Assembly (NCBI GenBank): GCA_037974665.1
Contig: CM075783.1
Location: 46,996,042-47,060,041, forward strand
Source: Ehretia macrophylla
Lineage: Eukaryota > Streptophyta > Magnoliopsida > Boraginales > Ehretiaceae
Direction: 5' to 3'
Length of the DNA: 64,000 nt
Part shown: piece after piece, positions 1-64,000 of the stretch
Layout of the letters: each line of letters opens with the position of its first letter
Position numbering within the stretch: position 1 is the stretch's first letter
The notes under the pieces: generated by a model
What the model was told of the DNA's origin: nothing
Databases searched by the model: none
Seen by the model: the letters and a program-made list of their open reading frames with translations, nothing else
Translations under genes and position numbers: made by a program

Positions 1-786
1 GCCTACAACAATAGTTATCAAGCTACTATTGGTATGGCACCTTATGAGGCACTTTATGGGCGTAAATGCCGGTCTCCTCTCTACTGGGATGATGTTGGTG
101 AGATGAAGACTATCGACCCTACTCTCTTACCTGAAATGAACAAAATGATTGATCATGTGCAGCTTATCAGAAAAAGAATGCTTACAGCACAGAGCCGGCA
201 AAAGAGTTATGCAGATAGACGCCGTCGTGATCTGAATTTTACTGTAGGGGATCGAGTATTTCTAAAAATTTCTCCTCGCAAGGGTTTGATTCGGCATGGT
301 AAAGGAGGTAAACTCAGTCCTCAATATGTGGGACCATTTGAGATAACTGAAACTGTTGGTGATTTGGCTTACCATTTGGCTTTACCTCCCAGTCTGGGCA
401 GAATTCATGACGTATTCCATGTTTCCATGCTTCGGAAGTATCAGCCAGATCCCTCTCACATACTTGAGCCGGAACCGCTAGAGATCAGTGAAACTTTGAC
501 CTACACAGAGAAACCTCTTCGAATTGTTGATCAGAAAGTTCAAGAGCTGAGGACTAAAAGCATTCCGATGGTTAAAGTTCTGTGGGATCATCACGGAGTA
601 GATGATGCGACATGGGAAAGAGAGGATCAAATGCAGGAACGGTATCCAGAGTTATTCGCCGAATCATGTAAGAATTGCGTGGACGCAATTAGTTTAAGGG
701 GGAGAGGAAGTGACGCCCGAGATTTAGCCATGCATTTAATTATTGTTGCATCCCTTGTTTGCGCATTTACTTCTGTGCCTTACTAA
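1..786 (+). CDS. Element A: integrase C-terminus with chromodomain-like end (partial)
   Basis: The frame is open from the first base of the window, so the 5' part lies outside. It begins in the integrase core just past the DDE region ([20 protein letters not shown]). A GPY/F-type module follows (GKLSPQYVGPFEITE), then HDVFHVSMLRKY and the LEPEPLE stretch. The end is chromodomain-like (PMVKVLWDHHG ... ATWERED ... YPELF). Integrase joins element cDNA to host DNA, and the chromodomain is thought to steer insertion to heterochromatin. No stop precedes the polypurine tract, so the frame reads through it and about 75 bases into the 3' LTR. No stop or frameshift is visible in this piece. The family assignment is firm; whether the full element is intact cannot be told. 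Confidence 0.9.
   Translation, partial: AYNNSYQATIGMAPYEALYGRKCRSPLYWDDVGEMKTIDPTLLPEMNKMIDHVQLIRKRMLTAQSRQKSYADRRRRDLNFTVGDRVFLKISPRKGLIRHGKGGKLSPQYVGPFEITETVGDLAYHLALPPSLGRIHDVFHVSMLRKYQPDPSHILEPEPLEISETLTYTEKPLRIVDQKVQELRTKSIPMVKVLWDHHGVDDATWEREDQMQERYPELFAESCKNCVDAISLRGRGSDARDLAMHLIIVASLVCAFTSVPY
673..710 (+). other. Element A: pre-PPT hairpin and polypurine tract
   Basis: A perfect 7-bp inverted repeat, AATTGCG/CGCAATT (673-679 and 684-690, loop TGGA), stands just before the purine run TTTAAGGGGGAGAGGAAG. The purine run is the expected primer for plus-strand DNA synthesis and directly abuts the LTR. The same arrangement recurs in every element end in this window. Confidence 0.8.
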
Positions 787-1280
787 CTTACTTTTGTGAC
801 TACTATTCACTCCGTTTTTAAACTGATTTCTATTAGTTAATTAGCATTTTTATTAAATCATATTAATTGTAAAAGTAGTGGGAAAATGTGCATTTGAGCT
901 AAAGGCATTAGGAGAGCTCATTTAGAAAATGACTTTTGTAGTTGAATGAATAGTGTTACGTAACTAACTTAGGTAATTAACTAGCTAGCATATATTTTAC
1001 TATCTAAGCTCGTTTTAAGCTCAATAAGCGCATTATATTAGATCACTTAAGCACCCAAGCTTGACCCCACCCAACTAAAAACCTTAAATAGCAACTAAGG
1101 CTCACAAAACACAAAACAAAAGAAAAAAAAAGTGGGCAGAAACACTGTAGCTGGGCCGAGAGCAAGGAGAAGAGAAAAAAAAAAGATTTTGCTCATCAAC
1201 TCTCCAAATCAAGCCACTCCAAGCCTTGAGCAACTAGTGTAGGGTGTTTGCAAGGTTCCTAGGTGCTCCTACGCGTATTG

Positions 1281-2689
1281 GTGAGGGGTTTCACGGCTTG
1301 TTTTTGCATTTTTAAATAGTTGCTCATTTCTTGATTTGTTGAAAATATGATTAAATGCCATTGTAATTGTTATCTATGCTAATATACCATCTATATGAAT
1401 GCTAGAGAACACATTTGAGCCGTTGTTTCGCTTTTTAAACGGTTAGAATCGTTAATTTGAAATTTTGGGTGAATAGTGACGTTTTTCTAGGGTTTTGCGT
1501 AATTGCTCGAATTAGCTTGATTTAATGCTTCTAATAGACGCCTTAGGTGTTAGTGAAGGTAACCTAAAAGCCCCGTGTACTTGCATTGTCTATAAATCGC
1601 CTAAAATGGAAAATAGCCGACTTTAACTTGGGGCTTTTGGGGTTAATGCGAATCCGGGTGGATTCGGGCTTCAATTCTAGTATCCTTAGGCTACCTAGGT
1701 GCTATAGATGCCTTGATATCCCTTGTTTGAAGCCCGGACAATGTACGCGTAGTTTAAAGCCATAAGAGGAAATTTGGGGCTTTCGGGGTAATCGCGGGTA
1801 TTTGAATGAGTTAGAGGGTTGAGAGGGTACCTTGAGGGTTAGTTAGAAGGTTGGGAGAGTTCTCTTTGAAAATGAAATCATTAACTTTGGTTTGGAAAAG
1901 AAATAGTTCGAAAAACAAAGGGGTTTAGGTGCTATTTAGGTTGTCTCGCACTTCTAAACCCATGTCATGACTTCTTGAGTGTTTATAAGTGATTTTAAGT
2001 TGATTTGGAGCTTTTGGTATGATTCTAAACTTATCTTGCTAATGTCTCTTTGTAAAACTGCATATTTGCTTATATAATTGTTCTATTCTAATTGCATCGA
2101 GGTCAACCTACTTTGTTGATCCTCATGTGTGTTAATGCTTATATTATTGCTATTAACTTGCCATCGTTAAGTGCATTGCATAGTGGTTGCGCAACCATAG
2201 TGTCAGGGGCGGATGTGTTGAATATCGGCTGGGCGGCAGAGGGCTTGCCGGTGGATATTCAAACTCCGTGCCCTATTCCCTCATTCGCCTGGTCCGGAGA
2301 TTGCCAGGGGATGTTGGGTCGTAGGATTCAGGGTACATCCGGAGTACACCCACTGGAGTGTTTGGGGATTATACCGGCTTATCGTGATCGTGCTCGTGGT
2401 TCGTGGATCGTGAATGAAGACCAGTAAAGATTGGTGTATAGGGGATTGTGTGAAATGTATCCTTTTTTAATGTGTGGATTACTTAAGTCATCATTGTTTC
2501 TTAAATTGTCTAAGTGAAATTGCTGTATAACTGTATTATCTGTTGCATTGCACGCCCCGGGACTATATCCCTCACTGGGCAACAGTGGTTGCTCATACCT
2601 CGATATCTGTTTCAGGAGACGCTGAGGGTGATCCCCAGCTTGTTGATTTAGTTGAGGAAGAAGAAGTTCCGATCGAGCCTTTACCTTAG
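1281..2689 (+). other. Element A LTR: candidate intron and acidic second-exon frame
   Basis: Splicing 1280 to 2616 would join a leader exon to a short acidic frame (2616-2689, contains VEEEEVP, stop TAG 2687-2689). In the joined phase the leader is homologous to solo LTR P: both carry a KPxQA stretch and then ACGCGYATTG before the donor. I find no ATG in the leader of A or P, and A has an in-frame TAG shortly before the donor. What is seen is conserved signals plus a conserved frame. That it is spliced or translated is inference, and the start codon problem makes this copy weaker than L. Confidence 0.4.
2099..2124 (+). other. Invariant-loop hairpin in LTR A
   Basis: Arms GAGGTCAA and TTGATCCTC (one bulged base) enclose the loop CCTACTTTG. 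The same loop with different arms occurs in LTRs of B, G, H, E, I, J, P and L. Confidence 0.7.
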
Positions 2690-3202
2690 TTGCTGTGTTT
2701 GATAGCTTGAGGTGGTTAATGAATTGCTGGTATGTGGAAGATTCATCTGATTACCTTATGTACTATTTTGTAGCCCAAGGGCTATGTATATGCTTGTTAT
2801 ATAAGTTGAAGACTAGTTGGTTGTGTTGTAGCTTTGAAAGCCTATGAACTGTAATAACTTATAATCTACTTCTATTCGCTTTGCTTGCTTGGGAGTGAAT
2901 GACTTAAAGTAGAAATGTTTGGTCTTCCAATTATGTTTAATTGATTTCCTAGAATGTCATGATTATAAAACTATGTTGATAATAAGTTCTCGCATGCTTG
3001 TGTGTTTTGGAACTATTGTGTACCATAAGGCTCGGATGGCCTTAGAACTTTGTTGTTTATTTAAGAAAAGCTTGTATTGTATTGTTGGGACTTTGTTTAA
3101 GTGTTTACAGATTTTTAGAATGTCCACGGTACAGGGGAGACTCTGTCCGTGTGTCGGGTCCGGACTTAACCTTTAGCTTGGGGGTTGGGTCGGGGCGTGA
3201 CA

Positions 3203-6200
3203 GCGACTCAGGGTTATCAGGGTCGACCAACTGGTGGTGCACCTCAGCAGCAGAGGGTTCAGGCTCGGGCCTACGCAGTTGACTTGGAGGAGATGCCTGA
3301 GGAGACTGCAGTTGTGGAAGGTAACTTCATTATACTTGATCAACTTGTTAAAGTGTTGATTGATTCTGGTGTTATGTATTCTTTCATTACTCCTGCTTGT
3401 GTGCAACGTGTTAATGTGCAGCCTAAAAGATTGCCTTATGTGGTTGAGATTAGTACCTCTTTGACTGATAAGTATGTCACTGGCCTAGTTTGTAAGGATT
3501 GTAAAATACATGTTAAGGGGTATATTTTTCCTTCAGACCTTATCTTATTTCCTATCCGGGGGTACGATGTTATCTTGGGTATGGATTGGCTTTCTAAGTA
3601 TGATGCCCAGTTGAACTGTAGAACGAAGGTAGTACAGTTTCATTTGCCAGATCAGCCAGTAGTTGAAGTAGTAGCGAACCGGGGTGCTAAGACGAGTTTT
3701 GTTATCTCAGCAACTAAAGCTGTTAAGTTGGTGAGTAAGGGGTGTTTGGGTTATCTAGCTTATTTGATCAACAAGCCATCTGATAAGCTACAGCTGGAAG
3801 AAGTTCCTATTATTCGGGAATATCCCAATGTATTTCCCGAGGAATTGACAGGGTTACCGCCAGAGAGAGATGTGGAGTTTGTGATCAATCTTATTCCCGA
3901 TACTCAACCTATTTCAAAATCAGCGTACCGGATGGCACCAGCTGAGTTGAAAGAGCTGAAAACTCAGTTGCAGGAGTTAATAGAGAAGGGTTTCATTCAG
4001 TAGAGTTCTTCACCGTGGAGAGCACCTGTTTTATTTGTGAAGAAGAAAGATGGTACCTTGAGATTATGCATTGACTATCGTGGTTTGAATGAAGTGACCA
4101 TCAAGAACAAATATCCTTTGCCATTGATTGACGAGTTGTTTGATCAACTTCAGGGAGCCAAAGTCTACTCTAAGTTTGACTTGAGGCAGGGGTATTATCA
4201 GCTTCGGATTCACAAGGAGGATGTTCCAAAGTCTGCCTTCAGGACTCGGTACGGGCATTATGAGTTTGTAGTTATGCCCTTTGGATTAACTAATGCACCG
4301 ACAGCACTTATGGATCTTATGCATCGGATTTTTCAGCCATACTTAGACCAGTTCGTGGTGATCTTTATTGATGATATCTTGGTTTACTCTAATTCTGAAT
4401 CGGAGCACGAGTAACATCTACGGCTTGTCTTACAAAAGTTACAAGAGCATCAGTTGTTTGCGAAATTCAGCAAATGTGAATTTTGGCTGCAACGTATATC
4501 TTTTCTTGGCCATGTTATCACACAAAGCCGTATTCTGTAGATCCCACTAAGATTGAATCGGTGATGTCTTGGAAATGTCCGGAGAATGGTTTGGAGGTTC
4601 GTAGTTTTCTTGGCTTGGCGGGTTATTACCGTAGGTTTGACAAGGACTTTTCTAAGATTGCCGGGCCACTTTCTAAGTTAACTTAGAAACATACTAGCTT
4701 TGTTTGGGATAAGAAATGTGGGAGTGGGTTTCAGGAGTTGAAAAAGAGATTGACTACCGCTCCAGTACTTGCTCTACTAGAGGGGACCGATAATATGGTT
4801 ATCTACAGTAATGCATCCAAGGAGGGCTTGGGATGTGTACTTATGCAGAATGGTCGGGTTATTGCCTATGCTTCTAGAAAGCTGAAGCCTTATGAGGTAA
4901 ATTATCCGACTCATGATCTTGAGTTGACAACTGTTGTTTTCTCACTGAAAAAGTGGCTTCATTATTTGTGGGGCAGTAAGTTCGAGATTTTCACTAATCA
5001 TAAAAGTCTTAAGTATTTATTCTCATAGAAGGAGTTGAATATGCGTCAGCAGAGGTGGATAGAACTTCTTGGGGATTATAATTATTCTATCAGCTATCTG
5101 CCTGGGAAGGCAAATGTTGTGGCAGACGCTCTTAACCGTAAGGCGAGTGTTTCTTGTTTGGCTGTCAAGAAGTGGGAGGTTCTTGAGGAATTCACTTATT
5201 GGAGACTGGAGTTGACTCAGGTTGGGGTGATGTGTTCACATCTCCGTATTCAGTCTTTATTGCTGCCTCAGATCAGAGAAGCTCATCAACTTGATGTTAA
5301 ACTTCAGAAGATCAAGGATCATATCACGGATGATCAGACTGACTTCAAAGTGCACAAGTATGGTATTCTTCGGTTTCGGAATAGGGTTTGTGTTCCCAAT
5401 GAACTGGGTTTGAGGTGAAGTATACTATTCATCCTGGTGGAACCAAGATGTATCGGGACTTGAAGCAACATTGCTGGTGGAATAATATGAAAAGGGAGGT
5501 TGCTCAGTTTGTATCTAGATGTTTGACTTGTCAGTGAGTGAAAGCCGAGCATCAACGACCTGCAGGTTTGCTTCAACCGTTGGCTATACCACAGTGGAAA
5601 TGGGAGCATATTACGATGGACTTCGTCACTGGTTTGCCTAGAACACCGAGAGGTAATGATGCAGTTTGGGTTGTCGTGGATCGTTTGACGAAGACAGCTC
5701 ACTTTATTTCGATACGGATAGGAGATGAAGTTGCAAAGTTAACGGATCTTTATTTGGATTAGATTGTCAGACTTCACGAGATTCCATCTAGTATTGTCTC
5801 AGATCGAGATCCTCAATTTACTTCTCGCTTGTGGGAGAAACTTCAGGAGACTTTGGGTACTCAGTTGAATTTCAGTACCGCGTATCATCCACAGACCGAC
5901 GGTCAGTCTGAGAGCACTATTCAGATTCTGGAAGATATGCTCAGGGCTTGTGTTCTGGACTTCGGGAAGAACTGGGAGAAACATTTACCACTTGTCGAGT
6001 TTGCCTATAACAATAGTTATCAAGCTACTATTGGGATGACACCTTTTGCAGCTCTTTACTGTCGTAAGTGCCGTTCACCTTTGTATTGGGATGAAGTAGG
6101 GGAGATGAAGACTATTGATCCGACTATTATGCCAAAACTTCTAGAGAAGATTGAGAATGTTCAGTTGATCAGGCAGAGAATGCTTACCGCGCAGAGTAGA

Positions 6201-6710
6201 TTCAAGAGTTATGTTGATAAGCGTCGCTGGGACTTGGAGTTTGCAGTCGGGGATCAGGTTTTCTTGAAATTGTCTTCTCGTAAGGGGTTTGCTCGTTATA
6301 GTAAAGGTGGTAAGCTGAGTCTGAGGTTTGTTGGGCCATTTGAGATTACTGGCAGAGTTGGTAAGTTAGGATATCGGTTGGCTTTATCGGAGAATTTCTC
6401 TAATGTCCACGATGTATTTCACGTGTCTAATTTGCGAAAATATAATCAGGATCCTTCTCATATTCTCGAGCCAGAACCGTTACAGCTTCGTGAGAATCTG
6501 ACTTATGACGAGCGGCCGATTCGTATTCTTGATCAGATGGAACGAGAGTTGAGGTCGAAGAAGATTCCGATGGTTAAGGTGTTGTGGAAGCATGACGGTA
6601 TTGATGAGGCTACTTGGGAGAGGTAAAATCAGATGCAGCAGCAGTATCCAGATCTATTATGTACATCAAGTAAGAATTTCAAGGATGAAATTTCTTTAAG
6701 GGGGGAGAAT
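3203..6710 (+). pseudogene. Element B: decayed gag-pol (5' end split off by A)
   Basis: The first residues are the linker after the gag knuckles (TGGAPQQQRVQARAYAVD). Then come retropepsin (DSG-type active site near 3365, ILGMDWL near 3575), RT ([10 protein letters not shown] near 4070, FIDDILVYS near 4370), RNase H ([13 protein letters not shown] near 4805), the integrase zinc finger (5430-5535), DDE core (5615-5960), GPY/F module and chromodomain-like end (to about 6650). The frame is broken many times: stops at 4001, 4412, 4684, 5026, 5535 and 5759, a small deletion near 4520, a larger one at about 5416 removing part of the zinc finger region, and a stop at 6625. Its integrase end resembles that of M, and the LTRs are the same family. 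Non-functional. Confidence 0.93.
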
Positions 6711-6719
6711 GTGAAACCC
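6675..6719 (+). other. Element B: pre-PPT hairpin and polypurine tract
   Basis: The 7-bp stem AATTTCA/TGAAATT (6675-6681 and 6686-6692, loop AGGA) is followed by TTTAAGGGGGGAGAA, which abuts the LTR start. The stem sequence differs from that of A at paired positions. Confidence 0.8.
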
Positions 6720-9096
6720 CACTTTTCTATCTTATCTCGATTTGTGTGCTTTACCTCGTTTTGCGTGAATTGACCTGTTTATGTGCTATATGACTTAAAA
6801 TGTGTTAAATATGTGATTAATACTCCTAATACATGCTAAGTGTGCATTCATAAAATTTTCATAAAAAACGAAATCAGAAATTTTATCGCCGGTTTTGGTG
6901 AATAGTATTTTTGAACACCTGTCCGCTAAAATTTTTACAGGGGTGTTTTAAACGCTTTAAAACCTAGTCCTCGGGTATTAATAGACCCGTGTTTGATTAA
7001 AATGGATTTGGAATCGATTTTGAAATTTTAAAGATTTTTACACTTTCTTTTGCAAGAAAACGAGTTTTAAGCCGACTCGGGTGAAACTATTTTAATGTAA
7101 CACTCTTTGTCACCTAAAATATAAAGTCTAGAATTAATTTAGGTGTTAATTTAATAGTTGAGCAAGAAATAGTCAATAAAATGAATTAAAAGACTAGAAA
7201 ATAGAATTAAAAGACTAATAAAACTAACATTGACCATTTTTAATATGTTTGACCTTTACTTATATGCATCAACACACAATTGAAACAACACAAAACACAC
7301 TCCAAACACACACAAGGTGGCTGAAACTCCATGGCTTGTTTGTGAGCTTTTTCAACATCCTTTTCAAGCAAATTTTTCATTAAAAGTTGCAATTCAAGGC
7401 CAATTTCCATCAACCAAGACTTGATTCCACCTCTTGAGCATCCATTGAGCATCTTTGTAGCTTCAAAACACATCAAAGGTGAGAGAAAAATTCTATATCT
7501 CAAAAGTCATTTTTTATGTTTTTGCATATAATTGATTATTGAACCGTTAGAATGTTAATTTGAAGTTATATTAATGCTCAGTGCATGCTAAGGATCGATT
7601 ATATGTATTCTTGTAAGATTTGAACCGTTGTAGCATAAATTTTTATTTTCGGGTATTTAAAGTTGATAGATTGGCCATTTGTTGATTATTTTGAGTTGTA
7701 GTGGTTGAAATCGATTGTCATTGATTTCTAAAAGTTTGTTAATTACGTGGTAGCGCCATTATAATGCCGAATTTTCAATTGTGATGTTGCTGTGAAAATC
7801 CAAAAATTTCAGCCTAGGTGCATTGAGGTTTTAGGGTTGTTGGGCTTGATTTTGATGTGTCTTGGTTGGTTTCCGAGAGAGCTAATGTGGTTGATTGAAA
7901 GGGTGAGTGATAGAAACTGATTTGGAGTTGTTTGGATTAGTAGAATGTAAGATATGATTATTTGAAGTTTAGGTTGTCTTTCTTTAAAATGTTGAGTTAT
8001 GCCTTTAGATGATTGGGTGGTGTTTGAATGATTGAATTGTGAGTTGTTAATGGTTAGATTAAGGTTTCATTGTGTGTTTAATGCATGTTAAGTTGGATGG
8101 CCTACTTTGTCATCTAACTTAGTTGTTTGTGGTTTAATTGATTATTTGATGTTATATTGATGAAAAGATGATTATTGATTGATTATTGATGAACCGGGAG
8201 ATAGTCAACGAAAAAGGTTGTCTTCCTGTGATGTGATGTTTATTATTATTGCTGAGTCTTGGTATGTGTGTGCCACCTCTCGGGCAGCGTCGGGCTGATA
8301 ACGGCATGACTACCAGAGGCTACCCCCAGCTTGCATGACGGAGGTGTCATGGAGAGAGGGGATAGAGAGGTACCTCGGGTGCGTGAGTAATGGGGAGTTA
8401 TAAGAAGAACGGTTGAGATCGTGATGGCGTTTGGAGCTACACCAACTAGAGTATCCTTTATTGATTGGTCATTATAGTTATATGTTTATATTGTTATTAA
8501 TGTTTTATTGTGTGTTTACTGCTCAAAGGATCATTTCCAAGGAGTATAGTAAATACTGTTAGAGATCTATCGGATCCTCACTGAACTTGTTTTATATAAG
8601 CTCACTCTCTATTATTGCATGCATGTAGGTGTTACTGATTCCGATTACGGGTACGTTCCTCTTGAAGGGGAAAATGTGCCTTTCGTGGATGAGTCTTATG
8701 TGCAGGAGTGATTGCCATGAGATTGTTTGTAGTTGAAGTATTATGATGTATTATAAACCTACTTTAACTTAAAGACTTATGTATAATGGTGTAGTAGTCT
8801 TCTTTTTATCATGTTTAGATTACTAGTTGGTTTATAATCTATTTTGATATGTATGTATAGATTATGTATTATGTTGGAACGGAGGCGTATAACTAAGAAT
8901 GATTATTGTATAATATGGTTATGTTGTATATTGTTAACTTAATTGAGGAGTTAATTGTTGAATGGTTGAGGAGTTTGGTTGTATGATGTTCTGAGAGGTT
9001 GGTTTAGAGCCTCGGTGTCTTAATTACTATCGTTATATTGCCGAAATTCCGTTGCGTCCTGACTGATTGTAGGTGGAGTTGAGTTGGGGCGTGACA
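6720..9096 (+). mobile_element. Element B: 3' LTR (2.38 kb)
   Basis: It runs from TGTGAAACCCC to GGGCGTGACA. It is the same family as the LTRs of G, H, M and R, sharing long blocks such as the stretch before CTTATATGCATC. A TATA-like box lies at about 7259. Landmarks: donor 7478/7479 (AAAG|GTGAGA), CCTACTTTG hairpin 8090-8120, GTATCCTTT 8451-8459, branch-point hairpin 8582-8604 and acceptor TGTAG|GTG at 8628/8629. Element C sequence resumes right after the end, at 9097. Confidence 0.9.
7331..8711 (+). other. Candidate two-exon small-protein frame in LTR B
   Basis: Exon 1 runs from ATG 7331 to 7478 and exon 2 from 8629 to the TGA at 8709-8711; together 231 nt, a whole number of codons. One in-frame TGA (7343-7345) interrupts exon 1. 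The first part shares NSRP, LEHPLSIF and ASKHIKG stretches with LTRs G and H. The second is acidic (DYGYVPLEGENVPFVDESYV) and closely matches G and H. The product would have a basic start, a hydrophobic middle and an acidic tail. Splicing is inferred from consensus signals only; I do not recognise the protein. Confidence 0.5.
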
Positions 9097-11215
9097 ACAA
9101 GGTAGGTTCCTTGATCTCCACCCTTGCCAAACTTGTCTTCCGGCTCAATGCATCTGCCACCACGTTTGCCTTCCCGGGCACATAATTTATAGTGAATTGT
9201 AGTCATCCAAGAACTCCTTCAATCGTCTATGTGTCATGTTCAACTCCTTTTGAGAAAAAAGAGGTATCTCAAACTTACTATCCCACAAATAATGCCTCCA
9301 CTTATTCAACACAAATACAATGGCTGCAAGTTCCAAGTCATGTGTAGGGTAGATCATCTCATAAGGCTTTAGTTTCCGTGATGCATAAGCTATGACCTGA
9401 TTGTTTTGCATCAATACACAACCTAACTCTTCCCTTGAAGCATCACTATAAATAACAAACCTTTGACTCCCTTCGGGCAATACTAACACAGGAGCAGTTG
9501 TCAATCTCTTCTTTATCTCCTCGAAACTGTTTTCACATTTTTTATCCCACACGAAACTGACCTTCTTTTGTGTGAGCTTCGTGAGTGGCCCCGCAAGCTT
9601 GGAGAAATCCTTCACAAACCTCCTATAGTACCCTACCAAACTGAGAAAACTATGCACCTCGTTGACATTCTCCGGCTTCTTCCATGATTGCACAACATCA
9701 ATCTTTGACGGATCCACCGTAATCCCTTCTTGAGAAATTACATGTCCCAAGAATGCCACTTGCTTGAGCAAGAACCCACATTTGCTGAACTTGGCAAATA
9801 ATTGATGCTTTCTCAGCCTTTGCAACACAAAATGAAAATGCCTCTCATGTTCCTCCTCGATCTTTGAATATACAGGATATGATCTATAAAGATCACTACA
9901 AACTACTCCAGATACGGTTAAAACACCCTGTGCATCAAGTCCATAAAAGCAGCATGAGCATTTGTCAATTCAAATGACATTAGAACAAACTCATAATGCT
10001 CGTACCTTATTCTGAAAGTAGACTTAGGCACATCCTCCTGTTTGATACGAAGTTGATAATAGCCTTGCCTTAAGTCAAATTTCGAATAGATCTTGGCTAC
10101 TTGGAGTTGGTCAAACAATTCATCGATCAATGACAACGGTTACTTGTTCTTTATAATCACCTGGTTCAACCCCCAGTAATCAATACAGAGCCTCAACGTC
10201 CCATCCTTCTTCTTCACAAATAGGACTAGAGAGCCTCATAGAGACAAGCTAGATTGAATGAAACCCTTCTCTAACAAACCTTGTAGTTGAACCTTTAACT
10301 CTTGCAATTCAGCTGGACCTACACGGTACGGAGCTTTAGAGATCGGCTGTGTACCTAGCAACTCCTCCGGGAATACATCAACATACTCTCTAACAACTGG
10401 CACTTCTGTCAACTTGACTTGATATGTTGGCTTGTTAATTAAATAACCCAAATAGCCACTGCAACCTTTCCTCATATACTTCATAGCTTTGATCGAGGAT
10501 ATCACGGCCTTCCCTAATAAATCACGTTTTCCCTTCACCTTGAGCACAGGTTGTCCCGGTACCAGGAACTCTATAATCTTCGACCGACAATCTAGTTGCG
10601 CATGATGCCGTGGCAACCAATCCATCCCTAAAATAACTTCATAATCCCAAAAAATAAGCACTATAAGAACGACCAAAACTCTCGATCTCCAACCCGAATC
10701 TTACATTCTTTACATGCCAACCTAGTAGCACATTTGGATCCCATTAGAGTACTAACCTCTACATGATATGACAAGTTTTCCACCGACAACTTAATGCGAA
10801 ATGCATATTTGGGAGTTATGAATAAATGCATGGCTCCAATATCAATAAGCACCTTAACACATTGATTTTGAATCAGGAAAGTACCTTCAACAATAGCTGT
10901 ATCATCTAGAATCTCTGTTTGATCCATAGCATAGGCTCGAGCTTGAATTATTTGGCCTGGGGCATTTCTTGAAGGTTGATTCTGCATACCTTTGTCTGCC
11001 ACCTCGGGCAATCCCTAGCTTGGTATTTATCACTTCCGTACCCCAAACACGTGCCAAGTTTCTTCCAACATTGGGCTTCCACATGCCCCTCTTACTGCAA
11101 TAGTTGTACAAGGTACCCTGAGTAGTAGTAATAGGACTAGTTTTACCACGAGCTGGTTGATTGGCTGGGGCATTCGGCTGTGGTCTAGGAGCAACTGGTC
11201 TCACTTGGCCTTGGT
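9097..11215 (-). pseudogene. Element C: gag end, protease, RT and RNase H (3' piece)
   Basis: Read on the minus strand from 11215: a gag linker (QVRPVAPRPQPNAP), a degraded knuckle region (about 11100), protease (IDIGAMHLFITP near 10840, ILGMDWLPRH near 10630), RT ([15 protein letters not shown] near 10080), the [10 protein letters not shown] region (near 9620) and RNase H ([14 protein letters not shown] near 9450), ending at KANVVADAL next to the LTR of B. Frames shift several times (about 9830-9920, 10140-10240, 10660, 11010). The 5' half of the gene is 40 kb away at 51519-52362, separated by element F, and joins in frame when F is removed. The integrase part is not in the window. Confidence 0.88.
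11211..11215. other. Target site duplication of F, left copy
   Basis: TTGGT here matches TTGGC at 51519-51523 in 4 of 5 bases. Removing F and one copy restores the gag frame of C. Confidence 0.7.
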
Positions 11216-11404
11216 TGTAAAGCCCCTTATCGTGACCAAATAAAACTTTTCAGCTGCTTACAAGAGTATGGTTGATTTCCTTTAACTTTCGGGCCATTTC
11301 GGCTATTTTCCCAGTAGGGGTTTTCGGTTCTGAAAAGGGGTTTCACTTCGGGGACAATTATAGGAAAATCGGGACCCCGCTGCGAAGAACGAACATACGC
11401 CATT
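11216..11404 (+). mobile_element. Element F: start of 5' LTR (fragment)
   Basis: It begins TGTAAAGCCCC and follows the F 3' LTR (49616 onward) closely for about 190 bases, with the shared words CGGGCCATTTCGG and GGGGTTTCACTTCGGGG. It stops at CGCCATT, where minus-strand element E begins. The rest of this LTR, the primer site and the gag start of F have been deleted together with the 3' half of E. Confidence 0.85.
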
Positions 11405-11473
11405 CTATAAGGAGTTCTGAAGCTGAATTTTCAATTCCTGAAGTTTGACCGGTGCCATTCTATAAGGAGTTCT
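11399..11473. other. Templated junction between F and E
   Basis: The 20-base word starting GCCATTCTATAAGG occurs at 11399-11418 and again at 11454-11473. The first copy overlaps the end of the F LTR (GCCATT) and runs straight into E sequence that belongs upstream of the second copy. This looks like two template switches, at GCCATT and AGTTCT, during break repair. Confidence 0.7.
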
Positions 11474-13592
11474 AGAAATGATGTAATGCTCGGCATTAGG
11501 TCAATCACAATCTCCCTATCTGGTGGTAAACCCGGTAATTCATCGGGAAAAACACCAGGGAAGTCCTTTACAATTAGAACCTCGTTCAAATTCAACTTAT
11601 CAGTAGGTTGATTGATTAGATAAGCTAGGTAAGCTTCACAATCCTTATTCAACAACATGGAAGCCTTGATTGATGATAAAAGGGGCGTTCTAGTTGCCCT
11701 GCGGTTCCCAACAATCTCAAGCACTGGTTGGTCAAGAATCTGAAGATAAACAATTTTTGTTCTACAGTCCAACAGTGCATAGTATTTCCCTAACCAATCC
11801 ATTCCCAATATGATTTCAAAGTCACAAAAGGGCAGTATGATTAAATCAGCAGGAAAATTACGGTCCTCAATGCATATATCACAAGATTTACAAATAGACT
11901 CAGTAACAAATTTTGCGCCTAAAGGTGTACTAACTTCAACTTTATGTGGCAGTTTATCAATACTAACACTCACAGATTGTGCACATGTAGGAGTTATAAA
12001 GGAATGCATAGCCCTGGGATCAATCAAAACTTTAACTGGCTGAGTATTGAGAAGAAAGGTACCTTACACTATAGCTATAGATCGGGTAACTCATCCACAT
12101 CTAGAAAACAAAGGCCCTAGCCTATATCCTCTGTCCCAGGCCTGTACCTGCAACCCTGTTCTGTACACCCTGGCCTCCAGTACGGCCGTGAACATTCTTA
12201 AACTTAGGGCAATCTTTCACCCTATGTTGATCGCTCCTACAGCTAGTGCACTTACCACTCTTCCTCTAGCAGTTAACTTCAATGTGCCCCGATCGATTAC
12301 AAAAGTTACACTGTTGATTTTGTCGTACAACAGTGCCTCACATAGGTGCGGGGGCTTTGACAGTGGTAGTAGCTATACCTCTCTGCTGAGGTCTAGTCAC
12401 AGCTGGTCTCACCTGAATCTGATACTGAGGCTGATACGGGCACTGCTGAGGAACCTGAACAAAAGTGTGATACTGCCTTGCTGACTTTGGCTGCTCTGGT
12501 CCAAGTATTGTTTCTTACTCGGCTGGCTACTCTCAACTATCATCTCTGCCTTCCGTTTCTCAAATTTTGAGGCTGCTTAGAATGCCTTGGAATAAGTAGC
12601 ATAATGTTGCCCAGTCAAATGCAATTGTATATCCATTCTCAACCAACGAACAAACCTGTTAATCATCCTCCTAGCTGGCTATACCAGCTCAGGCATATAC
12701 CTTGACAATCTGACAAATCTAGCCTCATACTGTGTGACAGTCATGTTTCCCTGCCTCAGGCTCACAAATTCCTCTACCCGCTTTTCCCTAGCCATCTCAG
12801 GAATATACTTGTCCCGAAACTCACTCACGAAGTCATCCCACAAATGCGGAATATCCTCACTGTCCCACCTCAACCTGACAGTGTTCCACCACTATTTTGC
12901 GTCGCCGTCAAACAGGAATACTGCATATGCTATTTTTCTCTCTTCAGTGTATCCCAAGGCAACATAAATCTTCTCAACATGGTTAAGCCATTTCTCGGCT
13001 GCCTCGTCATCCGGCTCTCCGAATAACTTACCCGGCTCATGCCTAAGGAATTTCTCTAACTAATTGTTCTCAACCCTATGGCCCTGTCCACTAGGATTAA
13101 CTTGATTTCCTAGGGGATTATTATTCCGCTCCTGCCTCTATTCATGCAGTACCTGAGTAATCCGGTCAACTGCAGTGGTCATAGTAGCCATAAAATGTTC
13201 AGGCATCGGTTGCTGACCCTGTTCTGCTGCCTCTTGCTCTGCCTCTGCCTCTTGACCCCGAGTACGACAACGTGGTGCAATAGTAACAACTTACAGTAGC
13301 TGTGGCAACATATAAAAGCAGTTTATAGACAGAAATATAATACATAAGATTAGATGACACTCAAGTTAATAACAATCGAGATATCCTATCACACAATTCA
13401 CATAGCACACAATTTGACATGTCATACTAGTTCACTTAAACACATAAGCATTCCAAGTTCACATGATCATGTTATAACACCTTTCACTTAACAATCACGC
13501 AATAACACTTAATCATTTTAGACCTTTACCCCACAAACCGACAAACATATCCCGGCTCATGCAATACTAACATGATCTGATACCACCTAAGA
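11405..13592 (-). pseudogene. Element E: gag-protease fragment
   Basis: Minus strand, same family as array I. Gag starts near 13290, where ATG has become ATT in the MPPRR-like start. It includes [18 protein letters not shown] (about 12840), degraded knuckles (about 12240-12320), protease with DPRAMHSFITP (about 12015; the usual DxG is disrupted) and [11 protein letters not shown] (about 11795), and ends inside the linker before RT. RT, RNase H, integrase and the 3' LTR are missing. Frames break in gag (about 12490-12680 and 13060-13140). Non-functional. Confidence 0.88.
13574..13585 (-). other. Element E: primer binding site
   Basis: On the minus strand TGGTATCAGATC follows the LTR after a seven-base spacer. 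It is complementary to the 3' end of initiator tRNA-Met except for the last two positions compared with TGGTATCAGAGC seen in G and I. Confidence 0.85.
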
Positions 13593-15905
13593 TGTCACGC
13601 CCCGACCCGACCCCACAAAAGGCCATGTCCGGACCCGACATGCGGATGGATTCTCCTCTGTACCGTAGACAATCTTAAATCCCTACATTCAATAGAATAC
13701 ATGAGGAAACTACAATATTCATTTGAAACAAGACAACTTCCTTTGAAAACACACATTCTTTCATTAACCAACTTGATAAGAACCCAAAATGTCATGCATA
13801 CTACACATGTACTTATGCCACTAAGCAGTTAAAGCCATTAGCATGCAATGCGTTCCCTAGTCATTCGAGTACAGTCTTTTCAACTTTACAAACTTTTACC
13901 TTATACAGTACAAGACCATAAAGGCCTCAAAATAGAAACTACATACAAGGCTACAAGCCTCAAAATAAAGTGACAACCAAGAAGCATGTACATCAAGCAT
14001 GGCCCACCACAAAAGTTTGGCAACCAACCACCAGTTAAGCAAAGAAAGTGCAATCAAGGAAACACCTCCACTTGCTCCTTCTCCTCGTCGACCATCTCAA
14101 TAGGAACAACCTCAACTACTCTTGTGAACTATGGTATAGAAAGGGATGAGCAAAAACTATTGCTTAGCGAGGGTTAAATAGTCTCACAGGACAGAGGTGA
14201 GAGAAGAGTGCAATGCAAATAGCCAAGCAGGTCAATCAATTAAACATTTAAGAAGAACAAGACCAAACCAATCAAATAAGTCAAGACAAGCATTATAAGC
14301 ACTAAGGCTATAACTATTCAATTAAAGGATACAATTTACTTTCCACGAGCAACTTCAATCACGATTTCGATGACGACGCGCCTGCCCAACCACCTTATAA
14401 CTTCAGTTTGGAATACCCCAGAAGTACCCAATCAATACTACGACCTAAATCTTCCTAGGCGGTACCCCAAACAAGAAAGGGAATAGGACACAGAGCTAGA
14501 ACAACCAACCCTGGCAACCCGAGGCTACCAAGAGAGGCTCATCATACCTGCCCCTAACTCTATGGATGCAATACAATATATAATATAACAATCGAGTGAT
14601 AGAGCCATACGTGGGAGAATAACAAAGTAGGTTACCCTCGCATGCAATAGCAACAATTGATATACATTTCAATCCTTAATAAGTATAACAAGCATAATAA
14701 ACAACAACTAGCATTTTAAAAGCAAAGCACTATAAAAACCAACCCAATCACACAACGACCCCAACTTTTAAAATGCTACTACTTCCAAACCAGCCACGAG
14801 TTTTGGAAACTGACTTCACTACTCATCCTAAGACCGCATAAGGCACGACTAGAAGCCACAAAACCCTACTTTAATCTAGAATTCCCACAAAGCCCTGATT
14901 TACCCCTTTGCTCATTTGAACTATAGCTACCCTAACCAAACACCCAACCAATTCCATAACCACATCAAAAGTGCTTCCATGGCCTCCCGAGACAATACCA
15001 CCACGCAAAACAAGAAAATGCCAAACTCGACCGAAGTAACCCCAACATGAACCAAAGCATTTTTCTCTGTTTTTCCATTGCACAACCTATATAAACCACA
15101 CATTTAAGCATTCTAGCATATCTAGCACCTTTCCACATCAACAGAATGCAATACAAAACAAAATTTAAAAATGAGGGTTTTAATATTTATAATTTACTAT
15201 TCCATTGTCATTTTAAATTGCAATAGTCGAATTCAACTGTAGAAAATGGTAAAAACTCATAAATACATGTTCCACAATCATCAAGGAACATTCTTCAAGC
15301 AACAAAATGATCAAAATAACATTCTACACATAAATCCCAAAAATTAAAGTTTATACATGTATTCAAATGCGCAAATAACGATGCATCCCTCACCTTAGCT
15401 GCTATTAGATGCTAGGAAAACAACGTTGGAAACCCCGTGAACAATCCTAAGCAAGCCCATGCGAAGATGTGAAGATTTGAAGTTGAAAGGTTTTTTTTTT
15501 TTCTTTTTCCCTTGAAGTTTCGGCCCTAGCCATTTTTTTAGCTTTTGCTTTGTTTTTTGCTTGTATTATGCATATAAAAGATGACAACTCAAGGTCAAAG
15601 GCCAAGGTCTTGGTCAACCTAATTAAAATTGGTCTAGCTAAGTTATTTTTTTGACAAATTAAACTTAAAACAAGACAACAATTGCAATTCTAATTAAAAC
15701 TAACTAAACTATAAACACTAAAACTCTAAAAATACTAAAACACTATTTGTTGAAGACTAGAAAACCCTCTCTAGCTAACATTCTCGAAATGTGATGCACT
15801 TTACGACAATGAACCAAAAACATATAAACAACATAGAATTTTATAAAAACACAAATTCCAGAAAAAGAAACAAAAAAATTTCATGTTCTAGGCTCGGGTA
15901 TTACA
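13593..15905 (-). mobile_element. Element E: 5' LTR (2.31 kb)
   Basis: In plus coordinates it runs TGTCACGCCCC to CTCGGGTATTACA; in its own direction TGTAATACCCGAG to GGGCGTGACA. It is the same family as the three LTRs of array I. It holds the CCTACTTTG hairpin (14615-14639), branch-point hairpin (14147-14166), a GGTGAGGG donor near 15395 and an exon-2-like frame ending in EQVEVFP. Element F gag follows at 15906. Confidence 0.9.
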
Positions 15906-18135
15906 GAGCTTGGAACAACTTCTGAATTGGTTCCCACCTTCCTTCAATGGTGAGCTCGATGACGAGAAGGCAGAAAATTGGTTGCAATTAATGGAAAAAG
16001 ATATTTGAAGGATTACAATGCTCTAAGGAAGAAAAAGTGACCTTTGCAGTTTACCAGCTCGAAGGAGACGTAGAGGTTTGGTAGGACCGTACCCGAAAGA
16101 TGTAGGACGAGCGGCAGACGGCTATAGTTTGAAGGAACTTTGTTAAGGTATTTCGAAGAGTTATATTATGGAGTTAGCTAGGGAAATGCATGAAGAATAA
16201 TTTATTCACTTGACTCAAGGGGATATAACAGTGGCTAAGTATGAAGCTAAGTTCACGCACGTGGCTCGATTTGTACCATACATGGTGCGCACCACGAAAA
16301 GGATAATCAGGAAATTTTTACAGGGACTGCGTCTAGATATTCAGCTTGCTTTGGCATTGTGAGATTATGCTATGTACAACCACGCAGTTCAGGCTGCAAT
16401 GAGAATTGAGAAACGAAAGGCGAAGGTTAGGGAAGTTCAGAACGCCAAACGGTCAAACAATGTATCAACTTCTCAAGGACCAGCTAAGGCCGCACGTGCT
16501 AACATGCCTATACTTGGTTCCTAGAATCAATACTTGGTGTAAGCAGGTCCAAACCTGCCTAGGCTGAGAAATAACTAACCTCCTTAGAAGGTGACTTGCG
16601 ACTTCTGTAGGAAACGAGGTCACATTGGTGACCAGTGTTGGAATAAGAGTGGGAAGTGTTTGATATGTGGTAGTGATCAGCACCGGGTGGTGGATTGCCC
16701 TAAGGGTAAGAATCGTGTGCCACCTGCGGGGCCTGTTGAGAACACTGCTTCGCGAGCATAAGCCAGGGTCTTTGCGGTCGAGCAGGAACAAATTTTGAAA
16801 GAAGCCGCTGTTATCGAAGGTAACTTATTGATCTCTAGCTACCCTGTTAAAGTGTTAATTGACTTAGGAGCAACTCCTTCGTTTATTACTCCTGAATGTG
16901 TACAACATGTAGACTAGAACCTATTCCTACTCTGTGTGAATTGGAAGTTAGAACCCCTATGGGCGCAAAAACTATAACTGATCTAGTTTGTAAAGATTGC
17001 CTGATTGAAATAAACGACAGGTTACTAGAAGCTAACCTGGTAGTGCTACCCTTTAGAGAATATGAAGTTATCTTGTGAATGGACTGGTTGGCTAAGTACT
17101 ATGTTCAGTTGGATTGTCGCACGAAGATTGTTAGGTTTTGCATGCCAGGCCAGCCAGTGGAAGAAGTGCAGGGACATGGGAAAAGACCGGGGAAGTCATT
17201 GATTTCAGCAACGAAAGCTATTAAACTGGTTTGGAAGAGTTGTAAGGGATGTTTGACTTACCTGATTAATAAACCAACAGACAAACTCAAACTAGAGGAT
17301 GTGTCGGTAGTAAACCAGTACCCAAAAATATTTCCTGAGGAATTACCAGGGCTACCCCCTGAAAGAGAAATAGAGTTTACCATAGAATTGATCATCGGGG
17401 CACAACCTGTGGCAATAGCACCCTATAGGATGGCTACAACCGAGTTGCAGGAGTTAAACAAACAGCTACAGGAGCTAATGGTTAAAGGTTTTGTCTAGCC
17501 TAGTACCTCACCTTGGGGAACACCTGTTCTATTTGTTAAAAAGAAGGATCGAACCATGAGAATATGCATCGACTATCGATGGCTGAATCAGCTAACTATC
17601 AAGAATAAGTACCTTTTACCATTGATAGATGAACTATTTGATCAATTAAGTGAGGCCAAGGTGTTCTCTAAGTTTGATCTATGACATGGATACTACGAAT
17701 TGAAGATTAAAGCAGAAGACATACCAAAAACCACCTTCTGAACTCGATACAGACATTATGAGTTCATAGTAATGCCCTTTGGGTTAACAAATGCACTGGC
17801 AAAATTTATGGATTTGATGCATCGGGTGTTCTGACCTTATTTGGATCAGTTTGTGGGTATCTTTAAAGATTATATTTTGGTATACTCAAGGTCTAAGGAC
17901 GAACAGAACAACACTTACATATGTTATTACAAAAGTTGCATGAGCATCAGTTGTGCGTAAAATTTAGAAAGTGCGAATTCTGGTTATCTCAAGTGGCATT
18001 CTTGGGACACATAGTTACCCATAAGGGAATAGCAGTAGATCCAGCAAAGATTCAGGAAGTTATGTACTGGAAGAAGCCAGAGACAGTTCAAAAAATTCAG
18101 ATTTTTCTAGGATTGGCTGCATATTATAGGAGTTT
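15906..18135 (+). pseudogene. Element F: gag, protease and RT (5' piece)
   Basis: It starts inside gag (about NPPTFNG). Two tandem knuckles are readable at 16590-16710: CDFCRKRGHIGDQC and CLICGSDQHRVVDC. Protease has DLGATPSFITP (about 16860) and a glycine-to-stop change in the ILGMDWL motif (TGA at 17076). RT spans 17500-17900, followed by the LGLAAYYR segment, where G is inserted at 18135. Stops include TAG 17497, TGA 17682, 17739 and 17832, three of them at CGA arginine codons. The catalytic FIDD box is degraded. The gene resumes at 47558. Confidence 0.92.
18131..18135. other. Target site duplication of G, left copy
   Basis: AGTTT here versus AGATT at 47558-47562, 4 of 5 identical. The F reading frame YYRRFV is restored using the right copy. 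Confidence 0.75.
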
Positions 18136-20535
18136 TGTGAGACCCCATATTTTGCCTTTACCTCGATTTGCGTATTTTATCTCGTTTTGCATGCTTTGAC
18201 CTATTTATGTGTTATATGAGTTAGAATATGCTAAATATGTGAATTATATTCCTAATACATGCTATGTGTGCATTCATGAAATTTACATCAAAAAATGGAA
18301 TCATAAATTTTATCGCCGGTTTTAGTGAATAGTATTTTTGAACACATGTTCGCTAAAATTTTTACAGGGGTGTTTTAAATGTTTTAAAACCTAGTCCTCG
18401 GGTATTAATGGACCTGTGTTTGATTAAAACGGATTTGGAATCGGTTTTGAAAATTTAAAGGTTTTTACACTTTCTTTTGCAAGAAATCGAGTTTTAAGCC
18501 GACTCGGGTAAAAATATTTAAATGTAAAACTATTTGTCACCTAAAATATATTGTCTAGAATTAATTTAGGTGTCAATTTAATAGTTGAGCAAGAAATAGT
18601 CAATAAATGAATTAAAAGACTAGAAATAATTAAAAGACTAAATAAAACTAACTTTGACTTTGCATTATTTTGTTTGACCTCAGCTTATATGCATCAACAC
18701 ACAATAGAAAGCACACAAAACACACTCACACATACACACATTGCCGTGAGCTCCATAGGAGAAAAGAGAAGGTTTTTCTTCAAGTTTTCAAAGGCAATTT
18801 TGCATTAGAAGTTGTAATTCAAGGCCAATTTTCATCAACCAAAGCTTGATTCCACCTCTTGAGCATCCATTGAGCATCTTTCTAGCTTCATAACACATCA
18901 AAGGTGAGAGAAAAATTCTAGATCTCAATTCTCATCTTTTATGTTTTTGCATATAATTGAATTTTGAACCGTTAGAAAGTTGAATTGATGTTATATTATT
19001 GCTCAGTGCATGCTAAGGATCATTTATATGCGTTTATATAAAATTTGAACCGTTGTAGCATGAATTTTTATTTTCGGGTATTAAAAGTTGAGTTGTTGGC
19101 TATTTGTTGAATATTTTGAGTTGTAGTGGTTTTAATCGATTGCCGTCGATTTGTAAAAGTTTGTTAAATACGGGGTAGTATCGTTGTAATGCCAAAATTT
19201 TGATTGTGATGTTGGTGTGAAAGTCAGGAAATTTCAGCCTAGGTGCAATTAGGTTTTAGGGTTGTTGGGCCTAATTTGGATGTATTTTGGTTGGTTTCTG
19301 AGGGGGCTAATGTAGTTGATTGAGTGAGTGAGTGATAGGAACTGGTTTGGAGTTGTTTGGATGAGTAGAATATAAGTTATGATTATGAGAAATTTAGGTT
19401 GTCTTTCTTTAAAATATTGATATATGCCTTTAGATTATACGGTGGTGTTTGAGTGATTGAATTGTGAGTTGTTGATGGTTAGATTAGGGTTTGGTTGTGT
19501 GTCTAATGCATGTTAAGTTGGGTGGCCTACTTTGTCATCTAACTTAGTTGTTTAGTTGTTAATTGATTAATTGATGTTATGTTGTTGAAATGTTAATAAT
19601 TGATTGATGATTAATTGATTATTGATTATTGATGAACTGAGAGATAGTCAACGGAAAAGGTTGTCCTCTTGTGATTGAATGTTTATTTTTATTGTTGAGT
19701 CTTGATATACGTGTGCCACATCTCAAGCGGTATCGGGCCGTCGGGTTGAAAATGACATGGCTATCAGAGGCTACCCTCATCTCGCATGGGCGGAGATGCC
19801 ATGGAGGGTAGGGCTAGTGAGGTACCTCGGGTGTGTGTGTCATGGTGGTGATAAGAAGTTGGTTGAGATCGTGATGGTGTTTTGAGCTACACCAACTAGA
19901 GTATCCTTTATTTATTGGTCATTATAGTTTATGTGTTTATATTATTATTGATGCTTATTGTGTGTTTACTGCTCAAAGGATGATTTCCAAGGAGTATAGT
20001 AAATACTGTTAGAAATCTATCGAATCCTCACTGGGCTTGTTTTATATAAGCTCACTCTCAATTATTGCATGCATACATGTGTTACCGATCCAAATTACGG
20101 GTATATGCCTCCAGAAGAGGATTATGTGCCATATGTGGACGAGTCCTACGTGCCAGAGTCTTGTCCCTTATTTATGATGTCGTATTCTTTTGTTATATTG
20201 TATATTAAACTTAGTAGTCTTTCTTTTGATTATGATTAGGTTGCTAAGTTGGTTTCAATCTGTTTTGCAATTTATATTAAAGTTAATGTATTATGTTGGA
20301 ACGGAGGCGTATACCTAAGAATGGATTGTTGAAAGAATGGTTATTGTATAATATGGTTGTATTGTATGATGTTAACTTAATTGAGGAGTTGATTGTTGAA
20401 TTGTTTGTGGAGTTTGGTTGTATGAGTTCTGAAGAGTTTGGTTTAGAGCCTCGGTGTCTTAATTACTATCGTTATACTACCAAAATTCCGTTGCGTCCTG
20501 ACTGATCGTAGGAGGGGTCGAGTTAGGGCGTGACA
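18136..20535 (+). mobile_element. Element G: 5' LTR (2.40 kb)
   Basis: It runs from TGTGAGACCCC to GGGCGTGACA, of the B/H/M/R family. A TATA-like CTTATATGC lies near 18684. Landmarks: AAAG|GTGAGA donor near 18904, CCTACTTTG hairpin 19515-19545, GTATCCTTT 19901-19909 and branch-point hairpin 20032-20054. The acceptor is damaged: the 3' LTR has ATACAG, this copy has ATACAT. In its frame the candidate small-protein exon has ATA in place of ATG and a TAA before the donor. Confidence 0.92.
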
Positions 20536-20540
20536 TTAAG

Positions 20541-20552
20541 TGGTATCAGAGC
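20541..20552 (+). other. Element G: primer binding site
   Basis: TGGTATCAGAGC, complementary to the 3' end of initiator tRNA-Met, five bases after the LTR. Confidence 0.93.
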
Positions 20553-20825
20553 ACATGTTAGTTGTCAGCCGGGGTATTCTTGGAATGTGGGTAATGGTCT
20601 TAGCATGAAAGTATGTATGAACTGAAAGAAAAGTGAACTATGTGTTAATATGATTAAATGATTAATTTACTTATGTGTCTAACTTTGTATGTGATCAATA
20701 TGCTTTATGTGTTAAGTGAACTAACGTGGTCAATATGTTTTATGTGATAACGTGTCTTACGTACTCAATGTGTTGTAGTTAATATGCATTTTGTGATTGA
20801 TGTGTATTATGTGACCAATGTGTTT
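20553..20825 (+). other. Element G: leader with degenerate short repeats (part 1)
   Basis: Non-coding. From about 20630 it holds loose repeats of about 20 bases built on CAATRTGYTTTATGTGA. The series continues beyond H at 23657-23900, so H interrupted it. Confidence 0.6.
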
Positions 20826-21462
20826 CATGTTGTGAAACCCCAAATTTTTGACCTTATCTCGCTTTGCGTGTTTTATTCTCGTTTTGCATGAATTGACCTG
20901 CCTATGTGCTACATGACTTACAATGTGATAATTTTGATATCAATACTCTTAGAACATGCTAAATGTGCATTCATGAAATTTTCATTAAAAACGGAGTCAG
21001 AAATTTTATCGTCGATTTTCAATGAATAGTGTTTTCGAAACACGTCCGCTAAAATTTTGAAGCTGGTATTTTTAACCCTTCTAGACCTAGTCCATGGACT
21101 TTAATAGACCTGTGTTTGATGAAAACGATTTTAAAATCGGCTTAAGAATTTATTAGGGTTTTTACACCGACTTTTGCGAAAATTGAGTTTTAAGCCGACT
21201 CGGGTGAAATTGTTTGATTGTAAAACTTCTTGTCACCTAAAAATAACCTACTTGAGCTAGCTTGGGTGTTGCATAATTGTTTTGAACTTTGGTGATCAAG
21301 AAAATGCATTTAAAGACAAGAAAACACTAAAAATAATTAGTTTCCACTTTGACTTTCTTTTATTTATTTGACCTTTGCTTAATATATGATCAACACACAT
21401 TAAAAACAAAGCAAAACACCACCAAAAACACACACAAAACCGTGGCTCCTTGGAGGAGAAAG

Positions 21463-23230
21463 ATGAAGGCATTTTCAAAGTATTTTTCTCATAGATTTTG
21501 CATTTCAAAGCCGAATTGAGTGATTCAAAGCTTGAAATTGATTGTTTGGCATCCATTCTACACATTTCTTGCATCAAAACACATCAAAGGTGAGAGAAAA
21601 ATTCTAGATCTCAAAATGTCATTTTTATGTTTTTGCATATAAATGAAGATTGAACCGTTAGAATTGTAATCTGATGTTAGATTATTGCTCCTTGCATGCT
21701 AGGGATCGTTTAGTGGTAATACTACGAGTTTCTGTCGGATGTAGCATAATTTTTATTTTTTGAGTATTAAATTTTGATTAAATTGTTCAATGTTGAATTA
21801 ATTGAGTTGCGTTGATCGAAATCGATTGCCGTCGATTTCTAAATACTTGATAATTACGTGGTAGCGCCGTTGTAATGCCGAATTTTCGATTGTGATGTCC
21901 GTGCCAAAATCTGGAAATTTCAGCCATGATACACTAGGGTTTTAGGGTTATTGGGCATGATTTGGATGTGTTTTGGTTTGTTTCCGAGGGGGCTAATGTA
22001 GTTGATTGAATGGGTGAGTGTTTGAAACTGATTTGGAGTTGTTTGGATTAGTAAAATGTAAGATATGATTATTTGAAGTTTAGGTTGTCTTTCTTTAAAT
22101 TGTTGAATTGAGCCTTTAGATGATTGGGTGGTATTTGAGTGATTGAATTGTGAGTTGTTAATGGTTAGACTAGGGTTAGATTACGTGTTTCATGCATGTT
22201 AAGTTGGATGGCCTACTTTGTCATCTAAGTTAGTTGTTTGTTGTTTAATTAAATATTGATGTTATATTGATGTTATATTGATTATTATTGAGTATGGGAA
22301 TCGGGCATTTTTGTTGCTGATCTCCCAGTTTATTTATTGATTATTGATTACGGGAATCGGGCACTTTTGTTGCTGATCTCCCTGTTTATTTATTTATTAT
22401 TGAGTATGGGAATCGGGCACTTTTGTTGCTGATCTCCCAGTTTATTTATTGATTATTGATTACGGGAATCGGGCACTTTTGTTGCTGATCTCCCTGTTTA
22501 TTTATTTATTATTGAGTATGGGAATCGGGCACTTTTGTTGCTGATCTCCCAGTTTATTTATTGATTATTGATTACGGGAATCAGACACTTTTGTTGCTGA
22601 TCTCCCTGTTTATTTATTTATTATTGAGTACGGGAATCGGGCACTTTTGTTGCTGATCTCCCAGTTTATTTATTGATTATTGATTACGGGAATCGGGCAC
22701 TTTTGTTGCTGATCTCTCGGTTTATTTATGTTGAGTCTCATTGTTGTGAGCTTTGATAATGTTGGGTCACCTCGGGAGGCATCCTGGGCTGCGGGCACAG
22801 TTATCATGGCTAATCCCTATCTCGCATGGGCGAAGAGGCCATGGGGTGTGGGTCTAGGTCAAGGTACCTCAGGAATTGTGTCATTGAGTTTGGAGGAGTT
22901 GTTGAGCATGGAATTGGTGTATGGGGCTTCATCAGCAAATGTATCGTATCCTTATTGTGTGTTTACAGTTATTACTATTGTTGCATTTATAATGATTATT
23001 GATGTTCATTGTGTGTTTACTGACTCAAAGGATTATTCCAAAGAGTTTAGTAAACCTTGTTCGAGATCTATCATATCCTCGCTGGGCTTATTTTATATAA
23101 GCTCACTCTCTATTATTGCATGCATACAGGTGTACTATCGCAGGATTACGGGTACGTGCCTCCTGAAGAGGAGAATGTGGAAAATGTGCCTTACGTGGAT
23201 GAGTCATATGTCCCTGAGTCTTATCCATGA
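21463..23230 (+). other. Candidate two-exon small-protein frame in solo LTR H
   Basis: Exon 1 is ATG 21463 to 21589 and exon 2 is 23130 to the TGA at 23228-23230; 228 nt in total, in frame. One in-frame TGA at 21517-21519 could be a deaminated CGA. Exon 1 shares WHPFYTFLASKHIKG-like residues with B and the IQSL/FY/IKG pattern with M. Exon 2 has DYGYVPPEEENV and VPYVDESYVPES, with an in-frame 9-base insertion relative to B. In-frame length change and conserved residues suggest past selection on protein. Expression is not shown. Confidence 0.5.
22280..22727 (+). repeat. 56-bp tandem repeat with 112-bp higher-order period
   Basis: GGGAATCGGGCACTTTTGTT starts at 22296, 22352, 22408, 22464, 22520, 22576, 22632 and 22688, exactly 56 bases apart, with one unit carrying CAGAC for CGGGC. 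Units alternate between a CTCCCAG form and a CTCCCTG form (the last has CTCTCGG), giving a 112-bp dimer repeated four times. Confidence 0.95.
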
Positions 23231-23656
23231 TTCTATGTTGTTTAATGTCATGTACATTAGCTTAATAGACTTTTATATGCTTTATGGTTCTTATTGTAAT
23301 AGATGTTGAAAAGATGATGATCCAAATGATGTTAACTTAGTGGCTTTCTTTTGTCTATGGTTAAGTTGTTAGATGGGTCTCAACTTATTTTTGAAATGTA
23401 TGATCAGGTTGAGGTATTGTATGTTATGTTGGAACGAAGGCAGATAATGAAGACTAATTATTGTATATTACGGTTATGTTATGTGTTGTTATGCTGTTGA
23501 GGAGTTGTTGTTTGTATGGTTATGGAATTGGATGTTTAATGTTATTAATGAGGTTGGTTTAGAACCTCGGTATTCTATTTACTGTCGTTATACTGCCGAA
23601 ATCCCGTTGTGTCCTGACTGATTGTAGGTAGGGTCGAGTTGGGGCGTGACACATGT

Positions 23657-25302
23657 GATTGAAGTGTCTGTGTGAAGTTAGTTGTTTATGTGGTTTCAAT
23701 TGTTTATAACTAGCTTATGTGAAACAACGTGCTTTAGGTGCTCAATGTACTTTAAGTGACCAATGTGGGTTACGTGACCAACTTGTCTTATGTGAAATTT
23801 GTTGCTTATGTGACTTTAATTGTTTATAACTTACTTCTGTGATATAACCTGTTTATGTGATGTTGGCTTCTTATATGCTAATTGTGTGTTATGTGATAAT
23901 GTTGTAATATATGATAATCATGTAATATGTTGGTACTTGTTTTCATTAGATATAATTGTATATATGCTATAACTGTGGGTGATTCTTTTGGGTGAGGTGA
24001 GGATGACTGCAAGAGTTTTCGGAAATAGAGGTAGGCCATGATTTTAAATTATTATTATTCTAGTAGTTTATCAGTGAGATTTTAATTGTTATGTTTATGG
24101 ATTTTAGTCTCAATTTAATGGATCTGTTCTTGATGTTCCTTTAGCAAGAATGAAGTTGTTCGAGGAAATAGCCTGTATCTTGATGATTATAATTACTTTT
24201 GTTGCCATGTTTAACTTGTTATTACTTGGAGATGGATCATAAGTTGAAATTTCCGTGAGGTTGTGATTAGACACTTTTGGAGTCTCAACTCATATTATAC
24301 TTTCTTGAGGTTATTCTAGAATGAATTTATTTGAGAAATTAGTGATGTATATTTGTGAATAGAATGAAGTGTAGTATAACATGTATATATTTCTACTACT
24401 TGGGATTGCTATCTTATTAAAGGATATTTTGGAGTTTTGATCTTTAAACCTTGGAGCCAATTAGAGTGATTCCTGACTAAAGTTACTTTAATCGAAGATG
24501 TAATTGTTGGGAGATAGAATTATTTGAGGAAATAAGAATGCATTTTGGTTACTGAACATTTACTTGCCTACATCGAGCTTTTGAGTTCTAGGTGGTATGA
24601 CTTTTTAAATTGTTGATTGAGGATTCACTTGTGTTATAAAGGGTTAATATGAATATGTATTGTGTTATCAGATTTTGGAGTCTTCATTAGTGAATCTTGT
24701 TGGGTAATCAGTGATTTATCTTGTTTAGTGATTGGTCTAGTACGGAATGTAAATTTTGGTGTGATTTATCTTGTTTGGTGATTGGTATGACTCCTTAGGT
24801 TCTCTAGATCTCCTTAATGTCTTGTTTTGGAGAGAGATAGATTGTAGGATTTGACTTGTTGGTGTTTAAGTGTGTAGATGGGTCACCCTTCTTGTGCTTC
24901 ATAATTCTATCGATCTTATTATTCTTTTCTACTCTATTCTCACTTATTTGAGAGAGGGTTACACTTTTTTAACCTATCAATTGTTTCTTGAAAGTTTGCT
25001 TATTGGATTAATGGATCCTATACTCATTTGACATTATTTCTATTCTTAACATTCATATTTGTTTCTTATAGCAATGTCACTTATTGAATTTAAGGTTTGA
25101 GACTTCTATATATTTCATTCTATATCTCCAGCCATTGATTTCAATATTTCATTTCATCCTATTACTATTCATTTGAAAGTAATCTCTCCTTTGGCATACC
25201 ATTTTACTTATTCGAATCTCACATGCTTGATGTACTCCTTGCCTAAGTACATCATTGTCATTCTTGTTGATCCTTATTAATCCTATTGTTTTAGAATTAA
25301 AT
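23657..25302 (+). other. Element G: non-coding internal region (part 2)
   Basis: It continues the short degenerate repeats to about 23900 and is then low-GC sequence with no gag, protease, RT or integrase motif in any frame. No frame over about 60 codons is convincing. G thus appears to be a non-autonomous (LARD-like) element. Confidence 0.75.
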
Positions 25303-27303
25303 TGTCACGCCCCGACCCGACCCCGCAAAAGGCCAAGCCCGGACCCGACACACGGACGGAGTCTCCTCTGTACCGCGGACGATCCGAAAACCCTAAAATC
25401 AATATAATACTTGCGAAAGCCATATAATAATCAAAACAAGCCAACTTTCTTTAAAAACATACATTTCTTATTATCCAACTTTCCAAACCAAAAATGATAT
25501 GCATACTACACAAGTACTTATGCCACTAATCAATTCCATTAGCATGCATTTTCTTACTAGTCACAAGAGTATAAGTTACAACTTTACATTCTTCCAACTT
25601 ATACAACATAAGACCGTAGAGGCCTCAAGCTAGAAAATACATACAAGGCTACAAGCCTCAAAATTAAACGACATCCAAGCAATATACATATCATGCGAGG
25701 CTCGCACAAAATCTGGCAACCAACCACTAGCAAAGCAAAGAAGTGCAATCACGGGAACACCTCCACCTGTTCCTCCTCCTCAATTACCTCGAGAGGGTCT
25801 GCTTCAACTACTCCTGTAAAAATATGGTATAGAAAGGAATGAGCAAAAACTATTGCTCAGCGAGGGCAATTGGTCTCAAGGACGGAGATGAGAGGAGTAT
25901 GCAATGCAATTAGCCAAGCAATGTATACATATATCATACCGAGATATAATAAAGCCATCAACAAAGCAAGGCAAGCATTAAAGCTATAAACACTCATTCA
26001 AAGGATACGATACTCTTTTCACGAGCAACTTTCATACACGAATTCGATGACGACGCGCCGGCCCAAACCACCTTATAACACCAGTTTGGAATACCCCGGA
26101 AGTATCCATCAACCTACGACCCAAATCTCCCTGGGAGGCAACCCAAGCGAGAAAGGGAATAGCAACGGAGCTAGAGCAACCAACACTGGCAACCCAAGGC
26201 TACCCAGAGAGGCCCATCACTCACGCGCGAGACACTATGCAATGCAAGACTCGATACAAGGCAATAAACAAGCGATAAAGCCACACGTGGGAGAATAACA
26301 AAGTAGGTTACTCTCGCACGCAATAGGAGCAATTGATGAGCAATTCAATCCAAAACAACTCAAACAAGTATTTCAAGTAATTCTAAGCATTCTATAGGCA
26401 TAAAGACAAGAAAACACACAAAAACACAAATCGACCCCAACTATCAAAATGCTACCATTTCCAAATGAGCCACGAGTTCTGGAAACCAACTTCGCCAACC
26501 CTCCTAGGTCACCATAAGGCACGTCTAAAGACCCCGAAACCTTTCTTTACCCAAGAACTCGCGCAAAGCCCCGGTTTCCCCCTTTCTCGTTTGAACTACA
26601 ACTATAACAACCAACGCCACAATCGCACCAAAAGTGCTTCCATGGCCTCCCGAAGCAATGTCAACACGTAAAACGAGAAAACGCTAAAGTTGACCTAAAC
26701 GACCCCGACTTTCCCAAAGGCATAATTCTCGTTTTTTCCACTACGCAACCCAAACAAACCACACATTTTAGCATTCTAGCGTACCTAGCACATTTCTACA
26801 TCAACAGAAAGCATAACAGCGCAACTTCAACGTTTCAAGGTTTTACTATTCACAAAACACTATTCAATTGGCAATTTAATTTGCAATCACAACATTTAAC
26901 CGCAGAAAATGTTACAAAGCTATAAAAACATGTTCTACAAATGCCAAGGAACATACTAGAAGCATCAAATCGCTTTAAATAACGATCTACGGATAAATCT
27001 CAAAATTGACAAAGTTAACCTACATAACGTTTAAATGCGCAAATAACATGCTTCCCTCACCTCAGGTACTCCTAGTCGCTAGGAAAACAACGCTAGTTGC
27101 CTCGGAAATCACCCCGCACGAGCTCACTCGAAGATTGAATGATTGGAAGTTGAAATCTTTTTTTTTCTTTCTCTCTTGTTTCGGCCTGGTCCTCACTGTT
27201 TTCAGCTACAATTTCTTTTTTTATTTTGCTTAGTTTTAGCTTATAAGGTGTTTAGTTGGTCAACAAGTCAAGGTCCTAGGTCAAACTACTTAAAACTTGG
27301 TCA
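25303..27303 (-). mobile_element. Array I: left LTR (truncated 3' LTR)
   Basis: In plus coordinates it starts TGTCACGCCCC and follows the middle LTR to ACTTGGTCA, then joins integrase sequence. About 270 bases of the LTR's own start are lost. The junction has a 3-base microhomology, TCA (27301-27303). It contains the CCTACTTTG hairpin (26291-26315) and branch-point hairpin (25840-25859). Left flank AAAT (25299-25302) matches AAAT at 41154-41157, a weak target duplication. Confidence 0.92.
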
Positions 27304-30300
27304 TCTCAGGTAACACAGTCGGATCAACTGTTCTCATCTCTCCAACCTCTTCCCAATATAATGGGGATCTGCATTTCCGACCATACAACGCCTCGTAGGG
27401 AGCCATACCTATAGTAGATTGATAACTATTGTTGTAGGCGAACTCCGCTAAAGGCAAAAACTTCTCCCAATTCTTCCCAAAGTCAAGCACATATGCCCGA
27501 AGCATGTCTTCGAAGATCCTGATAGTTCTCTCAGACTGGCCATCAATTTGTGGATGATACGCAGTACTGAAGCTCAATTTAGTTCCCATGGCCTCTTGCA
27601 ACTTCTGCCAAAAACGAGATCTGAATCTGGGATCCCTATCTGACACTATACTATGTGGCACACCATGCAATCTCACAATATTAGCAACATAAAGCTCAGC
27701 TAGCTTATCAAGGCTATCCTGTTTGTTCACGGGAATAAAATGTGTAACTTTAGTCAAACGGTCCACAACAACCCAAACAGAATCACATCCTCTCGGAGAT
27801 CTAGGAAGATCGGTCACAAGGTCCATTGTAATATGTACCCACTTCCACTGCGGAATCAACAACGGTTGTAGAAGTCCGGCTGGCCTCTGATGCTCAACTT
27901 TAACCCTCTGACAAGTCAAACATCTAGATACATACCCAGCAATCTCCCTCTTCATATTGTTCCACCAGAAGTGTTGTTTCAAATCTCTATACATTTTAGT
28001 ACTGCCCGGGTGAATCGTATACCTCGAATTATGTGCCTCGGACATAATCTCATTCTTCAAAGTCGGATCACCAGGAACACATACTCTGTCCCTGAATCTG
28101 AAGATGCCATCTGCATGTAATTTAAACTCCGACTCTCCCCCTTTTGATTTTCTTGGATCTTCAAGATGTGAGGATCAGTCTTCTGAGCCTCTCTGATCTG
28201 TGCTAGCAATCCTGACTGAATCTGTAAACTAGCAAACCGAATCCCTACCTTAGTAGCTTCTGGTTTCCATGAACAAATTTCTTCCAAAGTCTCCCAATCC
28301 TTGATAATCAAGCTTGCAACAGTAGCCTTTCGGCTCAAAGCATCAGCAACAACATTTGCCTTACCTAGCACATAGTTAATAGAACAGTTGTAACCACTCA
28401 ATAGCTCTAGCCATCTCCGCTGCCTCATATTCAAATCCTTCTGTGAAAACAAATACTTGAGACTCTTGTGGTTAGTAAATATTTCAAATCTGCAACCCCA
28501 CAAGTAATGACGCCACTTCTTCAATTCAAACACAACTGCAGCTAACTCAAGATCATGTGTAGGGTAATTGACCTCATAAGGTTTCAATTTCCTAGAAGCA
28601 TAAGCAATCACCTTACCATTCTGCATTAAAACACAGCCCAAACCTTCTTTAGATGCATCACTGTAGACAACGAAGTTCTCTGTTCCCTCAGGTAAAGCTA
28701 GTATAGGAGCTGTAGTTAGTCTCTTCTTCAATTCTTGGAAACTGGATTCATACTTGGCATCCCAATTATAAGCAACTTTCTTCCGAGTCAACTGGCTCAA
28801 AGGTCCAGAAATTTTGGAAAAGTCTTTAACAAATCTCCGGTAGTAACCTGCCAATCCAAGAAAACTCCGAATCTCTGACACCGTCTCAGGTCTCTTCCAA
28901 GATGAAACAACTTCAATCTTAGCTGGGTCCACTGAAATTCCTCGATTTGAAATAATATGGCCTAGAAAAGATATATGATTCAACCAGAACTCACACTTGC
29001 TGAATTTAGCAAAAAGTTTGTTTTCCTGCAAAGTCTGAAGCACAATCTTCAAGTGTTGCTCATGCTCAGCCTCGTTCTTCGAGTACACTAAAATGTCGTC
29101 AATAAAGATCACGACAAATTGATCAAGGTAAGGTCGAAAAACGCTCTGCATCAAGTCCATGAATGCGGCTGGTGCATTCGTCAAACCAAACGGCAAAACA
29201 ACAAATTCATAGTGGCCATATCTAGTCCTGAATGCCGTCTTTGGTATATCGTCACTCCGAATTCTAAGTTGATAGTAACCCTGCCTCAAGTCAAATTTGG
29301 AGTAAACACTCGCACCCTGCAACTGGTCAAACAATTCTTCAATCAACGGCAAGGGGTATTTATTCTTAATCGCGACTTGATTAAGTCCCCTGTAATCAAT
29401 GCATAACCGTAGCGTGCCGTCTTTCTTTCTCACAAACAACACAGGCGCACCCCACGGCGAAGAACTAGGTTGTATAAACCCTTTCTCAAGCAAGTTCTGA
29501 AGCTGAATTTTTAACTCCTGAAGTTCAGCCGATGCCATTCTATAAGGACTCCTACAAATTGGCGCAGTGCCTGGCACAAGATCAATCACGAACTCAATCT
29601 CCCTATCCGGTGGTAAACCCGGTAATTCCTCAGGAAATATACCAGGGAAGTCTCTAACAATCAGAACCTCATTCAAACTCAACTTATCAGTAGGCTGATT
29701 GATCAAATAGGCTAAGTAAGCTTCACAACCCCTATTCAACAACTTAGAAGTCTTGATCGCTGATAAAAGTGGAATGCGGGCAGCCCTGCAGTTCCCAACA
29801 ATCTCTAGTACCGGTAGGTCAGGAACCTTAAGATAAACGACCTTTGTTCTACAATCCAACTGAGCATAATACTTTCCCAACCAGTCCATTCCCAAAATGA
29901 TTTCAAAGTCACGGAATGGCAATATAATTAAATCTGCAGGAAATTTACGGTTCTCAATACATATATCACAAGATTTGCAAATAGACTCAGTAACAAATTT
30001 CGCACCCAAAGGAGTACTAACTTCAACTTCATGAGGCAAATTATCAATGCAAACATTCACAGATCGTGCACATGCAAGAGTTATAAACGAATGTGTAGCT
30101 CCGGGATCAATCAAAACTTTAACTGGCTGAGTATTGAGAAGAAATGTACCTTCCACAATAGCTGTAGTATCGGGCAGCTCCTCCGCATCTAGTGCAAAGA
30201 CCCTAGCCTGAACTCTCTGTGCTGGACGTGCACCTGCAGCCCTATTCTGAACACCTTGGCCTTCACCACGGCCCTGATCATTGTTATACTTAGGGCAATC

Positions 30301-31359
30301 TCTCACCCTGTGATCATCACTGCCACAACCCGTACATTTACCACTCTTCCTCCAGCAGTTAGCCTCAATATGCCCTGACCGATTACAATAATTACACTGC
30401 TGGTTTTGCCTAACTGCAGTGTTTCCCGTAGGTGCTAGGGCTCTGGCAGGGGTAGGAACTGTACCTCCCTGCTGGGGTCTAGTCACAGCTGGCCTAGCCT
30501 GAATCTGCTGCTGTGGCTGATACGGACGCTGCTGAGGAACCTGTGCAGAAGCCTGATACTACCTCGGCTGACTCTGGCTGCTCTGGCCCAAATACTGCTT
30601 CTTACTCGGCTGACTGCTCTCAGCTATCATCTCAGCCTTCCGTTTCTCAAACTTCGAGGCTGCCTGAAATGCCTCGGGAAAAGTAGTATAGGTCTGCCCA
30701 GTCAAATGCAACTGTATGTCCATTCTCAGCCCACGGACAAACCTATGAATCATCCTCCTAGCCGGCCGTACCAACTCGGGCATATACCTCGACAGGCTAA
30801 CAAACCTAGCCTCGTACTGTGCAACAGTCATATTTCCCTGCTTCAGGGCCACAAACTCATCCTCCCGTCTTTCCATAGCCATCTCGGGAATATATTTGTC
30901 CCGGAACTCACTTACAAAATCATCCCATAAATGTGGAACATCCTCACAGTCCCACCTCAACCTGACAGTATTCCACTACTGCTCTGCATCACCCTCAAAT
31001 AAGAATGACGCATAGTCTATTCTTGCCTCATCAGTATACCTCAATGCGGTGAAAATCTTCTCAACTCGATTAATCCATCTCTCGGCCGCCTCATCATCCG
31101 GCTCCCCGAAGAACTTTCCCGGCTCATGCCTTAGAAATTTCTCCAACTGATTATTCTCAACTCTATACCCCTGTCCACCAGGATTAGATTGATTTCCCTG
31201 GGGATTATTCCGGTCCTGCCTCTGCTCATGCAGCACCTGTGTAATCCGGTCTACTGCAGTAGTCATGGTAGCCATAAACTGCTCAGGCAACGGCTGCTGA
31301 CCCTGTTCTGCTGCCTCTTCATCTGATCCTATACCTTGAGTACTACGACGTGGCGGCAT
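27304..31359 (-). pseudogene. Array I, copy 1: gag-pol lacking the integrase end
   Basis: Minus strand. Gag starts at ATG 31359 (MPPRRSTQG); capsid-like [14 protein letters not shown]; knuckles [14 protein letters not shown] and [14 protein letters not shown] (near 30350); protease [10 protein letters not shown] (about 30100); [13 protein letters not shown] and [14 protein letters not shown] (about 29090); RNase [16 protein letters not shown]; integrase zinc finger HNSRYTIHPG ... CLTCQ, and DDE residues in TMDLVTDLP, IVSDRDPRF and DGQSERTIR. Stops: TAG 30978-30976 (from tryptophan) and TAG 30561-30559 (from CAG). A -1 frame change at 28138-28144 is shared with copy 2. The end of integrase, the chromodomain, the PPT and part of the LTR are deleted. 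Confidence 0.95.
28138..28144 (-). other. Slippery-type heptamer between RNase H and integrase, copy 1
   Basis: On the minus strand the zero frame reads CAA AAG GGG GAG. The heptamer A AAG GGG allows a -1 slip into the open integrase frame. The zero frame stops 80 bases later at 28057. Either a programmed site or, more simply, a lost G in a G run. Confidence 0.4.
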
Positions 31360-31652
31360 AGTAGCAATTTCACAATAGCTGGCAACATTTAAAAGCAGTT
31401 TATAGACAGAAATATAGCACATAAAATTAGATAACACTCAAGTCAATAACAATCCAATATTCTATCACACAATTCACATAAGACAAGTTTAACTTGCCAA
31501 ACTATTTCACTTAAACACATAAACATTCCAAGTTCACAAAGTCATGCTAGAACATTTTCTTTTTACTTAGCAATCATACATAAACACTTTAGCATTTTAG
31601 ACCTTTACCCCACAGACTGAGAATCATATCCCAGCTCATGCAAGACTATCAT

Positions 31653-31664
31653 GCTCTGATACCA
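31653..31664 (-). other. Array I, copy 1: primer binding site
   Basis: On the minus strand TGGTATCAGAGC, matching initiator tRNA-Met, eight bases after the middle LTR. Confidence 0.92.
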
Positions 31665-31672
31665 CCTAAAGA

Positions 31673-33942
31673 TGTCACGCCCCGACCCGACCCCGCAAAA
31701 GGCCAAGCCCGGACACGACACACGGACGGAGTCTCCTCTGTACCGCAGACGATCCGAAAACCCTAAAATCAATATAATACTTGCGAAAGCCATATAATAA
31801 TCAAAACAAGCCAACTTTCTTTAAAAACATACATTTCTTATTATCCAACTTTCCAAACCAAAAATGATATGCATACTACACAAGTACTTATGCCACTAAT
31901 CAATTCCATTAGCATGCATTTTCTTACTAGTCACAAGAGTATAAGTTACAACTTTACATTCTTCCAACTTATACAACATAAGACCGTAGAGGCCTCAAAC
32001 TAGAAAATATATACAAGGCTACAAGCCTCAAAATTAAGCGACCTCCACGCAATATACATATCATGCAAGGCTCGCACAAAAATCTGGCAACCAACCACCA
32101 GCAAAGCAAAGAAGTGCAATCACGGGAACACCTCCACCTGTTCCTCCTCCTCAATTACCTCGAGAGGGTCTGCTTCAACTACTCCTGTAAAAATATGGTA
32201 TAGAAAGGAATGAGCAAAAACTATTGCTCAGCGAGGGCAATTGGTCTCAAGGACGGAGATGAGAGGAGTATGCAATGCAATTAGCCAAGCAATGTATACA
32301 TATATCATACCGAGATATAACAAAGCCATCAACAAAGCAAGGCAAGCATTAAAGCTATAAACACTCATTCAAAGGATACGATACTCTTTTTCACGAGCAA
32401 CTTTCATACACGAATTCGATGACGACGCGCCGGCCCAAACCACCTTATAACACCAGTTTGGAATACCCCGGAAGTATCCATCAACCTACGACCCAAATCT
32501 CCCTGGGAGGCAACCCAAGCGAGAAAGGGAATAGCAGCGGAGCTAGAGCAACCAACACTGGCAACCCAAGGCTACCCAGAGAGGCCCATCACTCACGCGC
32601 GAGACACTATGCAATGCAAGACTCGATACAAGGCGATAAACAAGCGATAAAGCCACACGTGGGAGAATAACAAAGTAGGTTACTCTCGCACGCAATAGGA
32701 GCAATTGATAAGCAATTCAATCCAAAACAACTCAAACAAGTATTTCAAGTAATTCTAAGCATTCTATAGGCATAAAGACAAGAAAACACACAAAAACACA
32801 AATCGACCCCAACTATCAAAATGCTACCATTTCCAAACGAGCCACGAGTTCTGGAAACCAACTTCGCCAACCCTCCTAGGTCACCATAAGGCACGTCTAA
32901 AGACCCCGAAACCTTTCTTTACCCTAGAACTCGCGCAAAGCCCCGGTTTCCCCCTTTCTCGTTTGAACTACAACTATAACAACCAACGCCACAATCGCAC
33001 CAAAAGTGCTTCCATGGCCTCCCGAAACAATGCCAACACGCAAAACGAGAAAACGCTAAAGTCGACCTAAACGACCCCGACTTTCCCAAAGGCATAATTC
33101 TCGTTTTTTCCACTACGCAACCCAAAAAAACCACACATTTTAGCATTCTAGTGTACCTAGCACATTTCTACATCAACAGAAAGCATAACAGCGCAACTTC
33201 AACGTTTCAAGGTTTTACTATTCATAAAACACTATTCAATTAGCAATTTAATTTGCAATCACAACATTTAACCGTAGAAAATGTTACAAAGCTATAAATA
33301 CATGTTCTACAAATGCCAAGGAACATACTAGAAACATCAAATCGCTTTAAATAACGATCTACGGATAAATCTCAAAATTGACAAAGTTAACCTACATAAC
33401 GTTTAAATGTGCAAATAACATGCTTCCCTCACCTCAGGTACTCCTAGTCGCTAGGAAAACAACGCTAGTTGCCTCAGAAATCACCCCGCACGAGCTCACG
33501 CGAAGATTGAATGATTGGAAGTTGAAATCTTTTTTTTCTTTCTCTCTTGTTTCGGCCTGGTCCTCACTGTTTTCAGTTGCAATTTCTTTTTTTATTTTGC
33601 TTAGTTTTAGCTTATAAGGTGTTTAGTTGGTCAACAAGTCAAGGTCCTAGGTCAAACTACTTAAAACTTGGTCAAAGAGCCTAATTTTGTGCATTTTAAA
33701 GCCATTTTAGCTAAGGTAAGATCAATTAAAGCTAGCAACATTTAAAATATAAAATTTAAGTCATCTAAACACTAGTTTCACTATTTGCTGAGGACTGGAA
33801 ATCGTTCTCTAGCTATCGCTCCTTAAATGCAATGCACGTTGCGACGACGAGAAAGTAACAATTAATTCACAAAGAATTTAAGGAAATATAATTTTCAAAA
33901 TAATAAACAAAGAATTTTCACATTCCGGGCTCGGGTATTACA
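31673..33942 (-). mobile_element. Array I: middle LTR shared by both copies (2.27 kb)
   Basis: Complete LTR, in its own direction TGTAATACCCGAG to GGGCGTGACA. It serves as 3' LTR of copy 2 (PPT on its right) and 5' LTR of copy 1 (primer site on its left). Landmarks: TATA-like CCTTATAAG near 33612, donor GAG|GTGAGG near 33432, CCTACTTTG hairpin 32663-32687, branch-point hairpin 32211-32230, acceptor TTACAG and exon-2-like frame 32184-32120 ending EQVEVFP. Several bases differ from both outer LTRs where the outer two agree. Confidence 0.95.
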
Positions 33943-33978
33943 CCCTCTCCCCCTTAGAACAATTGCGCCCACGCAATT
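33943..33978 (-). other. Array I, copy 2: pre-PPT hairpin and polypurine tract
   Basis: The stem AATTGCG/CGCAATT (33961-33967, 33972-33978, loop CCCA) precedes the minus-strand purine run TCTAAGGGGGAGAGGG next to the LTR. Confidence 0.85.
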
Positions 33979-36900
33979 CTTACCTGGTCTACAAACAACT
34001 CCGGATACTGACCCCGAACTTGGTCCTCTCTTTCCCAAGTCGCTTCCTCAAACCCATGATGATTCCACAGAACCTTTACTAACGGAATACTCTTTCTGCG
34101 AAGCTCATGAATTTTCCGATCCACAATTCGAATCGGTTTCTCTTCATAAGACAACTTCTCTTCAATCTGCAAAGGCTCTGGTTCAAGTACATGTGAAGGA
34201 TCTGGATGATACTTCTTCAAGATAGACACGTGGAACACATCGTGCAGTCTCGACAAGCTCGGAGGCAAAGCTAATCGATAAGCCAAAGGACCCACCTTTT
34301 CGGTGATCTCATACGGACCCACATACCTAGGGCTAAGCTTCCCACTCTTACCGTGCCGAATCAATCCCTTCTGTGGAGAAATCTTAAGAAACACCCAATC
34401 TCCCAAATCAAACTCAAGATCCCGACGGTGCTTATCTGCATAACTCTTCTGACGACTCTGAGCTGTAAGCATACGCTGGCGAATAAGGTGAACATTATCT
34501 ACCATCTTAATCATCTCAGGTAACACAGTCGGATCAACTGTTCTCATCTCTCCAATCTCTTCCCAATATAATGGGGATCTGCATTTCTGACCATACAACG
34601 CCTCGTAGGGAGCCATACCTATAGTAGATTGATAACTATTGTTGTAGGCGAACTCCACTAAAGGCAAAAACTTATCCTAATTCTTCCCAAAGTCAAGCAC
34701 ATATGCCCGAAGCATGTCTTCCAATATCCTGATAGTTCTCTCAGACTGGCCATCAGTTTGTGGATGATACGCAGTACTGAAGCTCAATTTAGTTCCCATG
34801 GCCTCTTGCAAATTCTGCCAAAAACGAGATCTGAATCTGGGATCCCTATCTGACACTATACTATGTGGCACACCATGCAATCTCACAATATTAGCAACAT
34901 AAAGCTCAGCTAGCTTATCAAGGCTATCCTGTTTGTTCACGGGAATAAAATGTGTAACTTTAGTCAAACGGTCCACAACAATCCAAACAGAATCACATCC
35001 TCTCGGAGATCTAGGAAGATCGGTCACAAGGTCCATTGTAATATGTACCCACTTCCACTGCGGAATCAACAACGGCTGTAGAAGTCCGGCTGGCCTCTGA
35101 TGCTCAACTTTAACCCTCTGACAAGTCAAACATCTAGATACATACCCAGCAATCTCCCTCTTCATATTGTTCCACCAGAAGTGTTGTTTCAAATCTCTAT
35201 ACATTTTAGTACTGCCCGGGTGAATCGTATACCTCAAATTATGTGCCTCAGACATAATCTCATTCTTCAAAGTCGGATCACCAGGAACACATACTCTGTC
35301 CCTGAATCTGAAGATGCCATCTGCATGTAATTTAAACTCCGACTCTCCCCCTTTTGATTTTCTTGGATCTTCAAGATGTGAGGATCAGTCTTCTGAGCCT
35401 CTCTGATCTGTGCTAGCAATCCTGACTGAATCTGTAAACTAGCAAACCGAATCCCTACCTCAGTAGCTTCTGGTTTGCATGAACAAATTTCTTCCAAAGT
35501 CTCCCAATCCTTGATAATCAAGCTTGCAACAGTAGCCTTTCGGCTCAAAGCATCAGCAACAACATTTGCCTTACCTAGCACGTAGTTAATAGAACAGTTG
35601 TAACCACTCAATAGCTCTAGCCATCTCCGCTTCCTCATATTCAAATCCTTCTGTGAAAACAAATACTTGAGACTCTTGTGGTCAGTAAATATTTCAAATC
35701 TGCAACCCCACAAGTAATGACGCCACTTCTTCAATTCAAACACAACTGCAGCTAACTCAAGATCATGTGTAGGGTAATTAACCTCATAAGGTTTCAATTT
35801 CCTAGAAGCATAAGCAATCACCTTACCATTCTGCATTAAAACACAACCCAAACCTTCTTTAGATGCATCACTGTAGACAACGAAGTTCTCTGTTCCCTCA
35901 GGTAAAGCTAGTATAGGAGCTGTAGTTAGTCTCTTCTTCAATTCTTGGAAACTGGATTCATACTTGGCATCCCAATTATAAGCAACTTTCTTCCGAGTCA
36001 ACTGGCTCAAAGGTCCAGAAATTTTGGAAAAGTCTTTAACAAATCTCCGGTAGTAACCTGCCAATCCAAGAATACTCCGAATCTCTGACACCGTCTCAGG
36101 TCTCTTCCAAGATGAAACAACTTCAATCTTAGCTGGGTCCACTGAAATTCCTCGATCTGAAATGATATGGCCTAGAAAAGATATATGATTCAACCAGAAC
36201 TCACACTTGCTGAATTTAGCAAAAAGTTTGTTTTCCTGCAAAGTCTGAAGCACAATCTTCAAGTGTTGCTCATGCTCAGCCTCGTTTTTCGAGTACACTA
36301 AAATGTCGTCAATAAAGATCACGACAAATTGATCAAGGTAAGGTCGAAAAACTCTCTGCATCAAGTCCATGAATGCGGCTGGTGCATTCGTCAAACCAAA
36401 CGGCAAAACAACAAATTCATAGTGGCCATATCTAGTCCTGAATGCCGTCTTTGGTATATCGTCACTCCGAATTCTAAGTTGATAGTAACCCTGCCTCAAG
36501 TCAAAAATGGAGTAAACACTCGCACCCTGCAACTGGTCAAACAATTCTTCAATCAACGGCAATGGGTATTTATTCTTAATCGCGACTTGATTAAGTCCCC
36601 TGTAATCAATGCATAACCGTAGCGTGCCGTCTTTCTTTCTCACAAACAACACAGGCGCACCCCACGGCGAAGAACTAGGTTGTATAAACCCTTTCTCAAG
36701 CAAGTTCTGAAGCTGAATTTTTAACTCCTGAAGTTCAGCCGATGCCATTCTATAAGGACTCCTAGAAATTGGCGCAGTGCCTGGCACAAGATCAATCATG
36801 AACTCAATCTCCCTATCCGGTGGTAAACCCGGTAATTCCTCGGGAAATACACCAGGGAAGTCTCTAACAATCGGAACCTCATTCAAACTCAACTTATCAG

Positions 36901-38569
36901 TAGGCTGATTGATCAAATAGGCTAAGTAAGCTTCACAACCCCTATTCAACAACTTAGAAGTCTTGATCGCTGATAAAAGTGGAATGCGGGCAGCCCTGCA
37001 GTTCCCAACAATCTCTAGTACCCGTAGGTCAGGAACCTTAAGATAAACGACCTTTGTTCTACAATCCAACTGAGCATAATACTTTCCCAACCAGTCCATT
37101 CCCAAAATGATTTCAAAGTCACGGAATGGCAATATAATTAAATCAGCAGGAAATTTACGGTTCTCAATACATATATCACAAGATTTGCAAATAGACTCAG
37201 TAACAAATTTCGCACCCAAAGGAGTACTAACTTCAACTTCATGAGGCAAATTATCAATGCAAACATTCACAGATTGTGCACATGCAGGAGTTATAAACGA
37301 ATGTGTAGCTCCGGGATCAATCAAAACTTTAACTTGCTGAGTATTGAGAAGAAATGTACCTTCCACAATAGCTGTAGTATCAGGCAGCTCCTCCGCATCT
37401 AGTGCAAAGACCCTAGCCTGAACTCTTTGTGCTGGACGTGCACCTGCAGCCCTATTCTGAACACCTTGGCCTCCACCACGGCCCTGAACATTGTTATACT
37501 TAGGGCAATCTCTCACCCTGTGATCATCACTACCACAACCCGTACATTTACCACTCTTCCTCCAGCAGTTAGCCTCAATATGCCCTGACCGATTACAATA
37601 ATTACACTGCTGGTTTTGCCTAACTGCAGTGTTTCCCGTAGGTACTAGGGCTTTGGCAGGGGTAGGAACTGTACCTCCCTGCTGGGATCTAGTCACAGCT
37701 GGCCTAGCCTGAATCTGCTGCTGTGGCTGATACGGACGCTGCTGAGGAACCTGTACAGAAGCCTGATACTGCCTCGGCTGACTCTGGCTGCTCTGGCCCA
37801 AATACTGCTTCTTACTCGGCTGACTGCTCTCAGCTATCATCTTAGCCTTCCGTTTCTCAAACTTCGAGGCTGCCTGAAATGCCTCGGGAAAAGTAGTATA
37901 GGTTTGCCCAGTCAAATGCAACTGTATGTCCATTCTCAGCCCACGGACAAACCTATGAATCATCCTCCTAGCCGGCCGTACCAACTCGGGCATATACCTC
38001 GACAGGCTAACAAACCTAGCCTCGTACTGTGCAACAGTCATATTTCCCTGCTTCAGGGCCACAAACTCATCCTTCCGTCTTTCCATAGCCATCTCGGGAA
38101 TATATTTGTCCCAGAACTCACTTACAAAATCATCCCATAAATGTGGAACATCCTCACAGTCCCACCTCAACCTGACAGTATTCCACCACTGCTCTGCATC
38201 ACCCTCAAATAAGAATGACGCATAGTCTATTCTTGCCTCATCAGTATACCTCAATGCGGTGAAAATCTTCTCAACTCGATTAATCCATCTCTCGGCCGCC
38301 TCATCATCCGGCTCCCCGAAGAACTTTCCCGGCTCATGCCTTAGAAATTTCTCCAACTGATTATTCTCAACTCTATACCCCTGTCCACCAGGATTAGATT
38401 GATTTCCCTGGGGATTATTCCGGTCCTACCTCTGCTCATGCAGGACCTGTGTAATCTGGTCTACTGCAGTAGTCATGGTAGCCATAAACTGCTCAGGCAA
38501 CGGCTGCTGACCCTGTTCTGCTGCCTCTTCATCTGATCCTATACCTTGAGTACCACGACGTGGCGGCAT
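33954..38569 (-). pseudogene. Array I, copy 2: near-complete gag-pol polyprotein
   Basis: Minus strand from ATG 38569 (MPPRRGTQG) to the stop at 33954; 4.6 kb, the usual length for this type. Order: gag with capsid-like domain; two CCHC knuckles (about 37560); protease [11 protein letters not shown] (about 37310); RT with [11 protein letters not shown] and [11 protein letters not shown]; RNase H with [13 protein letters not shown]; integrase HHCC and DDE; GPY/F module (GKLSPRYVGPYEITEK); chromodomain-like end (IPLVKVLWNHHGFEEATWE). Breaks: TAG 38428-38426 (from CAG) in gag, TAG 34679-34677 (from TGG) in integrase, and the -1 frame change at 35348-35354. A lysine/isoleucine swap (YSIFDLRQ) also alters an RT motif. 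Best preserved gene in the window, but not intact. Confidence 0.96.
35348..35354 (-). other. Slippery-type heptamer between RNase H and integrase, copy 2
   Basis: Same A AAG GGG heptamer and same frame relation as in copy 1. The zero frame ends at 35267. Confidence 0.4.
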
Positions 38570-38862
38570 AGTAGCAATTTCACAATAGCTGGCAACATTT
38601 AAAAGCAGTTTATAGACAGAAATATAGCACATAAAATTAGATAACACTCAAGTCAATAACAATCCAATATTCTATCACACAATTCACATAAGACAAGTTT
38701 AACTTGCCAAACTATTTCACTTAAACACATAAACATTCCAAGTTCACAAAGTCATGCTAGAACATTTTCTTTTCACTTAGCAATCATACATAAACACTTT
38801 AGCATTTTAGACCTTTACCCCACAGACCGAGAATCATATCCCGGCTCATGCAAGACTATCAT

Positions 38863-38874
38863 GCTCTGATACCA
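38863..38874 (-). other. Array I, copy 2: primer binding site
   Basis: On the minus strand TGGTATCAGAGC, matching initiator tRNA-Met. Confidence 0.92.
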
Positions 38875-38882
38875 CCTAAAGA

Positions 38883-41153
38883 TGTCACGCCCCGACCCGA
38901 CCCCGCAAAAGGCCAAGCCCGGACACGACACACAGACGGAGTCTCCTCTGTACCGCGGACGATCCGAAAACCCTAAAATCAATATAATACTTGCGAAAGC
39001 CATATAATAATCAAAACAAGCCAACTTTCTTTAAAAACATACATTTCTTATTATCCAACTTTCCAAACCAAAAATGATATGCATACTACACAAGTACTTA
39101 TGCCACTAATCAATTCCATTAGCATGCATTTTCTTACTATTCACAAGAGTATAAGTTACAACTTTACATTCTTCCAACTTATACAACATAAGACCGTAGA
39201 GGCCTCAAACTAGAAAATACATACAAGGCTACAAGCCTCAAAATTAAACGACATCCAAGCAATATACATATAATGCGAGGCTCGCACAAAAATCTGGCAA
39301 CCAACCACCAGCAAAGCAAAGAAGTGCAATCACGGGAACACCTCTACCTGTTCCTCCTCCTCAATTATCTCGAGAGGGTCTGCTTCAACTACTCCTGTAA
39401 AAATATGGTATAGAAATGAATGAGCAAAAACTATTGCTCAGCGAGGTCAATTGGTCTCAAGGACGGAGATGAGAGGAGTATGCAATGCAATTAGCCAAGC
39501 AATGTATACATATATCATATCGAGATATAATAAAGCCATCAACAAAGCAAGGCAAGCATTAAAGCTATAAACACTCATTCAAAGGATACGATATTCTTTT
39601 CACGAGCAACTTTCATACACGAATTCGATGACGACGCGCCGGCCTAAACCATCTTATAACACCAGTTTGGAATACCCCGGAAGTATCCATCAACCTACGA
39701 CCCAAATCTCCCTGGGAGGCAACCCAAGCGAGAAAGGGAATAGCAGCGGAGCTAGAGCAACCAAAACTGGAAACCCAAGGCTACCCAGAGAGGCCCATCA
39801 CTCACGCGCGAGACTCTATGCAATGCAAGACTCGATACAAGGCGATAAACAAGCGATAAAGCCACACGTGGGAGAATAACAAAGTAGGTTACTCTCGCAC
39901 GCAATAGGAGCAATTGATAAGCAATTCAATCCAAAACAACTCAAACAAGTATTTCAAGAAATTCTAAGCATTCTATAGGCATAAAGACAAGAAAACACAC
40001 AAAAACACAAATCGGCCCCAACTATCAAAACGCTACCATTTCCAAACGAGCCACGAGTTCTGGAAACCGACTTCGCCAACCCTCCTAGGTCACCATAAGG
40101 CACGTCTAAAGACCCCGAAACCTTACTTTACCCTAGAACTCGCGCAAAGCCCCGATTTTCTCCTTTCTCGTTTGAACTACAACTATAACAACCAATGCCA
40201 CAATCGCACAAAAAGTGCTTCCATGGCCTCCCGAAACAATGCCAACACGCAAAACGAGAAAATGCTAAAGTCGACCTAAACGACCCCGACTTTCCCAAAG
40301 GCATAATTCTCGTTTTTTCCACTACGCAACCCAAACAAACCACACATTTTAGCATTCTAGCGTACCTAGCACATTTCTACATCAACAGAAAGCATAACAG
40401 CGCAACTTCAACGTTTCAAGGTTTTACTATTCACAAAACACTATTCAATTGACAATTTAATTTGCAATCACAACATTTAACCGCAGAAAATGTTACAAAG
40501 CTATAAATACATGTTCTACAAATGCCAAGGAACATACTAGAAGCATCAAATCGCTTTAAATAACGATCTACGGATAAATCTCAAAATTGACAAAGTTAAC
40601 CTACATAACGTTTAAATGCGCAAATAACATGCTTCCCTCACCTCAGGTACTCCTAGTCGCTAGGAAAACAACGCTAGTTGCCTCGGAAATCACCCCGCAC
40701 GAGCTCACTCGAAGATTGAATGATTGGAAGTTGAAATCTTTTTTTTTTCTTTCTCTCTTGTTTCGGCCTGGTCCTCACTATTTTCAGCTGCAATTTCTTT
40801 TTTTATTTTGCTTAGTTTTAGCTTATAAGGTGTTAAGTTGGTCAACAAGTCAAGGTCCTAGGTCAAACTACTTAAAAATTGGTCAAAGAGCCTAATTTTG
40901 TGCATTTTAAAGCCATTTTAGCTAAGGTAAGATCAATTAAAGCTAGCAACATTTAAAATATAAAATTTAAGTCATCTAAACACTAGTTTTACTATTTACT
41001 GAGGACTAGAAATCGTTCTCTAGCTATCGCTCCTTAAATGCAATGCACGTTACGACGGCGAGAAAGTAACAATTAATTCTCAAAGAATTTAAGGAAATAT
41101 AATTTTCAAAATAATAAACAAAGAATTTTCACATTCCGGGCTCGGGTATTACA
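38883..41153 (-). mobile_element. Array I: right LTR (5' LTR of copy 2, 2.27 kb)
   Basis: Complete LTR, a few percent or less different from the middle one by eye. CCTACTTTG hairpin 39872-39896; branch-point hairpin 39421-39440. Right flank AAAT (41154-41157). Confidence 0.95.
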
Positions 41154-41157
41154 AAAT

Positions 41158-41972
41158 CCTGAGCCATTACTTTGCTTGTAATTGCTCACTCAAAGTACTC
41201 GGCACTGTCCTGTTGTTGTCATTTCTTATTCGTACTTCTTTGGTATTGTGTGCTGAGATACTCTTGCCACTCATGTTTTCTATTGAATTAATCATCTCTT
41301 ATTTCTTAATTTCATTTCGCCTCAAGTACAACTTATTTGTTGGTTCCTTGAACAATCATCGAGAATTGAAATGTCTACTTGTTCAAGAATTTTTGTTCAA
41401 CATACTCAGCACTGTTTTGACTCGTCATCATCCTTTGTTCGTACTTATTTAACTGATAGGTGCTGAGACATTTTTTATCTTAGTTATCATGCTTCCTTAT
41501 TAAACTATTAGCCTTTTGATTCTCTAATCTATTTGACCTCTTGTTCACTTGATTGTTGGCTCAAATATGACTTTCTATATCCTTATTTCCTTATAAATTT
41601 CATAAGAGCCATATTCTGACCAATGTCACTTTTGAGATATTCCATTGATTAGTAATCATTCATGTTATCGTGACTGAGCTTTTAAACCCTCAGGGTGTTC
41701 ATAGAGCTCTTTTGTGGAGTAGGGGATGATTGATAAGTAGTGGTGTCATGCTAAGACCTTGGAGTTGCAATTTCTTTCATATGCAATATGATATTAGGTG
41801 GGAGTGAATTATGAATTGAGGCTTGTCTTGAAATTGTGATCATCAACTTGCAGTCAACGGAGTTTATTTCAATTAAGGTCTTTGTTTAGGTGTCATCCTA
41901 AGAGATAAATGGGAACTAAGAGAAGTATTGTTAAGTGTAACGATTGAGGATTTAATTGTCTATTAGTTCGAG
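41158..41972 (+). other. Element G: non-coding internal region (part 3)
   Basis: No retroelement protein motif. It contains a diverged direct repeat of about 70 bases (near 41188 and 41400), each with TACTC(A/G)GCACTGT followed by a TCGTACTT word and then GTGCTGAGA. Confidence 0.6.
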
Positions 41973-42008
41973 AATTGCGCAAACGCAATTGTTTTAAGGG
42001 GGGGAGAA
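41973..42008 (+). other. Element G: pre-PPT hairpin and polypurine tract
   Basis: The stem AATTGCG/CGCAATT (41973-41979, 41984-41990, loop CAAA) is followed by TTTTAAGGGGGGGAGAA, directly before the LTR. The element keeps its priming signals though it has no genes. Confidence 0.85.
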
Positions 42009-42596
42009 TGTGAGACCCCATATTTTGCCTTTATCTCGATTTGCGTGTTTTGCCTCATTTTGCGTGTTTTGACCTGTTTATGTGTTATATGAGTTAGAAT
42101 GTGCTAAATATGTGAATTATATTCCTAATACATACTATGTGTGCATTCATGAAATTTTCATCAAAAAACAGAATCATAAATTTTATCGCCGGTTTTAATG
42201 AATACTGTTTTTGAACACCTGTCTGCTAAAATTTTTCAAGGGTGTTTTAAATGTTTTAAAACCTAGTCCTCGGGTATTAATGGACCCGTGTTTGATTAAA
42301 ATGGATTTGGAATCGATTTTAAAATTTTAAAGGTTTTTACACTTTCTTTTGCAAGAAATCGAGTTTTAAGCTGACTCAGGTAAAAATGTTTAAATGTAAA
42401 ACTCTTTGTCACCTAAAATATATTGTATAGAATTAATTTAGGTGTCAATTTAATAGTTAAACAAGAAATAGTCAATAAATGAATTAAAAGACTAGAAATA
42501 ATTAAAAGCCTAAATAAAACTAACTTTGACTTTGCATTATTTTGTTTGACCTTAGCTTATATGCATCAATACACAATAGAAAGCACACAAAACACA

Positions 42597-42626
42597 CTCA
42601 CACACACACACACACACACACACACT
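42597..42626. repeat. (CA)n microsatellite in G 3' LTR
   Basis: About 14 CA units. The matching place in the 5' LTR (near 18724) has only a short mixed CACA/TACA tract, so it expanded after insertion. Confidence 0.9.
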
Positions 42627-43020
42627 GTCGTGAGTTCCATAGGAGAAAAGAGAAGGTTTTTCTTCAAGTTTTCAAAGGCAATTTTGCATTAGAAGTTGTA
42701 ATTCAAGGCCAATTTCCAACAACCAAAGCTTGATTCCACCTCTTGAGCATCCATTGAGCATCTTTCTAGCTTCATAACATATCAAAGGTGAGAGAAAAAT
42801 CCTAGATCTCAATTGTCATCTTTTATGTTTTTACGTATAATTGAATTTTGATCCGTTAGAAAGTTGAATTGATGTTATATTATTGCTCAGTGAATGCTAA
42901 GAATCGTTTATATGCGTTTATATAAAATTTGAACCATTGTAGCATGAATTTTTATTTTTTGGTATTAAAAGTTGAGTTGTTGGCTATTTGTTGAATATTT
43001 TGAGTTGTAGTAGTTGGAAT

Positions 43021-46000
43021 TGTAAAGCCCCGACCCTCACGAGACCGGAGGCTCTAGTAACCATGCTATTCTCAACCGCATCCCAACCCGGGCACATATT
43101 TTAGGAAAAACGGACAGAGTTTTTCCTGTACCGTGGACATTCTGGAAACCTGTAAGCATTCAAATAAAACATGAAGCAAAGGAACAACATTTCTAATTGA
43201 AATCCCAACTTCAAGGCCATCCGAGCCTTAAGCAACACAAGACAATATAAACACATACAAGCATGCAACGTAGCTAGAAGCAGAAGCATAAGTTATTACA
43301 TGCCACAATTCCATAACACTTACTACATCTACTTAGCTTTCAAATTGCAACTACTCAAATATATATACATAAGCCCTTAGGCTCCAAAATAGAACATAAA
43401 GTAGACAAGCAAGGTCTTCTACAGTTTAGCAAGCAATCACTCCAATCTCAAGTAATAGTACACAGCAACCAAGGCAACTTCTCCAACTGCACCACCTGAA
43501 ACATGTTTAGTGAGGTATGAGCAATCACAATTGCTCAGTGAGGGATAAGGTTTACCGGGGACGTGCAATGCAGCAACTTAACACAATTAATACAATAGAT
43601 AAACAGTGAATAACAGTTCTAATACCACATTTTAAAAGGATACAATCGATAACTCTTATCATTCCAAATCTTCGATCCCCGATCCACGAACCACGATCTC
43701 AATCTCGATATGCCGGCATCCCTTACACCAATAGGTACTCCGGATGTACCCGATCCTATGACCCAACACCCCCTGGCAATCTCCAGACCAGGCGAGTGAG
43801 GGAATAGCAGACGGAGCTAAGGCAACCAACACTGGCAAACCCGATGCCGCCCAGCGAGGCCATCGCATCCGCCACGACAATGAGGTTGCGCAACCACAAT
43901 GCAATGCAAGAATGATAACAATGACAATATAATCAGTAAACACATTTAAGGACAAAAAGTAGGTTGTCCTCGCACTAAGTTACAATTTAGCAACAATAAG
44001 CATATATCAATTACGCAATTATACTAAACAATATACTCTTTTAGCAAGAAAATAAACTATAATGCACGTAAGGATGCAGGTCCCTCACCTTTTAGGAAGC
44101 CAAACTTGCGCGAATTAAGCCAAGATTCCCTCAATATTCTCCAAAAGCATCAATTCCTTTCAATTATCACTACCTAATACAATCAACTATATGCATAAGG
44201 AGTGATTTCTTATTCTCAACTAAAGCTAGTTCATAAAGCCATTAATTTATCCAACTCTATTTGATTCCCTTTAATTCACATAACTAACAATATATTTCAT
44301 GGTTTAACAATCATTCTAATCAATATTTGAACAATACATAAACTCAAGTGATCACATATGCAACATTCTTTAATTTTTAAGTATCAGACAAAGACAATAG
44401 CATAATAAATAACATATACATAGCCATTCATATAAGTAGAAACACTATATAACATCTAACCAATAAGTTATATAAGCGTATCTTTACACATATAATGCAA
44501 TTAATAAGCAATATAAACATGTTTACTCAATCTTTAACTAGTATTGATATAACTTAAATCACAACTTCTCCGAATAGATGAACTTGTTACATAAGTACAT
44601 TTAAACATTTATCCAATCAATCAAGAATCAACTAACAACAATTATTACCATGGTTCATTACTTGTTCCTTAAGTCCATTCTAAATTCATACTCAACCAAA
44701 TCCATATAAACCAAGCAACTTAATTCATGAGACTTCACTACTATAATACGTACACTACACAAAGGCATATAAACATTTAATTACTCAATTATAAAACAAT
44801 TATCATGAAATTAACTATGCGAACACAAAGGGGTCAATATTATACTTTTCACAAAACTTAACCAAAAGCTCACACATACCTTAGAATAGCATTTAGACAC
44901 GCTAGGAGCAACTACAAAGCAATACAAGTACTAAAGCAATTAATTCATTCATTTCCCCTTTGTTCAACTAGGCTATTTAGCTTCTTATCGGAATTCAATG
45001 ATCAAGTTAAGCTAGCTAACCATCCTACCAATCTAAGGATACCTAAATACCTCATTTAGAACCTCCAAATCATAACCTAGAGCACAAGTACACGAAAACA
45101 CCAAAAATGCCTCTTTGTGGGTTTACACTACAAGTACCAATTTTGAAACCCAAACAAGCGAAACGAAAGCACTTCTAAGGTTTCAATACTTAATAAAGAC
45201 TAGCCATAACTTCGAAATGTGCCCGGATTCAAGTTAAACCCAAAACCCCTTATTAAAGTAGCCTATTTTGATCAAATTTCTCAAATTTTGAACATAGCAA
45301 GTGCAATTAACATTTTTCCCACGCTTATGGACCTAATTAGCAACTACTAGAAGCCTTGAATCGAATTAAATTGTAACTTTTTTCGGAAACCCTAGTTTAG
45401 CACTATTCATCATCTTCCCAAGTGCCATTTTCATTTTCAAGCATTCAACAAGCATTTTAAACCATCAAACATATTTTATGAAGTCATTAGAGCATATAAG
45501 AATCAACGGAACAAGAATTAAATCACTACAATATTAGATCACAAAAATAATAATACAAACTTTAATTGAATTTAATACAAAAATAGAATGCACCCTCACC
45601 TCTTTTGAAGATCAAAGAATGGTCTTAAGGTCCTAAGGATGAAGCACAACCAATTTGGGAAGCAATGGAAGCAAGAATGAAGCAAGGAGTAATTTTTTTT
45701 TTGAGAAATTACTATTCCCGTAACTCTTTTTTGGCCATTTTTTTGACCCATTTTTCTTTTTGTTTCTTGGCTTATAATATTCTCATGAGATGGTCAAATG
45801 GTAGGTCAAGCAATTAGGGTATTTTAGTAAGGGTAAATGGGTCATTTTGGTGATTAAATTTCAGCAAAACAAAATGCCAAAAATCTGAAAAATATGGAAA
45901 AATCCCGTTAGTACTATTCATCAAACATTTCGCGAATTTTTTTCCGTTGATACTGATATGCAATGCACGCACGGTCAGGGGCTATAGTCCCCCAAAAATA

Positions 46001-46146
46001 TGTAGTATTTTATAAAAATATAAAATGCATGAACAAAAACAGTTGAATTTATGAAAATATGAAAAAATGAAGTAATTAGCTAAATTACATCTAAGTTAAC
46101 CATTTAATGAATGCAATTAATGAAGTGCTGGGTTCGAGATGTCACA
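43021..46146 (-). mobile_element. Solo LTR J (3.13 kb) with perfect 5-bp TSD
   Basis: In its own direction it runs from TGTGACATCTCG to GGGGCTTTACA. Flanked by GGAAT at 43016-43020 and 46147-46151. No internal region. It shares the GC-rich block with A and P (words GCGCAACC and TCCGGA), the CCTACTTT hairpin (43948-43971, arms GAGGACAA/TTGTCCTT) and a perfect branch-point hairpin TGAGCAAT/ATTGCTCA (43518-43537). Two GGTGAGGG donor-like sites lie near 44095 and 45600. Confidence 0.93.
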
Positions 46147-47557
46147 GGAATCGACTGCCGTTGATTTGTAAAAGTTTGTTAAATACGGGGTAGTACCGTT
46201 GTAATGCCAAAATTTTGATTGTGATGTCGGTGTGAAAGTCTAGAAATTTCAGCCTAGGTGCATTGAGGTTTTAGGGTTGTTGGGCTTGATTTGGATGTAT
46301 TTTGGTTGGTTTCCGAGGGGACTAATGTAGTTGATTGAGTGAGTGAGTGATAGGAACTAGTTTGGAGTTGTTTGGATTAGTAGAGTGTAAGTTATGATTA
46401 TTAGAAGTTTAGGTTGTCTTTCTTTAAAATGTTGATATATGCCTTTAGATGATCGGGTGGTGTTTGAGTGATTAAATTGTGAGTTGTTGATGGTTAGATT
46501 AGGGTTTGGTTGTATGTCTAATGCATGTTAAGCTGGGTGGCCTACTTTGTCATCTAACTTAGTTGTTTAGTTGTTAATTGATTAATCGATGTTATGTTGT
46601 TAAAATGTTATTAATTGATTGATGATTAATTGATTATTGATTATTGATTATTGATGAACCGGGAGATAGTCAATGGAAAAGGTTGTCCTCTTGTGATTGA
46701 ATGTTTATTTTTATTGTTGAGTCTTGATATACGTGTGCCACCTCTCAGGCGGTATCGAGCCGTCGGGTTGAAAACGACATGGCTATCAGAGGCTACCCTC
46801 ATCTCGCATAGGCAGAGATGCCATGGAGGGCAAGGCTAGTGAGGTACCTTGGGTGTGTATGTCATGGGGGTGATAAGAATTTGGTTGAGATCGTGATGGC
46901 GTTTGGAGCTACACCAACTAGAGTATCCTTTATTGATTGGTCATTATAGTTTATGTGTTTATATTGTTATTGATGTTTATTGTGTGTTTACTGCTCAAAG
47001 GATGATTTCCAAGGAGTATAGTAAATACTGTTAGAGATCTATCGAATCCTCACTGGGCTTGTTTTATATAAGCTCACTCTCAATTATTGCATGCATACAG
47101 GTGTTACCGATCCAGATTACGGGTACGTGCCTCCAGAAGAGGATTATGTGCCATATGTGGACGAGTCCTACATGCTAGAGTCTTGTCCCTGATTTATGAT
47201 GTCGTACTCTTTTGTTATATTGTATATTAAACTTAGTAGTCTTTCTTTTGATTATGGTTAGGTTGCTAAGTTGGTTTCAATCTGTTTTGCAATGTATATT
47301 AAAGTTAATGTATTATGTTGGAACAGAGGCGTATACCTAAGAATGGATTGTTGAATGAATGGTTATTGTATAATATGGTTGTGTTGTATGTTGTTAACTT
47401 AATTGAGGAGTTGATTGTTGAATTGTTTATGGAGTTTGGTTGTATGAGTTCTAAAAAGGTTGGTTTAGAGCCTCAGTGTCTTAATTACTGTCGTTATATT
47501 GCCAAAATTCTGTTGCGTCCTGACTGATCGTAGGAGGGGTCTAGTTGGGGCGTGACA

Positions 47558-49615
47558 AGATTTGTGTAGGATTTCTCCAAAATAGCAAACCCATTGACAA
47601 AGCTCACACAGAAGAAGGTTCCTTTTATTTGGGACGATAAGTGTGAGAAGAGTTTTCAAGAGTTGAAAAAAAGGTTAACTTCAACTCGTATCTTGGTATT
47701 ACCTAAAGGAAATCAAGGGTATGAAGTGTATAGTGACGCATCTGAAGGAGGATTAGGTTGTGTTCTAATGCATAACGGCAAGGTCGCTGCATATGCGTCT
47801 AGGAAGTTGAAACCATACGAGGTAAATTACCCCACTCATGATTTAGAATTGGCAGTTGTGGTGTTTGTACTTAAAAAGTGGAAACATTATCTTTGGGGAA
47901 ATACTTTCTAGATCCACACGGATCATAAGATTTTGAAGTATATGTTCTCTCAAAAGGAGTTGAATATAAGACAACGAAGGTGGATGGAATTGCTGGGAGA
48001 TCATAATTGCAATATTAATTACGTTCTAGGCAAAGCGAATGTAGTGCCAGATGCTTTAAGCCAAAAAAGTAGTCTGGTAACTCTAGCTATTCAGGAATGG
48101 AATATGCTAGAGACAGTTAGTGAATGGAAGTTGGAAGAAAAGTCCAGTCAAGTGGTAATGAGCAGGTTGACAATTCAATCGACCCTGATAACAAGAATTA
48201 GGGAAGCTCAGTAGGTTAGTTCAGAGCTTGGTAAGCTCAAGGACAAGCTTGAGGATGTGAAGTTAGGTGAGGATGGCTCATGGAGATTTAAGAATCGAAT
48301 TTATATACCTGAAAATCTAGAGTTGAGGAATGAAATTCTCCATGAAGCTCATAATTCGTGGTATACTCTACATCCTGAAGGAAACAAGATGTATCAGGAC
48401 CTTAAGCAGGGTTACTGGTGGAATGGGATGAAGAAAGATATAGCTACCTTTGTGGCTCGATGCTTGACTTGTCAAAACATTAAGATGAACACCAGCGACC
48501 TGCAGGATTACTACAACCACTAAAAATTCCCGAATGGAAGTAGGAACATGTCACTATGGATTTTGTGATACATCTTCCTAGAACCCCTCGAGGTAATGAC
48601 TCGGTTTCAATTGTAGTGGATCGATTGACCAAGTCTATACACTTTATAGCCGTTAACCAACAGGACAGACTTCAAAAGTTGGAAGATTTGTATGTAAAGA
48701 ATGTAGTAAGGCTACATGGCGTACCTTCCAGTATAGTGTCAGACAGAGATCCACGTTTTACCTCACAATTTTGGGAAAAGCTACAAGAAGCTTACGGTTT
48801 AGTACCGCCTTTCATCTGCAGACCGATGGACAGTCTGAATGGACTATCCAAATCCTAGAAGGTATGTTACGAGCCTATAACCTGGACTTTAGAGGAAGTT
48901 GGGCAGATCGACTACCGTTGGTCGAATTTGCCTATAACAACAATTATCAAACATCTATAGGCATGGCACCTTTTGAGGCTCTTTACGGACGAAAGTGTAA
49001 ATCCCCGTTATATTGGGATGATGATGGGGAAAGAAAGATCATGGCACCTGATAGCTTGGAGAAAATAGAAAATGTGAAACTAATCAGGGAATGAATCTTG
49101 GCAGCACAAAACTGCCAAAAGAGTTACGCTGACAAGTGTAGAAGGGAGTTAGAATTCAAGGTTGGAGACAAGGTATTTCTAAAGTTACACCCTAGGAAAG
49201 GGTTTGTACGATATGGAAAAGGTAGGAAGCTAAGTCCTAGGTATATTGGACCGTATCAGATTATTAAAAGGATTGGCAAAGCTGCCTATCATTTATCATT
49301 GCCTGAGGAGTTGGGTAATCTGCAAGATGTGTTTCACGTTTCAGTACTCCAGAAATATCACCCGGATCCCACACATGTACTGGAACCTGAACCTTTGGAG
49401 TTAAACCAATATCTCACCTATGTGAAACAGCCTGTCAAGGTTGTTGACGAGCAGATTAAGGAACTGTGATACGAGAAGATACCAATGGTCAAAGTGTTAT
49501 GGAATCAATGTAACGCAGGGGACGTGACTTGGGAAGGCAGAAAACGCATGGAAACTGAGTATCCGATTCTGTTTCAATAAATTTTAAGGATGAAATTTTT
49601 GTAAGGGGGAAAGGA
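47558..49615 (+). pseudogene. Element F: RNase H and integrase (3' piece)
   Basis: It continues the gene broken at 18135: DFSK ... [14 protein letters not shown], RNase H ([13 protein letters not shown], 47730), integrase finger (HNSWYTLHPEGNKMYQDL to CLTCQ, 48350-48470), DDE core (MDFVIHLPRTP, IVSDRDPRF, and the glutamate region near 48830, frameshifted), GPY/F module (49215-49320) and chromodomain-like end (49480-49570). Stops and shifts at 47909, 48212, 48521, 48541, about 48800, 49092 (CGA) and 49467 (CGA). Ends at the hairpin AAATTTTA/TGAAATTT (49579-49598) and purine tract before the LTR. Confidence 0.92.
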
Positions 49616-51518
49616 TATAAAGCCCCATATCGTGACCAAGTAAAACTTTTTAGCTACTCACAAGAGTATGGGTGATTTTCTTTAACTTTTCGGGCCATTT
49701 CGGTAGTTTTCCCAATTTTAAGGATTTTTGGTCCGGAAAAGGGGTTTCACTTCGGGGCCAATTATAGGAAAATCGGGATCCCATAACGAAAAATGGACAT
49801 ACGCCATTGGGTTTCCTTTAACTTGTACTACTTAATGGTGAAGTTTGGCAAAATTGTATCCTGGCTCGAAAATACGAAAATCGAGGACACCCGCGGGCCA
49901 AACGGGCAAAAAACAGAATGTCGGTCCCACTCCCAAGGAGTGACACGTGTTCCTCCCTATGTCGACTTTGAGGGCCTATATAAGGGGGTCACTTGACCCC
50001 CTAAAATCAAACTTGCAGACAATTTTTCTCTACCCCGATTCCACTAAATTATATTGATTCAGTTTAGTTAATGTTCCGAAAGTTCTAAAATCGGTCCGAA
50101 TCTTCTCTAATTTTCCGCATTTTGAGGCAAGGGTTTTATTGCTTTACTTATTTATGGTATCTACATGTTGTTAGTATATCCCTGTTATGCTTAAATTTGT
50201 TCAGTTAATTGCTAATATACACTGGCCGATTTATCTAGTAGTTTTAGCATAAGCTAAGCAGAGATGCTTCACAAATATTTCTAGAAATGTTATACATGTT
50301 ATTTGCATGTCTTCATAATGCCCCATTTATCCTTGGGAATTGCTTTATTATAGTCGTTACTCTGCCGAAATACGGCGGAACATGTGTTATTTCTTGTCTA
50401 GATCCTGTGTATTGTTATTGTGAACGTTGTTAAGCCGTTATACTATCCAACATGGGCTGCATGCTACTTGCATGTGTGTATACGAGTTGCAACTCTGACA
50501 ATAGGTAGTGGTTCTACCAATGTGGCTCGTACTATGATGTAGTACGCGCACCCAATGTCTTGGAAAGTGAGTCACCAGTATGTACTGCTTCTTGTAATTG
50601 TGATTGTATTGTGCAACGTAAGCCCGTCAAGCTCTCGGTAGTTGCGGTGATATCACTCGGAGTAGGCTTCCGCATTCAACCTTTTGACTGATTGTTGTCC
50701 CGAAAGATGCGTGAAGCATCAGCTTGTACTTGTTTACCTATACTTGTCCTGAGCCTAATTATTTGTTGCGCTCACTTGTGTACCTGTATCGTGCTTGTCT
50801 CATACTACCTATGCTACCTGTACCCTGCTTGTATCCCTATTGCATGTGTAATTCTATCTTGTACTCCTGATCTGTTCCAGCATGTACCATCCTCTTCCCG
50901 TTCCTTGCTGGGTTGTAGACTCACCCTACGTGCTTGTCTTGTGTTTGTATCATGTTTCCATCACGACAAGTCATCATGTGTAGAGAGGGCACATGCATAT
51001 TTTGTAGATTGTTTGAGATAGATCAGCATTTCGCACTTGAGATGGATATACTATAATACGCCAGTGCAGGCAGGATGATCTTTCGCCGCCTCCGGCAACG
51101 CCTGTTCCTATCGTGCATAAAATCCGATATGAGATGATCGTGGATCGGCAGCCTATTGTTTTGAGCGGCCGACCTACGATCCTAGTACATGTTCACTTTC
51201 GGGGCTATCAGGATCAGGAATTGATGGTGTTGGAGGGGTAGTAGTAGTTGCGTGGGTTGTGTTGTAAGTCCCCTTGTGAGCACAGTTGTACATGTAACAA
51301 ATGCTGTGCAATTTTGGTGGTGGTGTCTTTACAAATTACTTTTGTAAAATAACGGAAGTGCTAATCTAGTTTTACTACTTACCTTATCAGATTATCCTTA
51401 CTGTTTTTGTAAACACTTTTATTGTTCCTTTAAAACGCTTCCGCGAATGGTTTTCAAAAGTGTTGAACACTCGGTCCCGGCGCGGTATCGAGCAGGTTGC
51501 TTGACTTGGGTAGTTACA
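49616..51518 (+). mobile_element. Element F: 3' LTR (1.90 kb)
   Basis: It starts TATAAAGCCCC (first G lost relative to TGTAAAGCCCC at 11216) and ends GTAGTTACA; the right flank TTGGC is the target copy. A clear TATA box, TATATAAG, lies at 49977-49984. It has a poorer version of the branch-point hairpin (TGGGTTGTAGACTCA near 50909) and no clear CCTACTTTG hairpin, so it is the outlier among the LTRs here. Confidence 0.82.
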
Positions 51519-52362
51519 TTGGCCCTGGGGGTTCTGAGTCTGGAATGCTTTGGACTGACCCTAAGTCTGAGAGGGTCTTTTGTTTTGCTGAGATAGACCA
51601 ACCTTCACTGCTAATTTCATCTCCTCAACCCTCGATGCAGCCGCAAAGATAGCATTATAAGTGTCGAACTCCATTACTGTTAGCCCATCCTGAATCTCGA
51701 GTCTCAGCCTTTGGTTAAATTTCCATATCTTGGTGGCCGAGGTCTGGACCATATGTGGTGCATACTGGGAGAGTCTATCAAATTTTGCCCTATACTCTGC
51801 CACCATCATGCTTCCTTGTTTCAAGTACATAAACTCCTTCATCTTCCTGTCTCGAGAAACCTCAGATATGTATTTACTCTTGAATGCTGTAACAAAGTTC
51901 CTCCATGTAAAGGGAGTGTGTTGAACCTCCCATTGATCTCTCACTATATCCCACTATGTCTCGGCATCAACCTAACTGAAAGACTGGATAGGCGACCTTT
52001 TTCTCCTCTGCATAGTCCTGTGCAGCATAAATCTTCTCCATTCGAGACAACCAATATTCTGCCTCTTCACTATTCGGCTGGCCCTTGAACTTCGCAGAGC
52101 TATAGAACAAGAAATCCTTGAGGTTATCACCTCCTCTATTTCCTCTGTTTCCTCCACTGCAACCAACACCATGATTGTTGTTGTTATTGTTACCCGCTAC
52201 TGCTGTTGTTGCTGCTACAGTTGCCGCTTGCTGTTCCATAGCCCTAGTCATCCGATCGATGGTAGTTTCCATCAAATTAACCATCGCTGCTCTTGGATTG
52301 CCTTGATTCGCATTTCCAGTTCCTTGAGGTCCAGGGTTGTTGCGGGTGTTACGTTCTGCCAT
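51519..52362 (-). pseudogene. Element C: gag N-terminal piece
   Basis: Minus strand from ATG 52362 (MAERNTRNNPGPQG). An N-rich linker, then FKGQPNSEEAEYWLSRMEKI, a break at about 51945-51967, capsid-like TWRNFVTAFKSKYI and YRAKFDRLSQYAPHMV, and a QNPQGQ-rich linker ending at F's target site. A TAG stop lies at 51561. When F is removed the linker reads on in the same frame into QVRPVAPRP at 11215, which shows that the two pieces are one gene. Confidence 0.9.
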
Positions 52363-52604
52363 CTTAGATATAGAATAGACACCATCCCATAGTTATAGGT
52401 TATGCATGCATCATATGAGATGTGAATATGTGAACTAGCAATACTCCTAACACACAGGTTATACATAGCAAAGAAACAAATATAGCATGTTAAGCACATA
52501 AGTTCATATAAACACATTAGTTCCCAAAAATAAATACTACAACATGTTCTCCTTCCAAGTCTTGTACCTACTAACCAGGGGTTCTAACTCCAGCTTACGC
52601 CTAG

Positions 52605-52616
52605 CTAAGTGATACC
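52605..52616 (-). other. Element C: primer binding site (variant)
   Basis: On the minus strand TGGTATCACTTA follows the LTR after about eleven bases. Only the first eight bases fit initiator tRNA-Met. Confidence 0.65.
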
Positions 52617-52782
52617 ACCTAAATAGGTATCACGCCCCGACCCTATCCCATCGCTAGGCTAAGGCCGGAACGCGACATTCGTAACCAATAAACCTGTAAA
52701 CCAATAATCTAACAACTTATATATTCATTCATGATCCATAAAAGTTCAAAAGTCTGTCAATTATATCGGCCTTACGGGTTAA

Positions 52783-55274
52783 TGTCACCCCCGACCCAAC
52801 CCCACGCTAAAGGTCAACTCTGGACCCGACAAGCGGACAGAGTCTCCTCTGTAAGTTGGACATTCTGAAAACCTGTAATCATACAATTCAAGCTACGAAA
52901 CAATAGAAACAACATTTCTAATTAAAACCAAACTTCAACGCCATCTGAGCCTTAAGTAGTACAACAGTTTAGTTACATACAAGCATGCATTCACAAGACA
53001 ACTTCTTTACAAAACCGCTTATCATGCCACTCCATGATAGCATTTAAACATTCTTAGGAATTAAAACAACCATTCATTCACCCCCAAGTATGCAAAGTAG
53101 CTAAGAGCAGCAATATAAGTTATTACATGCCATAGTTCCACATTTTCCACCATAAACATCTAGCTTCCAGCTTACAACTACACTAATATGTACATAAGCA
53201 CTTTGGCTACAAAATAGGACGTAAAGTAAAACAAACAAGATCTCCACATAACAACAAGAACCATAAATCCACCTCAAGCAATTAGACTATGCAACTAAGG
53301 TAATTGATCAGTCTGGACTTCCTGTTCTTCACCCTTACCCAAATCAAGTTGGGGTTCAACCACAACGTCTCTTGAAACATGTTAGTGAGGTATGAGCAAC
53401 CACTATTGCCCAGTGAGGGATAAGGTCCAACCCGGGGCGTGCAATGCAACAAGTATAGCAAATAGGCAAGATAAATGAATAAAGTACATTTGAACCAGTA
53501 AATAAATCCACATATCAAAGGATACGATACACTTAACCCTAACACTCCAAAATTCTCTTTATCTTCGATCACGAACCACGAACCACGATCACAATCAATG
53601 TGCCGGCATAACCCCAATCACTCCAGTGGGTGTACTCTGGATGTACCCTGAGAAACCTACGACCCAACACCCCCTGGAAATCTCTGGACAAGGCGAGTGA
53701 GGGGCTAGGGCACGAAGATTGAATATCCATTGGCAAGCCCGCTGCCGCCCAGCCGATATTCAACTTATCCGCCCCTGACACTATGGTTGCGCAACCTCTA
53801 TTCAATGCACTTATCGATGACATTATAACAATAACAATTGAAGCAATAAGACATAGGAGGAACAAAAAAGTAGGTTGTCCTCAAATCAATTAGAAAAGAA
53901 GCAATTTCATATAAACAACTAAGCAAATTACAAAGGGAATTTACAAACTTCACATAGAACTATACCAAAAGCTCAAGGATATCTTAAAAACACATTTAAA
54001 CACCCTAGGAACCATTACAAAGTCTTAGAAGCGTGAGACAATCGAAATTATGCTTAAACACCTTTGTAACTCAACCCGTTTTCCTTCCAAACTCACGCTA
54101 TTGTTCTAGATTAGTAAGCAGTCTATTCCATACTTTTAGTTAACCCATTAGGAACCCTAAGGACCTTTGAAGTTGCCCAAATACCCACGTTTAGCATGTA
54201 AGCCCCAATTTTTCTCTTTTGACTTTGTACTACACGTACCTCACCCGAGACTCAAACCGAAGCTACCAAAGCATTTTTTGAATCTATATAACCTAGGATT
54301 ACCAAATGTGAAGGCCAATATTACCCGGATTTACGATAACCCCGAAACCACTTTTAAAAAGTCAGCTTTTTCATGCTTTTGTTAGATTATGAGAAAATAA
54401 ACCCTACAGGGCCTTTACACTACTTTCATTAGCACCTAAAGCATCTATTAGACCCATTGATTCAAGCTATAAGGTTCGATTTCGCAAAACCCAAGTTTTC
54501 CCGTCACTATTCATGCCATACAATCAACGAGCAATTTTACCCGTTTAAACTACGTAACAATAGCATAAATAAGGTCTCTACTATTTGTATACAACATATA
54601 TTAACACATTGGAGCATAGCATAAGCATTGGATAGCAATTTCACAAAATAAAGAAAAGTATAACATTTTTAGAATGCAAAAATAAGCATGAAATCCCTCA
54701 CCAATGCGCGTAGGAACTCGTAGGAGCCTAGTAGACACCCTAAAGCACTTGCACCTAGCTTGGCTTGGCTTGAAATGAGGGTTTGATGAGCCAAAAATCT
54801 CTCCTTCTATACCCAGAGGCTATCAGGTTTGCTACAGTGCAAATCAGCTTTTGCTCCTTTTTTTTGTTTTTGTTTTTATGAGTTATAATGTGTTATGTTG
54901 AGCAATATAAATGGGGGGGTCAAGTTGGGTGAGTATATGGTCTACTAAAATGAGCCTAATTGGCTTTAAAACGAGTCTAATGCGCATCAATTAAGTGAGC
55001 TAATAAAACATAAAGTTTCATTATGTAATACTATTCATTAGTTGGCAAAACATTTTGTAAACGAATGCTCCTATCGCTTTTAGCACAAAAGTACAATTTT
55101 CTCATTCCTAAACAATTAATATGATTTAAGAAAAAATTCTAATTCAAGGTAATTAAGCATTTGAAAAACGGAATGAATAGTAGCCACATAAGACAACAAG
55201 TAAAACACATAAGGAATGCGCAAATAATGGATGCAACAGTTAAACGATGTACGGCTAGGATATTGGGCATCACA
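52783..55274 (-). mobile_element. Solo LTR P (2.49 kb) with perfect 5-bp TSD
   Basis: In its own direction TGTGATGCCC to GGGGGTGACA. Flanked by GTTAA at 52778-52782 and 55275-55279. Same family and same length as LTR A. CCTACTTTT hairpin 53857-53882 and branch-point hairpin 53393-53412. The acceptor is TTTCAA, so mutated, but the leader frame and acidic second-exon frame (GEEQEVQ) align with A. Confidence 0.94.
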
Positions 55275-56289
55275 GTTAACCATAATCTGTTACACATATA
55301 TAAGACCTCGATCCACCTGTTCAATCATAAAGACTAGCCAAATATATACAAGACTTCGATTCACTTGTTCAATCATAAAGAATAGCCAACTATCAGGTAT
55401 CTAGGTCTCAAAAGAATATGAATAATAAACTTAATTACATATAGTTGTCCAAAAGAATATTACATATATAATGTTGTCCTAATAGTGTTTGAGTTCAATT
55501 AACAAGCAAGCTTATCACAATAAGGAGAAATCATTCTCGTCAACCAAGGTTCTCCATCATCAACTTGAGGGGCCTGTTCAGGCACTGCCTCAAATGTATT
55601 TGATCAAAAGACAGGTGAGGTAATCTTGCATATAGCTTAGTGAGGATGCAATAGGAAGGGTTTTCATAAGGTTTATATTTAAGAAATCAGTTGATGAAAC
55701 ATGCAATACACATATGAATATACAAGCAAGAAACAAGTTACACATTCGAGATTTGATGACAGTTAAATACCCTAACTCTTCCAAGATATCACTAGATCCT
55801 GATCCGAAGAAGGATCAGTGGGTCCTAACAAGAGCAGGAATCAATACTTTGAGGGTCAAGATATACCGGTAAGCCCGTCACTGCCTAGAGGTCCCGTCAC
55901 TTCTTCAATTTATAATGGTTATAACTGCCACGCACAAGAAATTCAAATTCATTTGCAATTAAAGTATAAAAAGAGGAGTTACCCATCTAACAACATATAT
56001 CAATTGTTATTGCTCAACCACATGTTAACACTGAACTAAAGACTAAAGGTTAAACAACAATGGCTTAACAACATGATAGTTAACTTAATAGCATGATAGA
56101 CAGTAGTAGATAGCAATTAGATAAGGTAGATAGCACTAGATAGCATAATTATTAACAAGTAGAATATATAGAAGCAATAGCTAACCGATTAAGGCAACAT
56201 ACAAGTTAAGACATGATAACAAAAATAATGTGCAAGTCAAACGCCGAAAGAGGCTTAACATAAACAAGCAGAGGGGTTTAGATGAGGAT

Positions 56290-56480
56290 AACCGAATTAG
56301 GCCTTATTCGGGTCCTTCATCAGGGCCACGGCTTCACAACTGGATGAGGCCATTGGATGAGGCCTCATCCGATCCTCATTTGGTGCCAAAAGTTGGCACC
56401 GGACAAGGGTGACCGGATAAGGTTCCATTTGGTTCCTCATCCGGTCCCCAGGGGTGCCATCCGATGAGGCTAAGCCCCGT
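56290..56480. repeat. Palindrome-rich block in LTR C
   Basis: Perfect palindrome GGATGAGGCCTCATCC (56355-56370) and a perfect stem GGTGCCAA/TTGGCACC with a 3-base loop (56382-56400), among several GGATGAGG variants. The LTR of L has a matching block with different stems. Confidence 0.8.
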
Positions 56481-57234
56481 CCGATAGTTCTGACATTCTG
56501 AACTTTGCATACAAACCTGCAAACCTTTTTCCTATTCAAGAGAGTTTGTTAGACCTTGTTAGACAGCTCTGTTACATTTATTCAACATATATATCAAGCA
56601 ATTTCTTAGAAACCCTTTAGAATAAACTCAACTCAACTTAACTCCTATCAACTCAACAAGCACATAAACACTTGATTCATAGCGTATGATCGTTTTAAAA
56701 CTTTTAGAAAACATCCCTTACCTTAGCATAAGAAATGAGAAATCCTAGTAGAAGAAAGATGACCCTCCAGCTAGGAAATGCGAGAATGAAAATGTTTGAA
56801 TCTCTATTCTCCTTCTTCTTCCTTTCTTATCTTCTCTTTTTTCTCTTCTAGCTTAGCTGTATAAATATGTATAAAGTATATCTGATCGTGTGTTGTGTGT
56901 CTAGGCTATGTTTGGTAAGATATTTTGCTAAATTGTCCAAATGACTATAGTGCCCCTAACTAAAAGCCTATTTTCTTGCCTGCCATGTTGTCCCATTCTA
57001 AATGCTCTAGGTCTAATTTAATTATTGTAGTTATCTAGTATTTGTATCAGAGTCTAATTATACATGCATCCTCTAGACTACTCAAATGCACGTTAAATGA
57101 TGAAATGCACATAAATCGAGATAAACTCACATAGACCAATATAAAAGCATATAAAAAAAGTAAATACAAGTAAAATGATCTTATTATGCAAGATATGAGT
57201 TATATGCACATGTGGTCTCGGGTCGGGCTTTACA

Positions 57235-57618
57235 AGGGAAGCTAAGCCCGAGGTATATGGAGCCATTTGAAGTTGTGGATCGAATCGAAAAGTTTGCATA
57301 TCGGTTGGATCTACCACCAAGTCTCTCCACCATTCATGATGTGTTCCAAGTTTCGATGTTGAGGAAGTATCATCCCGACCCCTCTCACATTTTAGAACCG
57401 GAGCCGCTAGAACTTTGGGAGGACTTATCGTATGAGGAGAGGATCAAGATCGGGAGTTGCGCAACAAGAATAATCCCATGGTGAAGGTACTTTGGAATAA
57501 CCATGGAGTTGAGGATGCAACTTAGGAAAGGCGTGACCAGATGGAACAACAATACTCGTTCTTGTTTGCGAGGTAATCATGGAATTGCGAGGGAGCAATT
57601 CTTTTAAGGATGGAATGT
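57235..57618 (+). pseudogene. Element L: integrase C-terminus (partial)
   Basis: It starts inside the GPY/F module (GKLSPRYMEPFEVVDR) where element C is inserted. Then [28 protein letters not shown], and a chromodomain-like end in a shifted frame (MVKVLWNNHGVEDAT near 57480), with TAG replacing tryptophan near 57523. A one-base shift near 57440 breaks the frame. The stem AATTGC/GCAATT (57583-57588, 57595-57600) and a weak purine tract precede the LTR. Confidence 0.88.
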
Positions 57619-58026
57619 TGTAAGGCCCAGCACGAGACCTCACATGCATATATGTCATATCATGCATAAATAAATCAATTGTATCTTCACCTTGTTTTAT
57701 ATGCTTTTATAGTGAATTATGTGCATTTATCTCGATTTATGTGCACGTCATCGTTTAACATGCAATTAGGTGTTGTAGGTATTGTACGAAGTTAATTAAA
57801 TACTATTGGACTAAGCCTAGCAACTAACTAGTTAGCAAACAACTAGAATGGCATGGAATAAATAGCATTAAGTTACAAGGGCAAGGTGGTCTTTTGGACC
57901 TTAGATATTATTCTACCATCACAAATACATACACATTACACACACACATATCTGAAAACACACACACCCACTTGATACACACATACTGCACACCACACTC
58001 AGATTTTCGTCCATAGGAAGGAGAGA

Positions 58027-59735
58027 ATGAAGGGAGAGAAGAGAGGAAGGAAGGAAGAGGAAGAAGAAGAGGACAAAGAAGAAGTTCAGCTACTCCAAGC
58101 TTTTCCTTTGCATTTTCTTGCTTTCTTCAAGGTTATTTTAGCTCATCTTTATCTAGACTTCAAGAACAAAGGTGAGGGATTCTTCAAAACTAATTTTTAA
58201 ATGCTCATTCAAGGTTACATGATACTCATTTGGTGTTAATCTTGATTGTAGTATACATACGAGAGCCTAATGTAAAGATTGAGTATTTTGATGTGTAGTA
58301 GATCTAGAACTTGTTTAACTTGAGTTGGAGGTTCTTGAGAAGTTGAAAGATGAGCTTGGTATTGTTCTTATGTATGTGCTGAAGTATACAACTTGTATAT
58401 AAGAATTGGAAGTGTGAGGTTAGAATTTTTGGTATTTAGATGTTGGTATGGGTGTTTATGAGCTATAATGGATTATAGGTAGTTTGCATCTTGATTATTG
58501 GTGTGGAGTGTTTTTGGTTGATGTTTGAACTCTTGTATGATGCCTAATAGTCACCTTGAGCATGCTTGATTGTTAGTAGAAGGTTGTGTTATTGCATGAT
58601 TGATTGTTTGTAGAAGGTTGTGTTGTCCCATAATCAGCATGACCGGTTGACCCCTACTCAACCGGTTGACCGGAAGAGGAGACCTCTTCCATTAGAGAAG
58701 CTCTGGGGGGGAAGACCCTATTTGAACCGGTCAACCGGTTGCTCTAGGGTCTATCAGTTTGATTAAAAAATACAATGAACTTGTTTTAGTGATTCCGGGA
58801 GCTACAAATATCGAATTGGGGCGTGGTCGGTGGCGTTAGAACCGTATTGAAACCTAAATTATTATAGTTGAATTTAATTGTGGATTTGTACCATAGTTTG
58901 GGTGCTATGTAGATACAAACTTCTATATGTTGCTTAGGAGACTATAGAACGTAGGCAATATTGATGACTTTTGTCAAACATGATCCATAAACATTACATG
59001 GCATTATTTGAAGCACTGTAGCTGTGTATATGCATGTAGGATATGTACTTGCTTGCGTACGTCATTTAGTATTCATATATATATATATATATACATGTGA
59101 AGCTTGCATGCTTAAATGATACATTGTTGATATTACTGTTGTGACAGAAGCAGCCTACTTTGTTGCTATCCTTGTCCCTCTCTCTCTTGGTGACATCCTT
59201 TGAAGAGTTGGGTATTATATACATATATATATATATATATACCTTTGATCGATGGGCCCAGGCAGCAACAGGCTTGCCGGTTATACCCACAACCACCATG
59301 GACCTATTATTTACCTTTGAGGGGAGATATCCGGAACCTTCAGTTGTTGATGGAGTTGGTGTCGGGTTTTCTTTGAGGACTTGATCTTCGGTTGTGGTGC
59401 CGGGTTATCATTAATTGATTCGAGGAAGGAACCATTAACATCAGCAATCAATGTATCCTTTTGCAAGAAGTATCTCTGTTCATTATCTTATTGCATACTT
59501 GAGTTATTATTTGTTTACTTACATGTGCATTCTTATGTGCATGGCATGATTTCTCAAATTGTTTGCGAAAAGAGAAAACCATTGCGTAAACCCTTCCTAT
59601 TTTATCCTCACTAAGCTATATGTAGGATTAGCTCACCCCTCTTTTAACCTTTCAGGCAAGGCAGAGGCTGAGCAGGCACTTCAAGGTGATGGCGAAACCC
59701 CTTGGTGTGACATTGAGGATTTCTGCCTTATGTGA
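58027..59735 (+). other. Candidate two-exon small-protein gene in LTR L (uninterrupted)
   Basis: Exon 1 is 58027-58171 and exon 2 is 59656-59735; joined they give 225 nt, an ATG-to-TGA frame of 74 codons without any stop. The intron (1484 nt) has strong plant-type ends (AAAG|GTGAGGG; CTCAC branch-like word, pyrimidine tract, TTTCAG|G). The product would have a basic, acidic-rich start (MKGEKRGRKEEEEE), a hydrophobic middle (FPLHFLAFFKVILAHLYL) at the exon end, and an acidic tail with GETPWCDIEDF. Family member C keeps the tail pattern DxxDFxL in decayed form. I do not recognise it; no function is claimed. Confidence 0.55.
58640..58745. repeat. Palindrome-rich block in LTR L
   Basis: A perfect 14-base inverted repeat, AACCGGTTGACCGG (58660-58673) and its complement (58727-58740), encloses a perfect 8-bp stem GGAAGAGG/CCTCTTCC with a 3-base loop (58672-58690). 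Confidence 0.85.
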
Positions 59736-60061
59736 TCTCTACCTATTGATGTACTTGAATTACTTACTTTATAACTTATTCTTTTGGACAACTATTATGT
59801 AACTAAATACTTCTATTCTTTTGAGACCTAGATACCTGAGTGTTAGCTAGACTATATGTATGGACAAGTGGTTTGAGGTCTTGTATATATGTAATAAGTT
59901 GCGGTACCCTTTCTAAGGCCGATGTAATTGAAAGACTCTTGAACCTTTATGGAGTATATGTGAATGTACAAGATTATTGAGTTATTAATTTTACAGATTT
60001 TGGGTTACGAAAGTCACGTACTGGCCCTACCCTTCGTAGGTGTCTGGGTCGGGGTGTGACA

Positions 60062-61947
60062 GTTATAATCATGACATATAGCGTGTAACAAAGTAAAATA
60101 CTTAAAATGCACATAGAAATGATCCCTCACCTCAAGAAGCCAAGAACTCCTTCGAACCTTCTTCCCCGGCACCAAAACTAGCAACATAGACAAGGAATAA
60201 ACATGTTCACTCAATTCTCAACAAAGTAAACATGTAACTCTACTCATGAACTTTTCCAAATAAATAAACATTCTACACAATTACAATTAGACTCTTCAAT
60301 TTCTATCCATTATTTATCTAACCAATCAATCATGCTATAGAATGCTATCAATACAAACAACCATTTAACACACAAATAACTCTAACAAGCTAACTAATCA
60401 ATAACTAAACACTTAAGCCACATTAGGACTCCAACTCAAGTTAAGCATACATTTCTAACATAAGGACTCCAACACATATTACACCATACTCATAAGGATA
60501 GAATTCTAATTCTCCAACACATTACTTCAATACACATTCATGCATTATTATAAGTTAAATTACAACACATTTTAATTAACACATTTATTAAACACTCAAC
60601 TGACCACTCAATTACTTAAGCTACACTTGACACCCACATTCACCTTTCAACAAAACCACGTGCAATTGACACCAATTAGACCTTATCAAAACATTTATCA
60701 CAATAGAACATACTAAATCACATTCTAACTAACTTTTAGCACAAAAATGAAAGCTAAATCAAAGACATTTGCATCATAACGCAATTTCATTTTACTCAAA
60801 TCATCACCTAACATCAACCTAGGCTAGCAAACATTTGACTACCATAAGAATAACTCAAAAGGCTCTTAAAATTCATTTATTCCCAAAAATTCAGCCAATT
60901 CACCCCATTCATTTTTGCACATTTACACATTTCTAAGCTAATCTACTACACTAAGATGGCATATAAACATTTATGAGTAACAAAACTAGGCTAAGAATCA
61001 AGTTTAGGCTTCAATTTTGGCATTTCAACACAAAACCCAACTACTATTCATCATGAAAATAAAATACGTTATAACTAAATTCTAAAACAGTAAACATGTG
61101 CCATAATACCTAAATAACAAGTATCAAATGTAAATTTAGCAATACAATGCAATATTAATGCGTTTTAAAGCAATTTTGAAAAGAGCGCTCACAAATTTTT
61201 CATTTCGAAAGTTGAAAACCGAACGGTAGATGCGAAGTAGAAGTTGAAACTAGTTAAAAAATGTCCGGGTTGACCTTTGATTCCACTCTAACCCATTCAA
61301 ATCGCTTAAAATGCACAAAATTTAGTATTCCCACAAGCAAGGGTTTTGGCTGATTTTGGGCATTTTTTTGATTGATTTTGAGCATTTTTTTGGGTATTTA
61401 TATTATTAGGTAAGTCAACAAAAGTCAATGCAAAACTTAGTTGTGGATTTTTCACTATTTCGCTTTAAAACGCTACTTTTTCACGCGAAAAAAGCTACTT
61501 AAACTTTTTGGTTTGTTTCAAAAATAATTTTACAAAGTCACGGATGAATAAATAATGATATAATAAATTTTAAAATATTTAAAGGACTAGTTTCAAAAAT
61601 TTAAAGGAATAGTCCTCAAATAAACTTTAAAAGTATTTTAAATGCAAGTTTCACTAAAACTGTTTATAAAAATAATATGAATGCACATATAAAAAATACT
61701 AAAATAAATAAAATCATAATTTACTAATAAAAGTTAATTAAACACATGATTGCATGTAAAAGACAAATAAACACGAAATTTCACATATTATGACAAAGAA
61801 ACATTTGAAACAATTAAATACACCTATCTTATTTACTAAAATAAATAAACACATGACTTTACTCAAAAAAGTTAATTAAACACGAAATTTGCATGTAAAC
61901 TTCAAATATACCACAATTGCACTTATGGTCATAATCGGGGCACCACA
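60062..61947 (-). mobile_element. LTR Q (partial)
   Basis: Its start in its own direction, TGTGGTGCCCCG, is at 61947, abutting M LTR sequence. It runs leftward to 60062, where the LTR of L begins, so its end is not seen. It carries a GGTGAGGG donor-like site near 60131 preceded by a leader-like stretch. No protein motif. The family is unlike the others here. Confidence 0.65.
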
Positions 61948-62318
61948 AAACAAGCCCAACAAGTCCAAAAATGGCAATGCACCAAGGCTGAAATTTTTGA
62001 CTTCTAGCATGGCATTCAAATTAAAAATTTGGCATTATAACATTACTACATAATAATTAAAAAGTCTATAGAAGAAACTACAACTCGAAAATAACTACTA
62101 CAACTACAATTATTCAAAATATAAGCCAAATTATCAATTTAATACACGAAAAATAAAAAAACATCTTACTACTGTTTAAAATGCCTACAATTACACTAAG
62201 TTTGTCTATATCACTTATCTAGCAATAATCTTAATGCAATTTAACAAAACAACAACTATAACTGCATCAACAAAAATTTGACTTGAACTTTAAAAAACTG
62301 ATCTAGTTTGTCCCTTAC

Positions 62319-62520
62319 CTTTAATCCAAAGCAACTCTAGGAATAGGTAGAATAGGTGCCCAACAAGCAAAAACAAGCTTTGAATGATGTGATTTGGCCT
62401 TGAAATGAAGATTTTGCTTTGAAAAATGCTTTGAAACCTAAGTGAAAAATCTCTTTTTTCTCTCCCAAGGCTCACGGCAATGTGTGTGAGTTTTGAGTGT
62501 GTTTTATGCTTTGTTTTCAT
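62319..62520 (-). other. Candidate first exon of the small-protein frame in LTR M
   Basis: Minus strand, from ATG 62520 to the GTAAGG donor, 202 nt with no stop and in the same phase as B, H and L. Shares ISRPN, IQSL, FY and IKG positions with B and H, and has a hydrophobic stretch (LFLLVGHLFYLFLELLW). The second exon is lost beyond the Q insertion. Confidence 0.5.
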
Positions 62521-62610
62521 GTAATATGTATGTATAATGTATATATAAGCAAAGTCAACTAAATATACCATGGTCAAAGTTGACAACTTTAGTTGTTTTT
62601 GCCTACAATG

Positions 62611-62696
<86 letters not shown>
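62611..62696. repeat. (CG/CA)n and (TA)n microsatellites in LTR M
   Basis: A CA tract to about 62662, then TA to 62696, just upstream of the TATA-like box on the minus strand. Confidence 0.95.
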
Positions 62697-62699
<3 letters not shown>

Positions 62700-62960
62700 C
62701 TAACATATACTGTAAATCTAATAGACTATTTTTAGTTGACCACAAAATGCATTAGCATATATTTACACACAACTAAGGTATAATGCTCAATTTTGCAAAA
62801 GAAGATGAAAAGTCACATTATTTGTTTTGCAAATGTATTTTAAATGCACAATTAATCTAAGATCAATTAATATCACATATATATACATATATATTAATCA
62901 TAATAGCATTTAAATAGATAAAACACGTAATTGCAAATAAGAAAAACTCCGGGTCTCACA

Positions 62961-63016
62961 TTCCCCCCCCCTTCCCCCCCCCCCCCCCCCTTAAAGAAAT
63001 TTCGCCCTCTAAATTT
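62961..63016 (-). other. Element M: expanded poly-G polypurine tract and hairpin
   Basis: On the minus strand the tract reads TTTAA, 17 G, AA, 9 G, AA before the LTR; other tracts here have 5-7 G. The arms AAATTT at 62998-63003 and 63011-63016 form the pre-PPT hairpin with a mismatch. Confidence 0.85.
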
Positions 63017-63884
63017 TTACTTGTTGCTCAAAACAAATCTGGGTACTAGTGCTGAATTTGATCCCTTCTTCCCCAATTAGCTTCCTCTACACCATGATGA
63101 TTCCACAACACTTTAACCATAGGAATCTTCTTCGATCACAACTCCTGATCCATCTGATCTAAAATACAAATTGGTCGCTCATTATGAGTTAGATTCTCAC
63201 GAAGCTGTAATGGCTCTGGTTCTAGAATATGAGAAGGATCCGAATAATACCTTCTCAAAGTAGACACGTAGAAGACATCATGAACATTAGAGAAATTATG
63301 CGGGAAAGCCAACCGATACGCCAACTTGCCTACTCTGCTAGTAATCTCAAACGGCCCTGCGAATCTCGGACTCAGTTTACCACATTTACTATGACGAGCA
63401 AAACCTTTACTAGGAGACAATTTCAAGAAGACTTGATCCCCAACTGAGAATTCCAAATTCCGACGGCGTTTATCGGCATAACTCTTGTATATGCTCTGAG
63501 CTATCAGCATTCTCTGCCTGATTAACTGTACATTCTCAATCTTCTCTAGAAGTATTGGCATTATAATCAGATTGATAACCTTCATCTCTCCTACTTCATC
63601 CCAGTACAAAGGTGATTAGCATTTACACCCATAAAGAGTTGCATAAGGTGCCATTCCAATAGTTGCTTGATAACTATTGTTATAGGCAAACTTGGCTAGT
63701 GGTAGATGTTTTTTCTAGCTCTTCCCTAAGTCTAAAACACAAGCCCTGAGTATATCTTCTAGAATCTAAATAGTTCTCTACGACTGACCATCAATTTAAG
63801 GATGATACGTTGTGCTGAAATTCAACTTAGTACCCAAAATCGAGAAGTAAACTGAAGGTCTCGATTAGAGACAATACTTGCTGG
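63017..63884 (-). pseudogene. Element M: integrase C-terminal part
   Basis: Minus strand. From 63884: STTYHP (first A-rich DDE region, with stops), [31 protein letters not shown], a TAA-type break near 63617, then an open stretch 63609-63136 ([25 protein letters not shown] module [38 protein letters not shown]) and a chromodomain-like end to about 63040. Very similar to B, which shares the LTR family. Cut on the right by LTR R. Non-functional. Confidence 0.9.
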
Positions 63885-64000
63885 TGTGATACCCCATATT
63901 TTATCTTTGCCTCGATTTGTGTGTTTTGACTTGTTTATATGTTATATGAATTAGAATGTGCTAATTCTATGATTTATATTCCTATTACATGCTAAGTATG
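63885..64000 (+). mobile_element. LTR R (start only)
   Basis: Starts TGTGATACCCCATATTTT inside the integrase of M and follows the G LTR closely (GCCTCGATTTG, TTAGAAT). It runs out of the window. The left target copy would be GCTGG (63880-63884). Confidence 0.85.

Follow-up and report, generated by a model that had tools for sequence, protein, structure and literature searches.

Introduction

In barley BARE1 (Ty1/copia) and in Drosophila copia, a spliced RNA encodes Gag only and the unspliced RNA keeps Gag-Pol; in BARE1, a 104-nt intron is removed and a new stop is reached three residues past gag, as passages of PMC3735527 describe. For Ogre, a Ty3/gypsy element of pea and Medicago, passages of PMC6317226 describe partially spliced transcripts, with the intron lying between the gag-pro and RT-RH-INT frames.

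Here we describe LTRs in a 64,000-nt stretch of Ehretia macrophylla DNA (contig CM075783.1 of assembly GCA_037974665.1; hereafter, the window). The likeness to BARE1 and copia, as those passages portray them, is that splicing just past gag would yield Gag without Pol, an arrangement that we propose from DNA alone; the difference from BARE1 is that here the acceptor, the tail and the stop would sit in the 3' LTR of Ty3/gypsy elements, with the tail under selection. Like Ogre in the published description cited, these would be plant Ty3/gypsy elements that set their protein products by partial splicing, although the Ogre intron lies outside the LTR. What would be new relative to splicing in BARE1, copia and Ogre is a terminal exon that sits in the LTR and is under selection, and among titles and abstracts we found no plant LTR with a coding terminal exon.

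The superantigen gene of MMTV encodes a protein within the LTR and is expressed from a spliced RNA. It resembles the present case in the coding use of an LTR, but it is a retroviral LTR gene, and we claim no relation. Non-autonomous TR-GAG elements are LTR elements with gag and no pol, as is one element discussed below (L099). Plant Ty3/gypsy elements often have a single gag-pol frame, and to our knowledge it is poorly understood how they produce an excess of Gag; a constrained LTR exon in phase with the end of gag would offer a specific and testable answer.

Results and Discussion

LTRs in the window share a splice architecture

The original prediction placed in LTR L a spliced small-protein gene, conserved across retrotransposon families. 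Several of its observations hold. The L frame (58027-58171 joined to 59656-59735) comprises 74 codons and is open to a TGA; the frames proposed for LTRs B and H lie in the same phase, with one in-frame stop each; the first exon of LTR M (62520-62319) is open; and the three junctions (58171/59656, 7478/8629 and 21589/23130) are all GT...AG. Four LTRs of the window are related to one another: B, G (18136-20535), H and K, the last of which is interrupted by a nested insertion. Minus-strand LTRs T, 14k and X have the same arrangement. LTR T (33943-31671) was examined in full and is the source of all T exon-1 data, and two more T copies carry the same exon 2. The features are as follows.

57995..58171, plus strand: LTR L exon-1-like leader, start approximate; GAA-rich then T-rich; donor after 58171; non-coding by comparison
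58172..59655, plus strand: LTR L intron-like stretch; 3' end with context common to other LTRs
59656..59735, plus strand: LTR L exon 2; acidic frame to TGA; coding constraint among L copies not detected
7331..7478, plus strand: LTR B exon-1-like leader; donor after 7478
8629..8711, plus strand: LTR B putative exon 2 coding tail, VTDSDYGYVPLEGENVPFVDESYVQE; window copy ends 3 codons ahead of the family
18715..18903, plus strand: LTR G exon-1-like leader, start approximate; donor after 18903
20079..20167, plus strand: LTR G exon 2; in the window copy the acceptor AG is AT and the stop is lost
21463..21589, plus strand: LTR H exon-1-like leader; donor after 21589
23130..23230, plus strand: LTR H putative exon 2 coding tail, VLSQDYGYVPPEEENVENVPYVDESYVPESYP then stop; copy comparison given below
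42600..42787, plus strand: LTR K exon-1-like leader, start approximate; donor after 42787
47101..47192, plus strand: LTR K putative exon 2 coding tail, VTDPDYGYVPPEEDYVPYVDESYMLESCP then stop, from copy comparison
33433..33602, minus strand: LTR T exon-1-like leader, start approximate; no ATG; TGA at the junction; donor after 33433
32120..32184, minus strand: LTR T putative exon 2 coding tail, VVEADPLEVIEEEEQVEVFP then stop; equivalents at 25749-25813 and 39330-39394
15394..15563, minus strand: LTR 14k exon-1-like leader, start approximate; TAA at the junction; donor after 15394
14054..14120, minus strand: LTR 14k putative exon 2 coding tail, VVEVVPIEMVDEEKEQVEVFP then stop; window copy acceptor ACAAG, not ACAG
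55515..55591, minus strand: LTR X exon 2, L-like, decayed, limits approximate; donor after 56722, TAA at the junction
62319..62520, minus strand: LTR M open first exon; no exon 2 recognised for M

Comparison shows the donor and the 3' splice region repeated in three LTR groups (B, G, H and K; L and X; T and 14k). Because further donors of the same kind occur across the LTRs of the window (after 18903 and 42787 and, on the minus strand, after 56722, 33433 and 15394), we regard this architecture as more than chance. Within the L family, the donor GT is kept in 28 of 31 aligned rows and the acceptor AG in 26 of 31; in the window, G has a damaged acceptor, and X and 14k have altered ones. The LTRs also have in common a pre-acceptor context, consisting of CCTC, CT with an AGC-like block, a CTCA block and then YAG, and a short hairpin (TGRGC...GCTCA) may form ahead of the acceptor in B, G, H, K and T. 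In several LTRs, TATA-like boxes, recognised partly by eye, lie 5' of exon 1. Given the recurrent donors, the shared pre-acceptor context and the TATA-like boxes, we take the intron as likely to be real, and its genuine splicing is probable. An intronless K LTR was sought by its junction pattern throughout the genome (1.58 Gb in 20 contigs), and no match with up to 3 mismatches was found; this result fits the packaging of unspliced RNA, without demonstrating such packaging.

The intron-like stretch of LTR H contains a 56-bp tandem repeat (window 22159-22830), and by eye there are CCGG-containing repeated motifs in the corresponding stretches of L (58640-58750) and X (56330-56490).

Copy comparisons point to a coding exon 2 in two lineages

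In both of the lineages in which we find constraint, exon 2 opens in phase 1 and specifies an acidic tail of about 20-32 residues that ends in TGA (for example, DYGYVPPEEDYVPYVDESYVPESCP and VVPIEVVEEEEEQVEVFP). Between representatives of the B, H and K families, pS was 0.52 and pN 0.16 in the predicted frame, a ratio of 0.32, as against pN/pS of 1.80 and 1.03 in the other two frames; the B-K (P 0.0026) and K-H (P 0.0015) pairs were significant, and the B-H pair (P 0.42) was not. Across the four window copies (B, G, H and K), variability at the three codon positions of exon 2 was 0.095/0.134/0.297, with 0.039/0.053/0.086 just upstream and 0.214/0.353/0.214 downstream. Of 52 distinct rows, 48 keep the B, H and K frame up to a stop at codon 29 or 32; the four others include the copies of B and G in the window. 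The stop of this LTR B (8709-8711) is peculiar to it: the 20 other B-family rows all continue past that point, and 18 of these end in QESLP. Nine distinct H copies contain six synonymous variants and one replacement, where the expected synonymous fraction is 0.247. Indels in exon 2 are mostly of 3 or 9 nt. Resident copies drift neutrally, with synonymous to nonsynonymous counts of 9:20 in K and 7:16 in B, as is expected if selection acts on active masters. A search of a protein database with the H frame found no homologue.

The T and 14k LTRs have a different-looking exon 2 with a similar pattern. Compared in frame, T and 14k differ with a pS of 0.74 (9.5 of 12.8 synonymous sites) and a pN of 0.14 (6.5 of 47.2 nonsynonymous sites), which was not so in the other frames. 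The T-lineage alignment holds 24 rows, 4 from the window and 20 of the 39 other matches. Variants found in at least 3 of the 24 rows comprised 14 synonymous and 7 nonsynonymous changes (25% synonymous expected) and fell 4/2/15 by codon position, and all indels were of 3 nt. The three T copies are near-identical in exon 2; keeping only one of them left 7 synonymous to 4 nonsynonymous variants (P 0.008), and omitting them, with variants in at least 2 rows counted, gave 9 to 6. When all variants were counted, the ratio was 18:23, or 12:21 without the T copies (P 0.10). Given this weaker count, the T-lineage signal rests on the shared variants together with the T-14k difference.

Sliding codon-phase scans of the LTRs placed exon 2 first, both for B, G, H and K and for T against 14k, and other coding stretches were rejected on this ground. 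For the four B, G, H and K copies, the highest-ranking stretch fell on exon 2 (0.161), yet the 95% null maximum was 0.174; for T against 14k, the share was 0.75 for exon 2 and 0.70 for the runner-up, which lies at 32867 and contains a stop.

Exon 2 of L behaves otherwise. Its variability by codon position is without bias (0.193/0.181/0.191), and pN is close to pS between most L subgroups. Comparison thus indicates that exon 2 is constrained as protein in the B, H and K lineage and, in different-looking sequence, in T and 14k, but not in L, and we consider exon 2 very probably coding.

Might exon 2 instead be conserved as RNA or splicing sequence, downstream of an intron that serves the 5' leader only, with its coding signal a coincidence? 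Purine-rich exons resemble splicing enhancers, which would suit this reading, as would the unconstrained exon 2 of L and the observation that in B, H and K the pre-acceptor stretch (window 8560-8628 and its equivalents) is less variable than exon 2 itself (0.059 versus 0.175). Such a coincidence would, however, have to explain why third codon positions vary in excess, and in one phase, in each of two divergent lineages, why most indels are of 3 or 9 nt and why the TGA is conserved; we judge it unlikely.

Exon 1 lacks a conserved start

The predicted gene was to have a start of its own in exon 1. Of 31 aligned L-family rows (the window copy and 30 of 40 fetched loci, the other ten covering exon 1 too poorly), the window copy alone has the ATG at 58027; elsewhere the position reads AAG (19 rows), AAA (7), GAA (2) or a gap (2). 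Exon 1 of L also differs between copies by 1-nt indels. A frame that begins with ATG, runs for 15 codons or more and stays open as far as the junction in the predicted phase occurs in 4 of 65 exon-1 rows: 3 of 31 in L, the single M row, none of 16 in K (15 aligned K rows, from 20 fetched loci and the window, plus G), none of 13 in H (8 distinct copies, one partial, since five were fetched twice) and none in B, T, 14k or X. A stop falls exactly at the exon 1/exon 2 junction in T, 14k and X. In T, that stop is a TGA and exon 1 is without an ATG, though the T element has an open gag-pol frame of 1052 codons.

Measures of constraint on exon 1 were mild at most. Between T and 14k, pS/pN was 0.40/0.33 in the predicted frame and 0.32/0.34 and 0.39/0.32 in the others, which is neutral. 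In the last 66 nt of B, H and K exon 1, pN/pS was 0.59 in the predicted frame versus 1.25 and 0.87, a mild signal from eight representatives whose pairs are non-independent. Variability by codon position over 20 rows, two of them indel-shifted, was nearly flat (0.30/0.31/0.33). We looked for coding in another frame of exon 1 and rejected it, as no frame is clearly constrained either in B, H and K or between T and 14k. Comparison thus indicates that exon 1 has no clear constraint and no conserved start.

These data bear on the possibility that each LTR contains, complete in itself, a gene of two exons whose product would have about 75 residues, with a basic start, a hydrophobic middle and an acidic tail. 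Promoter, leader, intron and stop all lie inside the LTR, the L frame is open, those of H and B are nearly so, and M exon 1 is open; the in-frame value of 0.59 in B, H and K is the main result in favour of such a gene, a mild and unexplained signal that a gag partner for exon 2 does not predict. Against the gene stand the few rows with an ATG open to the junction (none in K or H), the junction stops of T, 14k and X, the 1-nt indels in L and the neutral T-14k comparison, and it seems improbable. The L frame itself looks fortuitous, with a private start and an exon 2 without codon bias. From these results, we conclude that the original observation is partly confirmed and its interpretation partly supported: the recurrent splice architecture and a coding exon 2 inside the LTR stand and the two-exon gene does not; the frame is conserved across families for exon 2 of B, G, H, K, T and 14k, and not clearly for exon 1 or for L; and the synonymous excess and the mostly frame-preserving indels belong to exon 2, with 1-nt indels and in-frame stops in exon 1.

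K- and H-type LTRs include several strongly divergent exon-1 subtypes (window 42654-47562; genome copies L065-L098), among which the donor, the intron start and exon 2 are near-identical. This pattern suggests that the promoter and leader part may have been swapped repeatedly between the K- and H-type families.

The elements are of the Ty3/gypsy type

Matches to Retrotrans_gag, RVP_2, RVT_1 and RT_RNaseH lie in that order in window 35270-38425 (minus strand), and an integrase-type SH3 domain lies in the downstream ORF at 33957-34676 (minus strand). The T-type element is a Ty3/gypsy (Metaviridae) element, with gag, protease, RT and RNase H in order and integrase after RT. At the integrase C-terminus, no model at E<=0.001 indicated a chromodomain, the mark of Tekay/Del chromoviruses. 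By eye, a primer binding site, TGGTATCAGAGC, which we take to be of the iMet type, follows the T LTR and occurs at the start of L099, and a purine run (PPT) precedes the LTR. The H element L099 has the TR-GAG features of LTRs, a gag frame and no pol; its internal region is 2.2 kb long, and its gag contains in-frame stops. A filler stretch lies 3' of gag in L099.

Candidate partners of exon 2

As exon 1 has no conserved start, another phase-1 exon should supply the start of the exon-2 protein. At the gag/protease border of T1, T2, B and H, GAA or AAA is followed by GGT, creating AG/GT in phase 1 (the slash marks the splice point); in T1, T2, B and L099, the gag end reads AG/GTA. The protein at this border is VVEG or VVKG.

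37360, minus strand: candidate gag-end donor of element T1, GTG GAA G/GT ACA, phase 1; inferred exon-2 partner
30150 (minus strand), 3320 (plus strand) and 12063 (minus strand, after a TAA): equivalents of the T1 donor

The gag-end donor and the exon-2 acceptor are both in phase 1 in T, B and H, a match that could be a 1-in-3 coincidence, and exon 2 ends in a stop. AG/GT is intact in 14 of 16 T-lineage gag-end copies from the 39 other matches, and the 14k window copy has a TAA ahead of the donor. Because third-base identity among all three sequences is frequent elsewhere in the gag-end alignment (17 of 49 codons), donor conservation counts for little in favour of gag. The H gag-end copies are too alike to inform on the donor. 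In most of 20 other copies of this gag end, a stop lies in the truncated protease remnant. L099 has no pol, though H exon 2 is constrained, and we therefore argue, from this one H element checked for pol, for a partner within gag or the LTR. A spliced gag/exon 2 retrocopy of T or H gave no match with up to 3 mismatches in the 1.58 Gb. With T gag plus tail as the query, the protein database returned a single gag-like protein; the match is 80% identical and spans 68% of the query, and it leaves the tail aside. We infer gag as the partner from phase, position and conservation: its end (GAAG/GTA) fits best, a tentative assignment to which we give slightly less than an even chance.

Exon 2 could instead be a tail of pol, joined from a donor where the integrase region ends (TCAA/GTAAGAATTT). 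B, M and one K copy (L083) have such a donor in the right phase, but the phase is 0 in T and 2 in L, and by eye the pol-less L099 has no such donor. With phase 1 in B and M only, the pol-end donor was rejected as a general partner, and this origin of the tail is extremely unlikely. Exon 2 might also be joined from another phase-1 donor within gag or pol, away from the gag/protease border; T1 gag does have further phase-1 donor-like sites, and we give this very little probability. An unspliced micro-ORF would dispense with a partner altogether. Window copies B, G, H and K have an in-frame ATG just 5' of the acceptor (ATG CAT RYA GGT), which could start a peptide of 33-36 residues; in T, by eye, the upstream frame of exon 2 reaches a stop without an in-frame ATG before the acceptor, so this reading does not cover both constrained lineages, and unspliced RNA has other ATGs further 5'. 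It is very unlikely.

A proposed model with a gag end spliced into the 3' LTR

Our preferred reading, with the gag end as the partner, can be set out as follows. Each of these LTRs (~2.3-2.9 kb) begins this series with a TATA-like promoter, followed by a leader exon that lacks a conserved coding frame. An intron of ~1.1-1.5 kb, its 3' splice region conserved, comes next, and last is a terminal exon, opening in phase 1, for a short acidic tail and TGA. Transcription would begin near the TATA box of the 5' LTR, and the leader intron could be removed by joining exon 1 to exon 2, so that the 5' leader is spliced. The counterpart of this acceptor in the 3' LTR would take the gag end at the gag/protease border, with glycine as the junction codon. 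The resulting Gag-only mRNA would drop pro-pol and the 3' LTR up to exon 2, and its last 20-32 residues and stop would be LTR-encoded. Unspliced RNA would be the Gag-Pol mRNA and the genome; as full-length unspliced RNA would be the template for reverse transcription, the intron would be kept in the LTRs.

A leader intron, a constrained terminal exon and a Gag-only mRNA with an LTR tail together may be the best explanation of the sequence comparisons, although we would put its chances at just under half. The wider proposal is that a broad plant Ty3/gypsy group splices gag into the 3' LTR, giving Gag and not Gag-Pol an LTR-encoded acidic tail and stop, with the same acceptor splicing the 5' LTR leader; this is possible but on balance rather doubtful. 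These LTRs appear not to be simply non-coding. Solo LTRs would scatter acceptors with a coding tail and stop across the genome, which bears on gene annotation and exonisation, and, if the model is true, they would be portable terminal exons for host genes.

The three related T LTR copies occupy window 25303-41040 at spacings of ~6.4 and 7.2 kb, with gag-pol in between. They form a tandem LTR-internal-LTR-internal-LTR array that probably arose by unequal recombination. The first of them (25.3-27.4 kb) matches the other T copies poorly on its 5' side.
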